Under the pieces are notes generated by a model that was not told where the DNA came from, made no database searches, and saw nothing but the letters and a program-made list of their open reading frames with translations. A program made the position numbers and the translations under genes. This document shows, piece by piece, positions 1 to 64,000 of a DNA stretch of 64,000 bases (position 1 is its first letter; the number at the start of each line of letters is the position of its first letter). This DNA comes from Clostridium sp. (GTDB lineage: Bacteria > Bacillota > Clostridia > Lachnospirales > Lachnospiraceae). The stretch spans positions 62,001 through 126,000 of the forward strand of contig JAMPFF010000002.1 of NCBI GenBank assembly GCA_023664605.1, written 5' to 3'.

Positions 1-1
1 C

Positions 2-559
2 TATATAAAAGATGCCATATTACAGGGAAACAGCCGCTGCTGGAGCAAGCTTTACCGCAAAGAGGCAGTAAAAGGAACGCGTTTTCGGACGCAGCTATCC
101 ATCGGAGAGGACATGCTGTTTTTAGTGGATATGTTAGCGACTGCCAGGAAGATTGTGGAGATATCCTATCAGGGATATGGTTATTTTCAAAATCCGGGCG
201 GCGCCATTGCCCGTTCATTTAGGCCGGGATATATGGACCAGATTACCTGCTGGGAACTGGTAAGGAACGCTGTCACGGATAGAAAAGCAGAACATAAACT
301 GTATGTGCAGACGACAACACATTTAATAATAGGTGTTATGCTTACGGCGGGCAAGATAGCAGCGCTGTCATATAGAGAGAGGCAGGCTTACAGCGGGTAT
401 GTTGATATCTGCCGTAAGAAGCTGAAAGAAGCGTTGTCGGTGGCGGGCGCATACACCGGATTATCGGCAGGGTATAAGGTGAAAACAAAACTATTTGTCC
501 GGATGCCGAACTTATATATGTGGCTGTATCATATCAGAATGATAGGTGGACGCCGGTAA
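2..559 (+). CDS. Glycosyltransferase family 2, C-terminal part (5' end outside window)
   Basis: The open frame runs in from the left edge and stops with TAA at 557-559, so only about 185 C-terminal residues are visible. The segment WSKLYRKE followed by FRTQLSIGEDMLF is the usual C-terminal half of family 2 glycosyltransferases of the EpsJ/WcaA type, where the ED pair is part of the acceptor or catalytic site. The nucleotide-binding half with the DxD motif is missing because it lies upstream. It would transfer a sugar from a nucleotide donor to a lipid-linked acceptor at the cytoplasmic face. The next gene starts 35 bases after the stop. Donor and acceptor cannot be named. Confidence 0.8.
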   Translation, partial: YIKDAILQGNSRCWSKLYRKEAVKGTRFRTQLSIGEDMLFLVDMLATARKIVEISYQGYGYFQNPGGAIARSFRPGYMDQITCWELVRNAVTDRKAEHKLYVQTTTHLIIGVMLTAGKIAALSYRERQAYSGYVDICRKKLKEALSVAGAYTGLSAGYKVKTKLFVRMPNLYMWLYHIRMIGGRR

Positions 560-572
560 AAAATAAAGCGGC

Positions 573-597
573 AGAGAAAGGCTTGGTTGTAGAAATG
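573..597 (+). promoter_or_regulatory. Unusually spaced ribosome binding site before the GT11 gene
   Basis: AGAGAAAGG ends at 581, 13 bases before the ATG at 595. The bases between read CTTGGTTGTAGAA, close to the leaders at 1531, 10092 and 24961. A TTG at 583 lies in frame exactly four codons before the ATG, so the start is uncertain by four codons. Confidence 0.45.
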
Positions 598-1530
598 ATT
601 ATTATAAGAGCAATGGGAGGGCTGGGAAACCAGCTACAGCAGTATGCTTTATATAAAAAACTGGAATCTGCAGGCAAAGATGTCAGGCTGGATGTTTCAT
701 GGTTTGATAATATTGCCGCACAGGCGGCAAAGTCGGATGCGCTTACGGCCAGGGAGTTGGAGTTAAATGCCTTACAGGGGCTTAGTTATATGCCGGCATC
801 CCGGGAGGAAATCCGCAGTGTTTTAGGGCGGTTATGGGAGGAGCCGGAGAGCGTCTCGCAGAAAATAAAGAGGACGTTTCGTCCGTCGGCGAATCCGGCA
901 TTTATAGAAACCGGAATGTATCATGAGAATATTTTTTCCTATACGGATAAATATTTAGTCGGATACTGGGCCTGTGAAAAGTATTACGCGGATATTCTTC
1001 CTACGCTTCGCCGCGAGATAACGTTTCCGGATTGTCCTGACCCGGTAGTGCGGTCAAAAAACGAGGAAGTGATAAACCGGATGGAGGAAACCATGTCCGT
1101 CAGTATGCATATCAGGCGGGGAGATTATCTGGATGACGCCAATAAGCCTCTTTTCGGGAATATCTGTAAAGACACTTATTATGCGAAGGCAATCGCTTAT
1201 ATGAAGGAAAAGTTCGGGAATGTGAAGTTTTATCTGTTTTCGGATGATACCGCCTATGCAAAGGAACATTATCAGGGAAGCGAGTATCAGGTCGTGGACT
1301 GGAACCGGGGAGAAAACAGTTTTTATGATATTTTATTGATGAGCCATTGCAGACACAATATCTGTGCCAACAGCACATTTAGTTTCTGGGGAGCGCGCCT
1401 CAATGCGCATGAGGACAAGATGATGATACGTCCGTCCATCCATAAGAATACGCAGGTCTGCATTCCCGGGCAGATGAAAGAGTTATGGAAAGGCTGGACG
1501 CTAGTAACGCCGCAGGGAGAACTGGTGTAA
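595..1530 (+). CDS. Alpha-1,2-fucosyltransferase family (GT11)
   Basis: A 311-residue protein with the GT11 signatures: MGGLGNQLQQYALYKKL near the N-terminus, HIRRGDYL at about residues 172-179 (the GDP-fucose binding HxRRGDY motif), and NSTFSFWGARLN near residue 259. Length and motif order match bacterial FutC/WbsJ-type enzymes, which move L-fucose from GDP-fucose to O-2 of a galactose-type residue. The start at 595 gives the canonical beginning MIIIRAMGGLGNQ. An open frame continues upstream to 520 but overlaps the preceding gene. The cluster thus probably adds fucose, but no GDP-fucose synthesis genes are in the window. The family is secure; acceptor and linkage are not shown. Confidence 0.9.
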   Translation: MIIIRAMGGLGNQLQQYALYKKLESAGKDVRLDVSWFDNIAAQAAKSDALTARELELNALQGLSYMPASREEIRSVLGRLWEEPESVSQKIKRTFRPSANPAFIETGMYHENIFSYTDKYLVGYWACEKYYADILPTLRREITFPDCPDPVVRSKNEEVINRMEETMSVSMHIRRGDYLDDANKPLFGNICKDTYYAKAIAYMKEKFGNVKFYLFSDDTAYAKEHYQGSEYQVVDWNRGENSFYDILLMSHCRHNICANSTFSFWGARLNAHEDKMMIRPSIHKNTQVCIPGQMKELWKGWTLVTPQGELV

Positions 1531-1554
1531 AGAGAAAGGCATGGTTATATCATG
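1531..1554 (+). promoter_or_regulatory. Unusually spaced ribosome binding site with a 4-codon mini-frame
   Basis: AGAGAAAGG ends at 1539, 12 bases before the ATG at 1552. An ATG at 1541 opens a four-codon frame that ends in a TGA overlapping the real start as ATGA, so it cannot be the gene's own start. This shows directly that the long spacing is used here, or that the mini-frame couples translation to the start. Confidence 0.45.
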
Positions 1555-2598
1555 AAAAGTAAAGCCGGAAAAAAAGCAAAATATAAGATTAGCATTATCG
1601 TACCTGTTTATAATAAAAGTGAGTATCTGGAGGAGTGCATTGACAGTATTTTGTTACAGACATATGAGAATCTGGAACTGCTCTTGGTAGATGATGAATC
1701 TACGGACGGCAGCGCGGCAATCTGTGACAGATATGCCGATACGGATGAGCGCGTCCGCGTGTTCCACCAGCCAAACGGCGGGCCGACGGCGGCGGTTATG
1801 ACCGGTATGCGGGAGGCTTCGGGCGATTATTATCTTTTTATTGACAGCGACGATTATATCAGCGAGGATATGCTGCAAAAAATGGCAGGGCATTTGATTG
1901 GGCAAAAGGGCGAAATTGTCTGCTGTAATCATGTATTGGAAAAACAGAAGAAAACCATTCCGGTGATTGCGCCGGTCAAACCCGGCATATACGAGGGAAA
2001 CAGACTGCAGAAAGAAATTAAGGATGAACTGCTTGGCAATGAAAACCGTATCATACCAATGTCGCGCTGTATGAAGTTATGCGAAAAGTCCGTGTTTGAG
2101 GGAAACGAAAAGTATTACGACACAAAGCTTCGTATGGGGGACGACTTTAATCTGATTTATCCTGCGCTGCTTGCTGCTAAGAGAGTAGTCATTATGGAAC
2201 AGGCGTTATTTTATCATTATCGTTATGTGGAGGATTCTATTGTACACGGATATGACGCGAATATAGCGGATAATATGGAGAGATGGTATCAGGCCATTTT
2301 GCGGATTGTCCGCGATAAGAATATAGCGGGCGGTGAAGAGCGTCTTTTGCGGGAATACTGTTACATGATGATATTTGTTATGAAAAATGAACTGCGTAAT
2401 CCGGATAAGGATTATGTGCAGAAAATCCAGAAGATTTTCGTGAATCCGCAGATACGGGAAAGAATCATAAGCACGCCGGTTTCTATTACAAGCAGGGCTA
2501 ACGCCTTGTTATATCTGGGCATCCAGTATCCTAATAAGACGCTGCTTCACATTCTGCGGATGATTATAAAAAGTTATGACAGACCGAAAAAAGCCTGA
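1552..2598 (+). CDS. Glycosyltransferase family 2
   Basis: A 348-residue GT-A enzyme. The N-terminus has ISIIVPVYNKSEYLEECIDS, VDDE at residues 46-49 binds the nucleotide, and DSDD at 98-101 is the DxD metal site. GDDFNLIYP near residue 196 is the catalytic-side motif typical of EpsJ/CpsJ-type capsule transferases. No membrane segment is evident, so it should work at the inner face of the membrane on a lipid-linked oligosaccharide. It sits between the fucosyltransferase and a pyruvyltransferase-family gene that starts within about 30 bases. Donor sugar unknown. Confidence 0.88.
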   Translation: MKSKAGKKAKYKISIIVPVYNKSEYLEECIDSILLQTYENLELLLVDDESTDGSAAICDRYADTDERVRVFHQPNGGPTAAVMTGMREASGDYYLFIDSDDYISEDMLQKMAGHLIGQKGEIVCCNHVLEKQKKTIPVIAPVKPGIYEGNRLQKEIKDELLGNENRIIPMSRCMKLCEKSVFEGNEKYYDTKLRMGDDFNLIYPALLAAKRVVIMEQALFYHYRYVEDSIVHGYDANIADNMERWYQAILRIVRDKNIAGGEERLLREYCYMMIFVMKNELRNPDKDYVQKIQKIFVNPQIRERIISTPVSITSRANALLYLGIQYPNKTLLHILRMIIKSYDRPKKA

Positions 2599-2624
2599 CG
2601 GATGTGCGCCGGGAGAGAGGCGGA

Positions 2625-3809
2625 GTGATAAGGTTGGATAATCGAATCGTTATGTATCTGCATGGCGGCAGCGGCAATCACGGCTGCGAAGCAATCGTAA
2701 ACAGCACATGCCATATGTTGGAGGAGATTCCCAAACTCCTTGTGACAAACAGCGAAAAAGAGGATAAAAGCTATTCTCTTGCGCCGTTATGTGATATCTT
2801 AGAAGAAAGAAAGATAGCGGAACATTTTTTTGCCCATGTATGGTATTATCTCTGGCGCGCCCTGTTTCATGACCCGGAATCTTTTATGAGATACCGTTTC
2901 CGCAAGGTGCTTGGCAAAAACAGAGCGCCGTTATATATGTCGGTAGGCGGCGATTTATATTGTTATGAACTCTCCAAAAAAGAAGCGATAACGGCTAACA
3001 GCGCATTTTGCCGCGCCGGAGCTAAAACGGTGTTGTGGGGCTGTTCCATCGAGCCGGATTTATTAAAGGAGCCACAAGTCGTTGAAGATATGAAACGCTA
3101 TGCGTTAATAACGCCGCGGGAATCCATAACCGCGCAGGCGTTAAAAGACGCGGGCGTTACGGAAAATGTGAAGTTTTTCCCCGACCCGGCGTTTGCTTTA
3201 AAACCGGAGAAAATATCGCTTCCGGAAACGTTTCAGCAGGGGAAGACAATCGGTATTAACCTAAGCCCTATGATTATTGATTATGAAAAAAAGGAAGGCA
3301 TTACGTTAAGTAATTACAAAAAATTGATAGATTACGTCTTACAGACTTCCGATAACAGCATTGCCCTGATTCCGCATGTGGTATGGCATCATACTGATGA
3401 CAGGCGGACGCTGCAGGAACTTTATAAAGGATATGAGGATAACGAAAGAGTGTTGTTATTTCCCGATATGAACTGTCAGCAGCTAAAGTACGTGATTTCT
3501 CAGTGCAGGGCGTTTATCGGGGCAAGGACCCACGCGACAATCGCAGCCTATTCCAGCCGGGTTCCCACGCTTGTGGTGGGATATTCCGTAAAATCAATCG
3601 GCATTGCCAGGGATTTGTTCGGCAATGAAGAACATTTCGTGCTTCCGGTGCAGACCCTGCAGGAACCCGAAGCGCTTATTCATGCATATGAGTGGCTGAT
3701 GAAAGAGGAGGAGACGGTTCGTAACAGATTAGAGGCCATTATGCCAAAGTATTGTGAAAAGGCGGCAGAGGCGGGAGACGAAATCCGTAAGATATGGGAG
3801 TTGCGCTAA
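2625..3809 (+). CDS. Polysaccharide pyruvyl transferase family protein (CsaB/WcaK-like)
   Basis: About 394 residues. The start MYLHGGSGNHGCEA and the C-terminal FIGARTHATIAAYS, with R and H near residues 301-303, followed by PTLVVGYSVKSIGIA, are diagnostic of the family that adds pyruvate ketals to sugars. Some members act as glycosyltransferases instead. GTG at 2625 is preferred because GGGAGAGAGG ends five bases before it; a GTG at 2604 lies in the same frame but has no such site. A pyruvyl ketal would make the glycan acidic. A second family member is cut by the right window edge at 63488. Family assignment is firm, reaction inferred. Confidence 0.85.
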   Translation: MIRLDNRIVMYLHGGSGNHGCEAIVNSTCHMLEEIPKLLVTNSEKEDKSYSLAPLCDILEERKIAEHFFAHVWYYLWRALFHDPESFMRYRFRKVLGKNRAPLYMSVGGDLYCYELSKKEAITANSAFCRAGAKTVLWGCSIEPDLLKEPQVVEDMKRYALITPRESITAQALKDAGVTENVKFFPDPAFALKPEKISLPETFQQGKTIGINLSPMIIDYEKKEGITLSNYKKLIDYVLQTSDNSIALIPHVVWHHTDDRRTLQELYKGYEDNERVLLFPDMNCQQLKYVISQCRAFIGARTHATIAAYSSRVPTLVVGYSVKSIGIARDLFGNEEHFVLPVQTLQEPEALIHAYEWLMKEEETVRNRLEAIMPKYCEKAAEAGDEIRKIWELR

Positions 3810-3836
3810 TAAGACAGAAAGAGATAAAATAGAAGT

Positions 3837-5384
3837 ATGGGCAGAGTAAAACAGGCGGAAAAGAATATTTTCTTTGGTTATATCAGCAATATTGTGATTC
3901 TGCTTCTGGGATTCTGGCAGAACAGAATTTTTATCAGAGTGCTGGGAGGAACTCTGTTAGGCGTCAACGGCCTGTATACGACGATTTTAGGTATGCTTTC
4001 GCTGGCGGAGTTGGGAATTGGCACGGCGCTCAATTACAGCCTGTATAAACCGGTTGCAGAGCGTAACGAGGAAAAAATCAAGTCCTTTATGCGCCTTTAT
4101 AAAAAGGCATATACCATTATTGCGGTTGTGATTGCGGTGATAGGGCTTTTATTGACGCCGTTTCTGCCATATCTGATTACGGCGGAAAAACGTGGGGATA
4201 TCTCTATCAGAGACTTGACAATATATTATCTGATATTTTTGTTTAATACCGTCAGCACATACTTTGTCGCTTATAAGTATAGTCTTGTCAATGCCGAGCA
4301 GCGAAACTATATCCAGACGACAATTACGACGCTGACGAAGATTGTTACGGTGGCGGCGCAAATTGTTATTTTGTTTACGACCAAAAATTTCCTTTTCTAT
4401 CTGCTGACGCAGGCCGCGGTCGAACTGATACAAAAAATTGCCGTCAGTATCTATTTTAACCGCCTGTATCCGTATCTGCGCGATAAGGATGTAAAGAAAC
4501 TGGAGAAAGCGGAGACGGATACGGTCGTTCAAAAGACCAAGGCAATGATGCTTCATAAAATAGGCGATGTGGCGAGGCTTTCCACGGATGATATTATTAT
4601 TACGTATTATCTTGATTTAAACTGGGTCGGTATCGTACACAACTATAATTATGTGATTACGTATGCCGCAAATTTTATTAATGTCATATTTAATTCCATT
4701 GTTTCCGGATTCGGGAATCTGGTTGCCACAGAGTCTAAGGAAAAACAGTATGGCGTCTTTAAAATCTATCGGTTTGTCGCCTGCTGGCTGTATGGTTTTG
4801 CCGCCGTCGGGTTCTGGCTGTTACTGACGCCGTTTGTTACGGGAATCTGGCTGGATGAAAGCTGGAAGCTTGGACAAACGGTATTGACATTGATTTTGAT
4901 AGATTTATATTTAAAGGGCGGCAGAACGGTTCTTGTCAATTTTAAAATAGCGGCGGGCGTAGTGGAAAAGGACAGATATCTTGCGCTGATTCAGGGCGGC
5001 GTCAATCTGCTTATATCCATTATCGGCATCAAATGGATAGGGCTTGCGGGCGTTTATGTGGGAACCGTTGTTTCGGGCGTTTTAGCTAACCTGATTCAGC
5101 CCGTGATTATTTATCATGATTGCTTTTCTCAGAGTGTCCGGCACTATTTTAAGGATTCTGTCAAATATATTGCCGCCATTCTGGGAATTGTTATAATATT
5201 GATACCTGTAAAAAATGTGGTACTGGCGCGGATGAATCTGCTGACCTTTATTTTGATGGCGGCGGTCATTACCATAGTTTATAATATGGTTTTTATGTGT
5301 TTGTTCCGAAAGACAGACGAGTTTTTATATTTATGGAACTGGATGACGGGAAAAATAAAACGCATAGGAAAGCAAAGAGGATAA
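3837..5384 (+). CDS. wzx: Wzx-type polysaccharide flippase (MATE/MOP superfamily)
   Basis: A 515-residue integral membrane protein with roughly 12-14 hydrophobic segments spread over its length, starting with NIFFGYISNIVILLLGFWQNRIFI, which is the usual opening of Wzx/RfbX flippases. The loop GGTLLGVNGLYTTILGMLSLAELGIGTALNYSLYKPV matches the family's first conserved region. It would translocate undecaprenyl-pyrophosphate-linked repeat units across the cytoplasmic membrane. The Wzy-like gene at 6545 lies two genes downstream, consistent with a Wzx/Wzy-dependent pathway. It is the only MOP-type flippase here, yet two ABC exporters of the PglK type are also encoded (14453 and 40286). Confidence 0.9.
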   Translation: MGRVKQAEKNIFFGYISNIVILLLGFWQNRIFIRVLGGTLLGVNGLYTTILGMLSLAELGIGTALNYSLYKPVAERNEEKIKSFMRLYKKAYTIIAVVIAVIGLLLTPFLPYLITAEKRGDISIRDLTIYYLIFLFNTVSTYFVAYKYSLVNAEQRNYIQTTITTLTKIVTVAAQIVILFTTKNFLFYLLTQAAVELIQKIAVSIYFNRLYPYLRDKDVKKLEKAETDTVVQKTKAMMLHKIGDVARLSTDDIIITYYLDLNWVGIVHNYNYVITYAANFINVIFNSIVSGFGNLVATESKEKQYGVFKIYRFVACWLYGFAAVGFWLLLTPFVTGIWLDESWKLGQTVLTLILIDLYLKGGRTVLVNFKIAAGVVEKDRYLALIQGGVNLLISIIGIKWIGLAGVYVGTVVSGVLANLIQPVIIYHDCFSQSVRHYFKDSVKYIAAILGIVIILIPVKNVVLARMNLLTFILMAAVITIVYNMVFMCLFRKTDEFLYLWNWMTGKIKRIGKQRG

Positions 5385-5387
5385 ATC

Positions 5388-6527
5388 ATGCAGGAAAAGG
5401 AACCGGCAAAAGTAAAAATGATAAGCGCGGGCAGAGCGGAGATGATAGTGGCGGCGTGCGAGGATATACTGTCTTATGGCGTGTGGGATGGAAAGACCAG
5501 AGTGAAAAAATGGGTAAGAAAATATGTACTCAGACAGCAGACGGCGCCGCAGGATTTGATTTTCTGGCCGACGGGGCTTTTGGCGGCGGGGTTGTGGCAC
5601 TGCAGACAGGAACTTCTGGCGGCGGAAACGGATACCTTTCTTTTACAAAGTATAGAAGCGTCTCTGGCGGCTTATTTTGAAAGATGGAATAAAAAGAAAC
5701 ATCCGTTATTTTATCTGGACGATTTACTGGCGGGAGAGGTATTCCTTGCCATTTATGAAGAGTATGAAAAGGGCGGAAAGGAAAACGGCATTATCAATGC
5801 GCAAAATAAAGAGCAGTACCGCGCGGCAATCGAAAAGATGGCGGAATATGCGTTTTCTTATCCGACAGATGAAATCGGAAGCTTTCCTTACCGCGCCAAT
5901 CAGAAAAACGGGCATATTTTTGTGGATTCCATCGGTTTAACCAGTCCGTTTTTATATGAGTACGGGAGTTTTTATGGAAAAGACGAGGGCATGGAGCTTG
6001 CGGTGAAGCAGGTGGCAAATGTGCTTGCTTACGGCATTGACGCCGCAACGGGGCTTCCTTACCATGGTTATGATATGACGACGGGAGATAAATATGGAAT
6101 TATCGGCTGGGGACGTGCGGTCGGCTGGCTGCTTCGGGGTATGTTAGGCTGTATGACAACGGTTTACGGGGCAGAACGGTTAAGAGAGTCCTATTCTGAA
6201 TTAATAGACGCTTCTCTCATCTGGCAGCGTAAAGACGGCTATTTTTCATGGCAGTTACAGGCGGTGGAGGGACCGGTCGATACATCCGCTACCGCGATGA
6301 TATGTCTTGCCTTGCAGGAGGGCTTAAAGACGAGAATGCTGCAGGGAGAAAATTATCGGGAGGCTCTGGATAAAGGCGTCCGCGCATTGCAAAAATCAAC
6401 GAGAAACGGAAGAATATATGACTGCCTCGGGGAATGTGAGGGATTTGCTAGATATCCACAGGATTACGGGGCATATCCGTGGTCGTTAGGCGTGGCGTTA
6501 TTATTGGATGATATGGCGGGTTCATAA
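5388..6527 (+). CDS. GH88/GH105-like six-hairpin glycoside hydrolase or related (alpha/alpha)6-barrel protein
   Basis: A 379-residue protein without signal peptide or membrane segment, so probably cytoplasmic. Features that recall unsaturated glucuronyl/rhamnogalacturonyl hydrolases (YteR/UGL) are YLDDLLAGE near residue 110, FVDSIGLTSPFLYEYG around 180-190, the aromatic/Gly stretch GIIGWGRAVGWLLRGM around 240, and DTSATAMICLALQEG near 303. AGAGG precedes the ATG by seven bases. A hydrolase inside an assembly block could trim intermediates, or the fold may have another role. The true GH105 consensus is only partly met, so the enzyme activity is uncertain. Confidence 0.65.
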   Translation: MQEKEPAKVKMISAGRAEMIVAACEDILSYGVWDGKTRVKKWVRKYVLRQQTAPQDLIFWPTGLLAAGLWHCRQELLAAETDTFLLQSIEASLAAYFERWNKKKHPLFYLDDLLAGEVFLAIYEEYEKGGKENGIINAQNKEQYRAAIEKMAEYAFSYPTDEIGSFPYRANQKNGHIFVDSIGLTSPFLYEYGSFYGKDEGMELAVKQVANVLAYGIDAATGLPYHGYDMTTGDKYGIIGWGRAVGWLLRGMLGCMTTVYGAERLRESYSELIDASLIWQRKDGYFSWQLQAVEGPVDTSATAMICLALQEGLKTRMLQGENYREALDKGVRALQKSTRNGRIYDCLGECEGFARYPQDYGAYPWSLGVALLLDDMAGS

Positions 6528-6544
6528 GAGACGGGGGATTGCAT

Positions 6545-8125
6545 ATGGAAAAGGAAAAGAAATTAACATTGGAAGAAGCCCTGTATTTCGGATTCTTTAT
6601 TCTGTTATCCATTGTGAAAGGCCTTGGATTTTATGACGGACAGAAAGTCTTTCTCTTACTTATCATACCGGCCTTTTTTTTGGTATTGCTGAAAATATTC
6701 ATATCTCCCTATACCGGCCGTCAATGGTTTATGCAGATTGTGCTGCTGCTTTTGATGATGACGGTTTACTATCGTTCCGGGGAAAAGGGCATTCTCTTTA
6801 TGATGTTTACGATACTGGGCATGAAAAATATTTCCGTTAAAAAAACGTTGTATATTGGTCTGCGGGTCTGGGCGGTATGCGCTGTTATTTTAAGCGTCAT
6901 TTCTTTTCCCAGGCTGGAAGATACGATATACCGTGTGCATGAGAAGCTGGGAATGGGTCATATTTTCCGCTGGAGCCTGGGATTTACGCATCCTAATATT
7001 TTACACATTACGTATCTTGTTCTGTGCGCTTTTATCATATACGAACTGTCGGAGCGGTATCGCTTTAAGGCATTTTTGCTTTTGATGGCCGGCAATGTGC
7101 TGGTATTTTTATATTCTATCAGTTTTACGGGATTTGCAATTACTGCGGCCTTGTTAGTCGGAGAATTATATGTGGCATTCCGGCCGAGATTTTGTTTTGT
7201 GGAAAAGGCGGCGGTTAATCTGGTTTTACCGTTTTGCTTGTTGATTTCTTTTTTATTGCCGCTTCCGTTTGTTATGGATAGTACGTCAAAACTGCACCAA
7301 CTGAACTTTTTGTTAAATACCAGACTCTGGCTGGCCAGACAGTATCTTGTGCCGGAGTGCATGAGTCTTTTCGGCCTGCGGATGGCGGATTTGCCGCAGG
7401 GAACGCTGGCGATTGACAACTCCTATGTATGGGGGCTTATCAATTACGGTATCATACCGTTTGGGCTGTTGATGATTGCGTATCTGGCATTGACGGTTGA
7501 CTACAGCCGGAAACAGAAGACAAGGGAACTTGTTATCATCATTGCCTTTCTGGCGGCAGGCTATACGGAACCGTTATTATTCAATACCTCTTTTAAAAAC
7601 ATTACGCTTGTTTTTTTGGGAGAATTTCTTTTCCGGCAGAAGGAGGGAGCGGAGGAATATTCGCTGATGCCGGGATTGCGGCAGAAGATGGAAATGCTTT
7701 TTGAAAAATGTTATGAGAAAACGCTTCAATGGCAGTGGGTGAGGCCGGAGCCTTACCGATGGGTAAAAGGACTGTGGAAAACGCACAAAAAACAGATGGC
7801 AGCCGGTATCGGTATCGGTATGGCGTTTGGACTTATTTTATGCGCCGTGCTGTATAAGGAACCGAAAGGCTATGTTGTACAAAGATTTTATACCGACGGT
7901 TTATATGAAACATCGGTTTATTTAGAGAGTGAGCAGGATGCCGATTATGCAGGATACCGCGTTATGAATTATCTGGATGCGGATACGCCGATGCAGATTG
8001 TGGACGGAAAGGCGGTTACCTTGGAGACCGTCAGGTATTATACAGGCAGTGTGTTAATAGGCGCGCTTGCAGGATACCTGCTTTGTGTGGGAACGATACT
8101 TTTAACGGACAGGGAGAGGCAATGA
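6545..8125 (+). CDS. wzy: Wzy-like O-antigen/capsule polymerase
   Basis: About 526 residues, largely hydrophobic, with around ten predicted membrane segments in the first 400 residues. A further single helix (IGIGMAFGLILCAVLY) precedes a polar, probably extracytoplasmic stretch of about 70 residues and a last membrane helix near the C-terminus. Weak sequence conservation is normal for Wzy. The assignment rests on topology, the HPNILHITYLVLCA region after helix five, and the position next to a Wzx and many transferases. ATG 6545 has GGGGGA six bases upstream; a TTG at 6539 is less likely. The tail helix with a periplasm-like domain is longer than in many Wzy proteins and might interact with a chain-length regulator. 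Confidence 0.7.
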   Translation: MEKEKKLTLEEALYFGFFILLSIVKGLGFYDGQKVFLLLIIPAFFLVLLKIFISPYTGRQWFMQIVLLLLMMTVYYRSGEKGILFMMFTILGMKNISVKKTLYIGLRVWAVCAVILSVISFPRLEDTIYRVHEKLGMGHIFRWSLGFTHPNILHITYLVLCAFIIYELSERYRFKAFLLLMAGNVLVFLYSISFTGFAITAALLVGELYVAFRPRFCFVEKAAVNLVLPFCLLISFLLPLPFVMDSTSKLHQLNFLLNTRLWLARQYLVPECMSLFGLRMADLPQGTLAIDNSYVWGLINYGIIPFGLLMIAYLALTVDYSRKQKTRELVIIIAFLAAGYTEPLLFNTSFKNITLVFLGEFLFRQKEGAEEYSLMPGLRQKMEMLFEKCYEKTLQWQWVRPEPYRWVKGLWKTHKKQMAAGIGIGMAFGLILCAVLYKEPKGYVVQRFYTDGLYETSVYLESEQDADYAGYRVMNYLDADTPMQIVDGKAVTLETVRYYTGSVLIGALAGYLLCVGTILLTDRERQ

Positions 8126-10092
8126 AGAAAGAATTACAATACTGTACGATATTAAAAACGAATATCAATGTCACGGATATGGAAAAAACCATCCGCTATA
8201 TCACGGAGCATCTGGAGCAGTTGCGGGGCGATTATATATGTGTGTCCAACGTGCATACAACGGTTATGGCGTACCGGGATGAGTATTACAGAAAAATTCA
8301 AAACAGCGCAGCCATGGCGCTGCCGGACGGACAGCCTCTGTCCATTGTCAGCCGGGCAAGAGGATATCGGAATGCCAGGAGGGTTCCGGGGCCTGACGTC
8401 ATGCCCGAGATTTTTAAATTATCGGAAAAAAAGGGGTATACCCATTATTTCTATGGAAGTTCACAGCATACGCTTGCCCAGCTTAAAAAGGCGCTGATGA
8501 AAGACTATCCGTTATTACAAATCGCAGGTATGTATTCTCCGCCGTACCGGGAATTGACGCCCGAAGAGGATGAGCGGATTGTAGAGCGTATTAACGCGGC
8601 GAAACCGGATTTTGTATGGGTGGCGCTTGGAGCGCCAAAGCAGGAAATTTGGATGTATCAGCATAAGGATAAAGTCAACGCTTTGATGATTGGCGTGGGT
8701 GCGGCTTTTGATTTTCTTGCGGGAACCGTGAAGCGCGCCCCGATGTGGATGCAGAAACTGTGTCTGGAATGGGTTTATCGTATTTCGCAGGATCCAAAGC
8801 GGATGCTGCCCAGATATTTGAATACCAATTTTTCTTTTCTCTATCATGTGTGCTTGGAAATGTGGGAACTTGCAAAACAGGATAAACAAAAAAGAAAGAA
8901 ACGGCTGGCTTCCAAAAACGGGTGTCTGCGGATAGCTATGATTGGACATAAAAGAATTCCCTCCAGAGAGGGAGGCATCGAAATCGTTGTCGATGAACTT
9001 TCCGTCAGACTGGCGGCTTTAGGGCATAAAGTGGATGCCTACAACAGATACGGACATCATGTATCGGGGAAAAAATACGACGAAGAATACGGACGCGGAG
9101 ACAGGAAATATTATAAGGGCATCCGTATCCGCATTATTCCGACTTTTCAAAGCAGTAAATTAAATGCCATTGTCTATTCTTTTCTGGCAACGCTGCGCGC
9201 GCTTACCATTCCTTATGATGTTTTACATTATCATGCGGAGGGGCCATGCGCCATGATATGGATACCGAAGCTGTTTAGAAAGAGAGTGGTTGTCACAATC
9301 CACGGTTTGGACTGGCAGAGGGCGAAATGGGGATGGTTTGCTTCTTTTGTCATTAAATTCGGTGAAAAGATGGCGGCCCAATATGCGGACGAAGTGATTG
9401 TATTATCCAAAAACGTGCAGAAATATTTTAAAGATACTTATGGAAGAGATACCGTATTTATCCCCAATGCGGTAGATGCGCCTGAAAACCGTCCGGCCAA
9501 TCTGATTACGGAAAAATATGGTCTTAAAAAGGACGGGTATTTTCTTTTTCTGGCAAGGATTGTGCCGGAGAAGGGACTTCATTATCTGATTGAAGCGTTC
9601 GGGAAAATCAAGACGGATAAAAAGCTGGTGATTGCGGGCGGGAACAGTCAGGCTGTTGAATATATGGAAAAAATCCATTGTATGGCAAAAAAAGATGACA
9701 GGATTGTCATGACGGATTTTGTACAGGGGCAGGTTTTGGAGGAGCTGTACTCTAATGCCTATGCGTTTGTACTGCCGAGCGATGTGGAAGGAATGGCGCT
9801 CAGTCTGCTGGAGGCGATGAGTTTCGGCTGTTGCTGCCTGGTCAGCGATATCTGTGAAAATACGGAGGTAGTAGAGGATAAGGCGCTTATGTTTGCCAAA
9901 GGAGATACGGGCGATTTGCGAAAGAAACTGGAATATATGATAGAGCATCCCGAGGTTGTGGAAGCATACAGAAACAGCAGCCGGGATTATATATGCGGAA
10001 AATATAACTGGAAAGATGTTGTGGAAAAGACGTTACAGGTATATCAGGGCGGCGCGAATTTGACTCTTTCAGTCACCAATACCGCAGACTGA
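8122..10092 (+). CDS. Bifunctional glycosyltransferase: WecG/TagA/CpsF (GT26) fused to GT4
   Basis: A 656-residue two-domain protein. Residues about 10-245 form a GT26 domain: VSNVHTTVMAY, the catalytic-region LPDGQPLS with Asp69, GAPKQEIWMYQ near 170, and GAAFDFLAGTVKRAPMWMQ. Residues about 269-640 form a GT4 domain of the GT-B fold beginning RIAMIGHKRIPSREGG and carrying the EX7E motif (Glu556 and Glu564). The junction is a short basic linker (QKRKKRLASKNG). The start overlaps the preceding stop as ATGA and has AGGGAGAGG upstream, so an earlier in-frame start at 8083 is rejected. GT26 enzymes usually add the second sugar to undecaprenyl-PP-HexNAc, so the fusion may add two consecutive sugars. 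Confidence 0.9.
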   Translation: MKKELQYCTILKTNINVTDMEKTIRYITEHLEQLRGDYICVSNVHTTVMAYRDEYYRKIQNSAAMALPDGQPLSIVSRARGYRNARRVPGPDVMPEIFKLSEKKGYTHYFYGSSQHTLAQLKKALMKDYPLLQIAGMYSPPYRELTPEEDERIVERINAAKPDFVWVALGAPKQEIWMYQHKDKVNALMIGVGAAFDFLAGTVKRAPMWMQKLCLEWVYRISQDPKRMLPRYLNTNFSFLYHVCLEMWELAKQDKQKRKKRLASKNGCLRIAMIGHKRIPSREGGIEIVVDELSVRLAALGHKVDAYNRYGHHVSGKKYDEEYGRGDRKYYKGIRIRIIPTFQSSKLNAIVYSFLATLRALTIPYDVLHYHAEGPCAMIWIPKLFRKRVVVTIHGLDWQRAKWGWFASFVIKFGEKMAAQYADEVIVLSKNVQKYFKDTYGRDTVFIPNAVDAPENRPANLITEKYGLKKDGYFLFLARIVPEKGLHYLIEAFGKIKTDKKLVIAGGNSQAVEYMEKIHCMAKKDDRIVMTDFVQGQVLEELYSNAYAFVLPSDVEGMALSLLEAMSFGCCCLVSDICENTEVVEDKALMFAKGDTGDLRKKLEYMIEHPEVVEAYRNSSRDYICGKYNWKDVVEKTLQVYQGGANLTLSVTNTAD

Positions 10093-10116
10093 GAGAAAGG
10101 CATGGTTATTAGGATG
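10092..10116 (+). promoter_or_regulatory. Unusually spaced ribosome binding site before a GT4 gene
   Basis: AGAGAAAGG ends at 10100. The first ATG (10102) is only one base further, while ATG 10114 is 13 bases away and starts the canonical MKILIVNKF. The leader GGCATGGTTATTAGGATG closely matches the one before the gene at 24978, where no alternative in-frame start exists. Confidence 0.45.
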
Positions 10117-11346
10117 AAAATTTTAATTGTGAATAAGTTTTTATATCCGAATGGCGGGTCGGAAACCTATATTTTCGGATTGGGGAAACAATTACGGAAA
10201 ATGGGGCATGAAGTGCAGTATTTCGGTATGGAGCATGATGGAAGAATCGTGGGAAACCGCGTGGAGAGTTATACGTCCAATATGGATTTTCATACCGGGA
10301 AACTGCAGAAATTTCTTTATCCTTTTAAAATCATTTATTCTGTGGAGGCAAAAAAGAAGCTTCGGCTGGTATTGCAGGATTTTGAACCGGATGTTGTGCA
10401 TTTAAATAATATTAATTTTCAGCTTACGCCTTCTGTGATTGATGAAATCAGGGATTTTGAAAAAAGACAGAAAAAGCCTGTCCGTATCGTTTATACGGCG
10501 CATGATTCACAGTGGGTCTGCCCAAACCATTTGATGCTGATACCATCTAATGGACAACTGTGCTTCGCCTGTCAGGGCGGACGGTTTTGGCAGTGCAGTA
10601 AAAATAAGTGCATTCACGATTCCGGGATAAAGAGCATACTGGCGTCAATAGAGGCATTTTTTTATAAATGGCGTAAAACTTATCGCATGGTGGATGTTAT
10701 TATCTGCCCCAGCGAATTTATGAAAAAGAGGCTGGACACCAATCCGGTTTTAGCGAAAAAGACGATTGTGTTGCATAATTTTGTGCCTAAGACGGAGACG
10801 GACGAAACGGACGCGGACGAATGGCGGCGCATACAGAGGATGCTGCCGGATAAATATGTTTTGTATTTTGGGCGATTTTCTAAGGAAAAGGGGATAGAGA
10901 CACTGCTGCAGGTATGTAAGAGCCTGCCGCAGATTCCTTTTGTCTTTGCCGGAACGGGTCCATATATGAAAGAAGTTTCACAGATATCCAATATTAAAAA
11001 CGTCGGCTTCATCCGGGGCGAAGCGCTGCAAAAATTGATTGCAGGGGCGGTATTTAGCCTTTATCCGTCGCAGTGTCATGAGAACTGTCCTTTTTCCGTG
11101 ATGGAATCGCAGCTATATGGCACGCCGATGATAGCCTCCCGTCTGGGCGGTATACCGGAACTGTTGACAGACGGCGTAACAGGAGAACTGTTTGAGGCGG
11201 GAAATGCCGAAGAACTTGCCGAAAAAGTGGTAAGACTCTGGGAAAAACCGGAAATCTGCCAAAGATATGCAAAAAACTGTAAAAATCTAAAATTTGATAC
11301 AATAGAGGAATATTGTGGTAAAATAGTAAGGAAAGTGTATACATAG
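10114..11346 (+). CDS. Glycosyltransferase family 4
   Basis: About 410 residues, GT-B fold. The N-terminal domain starts MKILIVNKFLYPNGGSETY, where the GGSE loop is the acceptor/donor entry seen in WcaL/PimB-like enzymes. The C-terminal domain has YFGRFSKEKGIETLL, FAGTGPYM and the EX7E motif ENCPFSVME followed by YGTPMIASRLGGIPELL. A central cluster (ACQGGRFWQCSKNKCIHD) adds four cysteines, which may bind zinc or be structural, as in several GT4 subgroups. The last codons lie inside the long inverted repeat 11314-11401. Donor unknown. Confidence 0.9.
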   Translation: MKILIVNKFLYPNGGSETYIFGLGKQLRKMGHEVQYFGMEHDGRIVGNRVESYTSNMDFHTGKLQKFLYPFKIIYSVEAKKKLRLVLQDFEPDVVHLNNINFQLTPSVIDEIRDFEKRQKKPVRIVYTAHDSQWVCPNHLMLIPSNGQLCFACQGGRFWQCSKNKCIHDSGIKSILASIEAFFYKWRKTYRMVDVIICPSEFMKKRLDTNPVLAKKTIVLHNFVPKTETDETDADEWRRIQRMLPDKYVLYFGRFSKEKGIETLLQVCKSLPQIPFVFAGTGPYMKEVSQISNIKNVGFIRGEALQKLIAGAVFSLYPSQCHENCPFSVMESQLYGTPMIASRLGGIPELLTDGVTGELFEAGNAEELAEKVVRLWEKPEICQRYAKNCKNLKFDTIEEYCGKIVRKVYT

Positions 11347-11401
11347 GCCATGCTTGCATGAACCTATGCAGGGCAGATGCAAAGCATCTGATTTTACCAC
11401 A
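11314..11401 (+). repeat. 88-base compound inverted repeat at the end of the GT4 gene
   Basis: TGTGGTAAAAT (11314-11324) and ATTTTACCACA (11391-11401) are a perfect 11-base inverted pair. Between them lie two further hairpins: CATAGG/CCTATG with inner CATG/CATG (11342-11368) and CAGATGC/GCATCTG with an AAA loop (11374-11390). Together they can fold into a three-way junction that begins inside the GT4 coding end and closes 34 bases before the radical SAM start. There is no T-run as in a simple terminator. It could be an attenuator, an mRNA processing or stability element, or a small palindromic mobile element. I see no target-site duplication. Confidence 0.6.
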
Positions 11402-11434
11402 GCAGTATCGCAAAATATATAGAGGGAAAAATAT

Positions 11435-12433
11435 ATGACAAGAAGAACATTGTACGGAACCGTTATTGTTACTTACCGCTGTAACGCCCATTGTAATATG
11501 TGCGACTGTTTCCGCGACCCGACAAGGCCGGAAGAGGAAATTACGCTTGACGATATTAAAAAACTGCCGGAGATGGCGTTTACCAATATTACTGGAGGCG
11601 AACCTTTTATCAGACAGGATATGCCGGATATTGTCAGAGAGTTATATCAAAAATCTGACAGGATTGTCATTTCCACAAACGGCTATTTTACGGATAGAAT
11701 TATTGCTCTTTGCAAGGAGTTTCCCAAGGTCGGCATTCGTATCAGCATTGAGGGGTTACAGGAGACGAACGATGCCATCAGGGGCATACCGGATGGATTC
11801 AACAGAGGATATCAGACGTTAAAGACGTTGGTTGAGATGGGGCATCCGGATGTGGGATTCGGTATGACGGTACAGGATATGAACTGTGAAGATTTGGTTC
11901 CGCTTTATCATATTGCCAACGATATGGGGATGGAATTTGCGACGGCGACGCTGCACAATTCTTTTTATTTTAGGAAGACGGACAATAAAATCGATGATAA
12001 ATACAAGGTGGCGCAGAATTTTGAAAAGCTGATTAACGAGCTGTTAAAGAGCAAATCGCCCAAAAAGTGGTTCCGCGCATATTTTAATCATGGACTGATA
12101 AATTATATTTATGGCAATAAGAGGCTTTTACCCTGTGATATGTCGAGAAACGCTTTCTTCATTGATCCGTTCTGTGACGTTATTCCCTGCAACGGTATGG
12201 AGAAAAAAGCGGTTATGGGGAATCTGCGGGAGCAAAGCTGGGATGAGTTGTGGAACTCTAAGCAGGCCAAAGAAGTCAGGGAATGCACCAAAAACTGTGA
12301 CAGAAACTGCTGGATGATAGGAAGCGCGTCTCCGGCCATGCATAAGTATATATGGGTTCCCGGCTGGTGGGTTGTGAAGCATAAGTTCTTAAAAGGCGGG
12401 AAATACAGCTTAAAGGAGAATAAATTTATATGA
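11435..12433 (+). CDS. Radical SAM enzyme with SPASM-like C-terminus
   Basis: A 332-residue protein with the radical SAM cluster motif CNAHCNMC (Cys16, Cys20, Cys23) near the N-terminus, ITGGEPFIRQD (the GGE SAM-binding motif) and a partial TIM barrel. The C-terminal quarter has several further cysteines (LLPCDMS, FCDVIPCNG, CTKNCDRNCWM) in SPASM/twitch style for an auxiliary iron-sulfur cluster, with the typical GNLREQSWDELWNS. Such enzymes modify sugars, peptides or other small molecules by radical chemistry. In a glycan locus a sugar epimerisation, dehydration or methylation is possible; no precursor peptide gene is visible. Its stop overlaps the next start as ATGA. Substrate unknown. Confidence 0.88.
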   Translation: MTRRTLYGTVIVTYRCNAHCNMCDCFRDPTRPEEEITLDDIKKLPEMAFTNITGGEPFIRQDMPDIVRELYQKSDRIVISTNGYFTDRIIALCKEFPKVGIRISIEGLQETNDAIRGIPDGFNRGYQTLKTLVEMGHPDVGFGMTVQDMNCEDLVPLYHIANDMGMEFATATLHNSFYFRKTDNKIDDKYKVAQNFEKLINELLKSKSPKKWFRAYFNHGLINYIYGNKRLLPCDMSRNAFFIDPFCDVIPCNGMEKKAVMGNLREQSWDELWNSKQAKEVRECTKNCDRNCWMIGSASPAMHKYIWVPGWWVVKHKFLKGGKYSLKENKFI

Positions 12434-13581
12434 GATTTCTGTATGTAGCGCCCCGCTATCATACTAATCAAGTGAATATTATGAAAGGACTGATAGAGCA
12501 GAAGGATGAAGTCTGCTTTGTCAGCCATTATAAGGGAAAGACAGAGGATTATTCCGATATAGAGCCGGTTGTGCTGGGGTATTCCGCACTCTATCGGTTG
12601 ATAGATTTTCTTTATGTGAAACTGATACGCCGAAAAGATCCGAATGCCGTCCTTTTAAAAGTACGCTACGGGTTTCCGCCGTTTGGGAAACTGAAAAAGC
12701 TTGTCCGCGAATTTCGTCCGGATGTTGCCATTTTGCGGGAAAAATCACTGTATTCCATAGCCGCATACCGGATATGCAAAAAGATGGGATGTGCATGTAT
12801 TTTGTATAACCAAACGCCGTTATGGTCAAAGCCTGCCAAAACGGATTTGGCACATCGCATAGCGGACCGGTTTTCGCCGAAGATGCGCATGACGCCGGTT
12901 ATGGGAGTGCAAAAGCCGGGGCTGTCCATAAAAGAAAATGATTTTTATATTCCCTTTGTGGCGAAACCGCAGAAAGCGCCGGAAGAAAGAAGTTATTTTA
13001 CAGACGGACTCATTCATATTCTCTGTATCGGAAAATATGAAGTCAGGAAACATCATCTGGAACTGTTGGAGGCAGTGGAGAAATTGCAGCCAAAATATCC
13101 GCTGCATTTAACGATAATCGGAGAGGCATCGACAACGTTTCACCAGGAACATTATGAGCGCGTGGCGGCTTATGTGAAAGAACATCACATGGAGTCCTAT
13201 GTGGATATCAAAGCCAATCTGCCGAGAAAAGATATGGATGCACAGTATTCCCGGGCGGACGTTTATGTGATACCAAGCACTGGGGAACCCGCGTCAGTGT
13301 CGCAGTTGGAGGCCATGAGTTTTTCACTTCCCGTTCTTTGCAGCGATGAAAACGGCACTGCCTGTTATGTGGAAGACGGCGTTACGGGTTATCTGTTTCA
13401 GGACTGTAATCAAAAGGATTTAGAAAAGAAGCTGGAGCAGCTTCTATCGGATAAAGAAAGGCTTCTTTCCATGGGAGCGGCAGGTTACCGTGCAGTCATA
13501 GAAAAATACGGATTTAAGAGGTATTATGACGGTATTCTGGAAATACGGGAGAAAATAAAAACGGACGGGAATAAGTCATGA
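12430..13581 (+). CDS. Glycosyltransferase family 4
   Basis: A 383-residue GT-B protein, translationally coupled to the radical SAM gene (ATGA overlap). It begins MRFLYVAPRYHTNQVNIMKGL. The donor-binding domain has ILCIGKYEVRKHHLELLEAVEKL, HLTIIGEAS, and the EX7E-type GEPASVSQLEAMSFSLPVL with ENGTACYVEDGVTGYLF. Length and order are usual for GT4. Overlap with both neighbours suggests that it acts in the same step series as the radical SAM enzyme and the following DUF1792 transferase. Confidence 0.88.
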   Translation: MRFLYVAPRYHTNQVNIMKGLIEQKDEVCFVSHYKGKTEDYSDIEPVVLGYSALYRLIDFLYVKLIRRKDPNAVLLKVRYGFPPFGKLKKLVREFRPDVAILREKSLYSIAAYRICKKMGCACILYNQTPLWSKPAKTDLAHRIADRFSPKMRMTPVMGVQKPGLSIKENDFYIPFVAKPQKAPEERSYFTDGLIHILCIGKYEVRKHHLELLEAVEKLQPKYPLHLTIIGEASTTFHQEHYERVAAYVKEHHMESYVDIKANLPRKDMDAQYSRADVYVIPSTGEPASVSQLEAMSFSLPVLCSDENGTACYVEDGVTGYLFQDCNQKDLEKKLEQLLSDKERLLSMGAAGYRAVIEKYGFKRYYDGILEIREKIKTDGNKS

Positions 13582-14453
13582 AAAGAAAAATAAAGGATAT
13601 TTTGGCGGCAGTCGTTTATTTTTTATATGAAAAAAAGATACTGCATAATACAATACGGGTATACTCTATTGATGAGACGTTGGATGAACTTTTACGGACG
13701 GATAAAAGCATGGTACGCTTTGGCGATGGCGAAATTATGATGATAAAGGGCAGGGCGTTACATTTACAGCAGGCGTCTTCGGAAATCGCGAAAGGGCTTG
13801 CCGAAATACTTGGCTATCAACAGGATAATCTGTTAGTGACAATCCCCGGCGTTTTTGACGGGCTGTCCGACCATCGGAAAGAGAGCGTGCAGTTTTGGAA
13901 AGACCATCTGCTTTTTTACCGGAAGATATATGAGACATACTGCAATAAAGAGCGTATTTACGGCACTACTTTTGTATCAAGATGCTATTATTTTGCACAG
14001 GATAAGAAGAATTGTGCAGGATGGTTTGCCAAAATAAAGAAATTGTGGGAAAATAAAGATATTGTTGTAGTAGAAGGATCCAGGACGCATAACGGCGTAG
14101 GCAATGACCTTTTTGATAAGGCGAAAAGTGTGGAACGCATTATCTGTCCGCCGAAAGATGCTTATGCCGCTATTCCGGACATTCTTGCGGCATGTGAAAA
14201 ATATCCTGTGGACAGGCTGTTTTTGCTTTCCGTCGGTGTGGCGGCAAAATTTATTGCCTGCGGACTGTTTCAAAAGGGTTACCGTGTGCTGGATATCGGG
14301 AATCTGGATGTGGAGTATGAGTGGTATCTGCGCCGCGCCGAACAAAAGATGCCGATTGAGAAACATGAAGTGATTGGGCAAAAAGCAAACAAAGCAGCGG
14401 GATATGAGGAATATCTGCAGCAGATACGGTATTGCCATGAGGAAGGACGATAA
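13578..14453 (+). CDS. DUF1792 (GT-D fold) glycosyltransferase, SP_1767 family
   Basis: A 291-residue protein with the hallmark RFGDGEIMM at residues 47-55, the metal/nucleotide site of the GT-D fold. It is followed by YGTTFVSRCYYFA, IVVVEGSRTHNGVGNDLFD and FLLSVGVAAKFIACGLFQKGYRVLDIGNLDVEYEWYLR, all typical of DUF1792. The characterised streptococcal members transfer glucose in serine-rich-repeat adhesin glycosylation; here the acceptor is more likely a lipid-linked glycan. The start overlaps the previous gene by four bases and the stop TAA shares one base with the ATG of the ABC exporter. Confidence 0.88.
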   Translation: MKRKIKDILAAVVYFLYEKKILHNTIRVYSIDETLDELLRTDKSMVRFGDGEIMMIKGRALHLQQASSEIAKGLAEILGYQQDNLLVTIPGVFDGLSDHRKESVQFWKDHLLFYRKIYETYCNKERIYGTTFVSRCYYFAQDKKNCAGWFAKIKKLWENKDIVVVEGSRTHNGVGNDLFDKAKSVERIICPPKDAYAAIPDILAACEKYPVDRLFLLSVGVAAKFIACGLFQKGYRVLDIGNLDVEYEWYLRRAEQKMPIEKHEVIGQKANKAAGYEEYLQQIRYCHEEGR

Positions 14454-16237
14454 TGGAAAATCAGGAGAAAAAAGGCTTATCGCATAGAAACTTATTTTAT
14501 AAACTTGGATATATCTTTAACCAAAGGGAAAAAAGAAAAGTATTCATACTGCTGGCGGCCGTCATCATAGGAAGTTTTTTTGAACTGTTAAGCGTTACTC
14601 TTTTTACGCCGTTTATCAACATTATTATGAATCAGGACTCCATTCAGACGACATGGTATCTGAAGATGGTTTATGATTTTTTTGATTTTCAGACAACAAA
14701 GGGATTTTTGGCGTTTTTATCCGGCTGCATCATTTTTATCTTTATTGTAAAAGATGTTTACCTTGTTTTGGAAAAAAGTTATGTGTATAAATTTTCGTAC
14801 AATACACAAATGCGCCTTTCTACGAAACTGCTCGTTACTTATATGAAAGCGCCGTATACATTTCATTTGAATCAGAATATTGCGACGCTGCAGCGAAGCC
14901 TTCAGGAAGACACCAATTATTTTATGCAGGTTATTTTGTACTTTTTTGAATTGTTTGCAGAGATTGCCACTTGCATTGTACTCGGCATCTTCCTGTTGTT
15001 TGTCAGTAAGTCCATTACCGTGATTGTGGTAGGCCTGCTTTTTATGTGTATAGGGCTGTTTCTTTTTATCACAAGGAAATATACGAAGAGATTAGGGGAA
15101 AAGAATCAGGGATATCGTGGAAAAGTTTTCCAGTGGATGAATCAGGCATTGGGAGGCATTAAGGAAATTAAGATTCTGGACAGAGAACAGTATTTCAGCA
15201 ACGAGTATCAAAAGTATTATGAAAAATACACCAGAGGTCTCCGCATTACCAGAATCATATCCATTCTGCCGAAATATATTGTGGAAGCCGTCTGCATGAC
15301 AGGTCTTTTGCTTGCGATTATTGTAAAAATGTTTTTGGGAGAGGCGGATATCATTTACTATATTCCGCAGCTTGGCGTTTTTGCGGTGGCGGCACTGCGT
15401 CTGATGCCAAGTGTAGGAAGGATTAACGAATACACATCCAATATTTTATATGCGTTACCGTCCGTCGATTTGGTATATCATGATTTGGAGTCTATTGAAG
15501 AATATGCAAAAAAACGTGACGAAGAAGAGGCAGAAACCTGGATGCTGGAAGAAAAAATCCATGTGGAGCAGGTAACTTACGCGTATCCGAATACGGAAGA
15601 GCCTGTTATCAAAAATGCGGATTTTGTTATTCCAAAAGGGAAGACGGTTGCCTTTATCGGCGCTTCCGGTGCGGGCAAGACAACGATGGTAGACATTATA
15701 CTGGGTTTATTGGAGCCGCAGGCAGGAAGAATCTTGGCGGATGGGTTGGATGTGCATAAAAAGCCGAAAACATTCCATACGCAGGTAGGGTATATTCCAC
15801 AGGTGATTTATCTTTCCGACGACACGATCCGAAATAATATCGCCTTTGGCGTGGCGCAGGCGGATATAGAGGAAGAGGCTGTCAAAGCGGCGGTGGAGAA
15901 GGCGCAGTTGACGGAATTTATTGAGAGTCTGCCCAACGGACTGGATACGATTGTAGGTGACAGAGGTGTCAGATTATCCGGAGGACAAAGACAGCGTATC
16001 GGCATTGCCAGGGCGTTGTACCATGACCCGGAAATATTGGTTTTGGACGAGGCGACTTCCGCTTTGGATAATGATACGGAAGCGGCCGTTATGGAAGCGA
16101 TTGAGAATTTACAGGGAATGAAAACAATGATTATCATTGCCCATAGACTTACGACAATCCGCAATGTGGACGCTATTTATGAAGTGGGCGACGGACAGGT
16201 AGTTGAGAGGAGCAAACAGGAAGTGTTTGCAAAATAG
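14453..16237 (+). CDS. ABC exporter of the MsbA/PglK type (lipid-linked glycan flippase)
   Basis: A 594-residue half-transporter. Six hydrophobic segments fill residues about 30-330. The nucleotide-binding domain has Walker A GASGAGKTT (about 403-411), the signature LSGGQRQR (about 508-515), Walker B ILVLDEATSALD and an H-loop IIAHRLTTI. The fused topology and the AFIGASGAGKTTMVDIILGLL sequence resemble PglK/WlaB, which flips lipid-linked oligosaccharides in Campylobacter. As a homodimer it would export one of the lipid-linked glycans made here. It is clearly homologous to the exporter at 40286. Why the locus needs these in addition to a Wzx is unclear. Confidence 0.88.
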   Translation: MENQEKKGLSHRNLFYKLGYIFNQREKRKVFILLAAVIIGSFFELLSVTLFTPFINIIMNQDSIQTTWYLKMVYDFFDFQTTKGFLAFLSGCIIFIFIVKDVYLVLEKSYVYKFSYNTQMRLSTKLLVTYMKAPYTFHLNQNIATLQRSLQEDTNYFMQVILYFFELFAEIATCIVLGIFLLFVSKSITVIVVGLLFMCIGLFLFITRKYTKRLGEKNQGYRGKVFQWMNQALGGIKEIKILDREQYFSNEYQKYYEKYTRGLRITRIISILPKYIVEAVCMTGLLLAIIVKMFLGEADIIYYIPQLGVFAVAALRLMPSVGRINEYTSNILYALPSVDLVYHDLESIEEYAKKRDEEEAETWMLEEKIHVEQVTYAYPNTEEPVIKNADFVIPKGKTVAFIGASGAGKTTMVDIILGLLEPQAGRILADGLDVHKKPKTFHTQVGYIPQVIYLSDDTIRNNIAFGVAQADIEEEAVKAAVEKAQLTEFIESLPNGLDTIVGDRGVRLSGGQRQRIGIARALYHDPEILVLDEATSALDNDTEAAVMEAIENLQGMKTMIIIAHRLTTIRNVDAIYEVGDGQVVERSKQEVFAK

Positions 16238-16258
16238 AGCGGGATATGAGGTATTGTG

Positions 16259-17785
16259 ATGCAGGAATGCAGACAAAAAATACAACTAAATAAAAAACAG
16301 GCAGACCTTTTATTCTATTTGTCACTGTCCATGCTTGCTATGTTTGCTTTTTTGTTTTTGGGAGAAGCGGATTATTATCTTATCGATGACAGTCTGACTT
16401 ATATGGATATTACAAGCGATATGATGGAAGGCGTGATGCCGGTTTATCCGTTTTTTTTGCTGGGCAACAGGCTGTTATTTGGCGAGGAAAGTTATTTATC
16501 CGTAGTTGTTATAGAACAGTCTGTTTTTGCGGTATTTTGTGTGGTACAGTTAATCGGATTTCTCAAAAACCGTTTGCAGCTAAGTTATCTGGAGAGTTAT
16601 ATATGTTTTGGATTGGCGCTGCTTCCGTTTATGGCGGATTTGCCGGAAGTTGTCATTACACGTGAGATTCTGACCGAGGGAATTGCCTATGCGGCGTATT
16701 ATCTGTTCTTTACGGCATTGCTAAAGACGGTTTGGAATAAGAGTTATAAGTGGTGTGCGTTCCTATGCGTTGTTACGCTGTTTTTAGCCTCTATCCGTTC
16801 ACAGTTACAGATTTTATTTGGCGTATGCGGGGCGGCTTGGTTTTATATCGTTGTTTTCGGCAGGAAAACTAAGAAAAAAGGACAGATACCGGTATGTATT
16901 CTGCTGGGGCTAGCAGGCTGTCTTGTCATTGGGCTTTCCGGGATCCGCGTAACTTCCCGGATTGCCAGCGGATATCACCAGATGACGGAGAGAGTTGCAG
17001 AAAAAATAGGGGAAAAACAGGTTGTAGAAGAAGAGGTCAGAGAGCCTGCAGAATCTGTTCAGGAAGAAGTAAGTGAGGCGGCAATCGGTGAAGAGGCGCA
17101 AAACGAGGCTTCAAATCAAACGATTGTTCCGGTATATGCCGCCAGCCAGTATGTTTCTTTGGTGTTTAACAAGGGCATGTATGAGGCGGACTATGAAGAT
17201 TATCTTTTATTTAAGGATGAACGGCTTCGGGATATTTATTTAGACTTATATGAAAAGGTGGATAAAGAGCAGTGCCGGTACGTCTATGCCGCTCCGGGAT
17301 TATGGATGTGGCGGGATATTGCAGAGAGTGCGCGGATAGGCGTAGTATGTATGGGTGCATGGCCGGAGGATCGGGCGCAGATAGGGGTAACATTAATAAA
17401 AGCGCACTGGGGCAGATTTCTCTATCATATGCTCATCTTGATGCCACAGGCATTTGTCAGCACGGTTTTTTTCCAGATAGAGCGGATTTATCTGCTATGC
17501 CATCTGATTACGTTGTTTTTGTATGTATCGGCCATTGCTTTTATGATTTGGGCGTATGTGAATAAAAAGATAGGAAAAGAATACGGTGAGTTGATGAGCT
17601 GCGTGCTGGTTACCAACTGTATTTTGGTGGCTGCGATTTCCGCCGTTTTGTTTGGGCAGAAACGTTATTTGTTCTATAATTTCGGTACTTTCTATATCGC
17701 ATATTTCCTGCTGCTGTTGCAGTTTTGGAAGCAATACGGAAAAAACTTTATAAGGAAAATCAACCTGATGAAAGGAAAAGTATAG
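16259..17785 (+). CDS. Polytopic membrane protein, possible membrane glycosyltransferase
   Basis: About 508 residues with around ten hydrophobic helices. After the first helix comes EADYYLIDDSLTYMDITSDMMEGVMPVYPF, where an acidic pair in the first extracytoplasmic loop recalls GT39/GT83-type or other GT-C enzymes. A soluble stretch of about 45 residues (VEEEVREPAESVQEE and following) is very rich in glutamate and splits the helices. GTG 16256 is possible, but TGAGG is seven bases before ATG 16259. The next gene encodes a polyprenyl-phosphate-sugar synthase-like GT2, the usual supplier of donors to GT-C enzymes, which supports this role. Not firmly recognised. Confidence 0.6.
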   Translation: MQECRQKIQLNKKQADLLFYLSLSMLAMFAFLFLGEADYYLIDDSLTYMDITSDMMEGVMPVYPFFLLGNRLLFGEESYLSVVVIEQSVFAVFCVVQLIGFLKNRLQLSYLESYICFGLALLPFMADLPEVVITREILTEGIAYAAYYLFFTALLKTVWNKSYKWCAFLCVVTLFLASIRSQLQILFGVCGAAWFYIVVFGRKTKKKGQIPVCILLGLAGCLVIGLSGIRVTSRIASGYHQMTERVAEKIGEKQVVEEEVREPAESVQEEVSEAAIGEEAQNEASNQTIVPVYAASQYVSLVFNKGMYEADYEDYLLFKDERLRDIYLDLYEKVDKEQCRYVYAAPGLWMWRDIAESARIGVVCMGAWPEDRAQIGVTLIKAHWGRFLYHMLILMPQAFVSTVFFQIERIYLLCHLITLFLYVSAIAFMIWAYVNKKIGKEYGELMSCVLVTNCILVAAISAVLFGQKRYLFYNFGTFYIAYFLLLLQFWKQYGKNFIRKINLMKGKV

Positions 17786-17797
17786 AAGGGTAATGTC

Positions 17798-18550
17798 ATG
17801 AAAGAGAAAGAGGATATAAAGGTTCTGATTATTATTCCGGCTTATAACGAATCAGAAAATATTGAACAGGTGGTAAATCGTATGACAAACCAGGCGCCTG
17901 ATTACGATTACCTGATTATCAATGACGGTTCTACGGACAATACACTGCGTATATGCGAGAAACGGCATTATCAGTATCTGGATTTACCGATTAATCTCGG
18001 GATAGGCGGCGCGGTGCAGGCCGGGTATATTTATGCTCGCAAAAACGATTATGATATTGCCGTGCAGATGGATGGAGACGGACAGCATGATATCGCATAC
18101 TTAGACGATATGCTGGCACCTCTTTTATCGGGAGAAGCGGATGTCGTTATCGGTTCCAGATTCATAAAAAAAGAGGGATTTCAGTCCTCCCAGACAAGGC
18201 GAATCGGCATCAGTATTTTGAGTTTTTTAATCAGAATCACCACCGGCCGTAAAATCATAGACGTAACAAGCGGATACCGGGCGGTCAATAAAAAGTTTAT
18301 CCATATTTATTCCAAGGATTATCCGACCGATTATCCGGAGCCGGAGGCAATCGTTACGGCGGTAATGCACAGAGGAAGGGTCAGGGAAGTGCCAGTGCAG
18401 ATGAAAGCCAGGGAAGGCGGAAAAAGTTCGATTACATTTAGAAAATCCATTTATTATATGATAAAGGTTACGCTTGCTATTTTGGTATGCCGGTTAAGCT
18501 ACGGATTCCGGAGAGCAAAGCCGCAGGTTGAGAAAGGGGCAACGGTATAG
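17798..18550 (+). CDS. GT2 of the DPM1 type (polyprenyl-phosphate sugar synthase-like)
   Basis: A compact 250-residue GT-A enzyme without C-terminal membrane helices. It shows IIIPAYNESENIEQVV, NDGSTDNTLRI, NLGIGGAVQAGY and the catalytic QMDGDGQHD (DGDGQ at residues 92-96), then VIGSRF and the amphipathic tail SITFRKSIYYMIKVTLAIL. This pattern is that of dolichol/undecaprenyl-phosphate mannosyl- or glucosyltransferases. It would make a polyprenyl-phosphate sugar used on the outer face, probably by the membrane protein encoded just upstream. The DUF2304 gene directly downstream is a frequent partner of such transferases. Confidence 0.88.
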   Translation: MKEKEDIKVLIIIPAYNESENIEQVVNRMTNQAPDYDYLIINDGSTDNTLRICEKRHYQYLDLPINLGIGGAVQAGYIYARKNDYDIAVQMDGDGQHDIAYLDDMLAPLLSGEADVVIGSRFIKKEGFQSSQTRRIGISILSFLIRITTGRKIIDVTSGYRAVNKKFIHIYSKDYPTDYPEPEAIVTAVMHRGRVREVPVQMKAREGGKSSITFRKSIYYMIKVTLAILVCRLSYGFRRAKPQVEKGATV

Positions 18551-18551
18551 A

Positions 18552-18932
18552 ATGATTCCGTCTACGTTAAGAGTTACGCTGATTATCGCGGTGATATGTT
18601 ATTTTATTATTATTCTGTACTTTTTAAAGCAGAGGGCGTTAAACTTAAAATATACGCTTTTATGGCTGCTGGCGGGCGCGGTTATGGGAATGTTGGTTAT
18701 TTTCCCGGAACTTCTGATACGCATGATTCATATTTTGGGCATTGAGGATAATATGAACGGGCTTTTTATCATGTGCATTGCCTTTATCCTCATGATTTGT
18801 ATGGCGCTTACCTCTATTGCATCCAGACAGAATATGAAAATCAGGACGCTTGTACAGGAAATGGGGATTTTAGAGAAGAGGATTCGGGAGTTGGAAATAT
18901 GCTTAGAAAAGCAGAAAAATGATACTGATTAG
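18552..18932 (+). CDS. DUF2304 small membrane protein
   Basis: A 126-residue protein with three hydrophobic helices (starting near residues 8, 31 and 64) followed by a charged, probably coiled-coil tail of about 30 residues (VQEMGILEKRIRELEICLEKQ). This is the size and layout of DUF2304 proteins, which are usually encoded beside DPM1-like GT2 genes in cell-wall glycan clusters, as here. The ATG lies one base after the preceding stop; GAAAGGGGC is 11 bases upstream and still inside the preceding gene. Suggested role: membrane anchor or partner of the GT2 or a helper in lipid-sugar flipping. The function is not established. Confidence 0.8.
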   Translation: MIPSTLRVTLIIAVICYFIIILYFLKQRALNLKYTLLWLLAGAVMGMLVIFPELLIRMIHILGIEDNMNGLFIMCIAFILMICMALTSIASRQNMKIRTLVQEMGILEKRIRELEICLEKQKNDTD

Positions 18933-18949
18933 AATAACAGGAAATAGAT

Positions 18950-20083
18950 ATGGAAAAAATCGTAATTGACTTATTATGGCTTCGCCCCGGTAAAGTCGGG
19001 GGAACAGAATCGTATATCAGGAATTTATTGGATGGATTTTTAACATCGGAAGAGGATTTTGATTTTACACTGTTAGTATCTTTGGATAATAAGGATACTT
19101 TTCAAAAATATGAAAAAGATAACCGTTATCATCTTCTGGTTGCCAATATAACATCCGAAAATATAGCAAAACGGATTTTATGGCAGAACGTGTTTCAAAA
19201 CAGACTGCTTCGCAGACAGGGATTTAGAAAGTGTTTTGAACCGGTATACTGTAAACCGTGGTTAAATGGAGGTATTCAGTATACTTGCGTCATTCATGAT
19301 TTACAGGCATTTCATTATCCGAATTATCATCCTTTCCATGAGGTTGCGTATTCCCGGCTGTGCTGGCGGATGGATGTAATGAATGCGGCAAGGATTGTAG
19401 CCATCTCTAATTGGGTTAAATCGGACATTGAAGAAAAATATCATAGAAAAGACATAGAAGTTATCTATAATCCCATTTTAGTAAAAGAAAATGAAACAGT
19501 GGATTTTGGGATTTTACAAAAAAAATACCAGATTGAACAAAAACAATTTTTTTATACGGTAAGTCAGATGATACCGCATAAAAATTTACAGACTCTACTT
19601 GGGGTTATGGAACGGATTGCAAGTGAAAAAAGCGGACGGCTGCCAAATAAATTACTTATCAGCGGCGTTAATGGTAATGCGGCGGAAGTATTAAAAAAAC
19701 AGATACAGGAGAAAAATTTACAGGATGTGGTTATATTGACAGGGTTTGTCAGCAATAAAGAGCGTAATTGCCTGTATCAGAATTGCCATACTTTTTTATT
19801 TCCCAGTGTCTTTGAAGGATTCGGGATGCCGCCGGTAGAGGCCATGCTCTTTAAAACGCAGGTGGTGACAACAAGATGCGCTTCCATCCCGGAAGTGACC
19901 CAAGAAAAAGCGGTTTATGTGGAGAATCCATATGATATAGATGAATGGATTAAAAAAATCATGGAAGCAAAAGAGCAGAAAGCTACAGACCAGGCAGCGA
20001 TTGATTTTGACTTTTATGCTCCGGAATTGATTGCCAAGCAATATCTTGCTTTTTTAAAGGAACCGATATGGAAAAAAAGATAA
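18950..20083 (+). CDS. Glycosyltransferase family 4
   Basis: A 377-residue GT-B protein. The N-terminus reads IDLLWLRPGKVGGTESYIRNLLDGF, with the GGTES loop of mannosyl-/rhamnosyltransferases of the WbdA/MtfB kind. VIHDLQAFHYPNYHPF and ARIVAISNWVKSDIEEKY precede the donor domain with YTVSQMIPHKNLQTLL and the EX7E motif EGFGMPPVEAM. AGGAA lies six bases before the ATG. The 3' end overlaps the next GT2 gene by 16 bases, indicating coupled expression. Confidence 0.9.
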   Translation: MEKIVIDLLWLRPGKVGGTESYIRNLLDGFLTSEEDFDFTLLVSLDNKDTFQKYEKDNRYHLLVANITSENIAKRILWQNVFQNRLLRRQGFRKCFEPVYCKPWLNGGIQYTCVIHDLQAFHYPNYHPFHEVAYSRLCWRMDVMNAARIVAISNWVKSDIEEKYHRKDIEVIYNPILVKENETVDFGILQKKYQIEQKQFFYTVSQMIPHKNLQTLLGVMERIASEKSGRLPNKLLISGVNGNAAEVLKKQIQEKNLQDVVILTGFVSNKERNCLYQNCHTFLFPSVFEGFGMPPVEAMLFKTQVVTTRCASIPEVTQEKAVYVENPYDIDEWIKKIMEAKEQKATDQAAIDFDFYAPELIAKQYLAFLKEPIWKKR

Positions 20084-20991
20084 GCGTTATATTAGTAAAT
20101 TACAATGGTAAAGAGTATAATGACAAATGTATTGCCTCAATACTAAGCAGTACGATAAGCGGACAGATTCAGATAGTGGCGGTGGATAATGCTTCTACGG
20201 ACGATTCTCTTTTGATGCTGCAAAAAAACTGGGGTGACAATGAACAGGTGGCGATTCTTACATTGGATGATAATTATGGGTTTTCAAGAGCCAATAATGA
20301 AGGCATCCGTTGGGCAATGGAGCAGGGAATGGAATATTTCCTGCTTTTAAATAATGATACGGAAATAGAACCCGATACGATAGAAAACATGCTTTCCTGT
20401 CAACAGGAAAAGAAAGCGATAGTTGTTCCGAAAGTTTTATATGCCGATAACAGGGATGTTATCTGGTGCGCCGGGGGTGATTTTTCACCCGTTGTTAAAA
20501 AAGCTCTGCAAAGAGGCTTTAACCAGATGGATAAGGGGCAGTTTAACGATAGCGGAGAGTGCCGGTTTGCCAATGGATGCGCGCTTTTTTTATCAAAAGA
20601 AATAATTGATAAAATCGGCGTTTTGGACGAACGGTTTTTCCTTTATTACGAAGATACGGAGTATAGTATGCGCGCCGCCAGAAACGGCATTAAAATCTGG
20701 TATTGTGCGGATGCGGTAGTATATCATAAGGTAAACGGTTCTACCAAGGGGAATGAAAAGCCTGCCAATGCTTATTATATCAGCAGAAACTGGCTGCTTT
20801 GCAATAGGCTGTGGCTATGTCAAAAGCATCGGTTGAATGTCCGGTTCTATATTTTTCTCATTTATTTTTTCTGCAACAGGCTTGCCTGGATGGGAATTTG
20901 GCTTTTGCAGGGAAGAAGAGATATGTGTGCAGCGCAGTTTCAGGGCGTCAGGGATTTTGTCCATAAGCAATGGGGGAAAATGAGGGCATAG
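20068..20991 (+). CDS. Glycosyltransferase family 2, rhamnosyltransferase-like
   Basis: A 307-residue GT-A enzyme of the WbbL/RfbF rhamnosyltransferase type. Motifs are VILVNYNGKEYNDKCI, VDNASTDDS, DDNYGFSRANNEG and LLLNNDTEIEPD. The acceptor-side LDERFFLYYEDTEYSMRAARNGIKIWY with the ED pair and HKVNGSTKG is typical of the subgroup. AAAGG lies seven bases before the ATG inside the upstream coding end. It is the last gene before a 94-base gap with a good promoter, so it may end this transcription segment. The rhamnose donor is an inference from family resemblance. Confidence 0.85.
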   Translation: MEKKISVILVNYNGKEYNDKCIASILSSTISGQIQIVAVDNASTDDSLLMLQKNWGDNEQVAILTLDDNYGFSRANNEGIRWAMEQGMEYFLLLNNDTEIEPDTIENMLSCQQEKKAIVVPKVLYADNRDVIWCAGGDFSPVVKKALQRGFNQMDKGQFNDSGECRFANGCALFLSKEIIDKIGVLDERFFLYYEDTEYSMRAARNGIKIWYCADAVVYHKVNGSTKGNEKPANAYYISRNWLLCNRLWLCQKHRLNVRFYIFLIYFFCNRLAWMGIWLLQGRRDMCAAQFQGVRDFVHKQWGKMRA

Positions 20992-21012
20992 ACGGCAAAT
21001 CTGTGGCAAAAC

Positions 21013-21041
21013 TTGTCTTTTCATGGTAAGTTTGCTATACT
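21013..21041 (+). promoter_or_regulatory. Sigma-A type promoter before the 21 kb glycan precursor module
   Basis: TTGTCT (21013-21018) and TATACT (21036-21041) are separated by exactly 17 bases in a 94-base intergenic gap, 45 bases before the ATG at 21086. Four and five of six positions match the consensus. It would drive the transferase and WlbA-to-AsnB module independently of the upstream block. A possible second -10 (CATAAT, near 21060) follows. Confidence 0.65.
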
Positions 21042-21085
21042 GTTTTTGCATACTTTTGGCATAATAGGGGAAATAGGGGATTTAG

Positions 21086-22192
21086 ATGAAAAAAGGATAT
21101 TATATTCATTTTCAGGGAAGAAGTTCCATAGGTGTCAGCAAAAAAATAGATATGCAGATAGAGGAGCTTTCACGGTATTATGATGTGAAAGAAGCAGAGG
21201 TGCAAACGCCAAAGAGGACTTTTCTACAAAGAATCATCAGCCTTTTCCCGACTGCTTCCATAGCCAGAGATTATGAGAAAGTATTTGCAGAATTGGAAAA
21301 CCCGGATTTTATATACGCGCGCCGTACGGTGGCGGACAGGCAGTATTTAAGATTTTGGAAACAGATAAAAGAAAAATATCCTGACTGCAAGATTATGATA
21401 GAACTTTTTACGTATCCGTATGATAAGGATGACTTTGGTAAATGGAACGCATGGCCGTTTTATATAAAAGAATTGTTATATCGTAAAAATTTAGAGAAGT
21501 ATATTGACAGGTTCGTAACATATACGGAAGATATGGAGATTTTTGGGGTACCGACAATTCGTACGACCAATGGCGTCAATGTCGGGAAGATAGAACTTGT
21601 AAAAGGGCAGTATCAGGACAATAAAATAACGTTAATCGGAGTGGCGTACATGCAGAGGCAGCATGGATATGAACGCGTTATAGAAGGGCTTTATCAATAC
21701 TATCAAAATAAGGATAATCAATATACGGTAGATTTGCTATTGATTGGAGACGGTCCGGAAAAAGAGAAATATCAGAAACTGGTTCAAAAATACAATTTGC
21801 AGGAGTATGTAAAGTTTTATCCGAATATGTCCGGAAAACAGCTGGATGAAATGTATGATATCAGCGATATTGCGCTGGCGGTTTTCGGTATGTATAAGGT
21901 GGGATTTTATGGAAAAGTAGCGGCTTTAAAAATACGGGAATGCCTGGCCAAGGGAATGCCTTTTATTACGGGATGTGAAACGGACGTACCGGATGCCGGT
22001 TATGAGTATGTCAGAAATTTTCCGAATAATGAAAAAGCCGTGGATATTATGGAAGTCGTTCAGTTTTATGGAGAAATCAGAAAGAATAATACGGATAAAA
22101 AGTCGGTAGCAGCCGTCATCAGACAGTATGCTTCTTCGCATGTAAGCATGGAGGTTGTCATGAAGCCGGTTATAGATTATATAGAAAGCTGA
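21086..22192 (+). CDS. GT-B glycosyltransferase (GT4-like)
   Basis: A 368-residue protein starting KKGYYIHFQGRSSIGVSKKIDMQIEEL. The C-terminal half has LIGVAYMQRQHGYERVIEGL, DLLLIGDGPEKEKYQKLV, VKFYPNMSGKQLDEMYDISDIALAVFGM and ALKIRECLAKGMPFITG, a GT4-like donor domain in which the usual EX7E is replaced by KIRECLAKGMP, so the family is less typical. It is the first gene after the internal promoter and lies ten bases before the WlbA homologue. It may therefore transfer the diaminouronic acid made by that module, which is inference from position only. Confidence 0.75.
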   Translation: MKKGYYIHFQGRSSIGVSKKIDMQIEELSRYYDVKEAEVQTPKRTFLQRIISLFPTASIARDYEKVFAELENPDFIYARRTVADRQYLRFWKQIKEKYPDCKIMIELFTYPYDKDDFGKWNAWPFYIKELLYRKNLEKYIDRFVTYTEDMEIFGVPTIRTTNGVNVGKIELVKGQYQDNKITLIGVAYMQRQHGYERVIEGLYQYYQNKDNQYTVDLLLIGDGPEKEKYQKLVQKYNLQEYVKFYPNMSGKQLDEMYDISDIALAVFGMYKVGFYGKVAALKIRECLAKGMPFITGCETDVPDAGYEYVRNFPNNEKAVDIMEVVQFYGEIRKNNTDKKSVAAVIRQYASSHVSMEVVMKPVIDYIES

Positions 22193-22201
22193 AAGAGGAA
22201 A

Positions 22202-23281
22202 ATGACTATGAAATATGCACTGATTGGCTGTGGTAGAATATCGCCGAACCATTTTGCAGCGGCGAAAGCGAATAAGCTGCAGATTGTAGCTGTCTGTGAT
22301 TTGGAAGCGGACAATATGCGGGATAAAAAACTGAAATTTGACTTGGACGATACGGTAAAGGAATACACGGATTATGAGGAAATGCTAAAAAAGGAGCGGC
22401 CGGAGCTGGTGGCGATCGCAACGGAGAGCGGAAAACATGCAAAAATTGCGCTGACCTGTTTAGATTATGGCTGTCATTTGATTATAGAAAAACCGATTGC
22501 ACTGTCTATAGAAGATGCCGACAGGATTATTGAGAAAGCAAATCGGCTGCATTTAAAGGTATGTGCGAATCATCAGAACCGCTTTAACAAGTCTATTCAA
22601 AAAATTCGTGAAGCGGTGGAAAAGAACCGTTTTGGCAGAATGTTTTATGGAACCGCGCATGTCAGATGGTGCAGAGACCGGGAATATTATGACAGGGCAA
22701 ACTGGCGCGGCACATGGGAACAGGACGGCGGCGCATTGATGAATCAGTGTATACACAATATTGATTTACTCCGTTGGATGATGGGGGATGAAGTGGAGGA
22801 AGTAGTCGGTATGACGGATCGTCTGCATCATCCGTATATTGAGGCGGAGGATTTGGGGATTGCAATTATCAAATTTAAAAACGGCGCGTATGGCATCGTA
22901 GAAGGCACAACTAATATATATCCGAAGAATCTGGAGGAGACATTATATTTGTTCGGTGAAAAGGGAACCGTGAAAGCAGGTGGAACCTCTGTTAATATTA
23001 TTGAGGAGTGGCGTTTTTCCGATATGCTGGATAATCCGGAAGAAGTGAAAAGACAGTTCCATGAGAATCCGCCTAATGTATATGGTTACGGTCATACACC
23101 GTTATACGCGGATGTCATTGACGCCATTCAAAACGACAGAAAGCCTTATGTGGACGCGGAGGCGGGGAAGAGAGCCTTGGAACTTGTTTTGGCGATTTAT
23201 CAGTCCGCTTATACGGGGGCGAGCGTGAAGTTTCCGTTAGAGAAGTGTGCAACGACAGACTTTAAGGGGAGATTTTCATAA
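22202..23281 (+). CDS. wlbA: Gfo/Idh/MocA oxidoreductase, WlbA/WbpB-like (UDP-GlcNAcA 3-dehydrogenase)
   Basis: A 359-residue NAD-dependent dehydrogenase. The Rossmann start is MKYALIGCGRISPNHF, the catalytic-region EKP lies at residues 96-98 (LIIEKPIALS), and GGALMNQCIHNIDLLRWMMG carries the conserved histidine of this family. WlbA oxidises C-3 of UDP-N-acetyl-glucosaminuronic acid to the 3-keto form. The next two genes encode the matching acetyltransferase and aminotransferase in the order of the Bordetella wlb and Pseudomonas wbp pathways. ATG 22202 or ATG 22208 are both possible starts, with AGAGG upstream. The UDP-GlcNAc 6-dehydrogenase that makes the substrate is not in this window. Confidence 0.88.
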   Translation: MTMKYALIGCGRISPNHFAAAKANKLQIVAVCDLEADNMRDKKLKFDLDDTVKEYTDYEEMLKKERPELVAIATESGKHAKIALTCLDYGCHLIIEKPIALSIEDADRIIEKANRLHLKVCANHQNRFNKSIQKIREAVEKNRFGRMFYGTAHVRWCRDREYYDRANWRGTWEQDGGALMNQCIHNIDLLRWMMGDEVEEVVGMTDRLHHPYIEAEDLGIAIIKFKNGAYGIVEGTTNIYPKNLEETLYLFGEKGTVKAGGTSVNIIEEWRFSDMLDNPEEVKRQFHENPPNVYGYGHTPLYADVIDAIQNDRKPYVDAEAGKRALELVLAIYQSAYTGASVKFPLEKCATTDFKGRFS

Positions 23282-23790
23282 TGGGTTACTATGTGCATGA
23301 AAGCAGTTATGTAGATGACAATGTCATTATCGGCGATGGTACGAAAATATGGCACTTCTGTCATATTCAGTCCGGCGCCGTGATTGGTGAAAATTGTTCA
23401 CTGGGGCAGAATGTAAATATTGCAAATAATGTTCATGTTGGCAGCGAGGTTAAAATACAGAATAACGTATCGGTCTATGAGGGCGTTACCATTGAAGACG
23501 GCGTATTCCTTGGCCCCTCCTGTGTATTTACGAATGATTTGACCCCTAGGGCAAGATACCCTAAAGGGCATGATAATTATAAAAAGACACTTATCAAAGA
23601 AGGCGCCAGTATAGGCGCTAATGCAACCATTGTCTGTGGACATACGATTGGTAGGAATGCTATGGTGGCGGCGGGAGCGGTTGTTACCAAAAACATTCCC
23701 GATTATGCGTTGGCTGCCGGAGTGCCTGCAAAGGTTGTAGGCAGGGTGGATGAAAAAGGCAATATTGTTGAAAAGTACGAGGTAAAGTGA
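23281..23790 (+). CDS. wlbB: Hexapeptide-repeat N-acetyltransferase, WlbB/WbpD-like
   Basis: A 169-residue left-handed beta-helix protein. Hexapeptide repeats run from about residue 7 to 150 (for example VIIGDGTKIWHFCHI, VGSEVKIQNNVSVYEGVTIEDGVFLG, IGANATIVCGHTIGRNAMVAAGAVV). The loop FTNDLTPRARYPKG is typical for WbpD-type enzymes that acetylate the 3-amino group of UDP-GlcNAc3NA using acetyl-CoA. The start shares its first base with the last base of the preceding stop codon. Between a WlbA and a WlbC homologue the function is well supported, and homotrimer formation is expected for the fold. Confidence 0.88.
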   Translation: MGYYVHESSYVDDNVIIGDGTKIWHFCHIQSGAVIGENCSLGQNVNIANNVHVGSEVKIQNNVSVYEGVTIEDGVFLGPSCVFTNDLTPRARYPKGHDNYKKTLIKEGASIGANATIVCGHTIGRNAMVAAGAVVTKNIPDYALAAGVPAKVVGRVDEKGNIVEKYEVK

Positions 23791-24920
23791 TGGAATTTCG
23801 AGATTTAAAAACCCAATATTTACAACATAAAGAGGCCATTGATTCGGCTGTGGGCAGCGTTTTATTGAGCGGACATTTTATAGGTGGAGAGCCTGTTACC
23901 CGCTTAGAGGAAGAACTGGCGCAGTATGTAGGCGTTAAACATTGTATTACCTGCGGAAACGGTACGGATGCATTGCAGTTGGCGTTAATGGCATGGGATT
24001 TGCATGAGAATGATGCTGTTTTTGTTCCGGATTTTACTTTTTTTTCTACAGGAGAGGTTGTTCCGTGGGTTAGGGCTGTTCCGGTTTTTGTAGATGTGGA
24101 TAAAGATACTTTTAATATATCGTCAGAATCTTTGGAAAAAGCGATTCAGCATGTTTTAGCAGAGAAAAAATTGACGCCTAAAGCGGTTATTCCTGTGAAT
24201 TTGTTTGGACAGCCCGCGGACTTTCCGAGTATCCGAAAGATAGCAGAGAAGTATGATTTGTTATTGCTCGAAGATGCCGCACAGGGATTTGGCGGCAGTA
24301 TAGACGGAAAAAAAGCGTGTAGTTTTGGAGATATAGCGACGACATCTTTCTTTCCCATGAAACCTTTGGGCTGTTATGGAGACGGCGGCGCCGTATTTAC
24401 AGACAATGATGAATGGGCGGAATTAATCCGCTCTTATAAAGTGCATGGAAAGGGTTCTGATAAGTATGATAATGTGCGGATTGGAATCAATTCCAGATTG
24501 GATACCATACAGGCGGCAGTGCTTTTTGAAAAATTAAAATTTTTTGATGAAGAAGTGAAATGCTGCAATGAAGCGGCAATGGAGTATACAGCGCTTTTGA
24601 AAGATACGCTTATTACGCCGACGGTTTTATCAAATGCGTATTCAAGCTGGGCGCAGTATACCGTACGGTTTGCGGATAATGCGCAGAGAGAAAAGGCCAT
24701 CAGGTATTTACAATCGGAGGGAATTCCAACGGCAGTGTATTACCAAAAACCCATGCATTTACAAAAAGCGTTTCAAGAAGTGTGGCGATGGAGTGAAAAG
24801 AACACATATGAAGTAACGGAAAAAATATGCGATACCTGTTTGTCGCTTCCGATGCATCCTTATATGCAGCAAAGTGATATTGAAAGAATATGCGGTGTAC
24901 TGAAAAAAGGGATTGTGTAG
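23790..24920 (+). CDS. wlbC: DegT/DnrJ/EryC1 aminotransferase, WlbC/WbpE-like
   Basis: A 376-residue PLP enzyme. The PLP lysine is Lys191 in FFPMKPLGCYGDGG, with LFGQPADF, LLEDAAQGFGG and GINSRLDTIQAAVL typical of the family. WbpE/WlbC aminates the 3-keto intermediate with glutamate to give UDP-GlcNAc3NA, acting between the dehydrogenase and the acetyltransferase. ATG 23790 overlaps the preceding stop as TGATG and has GAGG seven bases upstream; GTG 23787 is less likely. Together with the next three genes it predicts a UDP-2-acetamido-3-acetamidino uronic acid. Clearly distinct from the second DegT enzyme at 38764. Confidence 0.88.
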   Translation: MEFRDLKTQYLQHKEAIDSAVGSVLLSGHFIGGEPVTRLEEELAQYVGVKHCITCGNGTDALQLALMAWDLHENDAVFVPDFTFFSTGEVVPWVRAVPVFVDVDKDTFNISSESLEKAIQHVLAEKKLTPKAVIPVNLFGQPADFPSIRKIAEKYDLLLLEDAAQGFGGSIDGKKACSFGDIATTSFFPMKPLGCYGDGGAVFTDNDEWAELIRSYKVHGKGSDKYDNVRIGINSRLDTIQAAVLFEKLKFFDEEVKCCNEAAMEYTALLKDTLITPTVLSNAYSSWAQYTVRFADNAQREKAIRYLQSEGIPTAVYYQKPMHLQKAFQEVWRWSEKNTYEVTEKICDTCLSLPMHPYMQQSDIERICGVLKKGIV

Positions 24921-24960
24921 GAGAAAATCTTATACCGGAACTTGTATTATGAATGAAAGG

Positions 24961-24980
24961 AAAGGCGTGTTATTAGTATG
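24961..24980 (+). promoter_or_regulatory. Unusually spaced ribosome binding site before the wbpG homologue
   Basis: AAAGG ends at 24965, 12 bases before ATG 24978. The spacer CGTGTTATTAGT matches CATGGTTATTAGG before the gene at 10114. No in-frame start codon is closer to the purine tract, so the long spacing is real or the true binding site differs. Confidence 0.45.
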
Positions 24981-26084
24981 GAATATCAAATATGCAGGCG
25001 TTGTGTTATGGACACTTCGGATAGAGAGATTGTTTTTGATGAAAATGGAATTTGCAATCATTGTAAAGGTGCGCAGGAAATATTGAAACAGGCGGAAGAA
25101 AAAAGGAAGCATTTTAATTTGGAAGATTTTGCAGAGAAAATCAAGACAGATGGCAGGGGAAAAAAATATGATTGCATTGTCGGTATCAGTGGTGGTGTTG
25201 ATAGTTGTTATGTAATGTATTTGGTAAAGAAAATGGGGCTTCGTCCATTGGCAGTTCATATTGATAATGGGTGGGATTCAGAGCTGGCGGTTCAGAATAT
25301 TAAAAATCTTTTGGAAAAATTGGAAATTGATTTATATACTTATGTTGTGGATTGGCAGGAATTTAGAGATATGCAACTTGCATTTTTAAAAGCGTCAACG
25401 CCGGATAGTGAAATTCCAACTGACCATATGATTTTTCCGGTATTGGGAATGCTTGCGCATAAATATAAATGCAAGTACATTATTATGGGGCAGAATAGTT
25501 CTTCAGAATCTATTCGGCCCAGAACATGGTCTTATGGGCATTTTGACTGGAAATATATTAAAAGTATCTATAAGATGTATGGTTCGGGCCAATTGAAAAC
25601 CTTTCCATATTTTAGCAGGGCGGATTATGATTATTTTACGAGAAAATATATATGGTTCGACCTTTTAGACTATATTGATTATAATAAAGACGAATCAAAG
25701 AAATTTTTACAGGATAATTATGAATGGAGAGACTATGGCGGAAAGCATTATGAATCTTTTTATACAAGGTTTTATCAGACATATATATTGCCGACTAAAT
25801 TCGGATATGATAAACGTAGAATGCATTTATCCAGTTTGATTATAGCCGGGCAGTTAAGCAGAGAAGAAGCTTTGGAAATATTGAAAACTTCACCATATGA
25901 TGAGAAAACTATTGATAGGGATATTGAATATTTCCTTGAAAAAATGCAGATTTCAAAAGAGGAGTTTGAAAGAATTATGAGAGCCAAACCGTTAAGCTAT
26001 TGGGATTACCCTAGTAATGAAAATGATGTGACGGGAAGATTGATAAAGACAATATCAAAGGCAATAGGTGGAAACGAAGAATGA
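24978..26084 (+). CDS. wbpG: N-acetyl sugar amidotransferase, WbpG/PseA family
   Basis: A 368-residue ATP-dependent amidotransferase. Two CxxC pairs (Cys6/Cys9 and Cys26/Cys29) resemble a zinc site, and the PP-loop ATP motif SGGVDS is at residues 71-76. VHIDNGWDSELAVQNI and IMGQNSSSESIRPRTW are characteristic of the family. WbpG turns an acetamido group into an acetamidino group with ammonia delivered by HisH/HisF-type partners, both encoded directly downstream. Base composition becomes visibly more A+T-rich from this gene on than in the wlb genes, suggesting that the amidination part was acquired separately. Family assignment is strong; the exact sugar position modified (C-3) is inferred from the wlb genes. 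Confidence 0.9.
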   Translation: MEYQICRRCVMDTSDREIVFDENGICNHCKGAQEILKQAEEKRKHFNLEDFAEKIKTDGRGKKYDCIVGISGGVDSCYVMYLVKKMGLRPLAVHIDNGWDSELAVQNIKNLLEKLEIDLYTYVVDWQEFRDMQLAFLKASTPDSEIPTDHMIFPVLGMLAHKYKCKYIIMGQNSSSESIRPRTWSYGHFDWKYIKSIYKMYGSGQLKTFPYFSRADYDYFTRKYIWFDLLDYIDYNKDESKKFLQDNYEWRDYGGKHYESFYTRFYQTYILPTKFGYDKRRMHLSSLIIAGQLSREEALEILKTSPYDEKTIDRDIEYFLEKMQISKEEFERIMRAKPLSYWDYPSNENDVTGRLIKTISKAIGGNEE

Positions 26085-26182
26085 AAAAATTAGTCAAAAA
26101 AATTATTTTAGGATGTATATATATCTTGGAAGATATATTACATATATGGCATTTTCATATATATAAAAAATGGAGACTATAG
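26081..26182 (+). CDS. Small 33-residue basic amphipathic peptide gene between wbpG and hisH
   Basis: The frame starts with an ATG that overlaps the wbpG stop as ATGA (26081-26084) and ends with TAG at 26180-26182, three bases before the hisH start. It thus fills the whole gap. The 33-residue product begins MKKLVKKIILGCIYILEDIL and continues with His/Trp/Lys-rich residues ending KKWRL. It has alternating basic and hydrophobic residues and one cysteine, which suggests a membrane-surface helix. Its last codons contain TGGAGA, which serves as the hisH ribosome binding site, so its translation would couple wbpG to hisH. It may be a real small protein, a coupling device or chance. No homologue is known to me. 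Confidence 0.4.
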   Translation: MKKLVKKIILGCIYILEDILHIWHFHIYKKWRL

Positions 26183-26185
26183 TTT

Positions 26186-26806
26186 ATGATAGTAATTGTA
26201 GATTATGGAATGGGAAATCTTTATTCTGTAAAGAATATGCTGAAATACTTGGGGTATGACAGTGTTGTTACCGATAGTATGAATGAGATAGAAAAAGCGG
26301 ATAGATTGATTTTACCAGGGGTCGGTAATTTTGGGAAAGCAATGAGTGTAATAAACGAATCGGGTCTTCGTGATATTCTAAACCGGAAAGTATTAGAAGA
26401 GAAAATCCCCATATTAGGTATTTGTCTGGGAATGCAGTTATTCTTGGAATATAGCGAAGAAGGTAATTGCGAGGGACTGGGATGGATAAACGGAGATGTG
26501 AGACGTTTTGAATTGGATGGACAAGGGTTGAAGATTCCGCATATGGGATGGGATTATATAGAAAGGCAGCACGATTCTGAACTGCTTGTAAATCCAAAGC
26601 CGGATGAGCGGTATTATTTTGTTCATTCTTATTATGTAACATGTAAAGATAGAAATCATGCAGTTGCGACGACGGAATATGGGATTACATTTGATTCTGT
26701 TATTCAAAAAGAAAATATAGCAGGAACGCAGTTTCATCCGGAGAAAAGCCATAAATTTGGCATGAACATTTTAAAGAATTTTGTGGAGAATTTTTATGTA
26801 TCATAA
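26186..26806 (+). CDS. hisH: HisH-like glutamine amidotransferase (glycan amidination partner)
   Basis: A 206-residue class I glutaminase. The nucleophile is Cys80 in LGICLGMQLF, and His184 and Glu186 lie in TQFHPEKS, so the catalytic triad is intact. Other HisH marks are VDYGMGNLYSV and LPGVGNFGKAM. It would hydrolyse glutamine and pass ammonia to the HisF-like partner encoded next, which overlaps it by 11 bases. No other his gene is nearby and WbpG is adjacent, so it serves sugar amidination rather than histidine synthesis, as HisH2 does in Pseudomonas O-antigen clusters. TGGAGA lies nine bases before the ATG. Confidence 0.92.
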   Translation: MIVIVDYGMGNLYSVKNMLKYLGYDSVVTDSMNEIEKADRLILPGVGNFGKAMSVINESGLRDILNRKVLEEKIPILGICLGMQLFLEYSEEGNCEGLGWINGDVRRFELDGQGLKIPHMGWDYIERQHDSELLVNPKPDERYYFVHSYYVTCKDRNHAVATTEYGITFDSVIQKENIAGTQFHPEKSHKFGMNILKNFVENFYVS

Positions 26807-27560
26807 CAGATTAATTCCCTGTCTGCTATTGGATAATGGGAGATTGGTAAAAACACAGCAGTTTCATAAACCGGTTTATATTGGTGATCCGATAAACGCT
26901 GTCAAAATCTTTAATGATAAAGAAGTTGACGAACTGGTGTTTTTGGATATCAATGCAACGAAAGCAAACAGACAGCCTGATTTTGAATATTTGCGCAAAA
27001 TTACGGAACAGTGTTTTATGCCACTGTGTTATGGAGGAGGTATTGTCTCTATAGAAGATATTGGAAAACTATTCCGAATTGGATTTGAGAAGGTATCTAT
27101 CAATGCATCTGCATTTCGGAATATCAACCTTCTGAAAGAGGCAGTGAAAGTCTACGGAAGTCAGAGTATTGTAGGCGCTATTGATGTAGGGAAAAATATG
27201 TTTGGCAAGAATGTTGTAAAAATAGTAAACGGAACGCAGAATACGAAGATGAGTCCGGTAGAATATGCAAAGATGTTGGAGGGTGCCGGAGCTGGGGAAA
27301 TATTTTTAAATTCCATTACGCATGATGGTATGATGCAGGGATATGATTATCAGGTGATTGAAGAAGTTTCGTCTGCTGTGCAGATTCCGGTTATTGCTTG
27401 TGGCGGTGCAGGTAATTTACAGGATTGTAAAAAGGCGATAGAGAGCGGTGCAAGTGCGGCGGCAGCAGGAAGTATTTTTGTTTTTTGGGGTATTAATAGA
27501 GCTGTTCTGATAAATTATCCAAATAGCAGTGAAGTGGCAGAATTGTTTGAAATGGCATGA
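26796..27560 (+). CDS. hisF: HisF-like ammonia-channel subunit lacking the cyclase Asp11
   Basis: About 254 residues, a (beta/alpha)8 barrel: IPCLLLDNGRLVKT, VFLDINATKANR, CYGGGI, KVSINASAF, GAIDVG, GAGEIFLNSITHDGMMQGYD, IACGGAG. Aligned with Thermotoga HisF (MLAKRIIACLDVKDGR), the N-terminus matches position by position, but the catalytic Asp11 is Leu. The second acid (GAIDVG, equivalent to Asp130) is kept. Loss of Asp11 argues against imidazole-glycerol-phosphate synthase activity and for a role as an ammonia tunnel to WbpG. ATG 26796 is chosen because GGAG lies upstream and the barrel begins there. The stop is followed by a 44-base gap. Confidence 0.9.
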   Translation: MYHNRLIPCLLLDNGRLVKTQQFHKPVYIGDPINAVKIFNDKEVDELVFLDINATKANRQPDFEYLRKITEQCFMPLCYGGGIVSIEDIGKLFRIGFEKVSINASAFRNINLLKEAVKVYGSQSIVGAIDVGKNMFGKNVVKIVNGTQNTKMSPVEYAKMLEGAGAGEIFLNSITHDGMMQGYDYQVIEEVSSAVQIPVIACGGAGNLQDCKKAIESGASAAAAGSIFVFWGINRAVLINYPNSSEVAELFEMA

Positions 27561-27604
27561 AATTATTAAATAGAAATCCGTTATAACGCATATGGAGAAT
27601 GAGT

Positions 27605-29287
27605 ATGAAGTCAAATATACATGGTTTTTTAGTCGCGAAAGGTTTGGACATAGAATGCCTTGGGCAATGTATAAATATTGGATGTTGTTGGCAATATAAC
27701 AATCTTCTTGATAAGTTTCCGGATGACCAGATTTTTTTAAATGAGAAAGAGCAGGTCAGCTTTCTGGATGGTTATGTCTATAATAAAGATACGCTTATTC
27801 AAAATAGATTTGAGGATTGGCAGCATGCTTTCGCTTATGAGATAAAACAGGATGCGCAAAAGTGTCTGCGAGTATTAAGAGGCGGATTTTGCGGATATCA
27901 GTATGATAAGAACGAAAATAGCCTTATTGCTTTTACAGACCAAGTATCTATAAAATCACTATATTATTATACTGATGGAGTACGGTGGATTATATCCAAT
28001 AATATTGTGTATATGGTGGAAGTTTTTAAAGCGAATCAGCTCTCTTATTGTTGGAATGAGATTGCTGCACAATATATGTTGACATATGGATATATGATTG
28101 ATGATAGTACATTTGTTAAGCAAATTCACCGAATCTTGCCGGGAGAGTATATACGTATTGAAAATGGAAAAGTGTCTGTTGTGAGATATCATTTTATTAA
28201 AGATATAGAAACGGAAATGTCCGAAAAAGAAGCAATTGAAAAAATTGATGCTGCATTTCGTGAGGCTGTTAGAAGAGAGTTTGAAAAAGATAAGGAATAT
28301 GGTTATCGTCATTTAGTGGATTTGAGTGGTGGGCTTGATAGTCGTATGGTCTCTTGGGTAGCTCACGCCATGGGATATGTGGATCAGGTGAATTTCACAT
28401 ATAGTCGGACAAATTATCATGATGAAAGGATATCGAAGCAGATAGCAGCTTATTTGAAACATGAATATCTTTTCAGGCCATTAGAAGATTTAAAATGGAT
28501 GTATGATATAGAAAATATTGTAGCACAGAATAATGGCGCTGCTTTATATACGGGAATTACTGGAGGAGGACGAACGTTAGCATTGCTTCGTATGGATCAG
28601 TTTGGCATTGAGCATACAGGAATGTTGGGCGATGTGATTATTGGAACATATCATGATAAAGAAACGGGCCTTGGAAAGCCGGTGTTTGGAATGAATACGC
28701 ATTCTGACAGATTAAAATATCTGTTTAATGAGGATATATTAAAAGAATATCCCTGTCAGGAAATGTTTTGTATTTATACTAGAGGTATACTTGGAATGTC
28801 ATCAAGTTATATGATAAGACAGTGTTTTGTAGAAACATCTTCTCCATTTATGGATGTTGATTTTATGGACACTGTATTTTCATTACCGTTTCAATATAGA
28901 TATAAACATTATATTTATTTAAAATGGATGCAGGAGAAATATCCTGAATCGACAAGGTTTGGATGGGAAAAATGGGGTGGTATACAGCCTAAGGAAAGTC
29001 ATATTTTTTTCAGAAAAATTAAGACAACACAGAGACTGTTGAGACAGGCTGCTTGCAAAATGGCCAGAATTGAAAATAGAGACAATATGAATCCCATAGA
29101 TTACTGGTACTGGAGAGATGATGAGTTACAGAGATACTATAAAATGTATTATGATGATAATATAAATAATGTTGTGTTGGGGGAAAACTTACAGAAAGAT
29201 ATTTCACAGATGTTTGATGAAGGAGATATTACTGAAAAGAGTATGGCGCTTACAGTTCTTGCTGCTGCAAAGATATATTTTAACTGA
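27605..29287 (+). CDS. Asparagine-synthetase-like amide ligase with degenerate glutaminase domain
   Basis: A 560-residue AsnB/AsnO-like protein. Residues about 1-200 correspond to the Ntn glutaminase domain but residue 2 is Lys, not the nucleophilic Cys required for glutamine hydrolysis. The C-terminal synthetase domain is intact, with SGGLDSRM at 241-248 (ATP pyrophosphatase loop) and IGTYHDKETG and SPFMDVDF following. By analogy with WbpS-type proteins it could amidate a uronic-acid carboxylate using free ammonia, possibly supplied by HisH/HisF encoded upstream. It is A+T-rich like its neighbours. TGGAGA lies before ATG 27605; an ATG at 27599 is also in frame. Substrate unproven. Confidence 0.8.
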   Translation: MKSNIHGFLVAKGLDIECLGQCINIGCCWQYNNLLDKFPDDQIFLNEKEQVSFLDGYVYNKDTLIQNRFEDWQHAFAYEIKQDAQKCLRVLRGGFCGYQYDKNENSLIAFTDQVSIKSLYYYTDGVRWIISNNIVYMVEVFKANQLSYCWNEIAAQYMLTYGYMIDDSTFVKQIHRILPGEYIRIENGKVSVVRYHFIKDIETEMSEKEAIEKIDAAFREAVRREFEKDKEYGYRHLVDLSGGLDSRMVSWVAHAMGYVDQVNFTYSRTNYHDERISKQIAAYLKHEYLFRPLEDLKWMYDIENIVAQNNGAALYTGITGGGRTLALLRMDQFGIEHTGMLGDVIIGTYHDKETGLGKPVFGMNTHSDRLKYLFNEDILKEYPCQEMFCIYTRGILGMSSSYMIRQCFVETSSPFMDVDFMDTVFSLPFQYRYKHYIYLKWMQEKYPESTRFGWEKWGGIQPKESHIFFRKIKTTQRLLRQAACKMARIENRDNMNPIDYWYWRDDELQRYYKMYYDDNINNVVLGENLQKDISQMFDEGDITEKSMALTVLAAAKIYFN

Positions 29288-29304
29288 AAGTATAGAGGGA
29301 AATT

Positions 29305-30552
29305 ATGAAAATGGATATGTATTTAATTACGCAGGATTTTCCTTATGGATATTCAGAAGACACTTTTGTAAGGCCGGAATATCCTTATTTGTGTGATAGA
29401 TTTCATGTATCTGTTATTGCGGCCGAAGTAGGAGAGGTGAAAAATCCAAATCCGCAGATTGAGGCGTATATTATTCCAACATCACAGTGTTTATGGGATA
29501 AAATTATTTCTTTATTTCGTTTTTTCTGTGAAAAGGACTGCTATATCGAAATGGCTGCGATTCTTAAAGACAGACGGCAGGTTTTGAAGCGGATATACAG
29601 GATGCTTATGTTTGGAGCGGCGGCGGAGACATTTTACCGCCGATTGAAAAAAAAGACCGGGCTTAACCAAAATACGTATGCCCTTTTTTATTTTTATTGG
29701 TTTGATTATAAATGCTTCGGACTGACCATGCACAGACATAAATTTCCAAATATAAAGATAATAGCAAGGACGCACGGATATGATTTATATGACTATCGGG
29801 AATTATATGGCAGGCAGTTTTTTAAACCACAGACTGACGCCGGACTGGAACGACTGATTTTTGCGGCGCAGTTTGCCAAAGACTATTATCTTGAAAGATA
29901 TAAAAAGAAAGATGGTAAAAAATATCCGTTGTGTCGGCTGGGTGTGACAGATAAAGGAATGACGGTAGCGGCTAGAAAAGCCATATGTAAGAAGGATTTT
30001 CTTTTGCTTAGTTGCTCTAATACGGCTTGCATTAAAAGAATTAACCTTATTATAGATGGATTATCTGTATTAAAAGATAAAAAAATAAAATGGGTGCATA
30101 TCGGCGGCGGAGACGAACTTGCCAATCTGGAGAAAACGGCGTGGGAAAAGCTGCAGGGAAAAGACAATATCCAATATGAATTTATGGGGATGATGCCCAA
30201 TGAGGCGGTTATCCGCTTTTATAGGGAGCAGTATGTCAGTTGTTTTATTACGACGACTGCTACGGAGGGAGGCTCGCCTGTTTCTGTACAGGAAGCATTG
30301 TCTTTTGGCGTACCGGTCATTGCAACTGCCGTTGGAGAATTACCCCGGATGCTATCGGATAACGGCATTCTGCTTTCGGAAAACCCAACGGAGTCGGAAG
30401 TCGGACATGCGATTGCACATATGGCAGGGATATATGGCACGGAAGAATATTTTGGCATGTGTGAACAATCTTTGCAAATATTTCAGGATAAGTTTGACGC
30501 TGAACGTAATTTTGACGCTCTGGCAAAAGAATTGATACAGATTATGGACTAA
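29305..30552 (+). CDS. Glycosyltransferase family 4
   Basis: A 415-residue GT-B protein beginning MYLITQDFPYGYSEDTFVRPEYPYL, a start seen in the WaaK/AmsK-type GT4 subgroup. The middle has IIARTHGYDLYD and the donor domain LLSCSNTACIKRINLIIDGL, HIGGGDELANL, EFMGMMPNEAVIRFY and EGGSPVSVQEALSFGVPVIATAVGELPRML. AGAGGGA lies four bases before ATG 29305. It follows the amidation module and precedes the CMP-sugar module, so it could use either product, although GT4 enzymes normally use UDP, GDP or dTDP donors. Confidence 0.88.
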   Translation: MKMDMYLITQDFPYGYSEDTFVRPEYPYLCDRFHVSVIAAEVGEVKNPNPQIEAYIIPTSQCLWDKIISLFRFFCEKDCYIEMAAILKDRRQVLKRIYRMLMFGAAAETFYRRLKKKTGLNQNTYALFYFYWFDYKCFGLTMHRHKFPNIKIIARTHGYDLYDYRELYGRQFFKPQTDAGLERLIFAAQFAKDYYLERYKKKDGKKYPLCRLGVTDKGMTVAARKAICKKDFLLLSCSNTACIKRINLIIDGLSVLKDKKIKWVHIGGGDELANLEKTAWEKLQGKDNIQYEFMGMMPNEAVIRFYREQYVSCFITTTATEGGSPVSVQEALSFGVPVIATAVGELPRMLSDNGILLSENPTESEVGHAIAHMAGIYGTEEYFGMCEQSLQIFQDKFDAERNFDALAKELIQIMD

Positions 30553-30575
30553 AAGGAGGCATGGCTGCCCGTATG
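30552..30575 (+). promoter_or_regulatory. Strong Shine-Dalgarno with a 13-base spacing
   Basis: AAAGGAGG (30552-30559) is a near-perfect binding site, yet the first ATG (30561) is one base away and the next in-frame ATG (30573) is 13 bases away. Both are off the usual 5-9 bases. The four codons between the two ATGs repeat the layout seen at 10102/10114 and 583/595. Confidence 0.5.
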
Positions 30576-31946
30576 GAAAAATACAAGATAGAAGAACTGG
30601 ATTTTATGTTTATTTATGAACATAAAGTAAGGGAACTGGAAAATTTATGCCTTTTAAAATATGAACTGGATAAAAGAGGATATAAGACAAAGATTATTCA
30701 TATCGAAGATGCGGAGGCATTAAAAGCAATGCGTCCTATTTATCATACGAAAGTAGTCGTGACAATGGCCTGCTATCAGAACAGTTCGATTGAATGGCAT
30801 ACGAAAAATTTCGTAAAATTTGATAAGCTCATCGATTTACAATGGGAGAACATCGTTTTTCCGATGGACGAAAAAGATACGAAAGCATATAAAAATTATT
30901 CCGGCGTAGCCAAAGAGGTTGTCAGGGTATCATGGGGAACAATGAATCAGAAACGTATGCTGGAAGTCGCGAAGATGGACCCGAAAAAAGTCAAATTGAT
31001 AGGGCATGTCGGCATGGATTTTTTGCGGGATGAGTTAAAGGGTTATTATCTTTCCAAAGAAGAAGTAGTGAAAGATTATGGCATTTCTGCTGATAAAAAG
31101 ATATTTCTGTTTGTTTCGCCCTATTTCTCCGATTTTCATACAGAGGAGTATCTGGTTGAGATGTGCAGACGGTTTGGCGAGGGTTGGCGGTATTATTATA
31201 AGGACTGCATGCTTCCTTCCAAAAAAATCATATTGGACTGGATGAGCAGAATCTGTGAAGAGAGGGAAGATATTGTCTTTGTATACCGGCCGCACCCCGG
31301 AGAGGAGAGCGGGCAGGCGCTTGCAATGGAAAAGCAGTATGCCAATTTTAAAGTAATTGGTGAGAGGTCGGTAAAACAATGGATTCTGATTAGCGATAAA
31401 ATATACACGGGGAACAGTTCGACGTTTGTGGAAGCATTTTTTGGGAAAAAGATGTGTTATCTGCTTTTTCCGGTTCCCGTACCGGCGGATTATGAACTTG
31501 CCTTTTTGAAGGATGCAGATAAGATTTCGGATTATACTGATTTTGAAAAAACAACATATGAAGATAACCGACCGTTTCCGGTCAGCGAGAAGTTGATTGA
31601 TGAAGTGTATACGATTGACTGGGATAAGCCAAGCTATGTTAAGTTTGCGGATATGGCGGAGGAGGTTCTGCAAAATCCATATTATAATCTGACAAAGGAA
31701 CAGCTAAAGACATATTATCATAAGATGGGGCCGGCTGAAAAAGTGACGAAAGCCTTGACAAAGATTACCCCGCTGTATAATGTATATTTGACAATGCTGG
31801 AAAACGACAGACCGCGTTGGAAATGGCTGGAGGCAAAACGTGAGGCGAGGCGGAAACTGGAATTAGTCGCCCATGACTATGAAAAAACAAGCGATGAAGA
31901 GATTCATGCAATTATAGCGAAAATAGCAAAAGAACTGGAACAATAA
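30573..31946 (+). CDS. GT-B transferase of the CDP-glycerol glycerophosphotransferase/capsule family
   Basis: About 457 residues. The C-terminal half has FLFVSPYFSDFHTEEYL, IVFVYRPHPGE and, at about 280, YTGNSSTFVEAFFGKKMCYLLFP. These are the HP and SS-E motifs of the Glyphos_transf / KpsC-like GT-B superfamily. The N-terminal 150 residues resemble nothing I can name. It lies 14 bases before a CMP-sugar synthetase gene, and transferases of this broad fold use CMP- or CDP-activated donors. The most economical role is transfer of the CMP-activated sugar acid made by the next three genes, which is inference from position. The start may be 30561 instead. Confidence 0.7.
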   Translation: MEKYKIEELDFMFIYEHKVRELENLCLLKYELDKRGYKTKIIHIEDAEALKAMRPIYHTKVVVTMACYQNSSIEWHTKNFVKFDKLIDLQWENIVFPMDEKDTKAYKNYSGVAKEVVRVSWGTMNQKRMLEVAKMDPKKVKLIGHVGMDFLRDELKGYYLSKEEVVKDYGISADKKIFLFVSPYFSDFHTEEYLVEMCRRFGEGWRYYYKDCMLPSKKIILDWMSRICEEREDIVFVYRPHPGEESGQALAMEKQYANFKVIGERSVKQWILISDKIYTGNSSTFVEAFFGKKMCYLLFPVPVPADYELAFLKDADKISDYTDFEKTTYEDNRPFPVSEKLIDEVYTIDWDKPSYVKFADMAEEVLQNPYYNLTKEQLKTYYHKMGPAEKVTKALTKITPLYNVYLTMLENDRPRWKWLEAKREARRKLELVAHDYEKTSDEEIHAIIAKIAKELEQ

Positions 31947-31960
31947 GGAGGAAGAAAACA

Positions 31961-32641
31961 ATGAATAAAACAATTTCAGCAGTCGTACCGGTAAAGGGAA
32001 GCAGCACTCGTCTGCCCAATAAGAATATTCTGCCTTTTGGAGATTCTAATTTATTACAGCATAAGATTGAGCAGCTTAAACAGGTGAAAGGGCTTCATGA
32101 GATTATTGTCTCATCCGATTCCGACGAGATGCTTGCTATCGGTGAAAAGTGCGGTGTGAAAGCGATTAAGAGGCCGATACAGTATGCCAATGAATCTGTA
32201 CCTTTCGGTATGTTTTTGGAATATCTGTGTGATACTATCGAGGGAGACCATCTTTTGTATGCCTGTGCAACATCTCCCTGTGTGGAACCTTATCTTTATG
32301 AGAAAGCGATAAAGGTATACTTTGAGAAGCTGGAAGAAGGATACGATTCCCTGATTACGGTCTCTCCTTACCAGACCTATCTGATGGATGATAACGGGCC
32401 TCTGAATTTTAAGATGGGACTGGAACATAAAAATTCCGAACAGCTTCCCATGATGTATCATTTTACAAACGGGATTGATTTGGCACCCACCGAGAAAGTG
32501 CGGGAGTGGCATTACAACTATGGTCCTAAATATTATCAGCTTGTGATAAATAAGCGCGAGGCGGCGGATATTGACGATTTATATGACTATGAAATGGCGA
32601 AAGCACTCTATGCAATGAAAGACCCTAATCCGACGAAATAG
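31961..32641 (+). CDS. Acylneuraminate/ulosonate cytidylyltransferase family (CMP-sugar synthetase)
   Basis: A 226-residue nucleotidyltransferase. The N-terminal ISAVVPVKGSSTRLPNKNILPFG matches the P-loop-like consensus of NeuA/LegF/KdsB-type enzymes. IIVSSDSDEML, YACATSPCVEP and INKREAADIDDLYDYEMAKALY give the rest of the family pattern. It would couple CTP to a 3-deoxy-2-ulosonic acid at the anomeric position. No NeuB/KdsA gene is adjacent; an HMGL-type aldolase gene follows instead. AAGGAGGA stands eight bases before the ATG. It is the only CMP-sugar synthetase in the window, so it might also serve the second sugar-acid module after 56 kb. Confidence 0.85.
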   Translation: MNKTISAVVPVKGSSTRLPNKNILPFGDSNLLQHKIEQLKQVKGLHEIIVSSDSDEMLAIGEKCGVKAIKRPIQYANESVPFGMFLEYLCDTIEGDHLLYACATSPCVEPYLYEKAIKVYFEKLEEGYDSLITVSPYQTYLMDDNGPLNFKMGLEHKNSEQLPMMYHFTNGIDLAPTEKVREWHYNYGPKYYQLVINKREAADIDDLYDYEMAKALYAMKDPNPTK

Positions 32642-32713
32642 TGGAAAGAGTATAAAGGGAGAAGTTATAAAACTAAAGATAGAAAAATTCATTTGGCAGT
32701 TTAGAGGGAAACT

Positions 32714-34285
32714 ATGGTAAATATTAAATTACTGGACTGCACCCTGCGGGATGGCGGTTATATCAATGATTGGGATTTCGGATACCATACGATTAAAAAT
32801 ATTATCAGACAGCTTGTCAAGTCACAGACAGATTACGTGGAAATCGGATTCTTAAGAAACTGTGAATATAATAGAGATAAGGCGTTATATAATAACTGTG
32901 CCGAAATGCTCCCGGTTCTTCCTGAGAAAAAAGGAAATACTGTATTTACGGCGATGGCGCTTCATAACAAATACGACGTGGATAAACTGGAACCGTATGA
33001 CGGCAGGACGATTGACGCCGTCCGCGTGACCTTTCATGACTATGATATCGACGAAGGGCTTGCCTTTATCAAAAAGGTAAAAGAAAAGGGTTACAAAGTA
33101 TTTTGTAACCCTATTAATATTATGGGGTATTCCGATAATAAAATACTGGAGCTGTTAAATAAAGTCAATCAAATACAGCCATATGCTTTTTCTATTGTAG
33201 ATACGTTCGGTTCCATGATGAAATCGGATTTGCTGCGCATCTATTCCCTGATAGAGCATAATCTGGACAAGTCCATTGTCATCGGGCTGCATCTTCATGA
33301 AAATCTGGCGTTGTCCTATTCTTTGGCACAGGACTTTATTGCGATGAAGTCCAGCGAGCGAAAAAGTGTTATTGACGCTTCCATGCTTGGTATGGGAAGG
33401 ACGCCGGGAAATCTGTGCATGGAACTGATTATGGATTACATGAACAAAACACAGGGAACGGTGTATGATGTAAATCCCGTGCTGGATGGCATTGACGATT
33501 ATATTATACAGTTAAAACAGATAGAGCCGTGGGGTTACAGTACCGCATATGCGCTTTCCGCTAAGTTTAACCTGCATAGAAACTATGCGGAATTTCTATT
33601 GGGGAAAGGACGGCTTCGGGCAAAGCAGATTAATCAAATACTGGCAAGCATTGCAGAAAATAAGAAAACCGCTTATGATGAAGCCTATATTGAGGAACTC
33701 TATCAAAAATTCCAAAACCATGAAGTAGATGACGCTGCACTGATTGCCAGGCTGCATAACGACTTAAAAGGCAGAAAGATTTTGATACTGGCGCCCGGTT
33801 CCAGCATTGTCAGACAGAAAGAGGAAATAGAGACCTTTATCCAAAAAGAGTCGCCGGTTATTATATCGGCCAATTTTGCTTCCGCTGATTACCGACAGGA
33901 TTATATCTTCGTTTCCAATGCGATGCGATATGGGGCATTGGATGAGCAAAGAAAAGAGAGTACTATTTTGATTACCTCCAATTTGATGGATGTATGCGAA
34001 GAACAGAATGTGCTGAATTATGCTGAACTAAGTTTTGATGAAAAGGGGAATTGTGACAACTGTGTCATTATGCTGATGAAACTTTTAATTAAACTGGGTA
34101 TCGAGCGGGTTTCTATAGCAGGCTTTGATGGATACCAGGGAACGGGCGGCAACTATGTCACTTCTTATATGGCAAGCCAGCATACGAAAGGGATGGAGGA
34201 AAACATCCGGAATCGCAGGTACTTGGAAGATATCCGAAAGCAGATAGAGGTTGCATTTTTAACGGATTCACTTTATAATAAATAA
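32714..34285 (+). CDS. HMGL-type aldolase fused to a C-terminal Rossmann-like domain
   Basis: A 523-residue two-domain protein. Residues 1 to about 290 are a DRE-TIM metallo-aldolase: LLDCTLRDGGY (Asp8, Arg12, Asp13), HLHEN with metal-binding His193 and His195, and GMGRTPGNLCME. These match 4-hydroxy-2-oxovalerate aldolase, which adds pyruvate to aldehydes. A helical linker follows. Residues about 355-523 start ILILAPGSSI, continue VIISANFASADYRQDYIFVSNAMRYG and contain VSIAGFDGYQG. This order recalls DUF115/GT42 sialyltransferase folds. Between a CMP-sugar synthetase and a KdsC-like phosphatase, the aldolase may form a 3-deoxy-2-ulosonic acid from pyruvate and an aldose instead of using PEP. 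The function is inferred. Confidence 0.8.
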   Translation: MVNIKLLDCTLRDGGYINDWDFGYHTIKNIIRQLVKSQTDYVEIGFLRNCEYNRDKALYNNCAEMLPVLPEKKGNTVFTAMALHNKYDVDKLEPYDGRTIDAVRVTFHDYDIDEGLAFIKKVKEKGYKVFCNPINIMGYSDNKILELLNKVNQIQPYAFSIVDTFGSMMKSDLLRIYSLIEHNLDKSIVIGLHLHENLALSYSLAQDFIAMKSSERKSVIDASMLGMGRTPGNLCMELIMDYMNKTQGTVYDVNPVLDGIDDYIIQLKQIEPWGYSTAYALSAKFNLHRNYAEFLLGKGRLRAKQINQILASIAENKKTAYDEAYIEELYQKFQNHEVDDAALIARLHNDLKGRKILILAPGSSIVRQKEEIETFIQKESPVIISANFASADYRQDYIFVSNAMRYGALDEQRKESTILITSNLMDVCEEQNVLNYAELSFDEKGNCDNCVIMLMKLLIKLGIERVSIAGFDGYQGTGGNYVTSYMASQHTKGMEENIRNRRYLEDIRKQIEVAFLTDSLYNK

Positions 34286-34329
34286 GATATGGCAGTTGGT
34301 TGAATAAGGCGAAAGCAGGCAGAGAAGCT

Positions 34330-34860
34330 ATGTTTGATAAAGAGAGTTTACAGAAAATTAAATATCTTGTCATAGATGTAGATGGTACGATGACAGATGC
34401 CGGCATCTATTATGATGAACACGGCAATGAGTTAAAGAAGTTTTGTACAAAGGACGCAGCGGGATATTTTGCGGCACAGAAAGCAGGAATAAAATTGATG
34501 GTGCTGACAGGCAGAGAATGCCAGGCGACTACCCGCAGAATGCAGGAGATGAAGTTTGATTATATTGTGCAGAACGTTAAGGATAAAGTCACTTATTTAA
34601 AGTCATTTATGGAACTGAATGGTATATCGGGGCAGGAAGTTGGTTATATCGGGGATGATTTAAATGACTTGGCGTCCATGAAATTATGCGGTTTTATAGG
34701 ATGCCCTGCTGATGCCTGCGAAGAAGTCAAGGCACAGGCTGACTATGTGGCGCAGACAAAGGGCGGATATGGAGCGGTCAGGGATGTTATTTGTGCCATG
34801 TTGAAGAAGTGTGGCGTGTGGGAACAGGTGGTATCGGATGTTTATGGAATAGGTACATGA
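34330..34860 (+). CDS. KdsC-like HAD phosphatase
   Basis: A 176-residue HAD protein with the nucleophile motif VIDVDGTMTD (Asp16, Asp18), LTGREC (motif II) and GYIGDDLNDLASMKLCG (motif IV acids). The lack of a cap domain and the sequence KKFCTKDAAGYFAAQKAGIKLMVLTGR match 3-deoxy-manno-octulosonate-8-phosphate phosphatase KdsC, which works as a tetramer. It would dephosphorylate an ulosonic acid phosphate. Together with the aldolase and the CMP synthetase it completes a three-step route. ATG 34330 is preferred over a TTG at 34300. Its stop overlaps the following ATG as ATGA. Confidence 0.87.
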   Translation: MFDKESLQKIKYLVIDVDGTMTDAGIYYDEHGNELKKFCTKDAAGYFAAQKAGIKLMVLTGRECQATTRRMQEMKFDYIVQNVKDKVTYLKSFMELNGISGQEVGYIGDDLNDLASMKLCGFIGCPADACEEVKAQADYVAQTKGGYGAVRDVICAMLKKCGVWEQVVSDVYGIGT

Positions 34861-35558
34861 AAATGAAACAAAAAATGCAGATGTTCATCAATAAATTATA
34901 TTTGATATATTTCCGGATCAAGATGAGAAGGCAAAAAGGTGTTATCTTTGCCAAAAGAAGCAAAATTACTTCGGATGATGTTTTTGAAGGAAATAATTAT
35001 ATTGGTCAGAATACAAGTGTTTTTAGTTGTAATATGGGATACGGAACTTATATATTGAATGATTGTTGGTTTAATTGTGCATGTATTGGAAGATATTGTT
35101 CGATTGCATCGGGAGTAAGAATGATATCGGCAAAAGGACATCCTAAATCATTTGTCTCTACTTCACCGGTATTTCATCGAAAAAAGGCATTTATTAATAC
35201 CTATGTAGAGGAAGATTGTTATGAAGTATATGAAAAATGCAGTAAAGATTCCCGGTATAATGCAATCATAGGGAACGACGTATGGATAGGGAAAAGGGTA
35301 TTCCTTATGGGGGCAATAACAATAGGAGATGGCGCTATCATAGGAGCGGGGGGGGTAGTGACAAAAGATGTTCCGCCCTACGCTATTGTCGCGGGAGTTC
35401 CGGCTAAGATAATAGGGTACAGATTTAATGAAGAACAGATAGAAAAGTTGTTAAATATTAAGTGGTGGGATAAATCGGAAGCATGGATAAAAGAACATGC
35501 CAACCAGTTTACAGATATTGAACATTTTATAAATTGCGTTGAAAAGGATAAAGCGTGA
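34857..35558 (+). CDS. Hexapeptide-repeat O/N-acyltransferase (CatB/Vat-like)
   Basis: A 233-residue left-handed beta-helix protein. It has a basic helical N-terminus (KLYLIYFRIKMRRQKG) and hexapeptide coils such as IIGNDVWIGKRVFLMGAITIGDGAIIGAGGVVTKDV and PYAIVAGVPAKIIGYRF. The loop SAKGHPKSFVSTSPVFH contains the likely catalytic histidine. The ATG overlaps the phosphatase stop (ATGA). Candidate substrates are the ulosonic acid made by the three genes before it, or the 3-amino-3,6-dideoxyhexose made by the FdtA/FdtB homologues 4 kb downstream, which otherwise lack an acetyltransferase. It is noticeably more A+T-rich than the phosphatase gene. Confidence 0.85.
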   Translation: MKMKQKMQMFINKLYLIYFRIKMRRQKGVIFAKRSKITSDDVFEGNNYIGQNTSVFSCNMGYGTYILNDCWFNCACIGRYCSIASGVRMISAKGHPKSFVSTSPVFHRKKAFINTYVEEDCYEVYEKCSKDSRYNAIIGNDVWIGKRVFLMGAITIGDGAIIGAGGVVTKDVPPYAIVAGVPAKIIGYRFNEEQIEKLLNIKWWDKSEAWIKEHANQFTDIEHFINCVEKDKA

Positions 35559-35562
35559 AAAA

Positions 35563-36660
35563 ATGAAGCCAAGAATGAATGTATATCTTACAACGGCAAA
35601 ACGGGTATTGTATTATGCTTATCCTGTAATATGGTCGCTGTTTGAGAAGAATCAGGATTCAGAGATTTATTTGTATCTGGTTTCAGAGAATCTTGAAGAA
35701 TCTGATATCATAGAAGAAAAGAAACTGGCTGAAAGGTATGGTAATCATATTATCATTCTGCATTTTGATGAAAAGATGGCAAAGGGAAAAATTGTCAGCG
35801 CCTCCGACCATTGGCCCCTTGGAACGCTAGGGTGCTACTGGATGTTTCATGAACTGCTTCCTAAGGAAGTAGACAGAATATTGGCGATAGAATCAGACGC
35901 CGTTGTGACAGGTTCTTTAAGAGAGTTTTATGATACCGATTTAACCGGTTTTTATGCAGCGTGTCCGGATGCGGAACATAAACCTTTAGCACATCGCAGA
36001 TTAATGGAACGGCTAGGCGGTGATGTCCTTACTTTTGTTGTTTCTCTATATGATGTGCAGGCAATCCGGCAGGATTTTACTTTGGAACAGATTTTGGAAG
36101 CGGACAGGCGGGCGGTAGAAGAATTTGGGCATTCACAACAGGAGTTGACTTTCGGCATCTTATTTAGGAATAAAATTAAGTTTTTGCCCGCACCACAGTT
36201 ATGTGTGGAGGAAAATATACAGTCCATGACAGCCATGGGATATGATTATTTGATGGCTTGTGAAAAAACATGTAAGGTACTTCATTTTTCCTCTACAAAG
36301 CATAAAGAAAAGCCGTGGAATCCAACATACATTATGCCCGGCTATTATGAATGGTGGAAATATGCGCATAAAAGCCCATATTATAAGGCGTATTTTGAGT
36401 CTCAATGGGAGAATTATGAGTGCAGGGAAAATGAGATTGAAACATTGAAAAAAAATATAAGCTATCGAAATATTTTATTGGTAATATTGCTTATCTATAC
36501 TGTCTTGGTTGTATTATTAGGAATCGTGCTGGCGGATATGGCAGTAAAACAACCTCTGGTGTGGGTAGCAGCAGTGCTTGGTGCATTTATTATAGCATCA
36601 GGAATGGCGGTTTTCATTCGCAGGATTTCGATACGGATAACGAATAGGAAAGGCAAATGA
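35563..36660 (+). CDS. Glycosyltransferase family 8 with C-terminal membrane helices
   Basis: About 365 residues. The GT8 domain starts MNVYLTTAKRVLYYAYPVIWSLFEKNQDSEIYLYLVS. The region LPKEVDRILAIESDAVVTGSLREFYDTDL carries ESD where the family has DxD, a conservative change at the metal site. HFSSTKHKEKPW near residue 245 is the usual C-terminal HxxGxxKPW-type motif. Two hydrophobic helices close the protein (ILLVILLIYTVLVVLLG and VWVAAVLGAFIIASGMAVF), anchoring it in the membrane. GT8 enzymes use UDP-glucose or UDP-galactose with retention of configuration. Confidence 0.87.
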   Translation: MKPRMNVYLTTAKRVLYYAYPVIWSLFEKNQDSEIYLYLVSENLEESDIIEEKKLAERYGNHIIILHFDEKMAKGKIVSASDHWPLGTLGCYWMFHELLPKEVDRILAIESDAVVTGSLREFYDTDLTGFYAACPDAEHKPLAHRRLMERLGGDVLTFVVSLYDVQAIRQDFTLEQILEADRRAVEEFGHSQQELTFGILFRNKIKFLPAPQLCVEENIQSMTAMGYDYLMACEKTCKVLHFSSTKHKEKPWNPTYIMPGYYEWWKYAHKSPYYKAYFESQWENYECRENEIETLKKNISYRNILLVILLIYTVLVVLLGIVLADMAVKQPLVWVAAVLGAFIIASGMAVFIRRISIRITNRKGK

Positions 36661-36667
36661 TATAATG
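36649..36667 (+). promoter_or_regulatory. AAAGGC leader with 11-base spacing
   Basis: AAAGG ends at 36653, 11 bases before ATG 36665, with the preceding stop codon TGA in the spacer. It belongs to the same group of long-spaced AAAGGC leaders as those at 573, 1531, 10092, 24961 and 30552. Confidence 0.35.
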
Positions 36668-37711
36668 GGAGGCATCATAGATTATCTGCGCAAAAATGAA
36701 AAATTGGTATTTTGGAACCGCTGCAGGATTCACAGGAATAAATCCGATTTTCGCAAATTAGTATTGGAAGGATACCATAACCCTGATTTTATTGAGGTTC
36801 ACACATTTGGCGATGAATATAAAGGGAAAACGATTTATTTTGCCGGAGAACAGGGAAACGGAATGGGATTCTTTGCGGAATTGGGCGTTACTTTAATCAG
36901 GTTGTATTATGCAGATGACAGGGGATTTGTACCTTATGTCCATTGGGGAGAGGGTTATCTGTATTATGAACCGGATGGCATAAATGGAGAGAAGAATGCA
37001 TTTCTTCACTATTTTAAGCCTGTTTCTGAAATACAGGGAATTGAGCATGCCGCCCATGTTGTCTATTGCAACGATACACATTATGAACAGGTAAAGAAAA
37101 TATATAATGCGGTCAGTTATGATGTATCAGAAGATTATATCAACGCGATGGCGGACATGATGAAAAAATATATACAATATAACGATGCCACAAAAGCGTA
37201 TCTGGAGAAAGAATACGAGAAGCTGTTGGGAAATAAGAAAACGGTAGGTGTTCACTTTAGAGGAACTGATTTTAGAAAGCAATATAATAACCATCCGGTA
37301 GCGGTTAAAATCGAGCAGGAAATTGAAAAGGTAAAGGAACTGCTTGAAAATGCAGGTTATGAACAGATTTTTCTGGCAACGGACGAAAACAGTGCGGTAG
37401 AGATTTTTAAGAAAGAATTTGGTGAGAAAGTAAAAGTGTATCAGGATACGTTTCGTGATGACGGCGGTGATGACTCTATCGCTTTCAGCAATTCTGACAG
37501 GGAGCATCATAAATATAAACTGGGATTGGAAGTGCTGCGGGATGAATATACGTTGACACGCTGTGAGGGTCTGATATGCGGGTATTCCAATGTTACTTTT
37601 ATAGCCAGAATCATGCGCAGAAGTTGGTATGAAAATGATTTTGAGGATTATGTGCTGATTAATAATGGGATTCATCATAATAGTAATTCTTTTAGTAAGA
37701 GCAAGCACTAA
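36665..37711 (+). CDS. Fucosyltransferase-fold (GT23/GT65-like) transferase
   Basis: A 348-residue protein. VGVHFRGTDFRKQYNNHP near residues 195-212 matches the GDP-fucose binding H-x-R-G-x-D motif of the NodZ/FUT8/POFUT superfamily. FLATDENSAVEIFKKEFGEKVKVYQDTFRDD and LEVLRDEYTLTRCEGLICGYSNVTFIARI complete the C-terminal Rossmann domain. It would use GDP-fucose or a similar donor, and together with the GT11 at 595 suggests two fucose additions. The N-terminal 60 residues are not recognised. A distant relative is encoded at 50603. Family placement is by motif only. Confidence 0.72.
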   Translation: MGGIIDYLRKNEKLVFWNRCRIHRNKSDFRKLVLEGYHNPDFIEVHTFGDEYKGKTIYFAGEQGNGMGFFAELGVTLIRLYYADDRGFVPYVHWGEGYLYYEPDGINGEKNAFLHYFKPVSEIQGIEHAAHVVYCNDTHYEQVKKIYNAVSYDVSEDYINAMADMMKKYIQYNDATKAYLEKEYEKLLGNKKTVGVHFRGTDFRKQYNNHPVAVKIEQEIEKVKELLENAGYEQIFLATDENSAVEIFKKEFGEKVKVYQDTFRDDGGDDSIAFSNSDREHHKYKLGLEVLRDEYTLTRCEGLICGYSNVTFIARIMRRSWYENDFEDYVLINNGIHHNSNSFSKSKH

Positions 37712-37787
37712 ATAGAATATAAGAGATTATGATGGACGATGGATATGTTATTTGTTGGAATGTTTTTAGATGAAAGGGTGAGTAATT

Positions 37788-38738
37788 TTGAATAATTCAG
37801 ATGATAAAGAAATTAAGTTAAGCATTGGAATATTGGTTTATAATCATAAAAAATATATTGATGAATGCCTGGAAAACATTTTGAATCAACAGATGAATTT
37901 CTCATATGAAATCATTGTTGGAAACGACTGTTCTACTGACGGCACGGAAAAGGCGCTAAAAAAATATGAGAATAAGATGCAGATTATTAATCGGGAAAAA
38001 AATCTGGGCTTATGCGCTAATATGTATGATCTTTGTTTAAGGGCGCGAGGAAAATATATTTTTGTAATGTCAGGTGATGACTATTTGTGCGATATGCAGG
38101 CTATGCAGAAAATGAGCGATTTTTTAGATAATCATAAGGAGTATTACAGTGTGTCGGCATGGCATTATTTATATAATATGCAGACAAAGAAATTGCGTTC
38201 ATTCGTTGATGAGCGGACGCCTCAGGAATGCACATTATATAATTTTTTAAGAAATGTTGACTGTTTTGCAATCCATGGAATGATACGAAATACATTTAAG
38301 ACGGATAGAGAGCAAAATGCTTATCTTGTACAGGGAGCGAAAAATAATGAAGAAATGAAGTGGTATTTTTATTTTTTAAGTAAAGGTAAAAAATATATAT
38401 TGCAGGAATATATGTATGTGTATCGATTTAATGCAGAGGGCGGTAGCAATTATTTTGCAACGCATTCTACATTGGAAAGATTTCAGGATTACTATTCTGA
38501 TATAAAAATGATGCAGAAACTGTTTGGCAGTCAATATAATTTTACACCGTTATTATTGCAAAGATGTAATGGATATTGTGTTAAATTAAGTGATAATATT
38601 GGCGATCTTATGAAGTTCTTAAAAATGATGAGTTGGAAAGACAAAATAAATCTATTTTGGTATAAATGTTATTTGAAACTGCATCATTATAAAAATCCGC
38701 CTAAGTGGAGTGAACAAAGCTATTATGACAGGCATTAG
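37788..38738 (+). CDS. Glycosyltransferase family 2
   Basis: A 316-residue GT-A enzyme. It has SIGILVYNHKKYIDECLENIL, GNDCSTDGTEKAL, NREKNLGLCANMYDLCLRARGKYIFVMSGDDYL (the S-G-D-D serves as DxD) and NNEEMKWYFYFL in place of the common gED motif. The start is a TTG at 37788, chosen because GAAAGGGTGA ends seven bases upstream and the next in-frame ATG would remove the nucleotide-binding strand. The 76-base gap before it shows no clear promoter or hairpin. The gene is strongly A+T-rich. Donor unknown. Confidence 0.85.
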   Translation: MNNSDDKEIKLSIGILVYNHKKYIDECLENILNQQMNFSYEIIVGNDCSTDGTEKALKKYENKMQIINREKNLGLCANMYDLCLRARGKYIFVMSGDDYLCDMQAMQKMSDFLDNHKEYYSVSAWHYLYNMQTKKLRSFVDERTPQECTLYNFLRNVDCFAIHGMIRNTFKTDREQNAYLVQGAKNNEEMKWYFYFLSKGKKYILQEYMYVYRFNAEGGSNYFATHSTLERFQDYYSDIKMMQKLFGSQYNFTPLLLQRCNGYCVKLSDNIGDLMKFLKMMSWKDKINLFWYKCYLKLHHYKNPPKWSEQSYYDRH

Positions 38739-38763
38739 TAAGCAATAGAGGAGAAAAAATTTA

Positions 38764-39861
38764 ATGAATGTGCCATTTGTATCATTTAAACCACTGGAGG
38801 AAGAATTAAATGAAGATTTGCATAATGCTTTTGAGAGAGTTTTTGAAAATAGTTGGTATATAGACGGGAAAGAAGGAAAACAGTTCGAGAAAGAGTTTGC
38901 AGCATATTGTGGTGTGAAATATTGTATTGGCTGTGGAAATGGTTTGGATGCTTTGTTTTTGATATTAAAGGCAAGCGGGATCGGAGATGGCGATGAAGTA
39001 ATTATACCGTCTAATACATTTATTGCAACTGCTCTTGCAGTCAGTAGAACCGGTGCAAAACCGGTACTGGTAGAGCCGAATTTATCAACTTATGACCTTA
39101 ATCCGGATTTAATCGAAGAAAAGATTACAAAAAAGACGAAAGCCATTATAGCGGTACATTTGTATGGACAACCGGCGGATATGGATGCTATTAACAGGAT
39201 AGCCGAAAAATATCAGTTAAAAGTTTTTGAAGATGCAGCGCAGGCACATGGAGCCATCTATAAGGGGAGAAAGGTTGGCTCTTTGTCAATGGCAGCCGGA
39301 TTTAGTTTTTATCCGGGGAAAAATCTGGGAGCATTAGGAGATGCTGGTTGTGTTACAACAGATGATGAAGAATTGGCGGCCAAAATAAGAGCATTGACTA
39401 ATTATGGTTCTGATTATAAATATCATCATATATACCAGGGATATAACAGTAGGCTGGATGAATTACAGGCGGCATTTTTAAGGGCAAAATTACCGCTGCT
39501 TGATAAAGTAAATGAGGATAGGAGACGGATTGCAAACAGATATTTAAAAGAAATACATAATGATAATCTGATTATGCCGCAGGCAGATTGGCATATGGTA
39601 AATCCCGTATGGCATATTTTTGCAGTTAGAACCGGGCGCAGAGATGAACTTGCAGCTTATTTGGAAAGCCATAATATATATAGCGGTATTCACTATCCTA
39701 TTGCAATTCATAACCAGGAAGCCTATAAGGATATGATAGGTTTGGAAAGGAGCCTGCCGGTTTGTGAAGAAATCAGCAGAACCGAATTAAGTCTTCCCAT
39801 GTATTATGGGATGCAGGAAGAAGTCGATTATGTTATTCAGATATTAAATGACTGGCGATAA
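38764..39861 (+). CDS. fdtB: DegT aminotransferase, FdtB/QdtB-like (dTDP-3-amino-3,6-dideoxyhexose)
   Basis: A 365-residue PLP enzyme opening with [33 protein letters not shown], typical of FdtB/QdtB/DesV. The PLP lysine is Lys186 in [14 protein letters not shown], with EDAAQAHGA and [13 protein letters not shown] nearby. It aminates C-3 of a dTDP-3-keto-6-deoxyhexose. The next gene encodes the 3,4-ketoisomerase that makes its substrate, which fixes the pathway to dTDP-Fuc3N or dTDP-Qui3N. AGAGGAG lies upstream. The dTDP-glucose synthase and dehydratase (RmlA, RmlB) are not in the window. Confidence 0.88.
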
Positions 39862-39870
39862 GAGGAGAAG

Positions 39871-40272
39871 ATGATGGAAATCAATATGATTCAGTTTCAA
39901 TTACACGGTGATGAAAGAGGAGCGTTAATATCGTTAGAAGAAAAGAAGAATATACCTTTTGAAGTGAAACGTGTCTATTTTATGTATGGCACGAAAGAAG
40001 GTATCCGCAGAGGAATGCATGCGCATAAAACACTGAAACAAGTGTTGTTTTGCCCATGCGGAGCCTGTACAATATTATTGGATGATGGAAAAGAACGTAA
40101 AAGTGTGAGATTGGATAATCCGTCAGAAGGTTTGGTGATAGAGGCTGCCATATGGAGAGAAATGTTTGATTTTACGCCTGATGCAGTCTTGACGGTATTG
40201 GCCTCTGATTATTATGATGAGAATGATTATATCAGAGATTATGATGAATTTTTGCAATATATCAGTGTATAA
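39871..40272 (+). CDS. fdtA: dTDP-4-keto-6-deoxyglucose 3,4-ketoisomerase, FdtA/QdtA family (WxcM-like cupin)
   Basis: A 133-residue cupin. RRGMHAHKTLKQVLFCPCGACTILLDDG contains the conserved HAH and lysine of the active site, and GLVIEAAIWREMFDFTPDAVLTVLASDYYDENDYIRDYDEFL is the family's C-terminal signature. It shifts the keto group from C-4 to C-3; FdtA and QdtA differ in the C-4 stereochemistry of the product, which I cannot tell from sequence alone. ATG 39871 and ATG 39874 are both possible after AGAGGAG. The dedicated acetyltransferase (FdtC/QdtC) is missing next to it; the hexapeptide protein at 34857 is a candidate. Confidence 0.92.
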   Translation: MMEINMIQFQLHGDERGALISLEEKKNIPFEVKRVYFMYGTKEGIRRGMHAHKTLKQVLFCPCGACTILLDDGKERKSVRLDNPSEGLVIEAAIWREMFDFTPDAVLTVLASDYYDENDYIRDYDEFLQYISV

Positions 40273-40285
40273 AAGGGAGAATACT

Positions 40286-42079
40286 ATGGGCAAAGAATGG
40301 GCTAAAGTTAAAGACGCATTTCATAAACTGAATTTTATATTATCGAAAGAACAGAAAGGATATAGCATATTGGTTTTTTGCATGTCTATAGTTTCTGCGG
40401 TATTTGAGATGTTTGGTATCTCTATTTTAATACCGTTAATGGATTTGTTTTTAAAACCGGACGAACTTATGCAGCAGCCATATGTTGCATCTTTGGCTCA
40501 AATCTTTCATTTGCAGGATACGAGAGATATTATTTTATTCATATGCGTTATTATCATAATATTCTACTTGATAAAAAATGCATATGCGGCTTTTTATACA
40601 TGGGTTTCGGCTAAGTTTTCAGCTAAAATTATGCGGGAGTTAGCAATACGTACTTTATCTGCTTATATGCAGCAGGGCTATAGCTTTTTTGTGGAAAATA
40701 ACAGTGCGCGTTTGTTAAGAGGTTTAGGTGGGGATATATCCAGTGTATATGCCATTGTGACACAGTTATTTAGCCTTTTCAATAAATGCTTGACAATGTT
40801 ATTCATTACAGTGTTGATTATTTCAGTTACGCCGACGTTAGCGTTTTTCCTGCTCTCTCTTGTTATTATTTGTTTTGTTGTGACACAGGTTATTTTTAGG
40901 AAACCTTTACAGAAATGTGGGAAACTTGCAAGAGAATATAGCTATAAGTGCAGCCAGGCATCCTTGGAAGCGATTCAAGGAAGTAAAGAAGTTCTGGCTA
41001 TGAACCGACAGCATTATTTTGTAAAACGCTATGAAGAATGTATGATAGAATCGAACAAAAATGGTGTTAAGATAACAATGAGTCAGACCACTCCTGCACA
41101 TATCATAGAGGCAATCTGTATTACAGGACTGATGGCGGCGATTGCCCTGCAGATAATGAGATCCGGTAATACGGTTGAATTATTAAGTCAGCTGGCGATT
41201 TTAGCGGTTGCAGCATTTAGAATATTGCCCACTTTGGGAGGAATTTTGAGTTCTGTAAATGTCTTTGTGGCTAATGCGCCTGCATTATCAGCAGAGTATG
41301 ATACATTATATATGGTAAAAGACTTAGAGAAAATCAGTGATGGCAGTATAAAGACAGAAAAAGAAAGAGAAATATATTCCAAGAACTTTGAAAGGGAATT
41401 GACAATATCGCATCTTACCTTTTCCTATGATGCCAGAGACCTGACAGTTCTTGATGATGTAAATATGACAATAAAGAAAGGTACATCTGTTGCATTTATT
41501 GGCAGTTCCGGCGCAGGGAAGACAACTTTGGCGGATATCATTTTGGCATTGTTAAAGCCTAAGAGCGGACAAATATTAATGGATGGGGTTGATATAGAAG
41601 ATTTGGGGGGAAGATGGCATCAGATTATAGGGTATGTTCCACAATCCATATATATGACAGATGCTTCTATCCGCAGAAATATAGCCTTTGGTATAGATGA
41701 AGCGGAAATTGATGACGAAAGAGTATGGAAAGCGCTGGAAATGGCACAGATGAAAGATTTTGTTATGGATTTGAGAGCGGGATTGGATACGATAGTCGGA
41801 GAATGGGGGGTACAGTTTTCCGGCGGGCAAAGGCAGCGTATAGCGATAGCAAGGGCGTTATATAGCAATCCGGATATTTTGATATTGGATGAGGCAACAG
41901 CGGCGTTGGATACGGAAACAGAGACGGCAGTTATGGAGTCAATCGATGCTTTACAGGGTATTAAGACATTGATTATTGTGGCGCATAGATTGACCACAAT
42001 TAGAAACTGTGATGTGATATATGAAATCAAGGATGGTAAGGCGATAGAAAGGAAAAAGGAAGAGATTTTCTCGAATTGA
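40286..42079 (+). CDS. Second PglK-like ABC exporter
   Basis: A 597-residue half-transporter with six membrane segments in the first 330 residues and an intact nucleotide-binding domain: Walker A GSSGAGKTT (about 406-414), signature FSGGQRQR, Walker B ILILDEATAALD, and H-loop IVAHRLTTI. It is recognisably homologous to the exporter at 14453 along the whole length (for example AFIG-SGAGKTT, NIAFG, GLDTIVG, HRLTTIRN), but much more A+T-rich, so the two copies probably came from different sources rather than a recent duplication. AAAAGGGAGA is six bases before the ATG. Likely role: flipping of a lipid-linked glycan. Confidence 0.88.
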   Translation: MGKEWAKVKDAFHKLNFILSKEQKGYSILVFCMSIVSAVFEMFGISILIPLMDLFLKPDELMQQPYVASLAQIFHLQDTRDIILFICVIIIIFYLIKNAYAAFYTWVSAKFSAKIMRELAIRTLSAYMQQGYSFFVENNSARLLRGLGGDISSVYAIVTQLFSLFNKCLTMLFITVLIISVTPTLAFFLLSLVIICFVVTQVIFRKPLQKCGKLAREYSYKCSQASLEAIQGSKEVLAMNRQHYFVKRYEECMIESNKNGVKITMSQTTPAHIIEAICITGLMAAIALQIMRSGNTVELLSQLAILAVAAFRILPTLGGILSSVNVFVANAPALSAEYDTLYMVKDLEKISDGSIKTEKEREIYSKNFERELTISHLTFSYDARDLTVLDDVNMTIKKGTSVAFIGSSGAGKTTLADIILALLKPKSGQILMDGVDIEDLGGRWHQIIGYVPQSIYMTDASIRRNIAFGIDEAEIDDERVWKALEMAQMKDFVMDLRAGLDTIVGEWGVQFSGGQRQRIAIARALYSNPDILILDEATAALDTETETAVMESIDALQGIKTLIIVAHRLTTIRNCDVIYEIKDGKAIERKKEEIFSN

Positions 42080-42101
42080 GAAAAGCGGAGGTTGATTTAT
42101 T

Positions 42102-43106
42102 ATGGTTTCGGTCATTATTTCAGTATATAATATGGCGCCATATATTGAACGATGTGTTGCTTCGATTCAACAGCAGACATACTCGGATTTGGAAATAATC
42201 ACAGTCGATGATGGTTCAACAGATAATTCCGGCAGTATATGCGAAAGGTTAGCACAGGCAGATAAAAGGATTGTTGTTGTGCATAAAAAAAATGGAGGAA
42301 ATGCCAGTGCAAGAAATGCGGGCGTTAACGTGGCAAAAGGCGATTTTCTTTCATTTATAGATGCAGATGATTATATAGAAAACAATATGTATGAAGATAT
42401 GCTGGCGGAAATGAGAGATGAAGGAGTTTCTATTGTATGCTGTGGAATGGTATCAACAGATATTGATGGACAAGACTATATTCAAGTAAGCAAAGAGAAA
42501 AAAATATTCTCCAAAGAAGAGGCACTATATGATATTTTTGCCCGACAAGGAAATGTTTCCATGTCGGCTTGTAATAAATTATTTCGGCGGAATTTATTTG
42601 ATAAAGGTTTGCGGTTTAACAATAATGTTATTCATGAAGATACTGAGGCAATGCCGCGTTTTTTGGATGCTTCAGAACGGATAGTAGTAATCAATAAAGC
42701 ATTTTATCATTATATAAAGAGAGAGAAATCGGCCAGTACATCAAAACATTTTAATTTGAGAGGATATCATATATTAGACTCAATGAGAGAATATGAAAAA
42801 ATGTGCAAAAAGAAGTATCCTGCCATATTGCCGTATTTTTGTTATCACGAGATGGCTACTACCCATGGAATGCTTATGAATCTGGCGAGCTGTGTTGACT
42901 CTAAACATTATATCAGGCAGGAGCTTTCCTTAAGATATCGGTTAATAAAAGCGGTTTTAAAATGTATGAAGTGGAAGGGCATCAGAGAAGTATATCAGGA
43001 GCAAATGAAGGTAATGCTGGTTAGAGCCGTTTTGGGAGTGCATTTAACGGAACTGGTGGTGGAGATACGTAATAGCAAATTAAACGTGCATAAGGAAAAG
43101 CGATGA
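42102..43106 (+). CDS. Glycosyltransferase family 2
   Basis: A 334-residue GT-A enzyme. MVSVIISVYNMAPYIERCV opens the domain, VDDGSTDNS (from residue 35) binds the nucleotide, NGGNASARNAGV is the usual connecting motif and DADD at 87-90 is the metal site. NVIHEDTEAMPRFLDASERI carries the acceptor-side ED pair. This is the common capsule GT2 type, close in layout to the one at 1552. GGAGG lies 11 bases before the ATG, and the next gene starts one base after the stop. Confidence 0.88.
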   Translation: MVSVIISVYNMAPYIERCVASIQQQTYSDLEIITVDDGSTDNSGSICERLAQADKRIVVVHKKNGGNASARNAGVNVAKGDFLSFIDADDYIENNMYEDMLAEMRDEGVSIVCCGMVSTDIDGQDYIQVSKEKKIFSKEEALYDIFARQGNVSMSACNKLFRRNLFDKGLRFNNNVIHEDTEAMPRFLDASERIVVINKAFYHYIKREKSASTSKHFNLRGYHILDSMREYEKMCKKKYPAILPYFCYHEMATTHGMLMNLASCVDSKHYIRQELSLRYRLIKAVLKCMKWKGIREVYQEQMKVMLVRAVLGVHLTELVVEIRNSKLNVHKEKR

Positions 43107-43107
43107 C

Positions 43108-44439
43108 ATGAAAGATATTTTTAGGAAAAGTATTTTATGTTTGCAAGAAGAAGGATTTACCGGATTAATAAAGGGAATATGGAATTGGATTCCACAGTAT
43201 ATTAGCTGGAAAAGAATTATAATTCGAGGATGGCTATACAGTCATAGTATGTACTTCCTATATAAGGGCATGAAAGAAAGAGGAGAAGTGGATTCATTTA
43301 CTAAATTTAAACAAATAAGGGGGGGGATGGAATATTCTCAGAGGCATGGACAGACTTGTTATATTTTAAATAGTGGGGAAAAAATTGAGGTGGTGCTGCC
43401 TAAATCTTTTGAGGGTAGAGAAAATATTGAAAAGTCTATTTTTGATGCTCCGCCCATTTATCTTGCGGAATTTAGAAATGTTGATGCATATGGAGAAAGC
43501 GATTTTTTCTCAATAGGAGATATAGGATTTTCTGATATGTTTTGCAAAGATAGGGGAGAGAACAGATATGATTTAAGAAGTGGAAGCATTATCTTGCATC
43601 AGGCAAGAGGAAAATATTTGGGTATAGCATATAAGAAAACAGATATGATAATAAAAGAAGCAATCAATTTGCTTGGAGCAGCAAATTATAATTATTATCA
43701 TTTTACATTTGAGATTATTTCACGATTGGTGTTTGTAGATGAGTATGAAGAGTATCGCTCCATCCCGATATTAATAGATAATGTAGCTTTGCATATTCCG
43801 CAGATGAAAGAATTGCTTGATAAAATTAATATTTATCATCATCCGGTTATTTCGATTAAGAGGAGACAATGTGTTCATGTTGATAAGATGATATATATTT
43901 CGAAGAATATGTGGATACCATTTAATTTTAAACCTGGAAGTATTTTCCGAACAGAGGATTTTATGATTTCCCGTTCAGCATTTGATAATATTAGAAAGAG
44001 AGTCCTACCAGTACAAAGGAATTGTGAAAATATTGTAAAGAAAAGAATATTTCTTCCACGCCCCGAAAATAAAAGTCAGCGTTTAGCTAATCAGGAGGAA
44101 ATAATGAAAATATTTGCTAATAACGGTTTCCATATTGTATATCCTGAAAAATTGCATTTTGATGAGCAGGTAATGCTTTTTAATGAAGCAGATATTATTG
44201 TAGGAGTAGGCGGCGGGGCTTTGACTAATATAGTATATTGTCATGAAAAAGCGCAAATAGTTGAAATAGCCCTTGAAACATCTCCGATATATGCTTTTTC
44301 TGCTATAGCGAATGCAATACAGGCAGATTTCATCATATTAGGAGCTGACGTTGTTGCTAAAGGGAAATATATTGGTGCAGATACCTGGGTTTTAAATAAG
44401 GATAAATGTAGGCGGTTTATCAATTCCTTGGGTGAATAA
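43108..44439 (+). CDS. Glycosyltransferase family 61 (DUF563)
   Basis: A 443-residue protein. AANYNYYHFTFEIISRLVFVDEY matches the N..H..E..prl block of DUF563. RLANQEEIMKIFANNGFHIVYPEKLHFDEQVMLFNEADIIVGVGGGALTNIVYC is the family's C-terminal signature, although here GVGGGALTN replaces the common GxHGAxLTN, so the histidine is missing. GT61 enzymes add xylose, arabinose or GlcNAc in eukaryotes; bacterial members occur in capsule clusters. The gene is A+T-rich. Whether the His loss affects activity is open. Confidence 0.82.
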   Translation: MKDIFRKSILCLQEEGFTGLIKGIWNWIPQYISWKRIIIRGWLYSHSMYFLYKGMKERGEVDSFTKFKQIRGGMEYSQRHGQTCYILNSGEKIEVVLPKSFEGRENIEKSIFDAPPIYLAEFRNVDAYGESDFFSIGDIGFSDMFCKDRGENRYDLRSGSIILHQARGKYLGIAYKKTDMIIKEAINLLGAANYNYYHFTFEIISRLVFVDEYEEYRSIPILIDNVALHIPQMKELLDKINIYHHPVISIKRRQCVHVDKMIYISKNMWIPFNFKPGSIFRTEDFMISRSAFDNIRKRVLPVQRNCENIVKKRIFLPRPENKSQRLANQEEIMKIFANNGFHIVYPEKLHFDEQVMLFNEADIIVGVGGGALTNIVYCHEKAQIVEIALETSPIYAFSAIANAIQADFIILGADVVAKGKYIGADTWVLNKDKCRRFINSLGE

Positions 44440-44462
44440 TGTGGTAAGGCGAGGCAGTTATA

Positions 44463-45491
44463 ATGAATTATCAGAATATGGAATATGAAATTGTAAAATT
44501 TCAGAAAGATTATGAAGAAGAATGGGATAATTTTATTTATTATGAATCTTGTAACGGTACTTTTTTGCAAACAAGAGAGTTTCTTAACTACCATGAAGCT
44601 GGAAAGTATCAGGACTGCTCGCTTTTATTTTATAGAAAAAATAAGCTGGCAGCCGTTTGTCCGGCTTGTGAAAAAAATGAAAATGGAGAAAAAATATTTA
44701 TATCACATGCAGGAAGCACATATGGTGGAATTATTGTATCTACAGATATATTACGGATTGAAAAAATATTAACATTACTTACGGAAATGGAGGAGTATCT
44801 TCAGGAGCTTGGCTTTATAAAGTGTATTCTAAAGCAGACAAATTCGCTGATGGCAGCGAAGTCATCGGAATTGATAGAATATTGCTTGTATTATAAAAAA
44901 TATACGGAATATAAAGAATTAAATCTCTATATTGATTTTGACAAATATAATAAAGAAAATATTACAGAGAATTTTGCTAAATTGCGAAAGAGACTTGTTA
45001 AAAAATGTATTAATGCCGAAATGAATATCAGAGAATTGTCTGGAGAAATGGATATTCAAAGATTTCATGATATATTAAGTGATAACTTACAAAAATATAG
45101 TTTGAAACCATATCATACAGTAGCGGATTTACTTGATTTAAAAAAGAGATTTCCTGATAATATTGAGTTTTGGGGCTGCATTTATGAAAATAAAATTGTT
45201 GCAGTATCTATGGTTTTCATTTTTGAAAAGGGAAAATGCGCTCATACGCAATACTTGGCGGCGGATTCACAGTATAATGAATGGAGTCCGATGACTTACA
45301 TTTATTATAAAATGATAGATATCTACAAGGACAGGAATATGCAGTATCTTTCGTGGGGAATCACAACAGAACATTTGGGGCTTGAAATTAACAATAATCT
45401 GACAAATACAAAAGAGGAATATGGAAGTTCCCATAATATAACAAGAATATATGAAAAGATATTAGAACCGTATAGAAAAGGTATTGTGTAA
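44463..45491 (+). CDS. FemAB/GNAT-like acyl or aminoacyl transferase
   Basis: A 342-residue protein with the layout of two GNAT folds. It has NGTFLQTREFLNYHEAG, LLFYRKNKLAAVCPACEK, SHAGSTYGGII and, in the C-terminal fold, EFWGCIYENKIVAVSMVFIFEKGKCAHTQYLAADSQYNEWSPMTYIYYKMID. This is the pattern of BioF2-like/FemAB proteins, which transfer aminoacyl groups from tRNA or acyl groups from CoA. In a glycan cluster it may attach an amino acid or acyl group to an amino sugar. It is soluble, A+T-rich and follows the GT61 gene by 23 bases. The substrate is unknown. Confidence 0.72.
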   Translation: MNYQNMEYEIVKFQKDYEEEWDNFIYYESCNGTFLQTREFLNYHEAGKYQDCSLLFYRKNKLAAVCPACEKNENGEKIFISHAGSTYGGIIVSTDILRIEKILTLLTEMEEYLQELGFIKCILKQTNSLMAAKSSELIEYCLYYKKYTEYKELNLYIDFDKYNKENITENFAKLRKRLVKKCINAEMNIRELSGEMDIQRFHDILSDNLQKYSLKPYHTVADLLDLKKRFPDNIEFWGCIYENKIVAVSMVFIFEKGKCAHTQYLAADSQYNEWSPMTYIYYKMIDIYKDRNMQYLSWGITTEHLGLEINNNLTNTKEEYGSSHNITRIYEKILEPYRKGIV

Positions 45492-45508
45492 ATGAGGGAA
45501 AGCTGAAT

Positions 45509-46258
45509 ATGAGAGATATACGCGATTATGAAATAAAATATAAAGAAGAACCATGTGAAAAATATCAGGTTCAATATCGTAGAAAAAAGATTTTAGAGTT
45601 GATACGTTCCTGTAAACATGATGCAGTACTTGAGATTGGCTGTGGGTTGGAACCGTTATTTGAATTTTTCTCGGATTATCAGAAGATGGTTATTGTGGAG
45701 CCGGGAGAACAATTTGTTCTTAATGCAAAAAGAAAAGCAGAAGGTTTAAATCGTGATATTACCTGTATACAGGGATTTTTTGAAGATGCGGTGGAACAAG
45801 TGAAAGCAGCAGGAATAACTTTTGATTTTGTTATTTTAAGCAGCCTTTTACATGAAGTAGAAGAACCGGAACGGCTTTTACAGGCAATCTATGATGTTTG
45901 TGCAGATAATACGGTGGTACATATTAATGTGCCAAACGCTAATTCCCTGCATAGACTGCTGGCGAAAGAAATGGGTATGATAAGCGATGTTCATGAATTA
46001 TCAAATTTGCAAAAGACAATGCAGCGTAACAGAGTATTTGATATGGACAGCTTATGTGATATGGTAGAGAAGTGTAATTTTAAAGTGATACAAAAGGGTA
46101 CATATTTTCCTAAATTGTTAAGTGCAGGGCAAATGGAAAAGATGTTGGCACAGGGTATCGTCACAGAAGATATTTTTGAGGGATTGGATAGGATGATAAA
46201 ATATCTTCCGGAATTGGGGTCGGAAATCTATGTACAAGTGGAAAAGAAGAGGAATTAG
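45509..46258 (+). CDS. Class I SAM-dependent methyltransferase
   Basis: A 249-residue Rossmann methyltransferase. Motif I is VLEIGCGLEPLF (residues about 40-51), followed by an acidic strand end (KMVIVEPGEQF), DFVILSSLLHEVEEPERLL (motif IV/post IV) and NVPNANSLHRLLAKEMG, which resembles methyltransferases acting on glycans or glycosyl precursors. GAGGGA is eight bases before the ATG. It starts a tight group with the GH43-like, ATP-grasp, ThDP and HAD genes (gaps of 2, 10, -4 and -4 bases), so it may methylate a product of that group. O- or C-methylation cannot be decided. Confidence 0.85.
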   Translation: MRDIRDYEIKYKEEPCEKYQVQYRRKKILELIRSCKHDAVLEIGCGLEPLFEFFSDYQKMVIVEPGEQFVLNAKRKAEGLNRDITCIQGFFEDAVEQVKAAGITFDFVILSSLLHEVEEPERLLQAIYDVCADNTVVHINVPNANSLHRLLAKEMGMISDVHELSNLQKTMQRNRVFDMDSLCDMVEKCNFKVIQKGTYFPKLLSAGQMEKMLAQGIVTEDIFEGLDRMIKYLPELGSEIYVQVEKKRN

Positions 46259-46260
46259 AA

Positions 46261-47196
46261 ATGGTATTTCAAAAAAAGGGTAAGATATGTGATAAAGAAA
46301 CATTTAAGGATATACCGTGGTATTCAAAAAATATAATGAAACCTGTGGCATACTATATGGAGAGTGAAAAGATACTGCGCCTTTATGTAACGCTATGTGA
46401 TGCCGAAAATATAGGTCGAATAGGATATCTTGATTTAAATCCTGAGAATCCTCAAGAAATTCTGGACTATAGCAGAATACCATGTATTGATATAGGAAAA
46501 AACGGAGAGTTTGATAGCCATGGATGTGTTTCTGCATGTATTTATGAAGAAGATGGACTAATGTATATGTATTATTCAGGATATAGTGTTAGTGTAGATG
46601 TACCTTATGTAATACAGTCGGGATGCGCCGTATGTGTTGATGATGATAGGGAAGTATTTAAGAAACTGAATCATGGTGAAGCTATATTACAACTTACATC
46701 AAGTGAAAAATATTTGAGAAGTAATCCATACATATTAAAAAGAGATAAACAATATGCTTTGTGGTATGTGGGAGGAGATGATTGGACAGCTACTGATAAA
46801 GGAACTAAACCTTTATATAATATAAAATATATCCAGTCAAAAAATAAATTACAGTGGAATTCACAAACAGTAGAAATTGCATTAGATGTACTAAATAGTG
46901 ATTGCAATGGGGCTTCTATAGGTACTGTCTGGCGGGATGGTACAGATTATAAAATGATATGCTGTATTAGATATCTGATGGATGGGTACAGGCTGGCTTA
47001 TGCCGTTTCTAAAGATGGCATTCACTTTTCATTAGAAAATGACGGTATTCAACTGGTTGGTGAAAACTTAGATTGGGATAAAGAGATGCAGTGTTTTCCA
47101 TGTCTGTTTAAATATAAAGACAAAACATATCTATTTTATACTGGTAATCACTATGGCATAGGCGGCTTGGGATATGCTGAATTAGTAGAAGAATAA
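46261..47196 (+). CDS. GH43/GH32-like five-bladed beta-propeller protein, cytoplasmic
   Basis: A 311-residue protein without signal peptide. Repeated blades contain the aromatic/Asp patterns LRLYVTLCDAENIGRIGYLDLN, GLMYMYYSGYSV, LRSNPYILKRDKQYALWYVGGDDW, RLAYAVSKDGIHF and CFPCLFKYKDKTYLFYTGNHYGIGGLGYAEL. These are typical for five-bladed propeller glycosidases and their relatives. The catalytic acids cannot be assigned safely. A cytoplasmic position and a place inside a biosynthetic operon suggest action on a nucleotide- or lipid-linked sugar, or a transferase-like role, rather than polysaccharide degradation. Confidence 0.72.
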   Translation: MVFQKKGKICDKETFKDIPWYSKNIMKPVAYYMESEKILRLYVTLCDAENIGRIGYLDLNPENPQEILDYSRIPCIDIGKNGEFDSHGCVSACIYEEDGLMYMYYSGYSVSVDVPYVIQSGCAVCVDDDREVFKKLNHGEAILQLTSSEKYLRSNPYILKRDKQYALWYVGGDDWTATDKGTKPLYNIKYIQSKNKLQWNSQTVEIALDVLNSDCNGASIGTVWRDGTDYKMICCIRYLMDGYRLAYAVSKDGIHFSLENDGIQLVGENLDWDKEMQCFPCLFKYKDKTYLFYTGNHYGIGGLGYAELVEE

Positions 47197-47206
47197 GGAG
47201 AACGTT

Positions 47207-48274
47207 ATGTATAAAATAATCATTGCAGGCGCAGGAAGTTCACAGTCTAATGGAGTTATTAATTGTCTGCTTAAGGATAAGGAAGAAAATGAGATTATTG
47301 GCATCGGTTCTGATAAATATGATTTGATGTTGTGCAATGCTCATAAAAAATATCTGATTCCACATTCTACAAAGCCGGATTATAAAGAAACATTATTGAA
47401 AATTCTGGAAAAAGAAAAACCGGATATGATACATTTTAATCATGATGTGGAATTAGCAATAGCATTAAAGTTTGAAGATGAGATTCGTGCAACCGGAGTG
47501 AAAATGCTGGTACCCGATTATGAGACGATTGATACATGTGTATACAAATATAAATCCTGGAAGAAATTTAAAGAGGCCGGTGTGATAGTTCCGGAAAATC
47601 AGATAATACATACGGAAGATGATTTGAGAAACGCTTTTTCGACATTGGCGGATGATGAAGGAAACGTTTGGTTTAGACCTATGATTATTGGCAATGGAGC
47701 CAGAGGAGCAATCAAGACGAATGAGTATGAAGAAGCGAAAGAATGGATTGATAATGCTTCCGGATGGGGAAATTATATGGCTGCCGAGGTTTTACCGGGA
47801 GAAAATGTGACATGGATGGCTATCTGGAATCACGGCGAATTGATAGTGGCACAAGGACGGAAAAGAGGCGCTTGGGCATACAGTGCAATGAGTCCGAATG
47901 GTATTAGCGGTTTAACAAAGATTGGTATAACATATTCATCTGAAGAGCTGGATGGAATTGGAATTAATTGCTGTAAAGCAGTGAGTAAAGTTCCACATGG
48001 TATTTATGGAGTTGATTTGAAGTGTGATAAAAATGGAGTTCCTAATCCTACTGAAATTAATATATCCAGATTTTTTGCTACGGTGGAATTTTTTGCAGAG
48101 GCAGGATTAAACATGCCGGTGATTTTGAAAGACTTATGTCTATATCAAAAAAAGCCTGAACTGGAAAGAATCTGTAACCCGCTTCAAGATAATCTGTTGT
48201 GGATTAGAGGAATGGATGAGCGGCCCGTTTTAACGACAGAAAAAGAAATCGAGAGGAAATTGATAAAGATATGA
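47207..48274 (+). CDS. ATP-grasp ligase
   Basis: A 355-residue ATP-grasp protein. An N-terminal Rossmann-like part (MYKIIIAGAGSSQSNGVINCL, IIGIGSDKYDL) is followed by the ATP-binding KYKSWKKFKEAGVIVPENQI, VWFRPMIIGNGARGAIK (glycine-rich loop) and the metal-binding NPTEINISRFFAT. It resembles CarB-like and PylC-like ATP-grasp enzymes, which join a carboxylate to an amine through an acylphosphate. The downstream ThDP gene overlaps it by ATGA. In this context it may amidate or acylate a sugar acid or make an amino-acid conjugate. The substrate is unknown. Confidence 0.82.
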   Translation: MYKIIIAGAGSSQSNGVINCLLKDKEENEIIGIGSDKYDLMLCNAHKKYLIPHSTKPDYKETLLKILEKEKPDMIHFNHDVELAIALKFEDEIRATGVKMLVPDYETIDTCVYKYKSWKKFKEAGVIVPENQIIHTEDDLRNAFSTLADDEGNVWFRPMIIGNGARGAIKTNEYEEAKEWIDNASGWGNYMAAEVLPGENVTWMAIWNHGELIVAQGRKRGAWAYSAMSPNGISGLTKIGITYSSEELDGIGINCCKAVSKVPHGIYGVDLKCDKNGVPNPTEINISRFFATVEFFAEAGLNMPVILKDLCLYQKKPELERICNPLQDNLLWIRGMDERPVLTTEKEIERKLIKI

Positions 48275-49929
48275 CAGGCGCGGATTATATTGTCAATTTA
48301 TTGCTCAGAAAAGGTATTACAGAGGTATATGGATATCCTGGAAGTGCGATGATGAAGCTTATGGATACAATGATACAATCTGAAAAAATATCTTTTAGAC
48401 AGAATTATCATGAACAGGCATGTGCTTTTGCTGCGGACGGATATGCGCGAACAACTGGAGAAATGAGTGTGTTATTAGTTACATCTGGCCCTGGTGCAAT
48501 TAATGCGTTGGCAGGAATTGCAGATGCTTATTGTGATTCGATTCCTATGCTTTGTATTACGGGACAGGATAATACATCTTATGTCCTCAGAAATGGCCAA
48601 ACACGTCAAAAAGGGTTTCAGGATTTGAATATTGCATCTATAGCTGCACCAATTACCAAATACAGTGTAATGATTACTTCTATAGAAAATCTTGCATATG
48701 AAATGGAGAAAGCAATTACAATTGCTAATACTGGAAGGAAAGGTCCGGTTCTTGTAGATATTCCACTGGACATACAGTTTGCATTAATGCCCGATGTTTT
48801 GAGGCATTATGAAGACAAATGCAATATAAATAGTGAAGTAAAGAGTAACGATATAGAAAAAAGTCTTGAGATGATAAGACAGGCGACAAGACCGCTTATA
48901 TTAGCAGGTGGAGGTATTCGTTTGTCTGGAGCAGTTGAAGAGTTTCGCACATTTTTAGACAAAACTAAGATACCTATGGTAGCAACTTTAAATGGATTAG
49001 ATTGTGGAAGTGCCGTTTATGGTTTTTCCGGAACGTACGGACATGTATATGCGAATATTGCATTGGCACATACAGATTGTTTACTTGTGTTAGGTGCAAG
49101 GTTAGCGAAACATCAAGTAGGAAAAGAATTAGATAAGTATACGAGTGCCAAGATTATTCACATAGATATTGATGATAATGAGTTAGAGCGTGTTCTAAAG
49201 GGAGTACTTACTATAAAATGCGATATTAAGCAATATCTTCAAGAGGCTAATGCTCGTTTAATGAGTCATGAGTCATTTTCATTTGACAAATGGTGGAAGC
49301 AGCTTGATTTTTGGAAAAGACAGACGGATTTTTTATATCAGGAGAGTGTTATTGAGTATATTAGAGCAATATCTTTAAAGTTATCTACGGAAACAGTAGT
49401 CACAGCAGATGTTGGGCAGAATCAAATGTGGGTTGCTCAAGGTATTTCATTAAAAGGAAATATGCGTTTACTGAATTCAGGCGGTTATGGTTCAATGGGA
49501 TTTTCATTACCGGCGGCTATTGGAGCATCTATTGCTCGAAATAACCAAATGGTAGTAGCATTTATGGGAGATGGCGGATTCCAGATGAACATACAGGAGT
49601 TGCAATATTTAAAATTGAATAATCCTAATATTAAATGCATTATTTTTAATAACAATACCCTAGGTATGATGAAAGATGTGCAAAGACAGTTTTATAACAG
49701 TCATTTCTGTGGAAGTTCGCCTGAATATTATCAATGTGTTAATGTAAGCAACATTGCACAAGCTTATGGGTTAAAGTATTATTTGGTAGATTTAGATTCT
49801 GCATGGGATGATACTTCCTATTTGAATAATAGTGATGCGTGTCTGGTAGAATGTATTATCAGAGATGATGTGAGATTATTAAATAAATATGATGTTCAAA
49901 TGGAGTATGAAAGGTATTGTTCCAGATGA
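48271..49929 (+). CDS. Thiamine-diphosphate enzyme, acetolactate-synthase-like
   Basis: A 552-residue ThDP enzyme with the three-domain order of the AHAS/benzaldehyde-lyase family. The catalytic glutamate is Glu48 in NYHEQACAFAADGYAR, and the ThDP/Mg site is GDGGFQMN (433-440) continuing to FNNNTLG. TSGPGAINALAGIADAYCDSIPMLCITGQ is the family core. No regulatory subunit gene is near, so branched-chain amino-acid synthesis is unlikely. In sugar pathways such enzymes (for example YerE) add a two-carbon unit to a keto sugar or decarboxylate 2-oxo acids. The gene shares ATGA junctions with both neighbours. It is only distantly similar to the second ThDP enzyme at 58201. Confidence 0.88.
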   Translation: MTGADYIVNLLLRKGITEVYGYPGSAMMKLMDTMIQSEKISFRQNYHEQACAFAADGYARTTGEMSVLLVTSGPGAINALAGIADAYCDSIPMLCITGQDNTSYVLRNGQTRQKGFQDLNIASIAAPITKYSVMITSIENLAYEMEKAITIANTGRKGPVLVDIPLDIQFALMPDVLRHYEDKCNINSEVKSNDIEKSLEMIRQATRPLILAGGGIRLSGAVEEFRTFLDKTKIPMVATLNGLDCGSAVYGFSGTYGHVYANIALAHTDCLLVLGARLAKHQVGKELDKYTSAKIIHIDIDDNELERVLKGVLTIKCDIKQYLQEANARLMSHESFSFDKWWKQLDFWKRQTDFLYQESVIEYIRAISLKLSTETVVTADVGQNQMWVAQGISLKGNMRLLNSGGYGSMGFSLPAAIGASIARNNQMVVAFMGDGGFQMNIQELQYLKLNNPNIKCIIFNNNTLGMMKDVQRQFYNSHFCGSSPEYYQCVNVSNIAQAYGLKYYLVDLDSAWDDTSYLNNSDACLVECIIRDDVRLLNKYDVQMEYERYCSR

Positions 49930-50546
49930 AAAATTTGTTTTGGGATTTAGATGGAACTCTGGTCGATTCAAGGCGTAGGCTTTATGAACTTTTCTGTTAT
50001 CTTACAGATACTGAATGGTTGAGTTATGAACAATATTGGGATTATAAAAATAAGGGATATAACCAACAGAAAATGTTGTCCGATGTTGTACATTATCGCA
50101 AAACATCTTTAGAAGAGTTCAGTAACAAGTGGATGGATAATATAGAAAAAGTCGAATGGCTTAAAAAGGATACATTACAGCCCGGCGCAGAAAATCTGCT
50201 AAAGCGTTTGAAAGAAAAAGGATATGCAATGTTTGTTGTAACAAACAGGCAAAGCCATAAGAATACGGTAGAACAGCTTCATTGGTTAGGGATACTTCCT
50301 TATTTTGAATCAGTATATGCTACTGCTCAAAAGTGCAGGAAAAGTGAGATAATACGCAACAATATATCTGTTAAAGCAGAAGACATATTGATAGGTGACA
50401 GTGATGAAGATATGATAGCAGCTCAGGAATTAGGGATTACTTCAATTATCATTAAAAGTGGACAGGCCTTTCATGTGATTGAACATGAGCAAATGAAGAG
50501 TTATACCGTGAATGATTATGATGGTATCTGGGAGGTGTTTCAATGA
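49926..50546 (+). CDS. HAD hydrolase, phosphoglycolate-phosphatase-like
   Basis: A 206-residue HAD protein with LFWDLDGTLVDSRRRLYELF (nucleophile Asp at residues 6 and 8), a helical cap domain of about 60 residues, VVTNRQSHK (motif II) and ILIGDSDEDMIAAQELGI (motif IV). It resembles small-molecule sugar phosphatases. ATG 49926 overlaps the ThDP stop as ATGA, so the nine bases upstream in frame are not used. It probably dephosphorylates an intermediate of the ATP-grasp/ThDP steps. After the stop only a 14-codon open frame (50543-50587) without recognisable content precedes the next gene. Confidence 0.87.
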   Translation: MKNLFWDLDGTLVDSRRRLYELFCYLTDTEWLSYEQYWDYKNKGYNQQKMLSDVVHYRKTSLEEFSNKWMDNIEKVEWLKKDTLQPGAENLLKRLKEKGYAMFVVTNRQSHKNTVEQLHWLGILPYFESVYATAQKCRKSEIIRNNISVKAEDILIGDSDEDMIAAQELGITSIIIKSGQAFHVIEHEQMKSYTVNDYDGIWEVFQ

Positions 50547-50602
50547 GTGATAAAGTGGAAAAGGTCAATAATAATAACAAGCGATAAGATGGGGGAGATA
50601 GC

Positions 50603-51646
50603 ATGCAAATAAAAGAAATTTTAAAAAAATTCGATTTTATTGTAAATATTTATGAAAACTATTACAAGATGCTTTCCAAGATTCCAGTGGGTAAACGTTA
50701 TCGATCAATTTGTAACGGGAAAAAGAATAAAGGGAAAAAATTTTTCCTGATTACTTCAATGCTGACAGGCAGTCAATGTGGACTATATAGTACCATTTTG
50801 TGTATCGGGTTACCTTATATTGATTTTGCAATAAAAAAAGGATGGATTCCGGTAATTGACTTAAGAGAAGTAAGGATGCCTATGCTTCAAGATGAAGATA
50901 AGTTTGGGATTGAGAATCCATGGGAATACTATTATAAACAGCCAATGGATGATGTACCTGTAGAAGAAGTATATCAAAGTAAATGTGTGCGATATGCATA
51001 TTATTGGGGGAAAAAAGTCAAAGTATTGGACTGGAGTATCATGTTTCCGCCGGATGAAAAAACTTTAAAATATTGGAACAACATTATAACATCATATATC
51101 AGGCTTAATGATGCGCTGGAAGATAGGATTGCGGTAGAGCGGAATAGAATTTTTGGGGCAAATCGAAAGGTAATGGGAGTTGGTGTTAGAGCCGGACTGG
51201 GAGCCGGTGCAATGAGAAACGAAAAACTTTATAATGGACATCCTAAGCAGCCGACATGTGAAGAATTGATGGAAATTGTAGAGGAGAAAATGAAATCGTG
51301 GGGATATGAATATATCTTTTTATCATGTGATGATAGAGAATACTTTAATAAATTTGTCTCAAGATGGGGTGAAAAATGTTGTTATGTGGAAAGAAGCAGG
51401 CTGCATTTCTTTGAAAATGATGAACCGGTATGGGAGAATGAAAAAAGGAACATAGAGTTTGAAAATGTTACAATGAGAGAAAAGAATGAGGAATATATTA
51501 TTGAGACGTACTTACTGGCAGAGTGTAATAGCGGTTATCTCTGCCGCGGCGGCGGAACAGTATTTGCGTATTTGTTAAATAATGGGAAATATGAGCATGT
51601 AGAGATATATGATGAAGGACTCTATGAAAATCTAGAAAAAGAATAG
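50603..51646 (+). CDS. Divergent fucosyltransferase-fold transferase
   Basis: A 347-residue protein. MGVGVRAGLGAGAMRNEKLYNGHPKQP occupies the place of the GDP-fucose motif VGVHFRGTDFR of the protein at 36665, but the histidine and the R-G-x-D are not kept. The following EELMEIVEEKMKSWGYEYIFLSCDDREYFNKFVSRWGEKCCYV and LLAECNSGYLCRGGGTVFAYLLNNG keep the superfamily layout. It could use another nucleotide sugar or be inactive. GGGGGAG stands upstream of the ATG. It is the last gene before a strong hairpin terminator. Assignment rests on a distant pattern, so moderate confidence. Confidence 0.55.
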   Translation: MQIKEILKKFDFIVNIYENYYKMLSKIPVGKRYRSICNGKKNKGKKFFLITSMLTGSQCGLYSTILCIGLPYIDFAIKKGWIPVIDLREVRMPMLQDEDKFGIENPWEYYYKQPMDDVPVEEVYQSKCVRYAYYWGKKVKVLDWSIMFPPDEKTLKYWNNIITSYIRLNDALEDRIAVERNRIFGANRKVMGVGVRAGLGAGAMRNEKLYNGHPKQPTCEELMEIVEEKMKSWGYEYIFLSCDDREYFNKFVSRWGEKCCYVERSRLHFFENDEPVWENEKRNIEFENVTMREKNEEYIIETYLLAECNSGYLCRGGGTVFAYLLNNGKYEHVEIYDEGLYENLEKE

Positions 51647-51677
51647 TGAAGAATGGGAGACTATCCCAAAGTTTATG

Positions 51678-51727
51678 AAAACCTCTGAACTGATGTAAGA
51701 TACCATTACACAGTATGGAGGTTTTTT
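51678..51727 (+). terminator. Long imperfect hairpin followed by a T-run
   Basis: AAAACCTC (51678-51685) pairs with GAGGTTTT (51718-51725). Inside, ACTG and TGTAA pair with TTACA and CAGT around a seven-base loop, and the right arm runs into TTTTTT. With an A-run on the left it could work on both strands. The flanks 51647-51797 hold no gene; the sequence AGACTATCCCAAAGTTT nearby may be debris of an insertion sequence, which I could not confirm. Confidence 0.7.
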
Positions 51728-51797
51728 CTATGCTCATGCCATCTTACAGAGCAGGAAAAAAGGAAAGTCAGTCGTAGAGCCTAGCAGGAAAAAGATG

Positions 51798-51826
51798 TTG
51801 ACTTTTTTCTGGGGGGGTGTTATATA
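51798..51826 (+). promoter_or_regulatory. Sigma-A type promoter before the GtrC-like gene
   Basis: TTGACT (51798-51803) and TATATA (51821-51826) are 17 bases apart, directly after the terminator at 51678-51727 and 40 bases before the ATG at 51867. The spacer contains a run of seven G. It would start a separate transcript for the genes 51867-55992. Confidence 0.5.
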
Positions 51827-51866
51827 TATTATAGCTATTATGATTATGGATGGAGAACAAAATTTT

Positions 51867-53444
51867 ATGTCTAAGCTTAATTTTTCAGCAAAGCAAATGG
51901 AAACTGCAAAGTTGGTTGCGTTGACTGCATTTATTATGGGGATTTTAACGCATGGTGAGATGATATTTTATAAGATTTCCATGCATGATGATATCGGGCT
52001 TTTCTTCTCATCTGTGGGTATTGGACAAGGCAGATGGGCAGGCATGGAATACGACAGGATTATCAGAAGCCTATTTGGTGAGAAATATTCCACGCCGGTA
52101 TTTGCCGGATTGATATCCATTCTGTTTATAGCAGTTTGTGCATGGTTATTAGTGGATATGCTCGAAATTAAGAAAAAAACAAATATAATACTTATCACAT
52201 CGTTTATGGTAATATTTCCGGCAGTAGCGCATACGTTTATGTACATGATTTGTGCGCCGTTATTTTTTTGTGCATTATTCTTGTGTGCATTTGCAGCCTG
52301 GTTGACCGCTAAATTTAAGTTTGGCTGGTTATATAGCATTCCTTTGATAGCAATATCTTTGGGAATGTATCAGGCATATCTCTCATATTTTTTGGCTGTA
52401 TTATTATTATTAGGTACTAAAAAAGCATTGGAAAGCTTGAGCGAGTTTAGAAAATTAGCTATTTCCGGGCTGTGTGCTTCCGGAGGAGGCGTAGCAGTAT
52501 ATTGTATTGTTTTGAAATTATATGAAGCAAAATATAATGCAAAAGCATCTTACATGGGCATGGATCACATGATGGAGCCTAACATATTAGGCAGACTGCT
52601 TAGTATCAAAGAGTGTTATGCAGATTACATTTCGATTTTAAGAAGAAGCGGTTATCCGGGTTTGCAAACCACTACATTTATGTGTTGGATGTATAGAGTG
52701 CTGGTTGTTTGTATGGTGGTGAATTTAGTACTCTATATTTGGAAAAAATACCAAGGCAACCTATTATCAGCAGTATTATCTTTTTTATCATTTGCATTTA
52801 TTCCCATTGGAACCAATGCAATACATATTCTGGGAACAGAGAAGACACATGTTGGTCTATTGACCATGTATCCCATGGTTATTGCTTTAATTACAATTCC
52901 AACGCTCTGTGATTGGAAAAACAGCGAGGATGATATCCTAAATGATAATAATGAGGTGTTTTATAAAAAAATGCCTAAAAAAGCATTATTATTTGCAACA
53001 TATGCCTCTGCTTTCTTTATATGCCTCAATTATGTTTATATGACTAATGCAACATATTTACGGCTTTCCTTTTTGCAGGAAAAGCTGATTTCTTACCAAA
53101 CAACATTAGTTACGAGAATAAAATCATCAAAGGGATATAAAGATGAATATCCGGTGATTTGGTCTGGAAATTACATTAGTGATGCTTCAATTTGGGAAAG
53201 TTCAGAATGGCAGAATATAAAATTGGGATATGCAGGGGTGGGCATGATTGACATGATTAATAATTATGCTTGGCAAGCCTTTATGAATCAACATGTCGGA
53301 TATAATCCTGACACATGTCCTGTAGATAATGCGCCGGACGAAATACAAGATGCGATTGTGGAAATGCCCTGTTACCCGGATGATGGCTCTATAAAAGTGA
53401 TAGATGAATATGTCGTGGTGAAACTGGGAGATTCAGATGAATGA
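51867..53444 (+). CDS. GtrC-like membrane glucosyltransferase (Glucos_trans_II type)
   Basis: About 525 residues, mostly hydrophobic, with around ten membrane helices and a C-terminal extracytoplasmic stretch of about 100 residues. ALTAFIMGILTHGEMIFYKISMHDDIGLFF places the acidic HDD at the first outer loop, as in GtrC/Glucos_trans_II proteins that take sugar from polyprenyl-phosphate. GIGQGRWAGMEYDRIIR follows, also typical. ATG 51867 has TGGAGAA upstream; frames reaching back to 51795 would lie in the promoter. The next gene encodes the matching GtrB-type donor synthase. It probably adds a glucose or other side branch outside the membrane. Confidence 0.8.
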   Translation: MSKLNFSAKQMETAKLVALTAFIMGILTHGEMIFYKISMHDDIGLFFSSVGIGQGRWAGMEYDRIIRSLFGEKYSTPVFAGLISILFIAVCAWLLVDMLEIKKKTNIILITSFMVIFPAVAHTFMYMICAPLFFCALFLCAFAAWLTAKFKFGWLYSIPLIAISLGMYQAYLSYFLAVLLLLGTKKALESLSEFRKLAISGLCASGGGVAVYCIVLKLYEAKYNAKASYMGMDHMMEPNILGRLLSIKECYADYISILRRSGYPGLQTTTFMCWMYRVLVVCMVVNLVLYIWKKYQGNLLSAVLSFLSFAFIPIGTNAIHILGTEKTHVGLLTMYPMVIALITIPTLCDWKNSEDDILNDNNEVFYKKMPKKALLFATYASAFFICLNYVYMTNATYLRLSFLQEKLISYQTTLVTRIKSSKGYKDEYPVIWSGNYISDASIWESSEWQNIKLGYAGVGMIDMINNYAWQAFMNQHVGYNPDTCPVDNAPDEIQDAIVEMPCYPDDGSIKVIDEYVVVKLGDSDE

Positions 53445-53457
53445 GGAAAGGAATAAA

Positions 53458-54381
53458 ATGATATCAATAGTGACGCCTTGCTATTATTGCGAAAAGACAA
53501 TAAAAAGTGTTGTTGATGATGTTGTTAGAGAAATAGCGCCTATTCATGATGATTATGAAATTATTCTTGTAAATGACGGGTCTCGGGATAATTCGTTGGA
53601 AGTTTTAAAACAAATTGCAGATGAGAATTCGCATGTAAAAGTGATTGACTTAGGCAAGAATTATGGTCAGGCTTCTGCACTTATGTGTGGATATAATCAT
53701 TGTAATGGGGATGTTATTGTCACTTTAGATGATGACGGGCAAAATGATCCTAAAGAAGTAAAGAAGATGATAGAGAAACTTGATGAAGGATATGATGCAG
53801 TTTTTGCAGATTACATAGAGAAGAAAGATACGCTATTTAAAAAGTGGGGGCATGATATAAATAATACAATGGCTCACATAATGCTCAAAAAGCCTAATGG
53901 ACTTGAATTAAACCATTTTTTTGTAATGAATAGGTATATCTGTGATGAAATCATTAAGTACAAGGGACCATACCCATACGTTTGGGGGTTAATATTACGG
54001 TGTAGTGATAAATTGGCAAATGTGAGAGTAGAACATAAAGAAAGAAAAATAGGACACTCTACCTATACTGTAAAGAAATTGATTTCCTTGTGGATTAACG
54101 GATTTACTTCGTTTTCGATAATTCCGTTAAGGGTTTCTTCTTTACTTGGTATCATTATGTCCTGTTTCGGGTTGCTTTATGGGATTTTTCTTATTGTTAA
54201 ATTTATATCTGGAGAAATTGCGGTACAAGGCTGGATGTCCACTACCTCGATTATACTGGTTTTAGGCGGGGTTCAACTTATCATGATAGGTATGCTTGGA
54301 GAGTATGTAGGTAGAATTTTTTTGACAGACAATAAAGAGCCTCAATATTCTGTACGAAATATATATGGAAAAGATAAGTAG
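53458..54381 (+). CDS. GtrB-like polyprenyl-phosphate glycosyltransferase
   Basis: About 307 residues. The GT2 domain has MISIVTPCYYCEKTI, VNDGSRDNS, NYGQASALMCGYNHC and TLDDDGQNDP (DDDGQ at 91-95), and two C-terminal membrane helices (VSSLLGIIMSCFGLLYGIFLIV and SIILVLGGVQLIMIGMLGEYVGRIF). That is the GtrB/ArnC layout. It makes undecaprenyl-phosphate-sugar for the membrane transferase encoded upstream. AGGAAAGGA is six bases before ATG 53458; ATG 53437 overlaps the upstream stop and has no such site. A GtrA-type flippase is not seen. Confidence 0.9.
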   Translation: MISIVTPCYYCEKTIKSVVDDVVREIAPIHDDYEIILVNDGSRDNSLEVLKQIADENSHVKVIDLGKNYGQASALMCGYNHCNGDVIVTLDDDGQNDPKEVKKMIEKLDEGYDAVFADYIEKKDTLFKKWGHDINNTMAHIMLKKPNGLELNHFFVMNRYICDEIIKYKGPYPYVWGLILRCSDKLANVRVEHKERKIGHSTYTVKKLISLWINGFTSFSIIPLRVSSLLGIIMSCFGLLYGIFLIVKFISGEIAVQGWMSTTSIILVLGGVQLIMIGMLGEYVGRIFLTDNKEPQYSVRNIYGKDK

Positions 54382-54382
54382 A

Positions 54383-55300
54383 ATGAAAAAAGTATTAGTA
54401 ATTGGAGCTAATGGATTTATAGGTCAAAACTTATGTGTCAGCTTGTCGGAAGAATATAAGGTTACTGCTGTAGATATTAGGTTTGATGAATTGCTATCCC
54501 GAAATGATAAAATTGAGACAATTTTATGTGATTGTATAGGATATGTTGATTTTGACCTGATGGTAAAGAACTTCGACGTGATATTCTTCTTGATGTGTAC
54601 TACTGTACCTAAAGAGGGAACGGAGAGGGTTTCGCAAGAGATAACAGAGAATCTTTTTCCAATGGTAAGGCTTTTGGATGCAATAGTGAAAGGCAATCAA
54701 AAAATTAGGTTTATTTTTCCTTCTTCCGGGGGAACAGTATATGGAGATACAGATAAGGCCAATAGAGTATGCGATTATCCTCTGGAGCCTATTTGTGGAT
54801 ATGGAACGCTTAAACTTGTCCAAGAGGAGTATATTAAGTTATACGGAAGAATCAATAATTTGGACTACATTATAGCGAGGTTGTCAAACCCATATGGTAT
54901 AGGTCAAAATAGAGAAAAGCCGCAGGGTATTATTCCTATTTTAATTAACAAATTACATAATGATGAAGCGATTGAAATATATGGAGAGACAATTAGAGAC
55001 TATATATATATTGATGATTTAATTGGTGGACTTACAAGACTTATTGAATATTCAGGAAGCGTTAGGACATTTAATATTGGTACCGGAGAAGGCAGTACTT
55101 TATCTCACGTGTTAGATGTTATTCAAAAAGTTAGTGGAGGCAGTTTAAGTAAAGTTGTAAAATATGATTCCAGAAGGAAGTGTGATGTTTTACATTCGAT
55201 TTTAGATATTTCAGAATCAATTAATGAATTAGGATGGAAACCACAGTATTCTCTTGAAGAGGGAATAGAAGCTATGGTGGAGAAGATGGAGAGAAAATGA
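54383..55300 (+). CDS. NAD-dependent sugar epimerase/dehydratase (extended SDR)
   Basis: About 305 residues. The Rossmann start is MKKVLVIGANGFIGQN (GxxGxxG at 8-14). FPSSGGTVYGD carries the serine, and Tyr140 and Lys144 form YGTLK. Then come NPYGIGQN, RDYIYIDDLIGGL and NIGTGEGSTLSHVLDVI, which are typical for UDP-glucose 4-epimerase-like enzymes. Complete catalytic residues suggest activity. It may supply the sugar used by the GtrB/GtrC pair. A start at 54365 inside the preceding gene is possible. The next gene overlaps by ATGA. Confidence 0.87.
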   Translation: MKKVLVIGANGFIGQNLCVSLSEEYKVTAVDIRFDELLSRNDKIETILCDCIGYVDFDLMVKNFDVIFFLMCTTVPKEGTERVSQEITENLFPMVRLLDAIVKGNQKIRFIFPSSGGTVYGDTDKANRVCDYPLEPICGYGTLKLVQEEYIKLYGRINNLDYIIARLSNPYGIGQNREKPQGIIPILINKLHNDEAIEIYGETIRDYIYIDDLIGGLTRLIEYSGSVRTFNIGTGEGSTLSHVLDVIQKVSGGSLSKVVKYDSRRKCDVLHSILDISESINELGWKPQYSLEEGIEAMVEKMERK

Positions 55301-55992
55301 ACGCAGAGTTTGATAAATTTGTTGATAATTATGATAAAAGCCATAATGAATGTGTTGGAGCGTTTTCCGGAACAGATAGGGATTATTTTTGCGAGTATAA
55401 AATAAAAATAGTAAAACAAAAGAATATAGTAAATAAGAGTGGAGTTTGGTTAGATCTTGGCTGTGGCGATGGAAATACAGCTCAGTATGTTAATGAGTAT
55501 TTTCCCAATTATGAGTATCATGGCATTGATGTGTCGGAAAAAAGCGTTAGGGCTGCAAAAGAGAGACACGATTGCAGAGGTTCATTTTCAGTGTATGATG
55601 GCGCACATATTGAGAAAGAAGATAATACATATGATGTGATTTATATTTCTACAGTGTTACACCATGTTCCGCCAGAACAGTGGAAATCATTGCTTACAGA
55701 GTGCAGGAGAGTTTTAAAATCGGATGGAAGATTGGTAATTTTTGAACACAATCCATGGAATCCGGTTACCAGAAAAATAGTAAAAGACTGCGTGTTTGAT
55801 GAGGATGCGGTACTTTTGTCAAGCAAGACATGTGAAAATATTCTTTCGGACATAGGATATCATAATATCAGTAAAAATTATAGTGTGTTTTTCCCAAGAA
55901 AAGGGGTTTTTAATTTATTGGTCAATCTGGAGAGATGCCTTACTTGGTGTCCTTTGGGTGGACAGTATTATGTTATAGCTAATAAAAAATAA
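55297..55992 (+). CDS. Class I SAM-dependent methyltransferase
   Basis: A 231-residue methyltransferase with motif I VWLDLGCGDGN (about 50-60), YHGIDVSEKSVRAAKER (motif II), DVIYISTVLHHVPPEQW (motif IV) and RLVIFEHNPWNPVTRKIVKDC, a sequence frequent in UbiE-like small-molecule methyltransferases of glycan clusters. Start and upstream stop overlap as ATGA. It is the last gene before the strong terminator 56092-56130, closing the GtrC-GtrB-epimerase unit. Likely target is the sugar made or transferred by this unit. The site of methylation is unknown. Confidence 0.86.
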   Translation: MNAEFDKFVDNYDKSHNECVGAFSGTDRDYFCEYKIKIVKQKNIVNKSGVWLDLGCGDGNTAQYVNEYFPNYEYHGIDVSEKSVRAAKERHDCRGSFSVYDGAHIEKEDNTYDVIYISTVLHHVPPEQWKSLLTECRRVLKSDGRLVIFEHNPWNPVTRKIVKDCVFDEDAVLLSSKTCENILSDIGYHNISKNYSVFFPRKGVFNLLVNLERCLTWCPLGGQYYVIANKK

Positions 55993-56091
55993 TTTTCATG
56001 AATTACAGTATTATGAAAATAAGATAATTCAAATTTTGTAGGTTTTCTTATGTTCTTACGCTTGTTAGCCAATTAGGATTCTTTTTTACAG

Positions 56092-56130
56092 ACGTTTCAT
56101 GGTGCGTATTTTTACCATGAAACGTTTTTC
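56092..56130 (+). terminator. Rho-independent terminator
   Basis: ACGTTTCATGG (56092-56102) and CCATGAAACGT (56115-56125) form a perfect 11-base stem with a 12-base loop, followed by TTTTTC. It ends the 51.8-56.0 kb unit. The remaining gap 55993-56212 shows no gene; a weak promoter (TTGTAT at 56143, GATAAC at 56167, 18 bases apart) may start the next unit. Confidence 0.88.
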
Positions 56131-56215
56131 TGTTTGCAGGGTTTGTATCTAAAATTTTCCATCAAAGATAACATTTGTTAGAAAAAGTATTGTTCATAGC
56201 ATGTGAGGTTTCATG

Positions 56216-57040
56216 ATGAGTACATTCATAATAGCGGAAATCGGCATTAATCACAACGGAGACTTACAGTTAGCTAAAAAACTGATTGACACTGCTGTCG
56301 TGGCAGGGTGTGACGCCGTTAAATTCCAGAAAAGAACCGTGGATAAGGTATATACAAAGCAATATCTGGACTCTCCGAGGACAAGCCCGTGGGGTGAAAC
56401 ACAGAGAGCGCAGAAAGAAGGCCTTGAGTTTGGCAAAAAGGAATATGACGAAATCGACTTCTACTGTAAACAGAAAGGAATCGAGTGGTATGCTTCCGCA
56501 TGGGATATTGATTCGCAGAGGTTTCTGCGGCAGTATGACTGCCATTATAATAAGGTTGCTTCTGCGATGCTGACCAATGAAGAACTGCTTACCGAAATCG
56601 CGGAGGAAAAGAAATATACTTTCATTGCCACCGGGATGAGTACGCTTGCGGAGATTGATAAGGCGGTGGATATTTTTGAAAAGCATGGCTGTCCGTATGA
56701 ACTTATGCACTGTAACAGCACATATCCTATGCCGTCAGAAGATGCGAACCTGAAGTTAATCAAGGTTCTTGCGGATATTTATAAATGTAAGGTTGGCTAC
56801 AGCGGCCATGAGGCCGGCACATTAGTCAGCACCTGCGCGGTTGCGGCGGGAGCCACGTCTATTGAGCGGCATATCACGCTTGACAAAAATATGTACGGTT
56901 CCGACCAGAAAGCGTCGATTGAGCCATATGAGTTGTGCCGATTGGTAAAAGACATCCGTGAGACAGAGAAGATCATGGGAACAGGCAAGAAGATTTTGAC
57001 GGCTGCGGAAGAGGAAGTCAAGAAAAAACTTAGGGGTTAG
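56216..57040 (+). CDS. NeuB-like synthase without SAF domain
   Basis: About 274 residues. FIIAEIGINHNGDLQLAKKLIDTAVVAGCDAVKFQKRT is the NeuB/SpsE N-terminal signature. HCNSTYPMPSEDANLK, VGYSGHEAGTLVSTCAVAAGATSIERHITLDKNMYGSDQKASIEP gives the rest of the TIM barrel that condenses PEP with a sugar. Normal NeuB/LegI proteins are about 340 residues and end in an antifreeze-like SAF domain that helps bind the substrate; here the protein ends right after the barrel. It may use a smaller aldose. GAGG lies seven bases before ATG 56216. The gene is visibly richer in G+C than the genes around it. Confidence 0.85.
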   Translation: MSTFIIAEIGINHNGDLQLAKKLIDTAVVAGCDAVKFQKRTVDKVYTKQYLDSPRTSPWGETQRAQKEGLEFGKKEYDEIDFYCKQKGIEWYASAWDIDSQRFLRQYDCHYNKVASAMLTNEELLTEIAEEKKYTFIATGMSTLAEIDKAVDIFEKHGCPYELMHCNSTYPMPSEDANLKLIKVLADIYKCKVGYSGHEAGTLVSTCAVAAGATSIERHITLDKNMYGSDQKASIEPYELCRLVKDIRETEKIMGTGKKILTAAEEEVKKKLRG

Positions 57041-57044
57041 GCTG

Positions 57045-58112
57045 ATGATTAAACTGGTAATTTTTGATATAGATGGAATAATAACTGATGACACAGTTAT
57101 TATTGATGACACGGGAAGAGAACAAAAAAGAATCAATTTCAAAGATATAGATGCTATTTTTGAATTACACAGACGGGGTTTTCAGCTCGCTGCCATTACA
57201 GGCGAGGGAAACGCAATGGTCGATTATTTTCACAAACGTTTCCCTTGGGATTATTTTTATTCAAACAACAAACAAAAAAAAGAGACAATCAAACAACTGG
57301 CTTTACATTCCGGAATTTCCGTATCAGATATGTGCTTTATTGGCGAGGGAAAATACGATGTAGAAGCTTTGGAATATGTCGGGTTAGGCATATGTCCGCC
57401 TGATTCCATTACTGAGGCAAAGCAGGCTGCTGATATTATTCTCCAGAATTTCGGCGGTCATGGTTGTGTTTGGGAACTGGTTGATATTTTAGAACGATAT
57501 AATAATACTGATAATTCACACAGCTATTTTTATCAAAGGCTTGAAGAACATAGTAATATTTTTAAATCAATGGCATCGGATATTGCTTTAATTGATAATA
57601 TTATGTCTATCGGCGACAGAATAATCGCTGCATTTGAAAAAGGCAATAAACTACTGTTATGCGGTAATGGTGGGAGCGCCGCAGATGCACAGCATATCGC
57701 AACTGAATTTATCAGCCGGTTTTATAAAGAAAGAAAAGCTATGAATGCAGAAGCGCTGACCGTTAATACATCTACGCTGACAGCCATTAGCAATGATTAT
57801 AGCTATGAAAAAATCTTTGTACGGCAAATTGAAGCAAAAGGAATTACCGGAGATATTCTGATTGGTATCTCTACCAGCGGAAAATCCAAAAGCGTTTTGG
57901 AGGGCTTGCGATATGCTCGTTCACAGGGGATTTACAGCATTATGCTAATGGGTAACTTTCAAAATTTTGAACTGGAAGATGCGGCGGATATAGTTATTAA
58001 AGTTCCGTCACAGATTACACCGAGGATACAGGAAGCGCATATTTTTCTGGGCCACTTATTAGCAGAATATGTAGAGCATTGTATGTATAAAAACTCGAAA
58101 ATTATAACATAA
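57045..58112 (+). CDS. KdsC-like phosphatase fused to a GmhA-like SIS isomerase
   Basis: A 355-residue two-domain protein. Residues 1 to about 150 are a KdsC-type HAD domain (VIFDIDGIITDD with Asp8 and Asp10, AAITGEGNA, FIGEGKYDVEALEYVG). Residues about 165-350 are a SIS domain very like sedoheptulose-7-phosphate isomerase GmhA (LLCGNGGSAADAQHIATEF, NTSTLTAISNDYSYE, GISTSGKSKSVLEGL, EAHIFLGHLLAEYVE). The HAD motif IV has EGKYD rather than the common GDDxND, so the phosphatase may be altered. The fusion links isomerisation of a ketose phosphate with phosphate removal in the same pathway as the NeuB-like synthase. Confidence 0.88.
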   Translation: MIKLVIFDIDGIITDDTVIIDDTGREQKRINFKDIDAIFELHRRGFQLAAITGEGNAMVDYFHKRFPWDYFYSNNKQKKETIKQLALHSGISVSDMCFIGEGKYDVEALEYVGLGICPPDSITEAKQAADIILQNFGGHGCVWELVDILERYNNTDNSHSYFYQRLEEHSNIFKSMASDIALIDNIMSIGDRIIAAFEKGNKLLLCGNGGSAADAQHIATEFISRFYKERKAMNAEALTVNTSTLTAISNDYSYEKIFVRQIEAKGITGDILIGISTSGKSKSVLEGLRYARSQGIYSIMLMGNFQNFELEDAADIVIKVPSQITPRIQEAHIFLGHLLAEYVEHCMYKNSKIIT

Positions 58113-58200
58113 AAACTAATAAATGAAAATATGTCATATATAGACTGTGGCAAGTATGTAAATGATACAATCGAAAAAGATGTGCATAGAGGATGATGAA

Positions 58201-59985
58201 ATGAAAAAAAGAGTTGCGGACATTATTATGGAAATTCTTTATGAAAATGGAATAACAGATGCATTTTCCGTAGTAGGCGGCGGTGCCATGCACTTAAATA
58301 ATGCTTTTGCAAGATGCGAGAAAATTCATAAATATTACAATCATCATGAACAAGCTTGTGCAATGTCAGCAGAAGCATATGTCAGAACAAGTGGAAAACT
58401 TCCAGTTGTATGTGTAACCAGTGGCCCGGGTGGAACCAATACATTAACCGGCGTATTATGTGCATGGCAGGACAGTTTGCCAATGTTAATTATAGCAGGT
58501 CAGGTCCGGTATGACATTTCTGTCGAAAAATCAGGATTGCCACTCCGCCAGCGAGGAGAACAGGAATTTGAAATCATCCCAGCCGTTAGACATATGACAA
58601 AATATGCTGTCAAAATAATTAATCCTTTATGTATTAGGCGTGAACTACAAAAAGCCATTGATATCGCAACAAGCGGACGAAGGGGACCTGTATGGCTGGA
58701 TATCCCATTGGATGTACAAGGAGCCATTATAGAAGAAGATGAAATACTTCCGGCAATAGAAAATATTGAAACACTTCCCTCTGCCGGTAAAGAGGACTTT
58801 GAATTTATCAATAAAATATTGTCTGAAGCAAAACATCCATGTATTCTGGTTGGTTCAGCGGTCAGGGTATCCAATGTAGTCAATGAATTTAGAAATTATG
58901 CAGAAAAACTGTCCATTCCGGTTGTCGCCGGAATCCACGTTGCAGATGCACTTTCCTTTTCTTCTCCATTCTATTATGGGATGTCGGGAACAATTGGACC
59001 ACGAGTAGGTAATTTTATTCTTCAGAATGCGGATGTCATATTGGTAATCGGAAATAGCCTTCATCTGACACAAACTGGATTTAATCAGGAAATGTTTGCT
59101 CCCAGAGCCAGAATTATAATGGTCGATATTGACCCTAACGAGGCGGCTAAACCCGGATTGAATATTTACAGATTTATTCATAGTGATATCACTAAATATT
59201 TTGAGGAATCTCAAAAATATGCAAAAAAGATTTCTGTTTCAAAAGAATGGATACAATACTGCAATGACCTCAAAAAAAGGTTCCCTATTATTGAAGTTCC
59301 TCAAGATTTAGACATGAAAGGAAAAATCAGACAGAATTATTTCTGGAATATCTTTGATAAGAAAGAACCTGATGACTGTATTGTCGCTTTTGGAAACAGT
59401 ATGGGGGTAGCCGGCGTGGTCCAAAAAGGAGTTGCAAAACCTAATCAGCGGCTGATTGCCAACTTCTGGGTAGGCACAATGGGAAATGACCTTCCGGAAG
59501 CCTTTGGAGCTGCTATTGCATCGCAAAAAGAAGTTATTTGTGCCACGGGCGATGGTTCCATTATGATGAATTTGCAGGAACTCCAGACTATTAAATATTA
59601 TGACGCACCGGTTAAAATTATTTTGTTTTCTAATGATGGATATGGAACGATTAGAAATAGCTGCAAAAATTTCTTTGACGGAACAAAAGTCGGATGTGAC
59701 AGCGAAACCGGCGTGGGTATGCCGGATTTTGAAAAAGTCGCGAATGCGTTTGGATACACTTATAAACGCTGTTCTTCCAATGAAGAGGTCGAAAAATGTA
59801 TTGACTGGCTGTTCAATGCCGATAAGCACGCTTTCCTTGAAGTAATGCAAGATTATGATGACGCCTTTGAACCTAAACTGCAATCAAGATTACTGCCTGA
59901 TAATACCTTTGCCACGCCGGCATTACACGATATGGCTCCATTTATTGAGCCGGAAGAATTAAACAAGTGGATGTTATGGGATTAG
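58201..59985 (+). CDS. Thiamine-diphosphate enzyme, acetolactate-synthase-like (second)
   Basis: About 594 residues. The catalytic Glu50 lies in YYNHHEQACAMSAEAYVR, TSGPGGTNTLTGVLCAWQDSLPMLIIAGQ is the core, and ATGDGSIMMNLQELQT (GDG with Asp451) continuing to FSNDGYGTIRN is the ThDP/Mg site. Family order is as in AHAS/sulfopyruvate- or phosphonopyruvate-decarboxylase relatives. ATG 58201 has AGAGGA seven bases upstream; in-frame starts up to 58162 are less likely. It follows the KdsC-GmhA gene by 88 bases without a visible gene. It may decarboxylate a 2-oxo acid or extend a sugar by two carbons. Substrate unknown. Confidence 0.87.
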   Translation: MKKRVADIIMEILYENGITDAFSVVGGGAMHLNNAFARCEKIHKYYNHHEQACAMSAEAYVRTSGKLPVVCVTSGPGGTNTLTGVLCAWQDSLPMLIIAGQVRYDISVEKSGLPLRQRGEQEFEIIPAVRHMTKYAVKIINPLCIRRELQKAIDIATSGRRGPVWLDIPLDVQGAIIEEDEILPAIENIETLPSAGKEDFEFINKILSEAKHPCILVGSAVRVSNVVNEFRNYAEKLSIPVVAGIHVADALSFSSPFYYGMSGTIGPRVGNFILQNADVILVIGNSLHLTQTGFNQEMFAPRARIIMVDIDPNEAAKPGLNIYRFIHSDITKYFEESQKYAKKISVSKEWIQYCNDLKKRFPIIEVPQDLDMKGKIRQNYFWNIFDKKEPDDCIVAFGNSMGVAGVVQKGVAKPNQRLIANFWVGTMGNDLPEAFGAAIASQKEVICATGDGSIMMNLQELQTIKYYDAPVKIILFSNDGYGTIRNSCKNFFDGTKVGCDSETGVGMPDFEKVANAFGYTYKRCSSNEEVEKCIDWLFNADKHAFLEVMQDYDDAFEPKLQSRLLPDNTFATPALHDMAPFIEPEELNKWMLWD

Positions 59986-60015
59986 AAATTATCACAGGAT
60001 AAAAAGGAGGATATG

Positions 60016-60978
60016 ATGAGAAAAGTCTTTTATAATGGAGAATTTGTTGATGAGTCGGAAGCCAAAATCAGTATATATGATTCCGCTTTAATGTTTGGCG
60101 ATATGATTTTTGAAATGACAAGATCCTTTAATAAGAAACAGTTTAAATTAAGGGAACACATCGACAGATTGTATGCTTCTGCTAAATATTTACATATTGA
60201 CTTAGAAAGTCAAATGTCGAAAGTTCAAATGGAAGAAGCTGTTAATAAAACAATTGAAGTTAATGAGCCGTTTTTTGAAAAAGATGACGAACATCGTATC
60301 ATGATTGATGTCACAAGAGGTTTATTGGGTCTTTATGAAGATGTAGTCGGAACAAGAAAAGGACTCAATATAATTATCGCAGACTTTCCCCTCAGATGGA
60401 CTGTAGCTTCCATGGGTGTGCTTTTTGATAAAGGAATCAATGCGATAATCCCCTCTCAAAGGGCTATTCCGGCTTCTTTAATTGACCCTAAAGTGAAAAA
60501 CAGGAGTAGAATCCATTATTTGATGGCTAACATTCAAGTATCAGGTTACGCCGGAGACAATAACTGGGCCTTGCTATTAGACACAGACAACTTTATTGCG
60601 GAAGGAACCGGCGATAATTTCTTTATTGTAAAAGATGACATAGTAATTACTCCGGAACCTCGAAATATTCTGCGTGGAATCAGCCGGGAATATGTATTTG
60701 AGTTATGCGGACAATTAGGATTGCAATACGTTGAAAAAAATATAGACGTATATGATGTTGTTAATGCAGATGAAGCTTTTATGACTGGAACACCTTTTTG
60801 TATTTTACCGGTGACTTCTCTATCCGGAGATGTTATTGGTAATAGAAAAATGGGCAAAATTACAAGTTTATTATTATCCACATGGAGCAATAACGTAAAT
60901 GTTGATATTATCAACCAGATTAAAAAATGGGGAAAAGAATCTACAAGTAACGCACCAACCCCATATTCTTTTAAATGA
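60016..60978 (+). CDS. Class IV PLP aminotransferase (BCAT/D-amino-acid transaminase-like)
   Basis: About 320 residues. VFYNGEFVDESEAKISIYDSALMFGD is the family start. PKVKNRSRIHYLMANIQ contains the probable PLP lysine (Lys161), EGTGDNFFIVKDDIVITP the phosphate-binding loop, and DEAFMTGTPFCILPVTSL the C-terminal motif. AAGGAGG lies five bases before ATG 60016. Class IV enzymes transaminate 2-oxo acids such as branched-chain or D-amino acids. In this unit it could aminate a product of the ThDP enzyme, to give an amino acid or amino-sugar-acid building block. The next gene overlaps its stop or starts 15 bases later. Confidence 0.87.
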   Translation: MRKVFYNGEFVDESEAKISIYDSALMFGDMIFEMTRSFNKKQFKLREHIDRLYASAKYLHIDLESQMSKVQMEEAVNKTIEVNEPFFEKDDEHRIMIDVTRGLLGLYEDVVGTRKGLNIIIADFPLRWTVASMGVLFDKGINAIIPSQRAIPASLIDPKVKNRSRIHYLMANIQVSGYAGDNNWALLLDTDNFIAEGTGDNFFIVKDDIVITPEPRNILRGISREYVFELCGQLGLQYVEKNIDVYDVVNADEAFMTGTPFCILPVTSLSGDVIGNRKMGKITSLLLSTWSNNVNVDIINQIKKWGKESTSNAPTPYSFK

Positions 60979-60992
60979 AAGCAGGACTAAAG

Positions 60993-61838
60993 ATGTATAA
61001 CTATGGAATTATGCAAGGACGCCTTACCGAGCCTAAAGGACGTGGTATACAATTCTTCCCATTTGATAACTGGGAACAAGAATTCTATTTAGCTAAAAAA
61101 TTAGGTCTAAATGAAATAGAGTTTATTTTTGACTATGAAAAATATGAATTAAATCCGCTATGGAGTCAATATGGACAAGAAAAATTGCGGAAAATCATTG
61201 CAGAAACCAATGTTCAAGTACATTCCGTATGTTTTGATTATTTTATGCGGAGGGCCTTTTTCAAAAAGGAAGATACCGAAAGACAGAAACTTCGCTCAGA
61301 AAACAAACAAATACTATTACATGTACTCAATACCATGTCTGAAATGGGGATTGACTTAATAGAAATTCCATTAGTGGATAATTCTTCTTTAACAAATAAT
61401 TCAGATAAAGAGGCTTTTCGAGAATTTATAATAGAAATTATCTCGCACACTGATAGCACAATTAAAATCGGATTGGAAACAGATTTACCTCCCGAAAGCT
61501 TTGATGCTTACTTAAACAGTATACATGCCGATAGAATCGGAGCTAATTACGATAGTGGAAACAGTTCCGGACTTGGATATAACATGTACAAAGAAGTAAC
61601 TATTCTCGGCAACAGAATTTTTAATATTCATATTAAAGACCGCTTATTGAGAGGAACAACCGTAGCATTAGGAACAGGTAATGCTGATTTTAGTGGATTA
61701 TTTACCGGGCTGAAAGAAATAGGTTATAAGGGTTCTTTCGTATTGCAGGCCGCCAGAGGTGAAGATGGACGAGAAACTGAAAACATAGCGAAACAAATAA
61801 AATTTGTGAAAGAATATGTAAAACAGTATTTAGAATAG
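60993..61838 (+). CDS. Sugar phosphate isomerase/epimerase family TIM barrel (xylose-isomerase-like)
   Basis: About 281 residues. Metal-binding positions of the AP_endonuc_2 family can be seen: EIEFIFDYE, VHSVCFDYF, LIEIPLVDN, IGLETDLPP, GANYDSGN and FNIHIKDR, which gives a full set of acidic and histidine ligands. YNYGIMQGRLTEP at the N-terminus is frequent in members of sugar-modification clusters. ATG 60993 follows CAGGA by six bases; ATG 60975 overlaps the upstream stop. It would isomerise or epimerise a keto sugar or sugar acid. Substrate unproven. Confidence 0.83.
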   Translation: MYNYGIMQGRLTEPKGRGIQFFPFDNWEQEFYLAKKLGLNEIEFIFDYEKYELNPLWSQYGQEKLRKIIAETNVQVHSVCFDYFMRRAFFKKEDTERQKLRSENKQILLHVLNTMSEMGIDLIEIPLVDNSSLTNNSDKEAFREFIIEIISHTDSTIKIGLETDLPPESFDAYLNSIHADRIGANYDSGNSSGLGYNMYKEVTILGNRIFNIHIKDRLLRGTTVALGTGNADFSGLFTGLKEIGYKGSFVLQAARGEDGRETENIAKQIKFVKEYVKQYLE

Positions 61839-61850
61839 GATGAGAACTTT

Positions 61851-62624
61851 ATGGATTTAGGTTTAACAAATAAAAAAGTATTTGTAACAGCCTCTTCACA
61901 GGGAATCGGCTATTCCATCGCTGAAAGCTTTTTAAGAGAAGGAGCTTGCGTATTATTAAATGGACGGAATGAAAAAAAACTGCAGCATAACTATGAAGCG
62001 CTGCAAAAAAGATATGGAACTGAAAAAGTTTACTCTTTTGTAGGAGATATCACCAAGGAGAACGTTATATTACAGTGCCAAGAATATATTGAATCACTAT
62101 GGGGCAAGTTAGATATTCTAATACCGAATTTAGGCTCCGGCAAACCGGTTGGCGTAAATAGAATGGATATCGTGGAATGGGAAACCTTACTAAACGTCAA
62201 CCTCATTTCCGCCGTAAATGTTGTAAGAGCTTTTGTCGATATGCTCACTTTAAATGATAACAGCAGCATTATCTTTATTTCTTCGATTGCTGCATGTGAA
62301 AGAATAGCTGCTCCCTATGCTTATGCAGCATCAAAGAATGCAATCAGAACTTTAAGTAATTATTTGTCTGGGGATTTAGCAGAAAAATCAATCCGGGTTA
62401 ATTGTGTTGTTCCCGGTAATATCATGTTTGCCGGGGGCAGATGGGAAGAATTATATAATAATGCCAAAGATGACATTGATGCTTATATCAATACAAGCGT
62501 TCCACTAAAAAGATTCGGCAAACCGGAAGAAATTGCTGATGCAGTTGTATTTTTAGCATCGGAACGGGCAAGGTTCATAACAGGAGCTGAATTAGTAATT
62601 GATGGAGGACAAAAAAGGAGCTAA
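61851..62624 (+). CDS. Short-chain dehydrogenase/reductase
   Basis: A 257-residue classical SDR. The cofactor motif is TASSQGIGYSIA (residues 13-24), FISSIAA holds the catalytic serine, Tyr158 and Lys162 form YAASK, and the C-terminus GAELVIDGGQKRS is typical. NGRNEKK at the end of the second strand suggests NADP preference. It would reduce or oxidise a hydroxyl or keto group of the sugar acid made by this unit. The next SDR begins one base after its stop, so the two probably act in sequence. Confidence 0.9.
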   Translation: MDLGLTNKKVFVTASSQGIGYSIAESFLREGACVLLNGRNEKKLQHNYEALQKRYGTEKVYSFVGDITKENVILQCQEYIESLWGKLDILIPNLGSGKPVGVNRMDIVEWETLLNVNLISAVNVVRAFVDMLTLNDNSSIIFISSIAACERIAAPYAYAASKNAIRTLSNYLSGDLAEKSIRVNCVVPGNIMFAGGRWEELYNNAKDDIDAYINTSVPLKRFGKPEEIADAVVFLASERARFITGAELVIDGGQKRS

Positions 62625-62625
62625 T

Positions 62626-63459
62626 ATGAACACACTCGATAAATTCAAAATCAAAGAAAGAGTTATTATTATCACCGGCGGAGCAGGTTTCCTTGGAAAA
62701 AAACATGCTGAAGCCGTTCTGGATGGAGGCGGCATTCCTATCCTCATCGATATTTCAGAAGAAAGGCTCATAAAAGTAAAGGAAGAATTATTGAAAGTGT
62801 ATCCAAACAGCATAATCGATGTATATAAAGCAGATATTAAAGACCGTAATGCCATGGACTCTCTTGCTGCTCTAATCTATGAAAAATACTGCCATATTGA
62901 CGGATTAATAAATAATGCTGCAAATAATCCAAAAGTCGAGAGCGATTCTAAAAATATGAAAAATATCCGATTTGAAGATTTTCCTATTGAAATGTGGCTG
63001 GATGATATTTCAGTAGGATTAACCGGTGCCTTAATATGCTCTCAGGTATTCGGAAACATTATGGCAAAACAAAATAAGGGCGTCATCCTGAATATCTCAT
63101 CTGATTTAGGAATCATTGCACCCGACCAGCGCATTTATCAAAAAAGCGGCCTTAAAGAGGATGAGCAGATGGTTAAGCCGGTTACCTACTCCGTAATCAA
63201 GCATGGCATTTTAGGATTGACAAAATATACTGCTACTTATTGGGCAAAAAAAGGCGTCAGAGCAAACAGCTTGTGTCCGGCAGGAGTTTTTAACAACCAG
63301 AATGAAGATTTTCTGGCAAAATTATCTAACCTGATTCCTATGGGGCGAATGGCAGATTCTGATGAATATAAAGGAACCATCCTGTATTTATTATCAGATG
63401 CAAGCTCCTATATGACAGGTGCAACGGTGATTGTTGATGGGGGGAGAACCTGTTGGTAA
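62626..63459 (+). CDS. Short-chain dehydrogenase, PtmA-like
   Basis: A 277-residue SDR. TGGAGFLGKKH (17-27) is the cofactor loop; NISSDLG, Tyr188 and Lys192 (YSVIK) form the catalytic set. The stretches IIAPDQRIY, KPVTYSVIKHGILGLTKY, IPMGRMADSDEYKG and LLSDASSYMTGATVIVDGGR closely recall PtmA, an SDR from the Campylobacter legionaminic-acid/flagellin modification locus. That supports a sugar-acid pathway here. AAAAGGAG is five bases before ATG 62626, so a longer frame from 62599 is rejected. The exact reaction of PtmA relatives is not settled to my knowledge. Confidence 0.85.
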   Translation: MNTLDKFKIKERVIIITGGAGFLGKKHAEAVLDGGGIPILIDISEERLIKVKEELLKVYPNSIIDVYKADIKDRNAMDSLAALIYEKYCHIDGLINNAANNPKVESDSKNMKNIRFEDFPIEMWLDDISVGLTGALICSQVFGNIMAKQNKGVILNISSDLGIIAPDQRIYQKSGLKEDEQMVKPVTYSVIKHGILGLTKYTATYWAKKGVRANSLCPAGVFNNQNEDFLAKLSNLIPMGRMADSDEYKGTILYLLSDASSYMTGATVIVDGGRTCW

Positions 63460-63487
63460 AATCTTTAAAATTTAGGAGGGAAAATTT

Positions 63488-64000
63488 ATGAAATATGGGT
63501 ACTTTATTGGTCGATGTACTGACAAAGCCATGCAAGATATTCATCATTTTAAATCTAATATTGGCGATAATGTACAAGGATGGGCAATTCTTAATCTTTA
63601 CAAAAAGATGGGCATTAATAAATCACAAATTGTTGGAATAACGCCAACAGAAATGCATGATTATTCCGGTGACTATATTATTGTACCTTTTGCTGAAGCA
63701 TTTTCTAATTATAAAAGAATGAATATATTTCCTCCAAGTCCACGAATTATTCCTGTAATGATAAGTCTTGCTATGTGCGATGAGGAATGTGATGATATTG
63801 TACCTTACTTAAAATCGCACGAGCCAATCGGATGCCGTGATGAAGTTACAATGGACTTATTGCGCAGAAAAGGAATTGAATCATACTTAAGCGGTTGCCT
63901 GACAATTACATTGCCCAAAAGGAAACACTCTGTATCATTAAACGAGGGAAAAGTTTTTTTGGTTGACATACCAAATTCTTTAAAAGCATATATACCAGAC
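63488..64000 (+). CDS. Polysaccharide pyruvyl transferase family protein, N-terminal part (cut by window end)
   Basis: The frame starts at ATG 63488, seven bases after AGGAGGG, and is open to the last base (171 codons). FKSNIGDNVQGWAILNLYKKM near the N-terminus, EPIGCRDEVTMDLLRRKGI and SYLSGCLTITLPKR match the pyruvyltransferase family (SNxGDxxQ and the R-D/S-G-C-L-T motifs). It differs in type from the family member at 2625. Its place at the end of the sugar-acid module suggests that it transfers a group to that product or acts as a glycosyltransferase. Its C-terminal half is not visible. Confidence 0.8.
   Translation, partial: MKYGYFIGRCTDKAMQDIHHFKSNIGDNVQGWAILNLYKKMGINKSQIVGITPTEMHDYSGDYIIVPFAEAFSNYKRMNIFPPSPRIIPVMISLAMCDEECDDIVPYLKSHEPIGCRDEVTMDLLRRKGIESYLSGCLTITLPKRKHSVSLNEGKVFLVDIPNSLKAYIPD

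Follow-up and report, generated by a model that had tools for sequence, protein, structure and literature searches.

A proposed PEP-independent route to a CMP-activated 3-deoxy-2-ulosonic acid in a Lachnospirales polysaccharide cluster

A genome is usually predicted to make Kdo or nonulosonic acids when it encodes KdsA or NeuB. In the KdsA/KdsC/KdsB pathway to CMP-Kdo and in the NeuB/NeuA pathways, a three-carbon unit is joined to an aldose or aldose phosphate, a phosphatase acts and the acid is transferred to CMP, and the same order would be expected for the locus considered here, which lies in a window of 64,000 nucleotides (the whole stretch of DNA analyzed) from a Clostridium sp. genome. 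The phosphatase and cytidylyltransferase families are common to the locus and to these pathways, whereas the carbon-carbon bond is proposed to be formed by a metal-dependent pyruvate aldolase rather than by a PEP-dependent synthase; the route is likely a PEP-independent variant of a known pathway type. A second described group, the 4-hydroxy-2-oxovalerate aldolases (DmpG/BphI; PDB 1nvm, 8ih7, 4lrs), resembles the window aldolase in its HMGL-like TIM barrel and in the alignment of the Arg and metal-ligand positions, but the window protein has Tyr in place of the catalytic His, scores below the curated cut-offs, aligns only to near residue 270, differs in its C-terminal domain and does not lie in a catabolic cluster. 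The YerE/ErwE-type branched-sugar pathways offer a further likeness, in that relatives of the aldolase adjoin thiamine-diphosphate enzymes and RfbH/RfbG, and ErwE-type enzymes, according to PMC12247030, use 4-hydroxy-2-oxo acids as donor; the partner of the window aldolase, in contrast, is a CMP-acid synthetase and not a thiamine-diphosphate enzyme. Our literature search, conducted mostly outside subscription journals, recognized no paper in which an HMGL-type aldolase supplies the precursor of a CMP-ulosonic acid. On the basis of sequence comparison we consider it probable that the aldolase, phosphatase and synthetase of this locus together make a CMP-activated 3-deoxy-2-ulosonic acid for the surface polysaccharide without the use of PEP.

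The first-pass annotation had placed a GT-B transferase, a CMP synthetase, an aldolase and a phosphatase in a row, and this arrangement was confirmed as four intact, consecutive open reading frames with family matches, all on the + strand and set in a Lachnospirales polysaccharide cluster. No PEP-dependent synthase adjoined the synthetase inside the four-gene block, the nearest NeuB gene within the window being at 56213. The aldolase gene (32714-34285) encodes a bifunctional-looking protein of 523 aa, of which residues 1-340 (32714..33733, + strand) constitute the HMGL-like aldolase domain. The protein matched HMGL-like (PF00682) with an E value of 5.5e-17 (62.5 bits, over the Pfam gathering cut-off of 29) and fell below the cut-offs of both 4-hydroxy-2-oxovalerate aldolase models, TIGR03217 (50.5 of 286 bits) and PRK08195 (61.6 of 229 bits). 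The closest solved sequence was 3dxi, a structural genomics entry described as a 'putative aldolase', which matched the family profile with 171 bits over residues 3-317, compared with 77-102 bits for 4-hydroxy-2-oxovalerate aldolases and 35-55 bits for isopropylmalate/homocitrate synthases; unlike the window aldolase family, 3dxi is without the C-terminal domain and, by alignment, without Arg216 and His288. Profile alignment to 1nvm placed R12, D13, H193 and H195 of the aldolase at 1nvm positions 17, 18, 200 and 202, the last three of which are metal ligands. The earlier statement that Asp8, Arg12, Asp13, His193 and His195 are intact was borne out, each being invariant in 50/50 sequences of alignment A2, as were R216 and H288; Asp8, although invariant, lies outside the metal-ligand positions according to the 1nvm alignment. 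Tyr16 (48/50 sequences, with His in 2/50) occupies the position of His21, the catalytic base of 1nvm. Neither this substitution nor the extra C-terminal domain appeared in the first-pass annotation.

Directly upstream, the gene at 31961..32641 (+ strand) encodes a CMP-sugar-acid synthetase of 226 aa of the NeuA/PseF-like kind, preceded by a Shine-Dalgarno-like AAGGAGG. It matched PF02348 (CTP_transf_3) with an E value of 2e-13 (51.1 bits, over the Pfam gathering cut-off of 22.6) and PseF (TIGR03584) with 73.3 bits, below the equivalog cut-off of 205.7; its best PDB relatives were CMP-NeuAc synthetases (6ifd, E 1.9e-8), and it carries the motifs K-G-S-S-T-R-L-P-N-K-N at residue 12 and D-I-D-D at residue 203. 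The downstream KdsC-type HAD phosphatase occupies 34330..34860 (+ strand), ATG 34330 being a likelier start than TTG 34300, from which the reading frame is open. It exceeded the cut-off of the KdsC-type subfamily TIGR01670 (127 bits; cut-off 106.95) and remained below those of the KDN-9-phosphatase equivalog NF058599 (137.4 bits; cut-off 180) and the KdsC equivalog PRK09484 (128.6 bits; cut-off 208), with 3e81 as its best PDB match (E 5.1e-27), KdsC 4um5 at 9.4e-24, and the motifs D-V-D-G-T, T-G-R-E and G-D-D-L-N-D. The first gene of the block, starting at 30561 or 30573 and ending at 31946 (+ strand), encodes the GT-B type glycosyltransferase, which scored 124.8 bits against TIGR04396 'surface carbohydrate biosynthesis protein' (curated cut-off 125) and 88.9 bits against the BFO_1060-type glycosyltransferase domain (below the cut-off of 200), and for which a sequence search gave no PDB relative. 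Its R-P-H-P motif at residue 243 is comparable to the HP motif described for CMP-sialic-acid transferases in PMC6388019, and the gene also adjoins the CMP synthetase in the three nearest relatives of the locus (L075-L077); we regard it as a candidate transferase of the CMP-activated acid.

The C-terminal domain of the aldolase protein (residues 345-523; 33746..34285, + strand) has conserved G, N, R and G-x-D-G positions across 37 aligned rows. Matches to MptE-like (PF01973) were weak, were found in 6/37 members and were below the Pfam cut-off (best E 0.0048), and hhalign comparison with MptE-like sequences returned probabilities of 27% and 31% (E 7e-4 and 5e-4), so that a Rossmann-like MptE/Maf-type fold is possible. 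MptE-like proteins include Maf-type transferases, and in locus L094 the aldolase-synthetase pair is preceded by an MptE-like gene of its own. The domain may act as the transferase for the CMP sugar, a reading that the weak similarity and the L094 arrangement would favor but against which stands the occurrence of the domain in thiamine-diphosphate loci as well. The domain is missing in some relatives that still adjoin CMP synthetases (L043:1926, L073:9151). Weak matches to Lyx_isomer, seen in 6/37 members, were put down to chance.

Gene neighborhoods were compared for 80 loci encoding a relative of the aldolase, the best of 555 confirmed matches. A cytidylyltransferase lay directly upstream of the aldolase in 46 of these 80 best-matching loci (30 KdsB-type, 15 NeuA-like and 1 unclassed) and elsewhere in the locus in 6, and none of the 80 contained NeuB or KdsA; in L080, an 85-bit match to the KdsA profile fell on a sub-cut-off, DAHP-synthase-like open reading frame. 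Of the 52 cytidylyltransferase loci in this set, 32 had a KdsC- or HAD-IA-type phosphatase no more than 1.5 kb downstream; in L077 no phosphatase was recognized adjoining the aldolase. Across the neighborhood pool, 88 of 1936 open reading frames bore a cytidylyltransferase label, a rough yardstick from a pool that overlaps the 80 loci. Chance adjacency of aldolase and synthetase was rejected on the 46 directly upstream cases among these best 80 matches and on the adjacency found in the Lachnospirales survey described below. The next relatives of the window aldolase after L075-L077 are L078 and L080, where it is accompanied by a KdsB-type partner and a KdsC-type phosphatase and where the genome contains neither NeuB nor KdsA; in L079 a polysialyltransferase-like protein (PF07388, 27.1 bits; cut-off 23.3) lies beside aldolase, phosphatase and KdsB, and on a Leisingera plasmid the RefSeq annotation gives, in a row, an aldolase, a 3-deoxy-manno-octulosonate cytidylyltransferase and a HAD hydrolase.

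To place these loci in their genomes, 46 of the 80, chosen by hand and including 42 of the synthetase class, were searched for NeuB and KdsA, many of the genomes being metagenome-assembled, for which absence is weaker evidence. NeuB was counted only above 100 bits (16/46 genomes; 40/46 gave a hit to the NeuB profile at E<=0.001), because weaker matches hit open reading frames that also matched the KdsA profile below its cut-off and are probably DAHP-synthase-like. By this measure 23 of the 42 cytidylyltransferase-class genomes had neither NeuB nor KdsA over cut-off, with the pair directly adjacent in 19 of the 23; the remainder had NeuB (14/42) or KdsA (5 more). A second set included 10/25 genomes without both, and those ten were 92-100% complete. 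Two entries, L086 and G318, represent one contig. Cultured carriers in which neither NeuB nor KdsA turned up include Flavonifractor sp. An82 and Proteocatella sphenisci DSM 23131. The first-pass annotation had named as refuting its proposal that genomes with the trio always contain a separate NeuB/KdsA partner; these 23/42 and 10/25 genomes, which carry the aldolase-synthetase pair and neither synthase, run counter to that. In a survey of 392 Lachnospirales genomes that took aldolase matches of at least 150 bits into account, 12 of 28 KdsB-like matches lay within 3 kb of the aldolase and 6 within 3 kb of KdsA, and among 27 relatives of the window synthetase the corresponding numbers were 13 and 5, with no gene of either kind near both. 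Counting against the aldolase route in the same survey are the 10/28 KdsB-like and 9/27 window-type synthetases near neither.

That the aldolase stands in for the PEP-dependent synthase beside a CMP-sugar-acid synthetase appears well supported by comparison. The first-pass proposal of this replacement gained from the adjacency, from the NeuB-free loci among the best 80 of 555 matches and from the genomes free of NeuB and KdsA; for the strain itself it is qualified by the NeuB genes in its own genome. Four matches to the NeuB family were present there (window 56213, C22:153293, C16:38039 and the weak C22:144464), compared with two sugar-acid-type synthetases (C16:37230 and the window gene), and KdsA gave no match. 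Only the C16 NeuB adjoins its own cytidylyltransferase, no cytidylyltransferase was detected near two of the strong NeuB genes, and neither the remainder of the window nor C22:125001-164900 showed a synthetase; NeuB supply therefore stays an alternative for this strain, in which a NeuB encoded elsewhere (e.g., window 56213 or C22:153293) would feed the window synthetase to give an ordinary nonulosonic acid while the aldolase served another step of the cluster. The genomes of L075-L077 likewise have NeuB. We nevertheless judge this alternative unlikely, since the aldolase-synthetase adjacency is kept in genomes without NeuB and KdsA, the partner is NeuA-like in 8 of 12 tested genomes without NeuB above 100 bits (4 of those 8 with KdsA), and the C22 NeuB genes are 24 kb and more away, each with a thiamine-diphosphate enzyme close by, and therefore may feed another use.

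A second alternative, which we hold to be improbable, is that the 4-hydroxy-2-oxo acid made by the aldolase has a different fate, such as serving a thiamine-diphosphate enzyme that branches a sugar, and that the synthetase activates an unrelated acid. Among the best 80 of 555 matches, 26 of the 28 loci without a cytidylyltransferase had a thiamine-diphosphate enzyme within 5 kb, 15 of all 28 loci with such an enzyme nearby also had a strong RfbH/RfbG match, and thiamine-diphosphate enzymes are encoded in the window itself at 48271 and 58162. The two contexts, however, were nearly exclusive, occurring together in only 2 of these 80 loci (L110 and L128), and the nearest thiamine-diphosphate gene of the window is ~14 kb from the aldolase, whereas the synthetase is separated from it by 72 bases. 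The context of the 26 loci fits a 4-hydroxy-2-oxo-acid aldolase product, and their thiamine-diphosphate enzymes would, judging from context, be YerE-like; the one examined had acetolactate synthases as its best NCBIfam matches, below cut-off. Least probable of all is that the enzyme acts by cleavage, to recycle or break down an ulosonic acid, or that it has acquired another DRE-TIM activity such as acyl-CoA condensation, for although Tyr16 replaces the usual His and the 4-hydroxy-2-oxovalerate aldolase cut-offs are not reached, its profile resembles pyruvate aldolases more closely than acyl-CoA condensing synthases and the context is one of polysaccharide biosynthesis with a synthetase and a phosphatase.

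In the preferred aldolase route, the metal-dependent aldolase would join pyruvate and a phosphorylated aldose into the phosphate of a 4-hydroxy-2-oxo acid, namely a terminally phosphorylated 3-deoxy-2-ulosonate; the phosphatase, as its KdsC-type family suggests, would strip the phosphate and drive the reversible aldol reaction forward; the NeuA-like cytidylyltransferase, again by family, would use CTP to form the CMP sugar; and, as the least secure step, the GT-B enzyme with the R-P-H-P motif may transfer the activated acid. A common sugar phosphate is the probable aldehyde, because no dedicated isomerase was recognized as a fixed neighbor, and the route probably does not yield Kdo itself, because the Kdo-specific arabinose-5-phosphate isomerase (kpsF) was found over cut-off in 0/34 genomes and weakly in 3/34. 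Kdo as product was also unsupported by the KdsB proteins, which differ at several positions between the aldolase and KdsA sides: the residue before GDEP was Asn in 21/35 and Gln in 7/35 of those beside the aldolase and Gln in 5/6 of those beside KdsA, in a small sample uncorrected for kinship, and one KdsA-side protein, L251, also has Asn.

Beyond this locus, there is perhaps an even chance that a widespread, undescribed PEP-independent branch exists, in which this pyruvate aldolase family takes the place of KdsA and NeuB across many bacteria, providing three kinds of CMP synthetase with 3-deoxy-2-ulosonic acids that are probably not Kdo, while sister lineages deliver the same kind of product to branched-sugar thiamine-diphosphate enzymes. 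If so, CMP-activated sugar acids that have never been sought would be present in Gram-positive bacteria lacking both NeuB and KdsA. Should the aldolase be able to replace the synthase, such acids may be made by bacteria whose genomes are now rated incapable of it, here many Lachnospirales and other Firmicutes; KdsB-like genes would gain a substrate source where KdsA is missing, and a set of gut-bacterial surface sugars could be predicted and tested. Combined with phosphatase and synthetase, a reversible pyruvate aldolase would also be of practical use in preparing ulosonic acids. A catabolic aldolase was set aside as a candidate; the distant short relatives (25-28% identity; 3dxi-like) represent another family and were excluded from the counts, and one of them is found in the window's genome on C40, beside tyrosine-tRNA ligase and chorismate synthase. 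The aldolase copy on a Priestia plasmid has a different gene context.

The four genes that the first-pass annotation described as a row are present as such within a polysaccharide cluster at ~20-45 kb of the window, lying consecutively on the + strand: a GT-B transferase (30561/30573-31946), which scored 0.2 bits under the TIGR04396 cut-off and carries an R-P-H-P motif, followed, by family match, by a NeuA/PseF-like cytidylyltransferase (CMP synthetase; 31961-32641), an HMGL-type aldolase (32714-34285; 523 residues, of which 345-523 form an extra domain), and a KdsC-type phosphatase (34330-34860). In an alignment with a pyruvate aldolase, the window aldolase keeps the DmpG metal-ligand and Arg positions, and a Tyr occupies the position of the DmpG catalytic His. 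The aldolase family profile matched 3dxi best (171 bits) and gave 77-102 bits for 4-hydroxy-2-oxovalerate aldolases versus 35-55 bits for acyl-CoA condensing enzymes. The phosphatase was nearest to 3e81 (5.1e-27) and also matched KdsC; 3e81 is labeled acylneuraminate cytidylyltransferase in the PDB, and we take it to be a KDN-9-phosphate phosphatase family entry, partly through NF058599. The transferase motif can be set beside the HP motifs by which known transferases bind CMP-sialic acid, as described in PMC6388019.

Genome contigs were scanned with a 14-row alignment, and the best 80 of 555 aldolase relatives were taken as loci. Among these best 80, a cytidylyltransferase lay directly upstream on the same strand in 46 (30 KdsB-type, 15 NeuA-like as assigned by motif, and 1 unclassed) and elsewhere in the locus in 6 more; a thiamine-diphosphate enzyme occurred within 5 kb in 28, 2 of them overlapping with the synthetase loci, and 2 loci had neither. 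Strong RfbH or RfbG matches were found in 15 of the 28 thiamine-diphosphate loci. A KdsC- or HAD-IA-type phosphatase followed within 1.5 kb downstream at 32 of 52 synthetase loci versus 6 of 28 thiamine-diphosphate loci. NeuB was detected in 0 of the 80 loci, and KdsA gave a single 85-bit match, below cut-off, in locus L080. At 64 IMG/VR loci, the aldolase was adjoined by a synthetase in 13, by a thiamine-diphosphate gene in 9 and by neither label in 29, with no aldolase ORF called in 13. The RefSeq annotation of a Leisingera plasmid shows a row of aldolase, 3-deoxy-manno-octulosonate cytidylyltransferase and HAD hydrolase, this synthetase having gone unlabeled by the KdsB profile, probably through an ORF skipped by the ORF caller; on a Desulfobaculum plasmid, a short aldolase accompanies RfbH and transketolase halves.

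Genome searches revealed aldolase-synthetase genomes lacking both NeuB (>100 bits) and KdsA (over cut-off). For 42 synthetase-class genomes, NeuB was present in 14, KdsA in 6, both in 1 and neither in 23, of which 19 have the synthetase directly upstream of the aldolase. Isolates among the 23 include Bacillus sp. EAC, Paenibacillus sp. HB172176, Flavonifractor sp. An82, Proteocatella sphenisci and Robinsoniella peoriensis (synthetase 2.8 kb from the aldolase). By the same thresholds, a second group, of 25 genomes with the aldolase, yielded 15 with NeuB, 2 with KdsA (both also with NeuB) and 10 with neither, all ten being 92-100% complete. NeuB >100 bits was likewise absent from 8 of 12 tested genomes with a NeuA-like partner, KdsA occurring in 4 of these 8.

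Across 392 Lachnospirales genomes, 28 KdsB-like matches had within 3 kb an aldolase in 12 cases, KdsA in 6, both in 0 and neither in 10; for 27 relatives of the window synthetase the corresponding counts were 13, 5, 0 and 9. Thus, aldolase and KdsA, which never lay together within 3 kb of one such match, take up one and the same position next to synthetases of the same types. Of the 22 genomes with KdsB, 16 carried the aldolase, as did 38 of the 370 lacking KdsB (Fisher P 8e-11, uncorrected for kinship). A quick tree built from 55 aldolase domains placed the window aldolase with L075-L077, loci with a NeuA-like partner (support 95), and then with L078 and L080, with a KdsB-type partner (92), the genomes of the latter two lacking both NeuB >100 bits and KdsA over cut-off; partners switched repeatedly, 5 times between synthetase and thiamine-diphosphate contexts.

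The proposal that the aldolase replaces the PEP-dependent synthase, to give what may be an undescribed CMP-sugar acid, is supported in general by comparative sequence evidence but unproven for the window's strain, whose genome has four NeuB-family matches (339, 287.5, 242.9 and 125.9 bits). Only two synthetases of the sugar-acid kind accompany them (two further PF02348 matches have starts that, in our reading, resemble IspD/TarI proteins), and NeuB adjoins a synthetase only in the pair on contig C16. In this strain, a NeuB encoded elsewhere in the genome could thus feed the window synthetase; the closest three relatives of the window aldolase, among the best 80 of 555, also occur with NeuB.

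We consider it most likely that the aldolase, phosphatase and synthetase work by the aldolase route, in which pyruvate and an aldose phosphate would give a 3-deoxy-2-ulosonate phosphate, with the equilibrium pulled by the phosphatase and CTP-driven activation. The thiamine-diphosphate loci lend independent support, since ErwE substrates include, according to PMC12247030, 4-hydroxy-2-oxo acids, the product type of such an aldolase. The absence of kpsF over cut-off from all 34 genomes searched and the altered positions of KdsB proteins beside the aldolase speak against Kdo itself as the product. No description of an aldolase route to a CMP-ulosonic acid was found in the literature searched, most subscription journals being outside its coverage.

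Several individual loci showed other arrangements. In L073 (8420-12250), a short aldolase lies between two different NeuA-like synthetases, followed by a KdsB-like synthetase and a KdsC-type phosphatase, while in L079 (12144-17199), from a Firmicute, aldolase and phosphatase are accompanied by a protein of 916 residues, a polysialyltransferase-like protein (PF07388) and KdsB, a layout recurring in L085/L086 and L040. In loci L144, L146, L126 and L149, aldolase and HAD-IA phosphatase occur together with a thiamine-diphosphate enzyme and RfbH/RfbG, and these loci are candidate pathways to branched 3,6-dideoxy sugars not yet described; on IMG/VR contigs L156-L164, a thiamine-diphosphate enzyme directly follows a short aldolase, with RfbH/RfbG-like genes nearby. 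A stand-alone short aldolase relative in the window's genome (L038, 8079-9056, contig C40) is flanked by the genes for tyrosine-tRNA ligase and chorismate synthase, and similar short matches (24-30% identity) were found in many of the sampled genomes.

Within the window, a second ulosonic-acid-like cluster (56213-63459) has a short, 275-aa NeuB together with a KdsC-GmhA fusion and further encodes a thiamine-diphosphate enzyme, an aminotransferase, an epimerase and two SDRs, with no cytidylyltransferase in the cluster; its NeuB, phosphatase and thiamine-diphosphate enzyme mirror the loci that combine aldolase, phosphatase and thiamine-diphosphate enzyme. At 48271-50546, an HAD-IA-like protein (43.9 bits) comes directly after a thiamine-diphosphate enzyme, which scored 304.7 bits against the profile used here. 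The region at 22202-27560, with what are presumably a Gfo/Idh oxidoreductase, an acetyltransferase, an aminotransferase, an N-acetyl-sugar amidotransferase-like protein and HisH/HisF-like proteins, looks like an amidino-sugar pathway.
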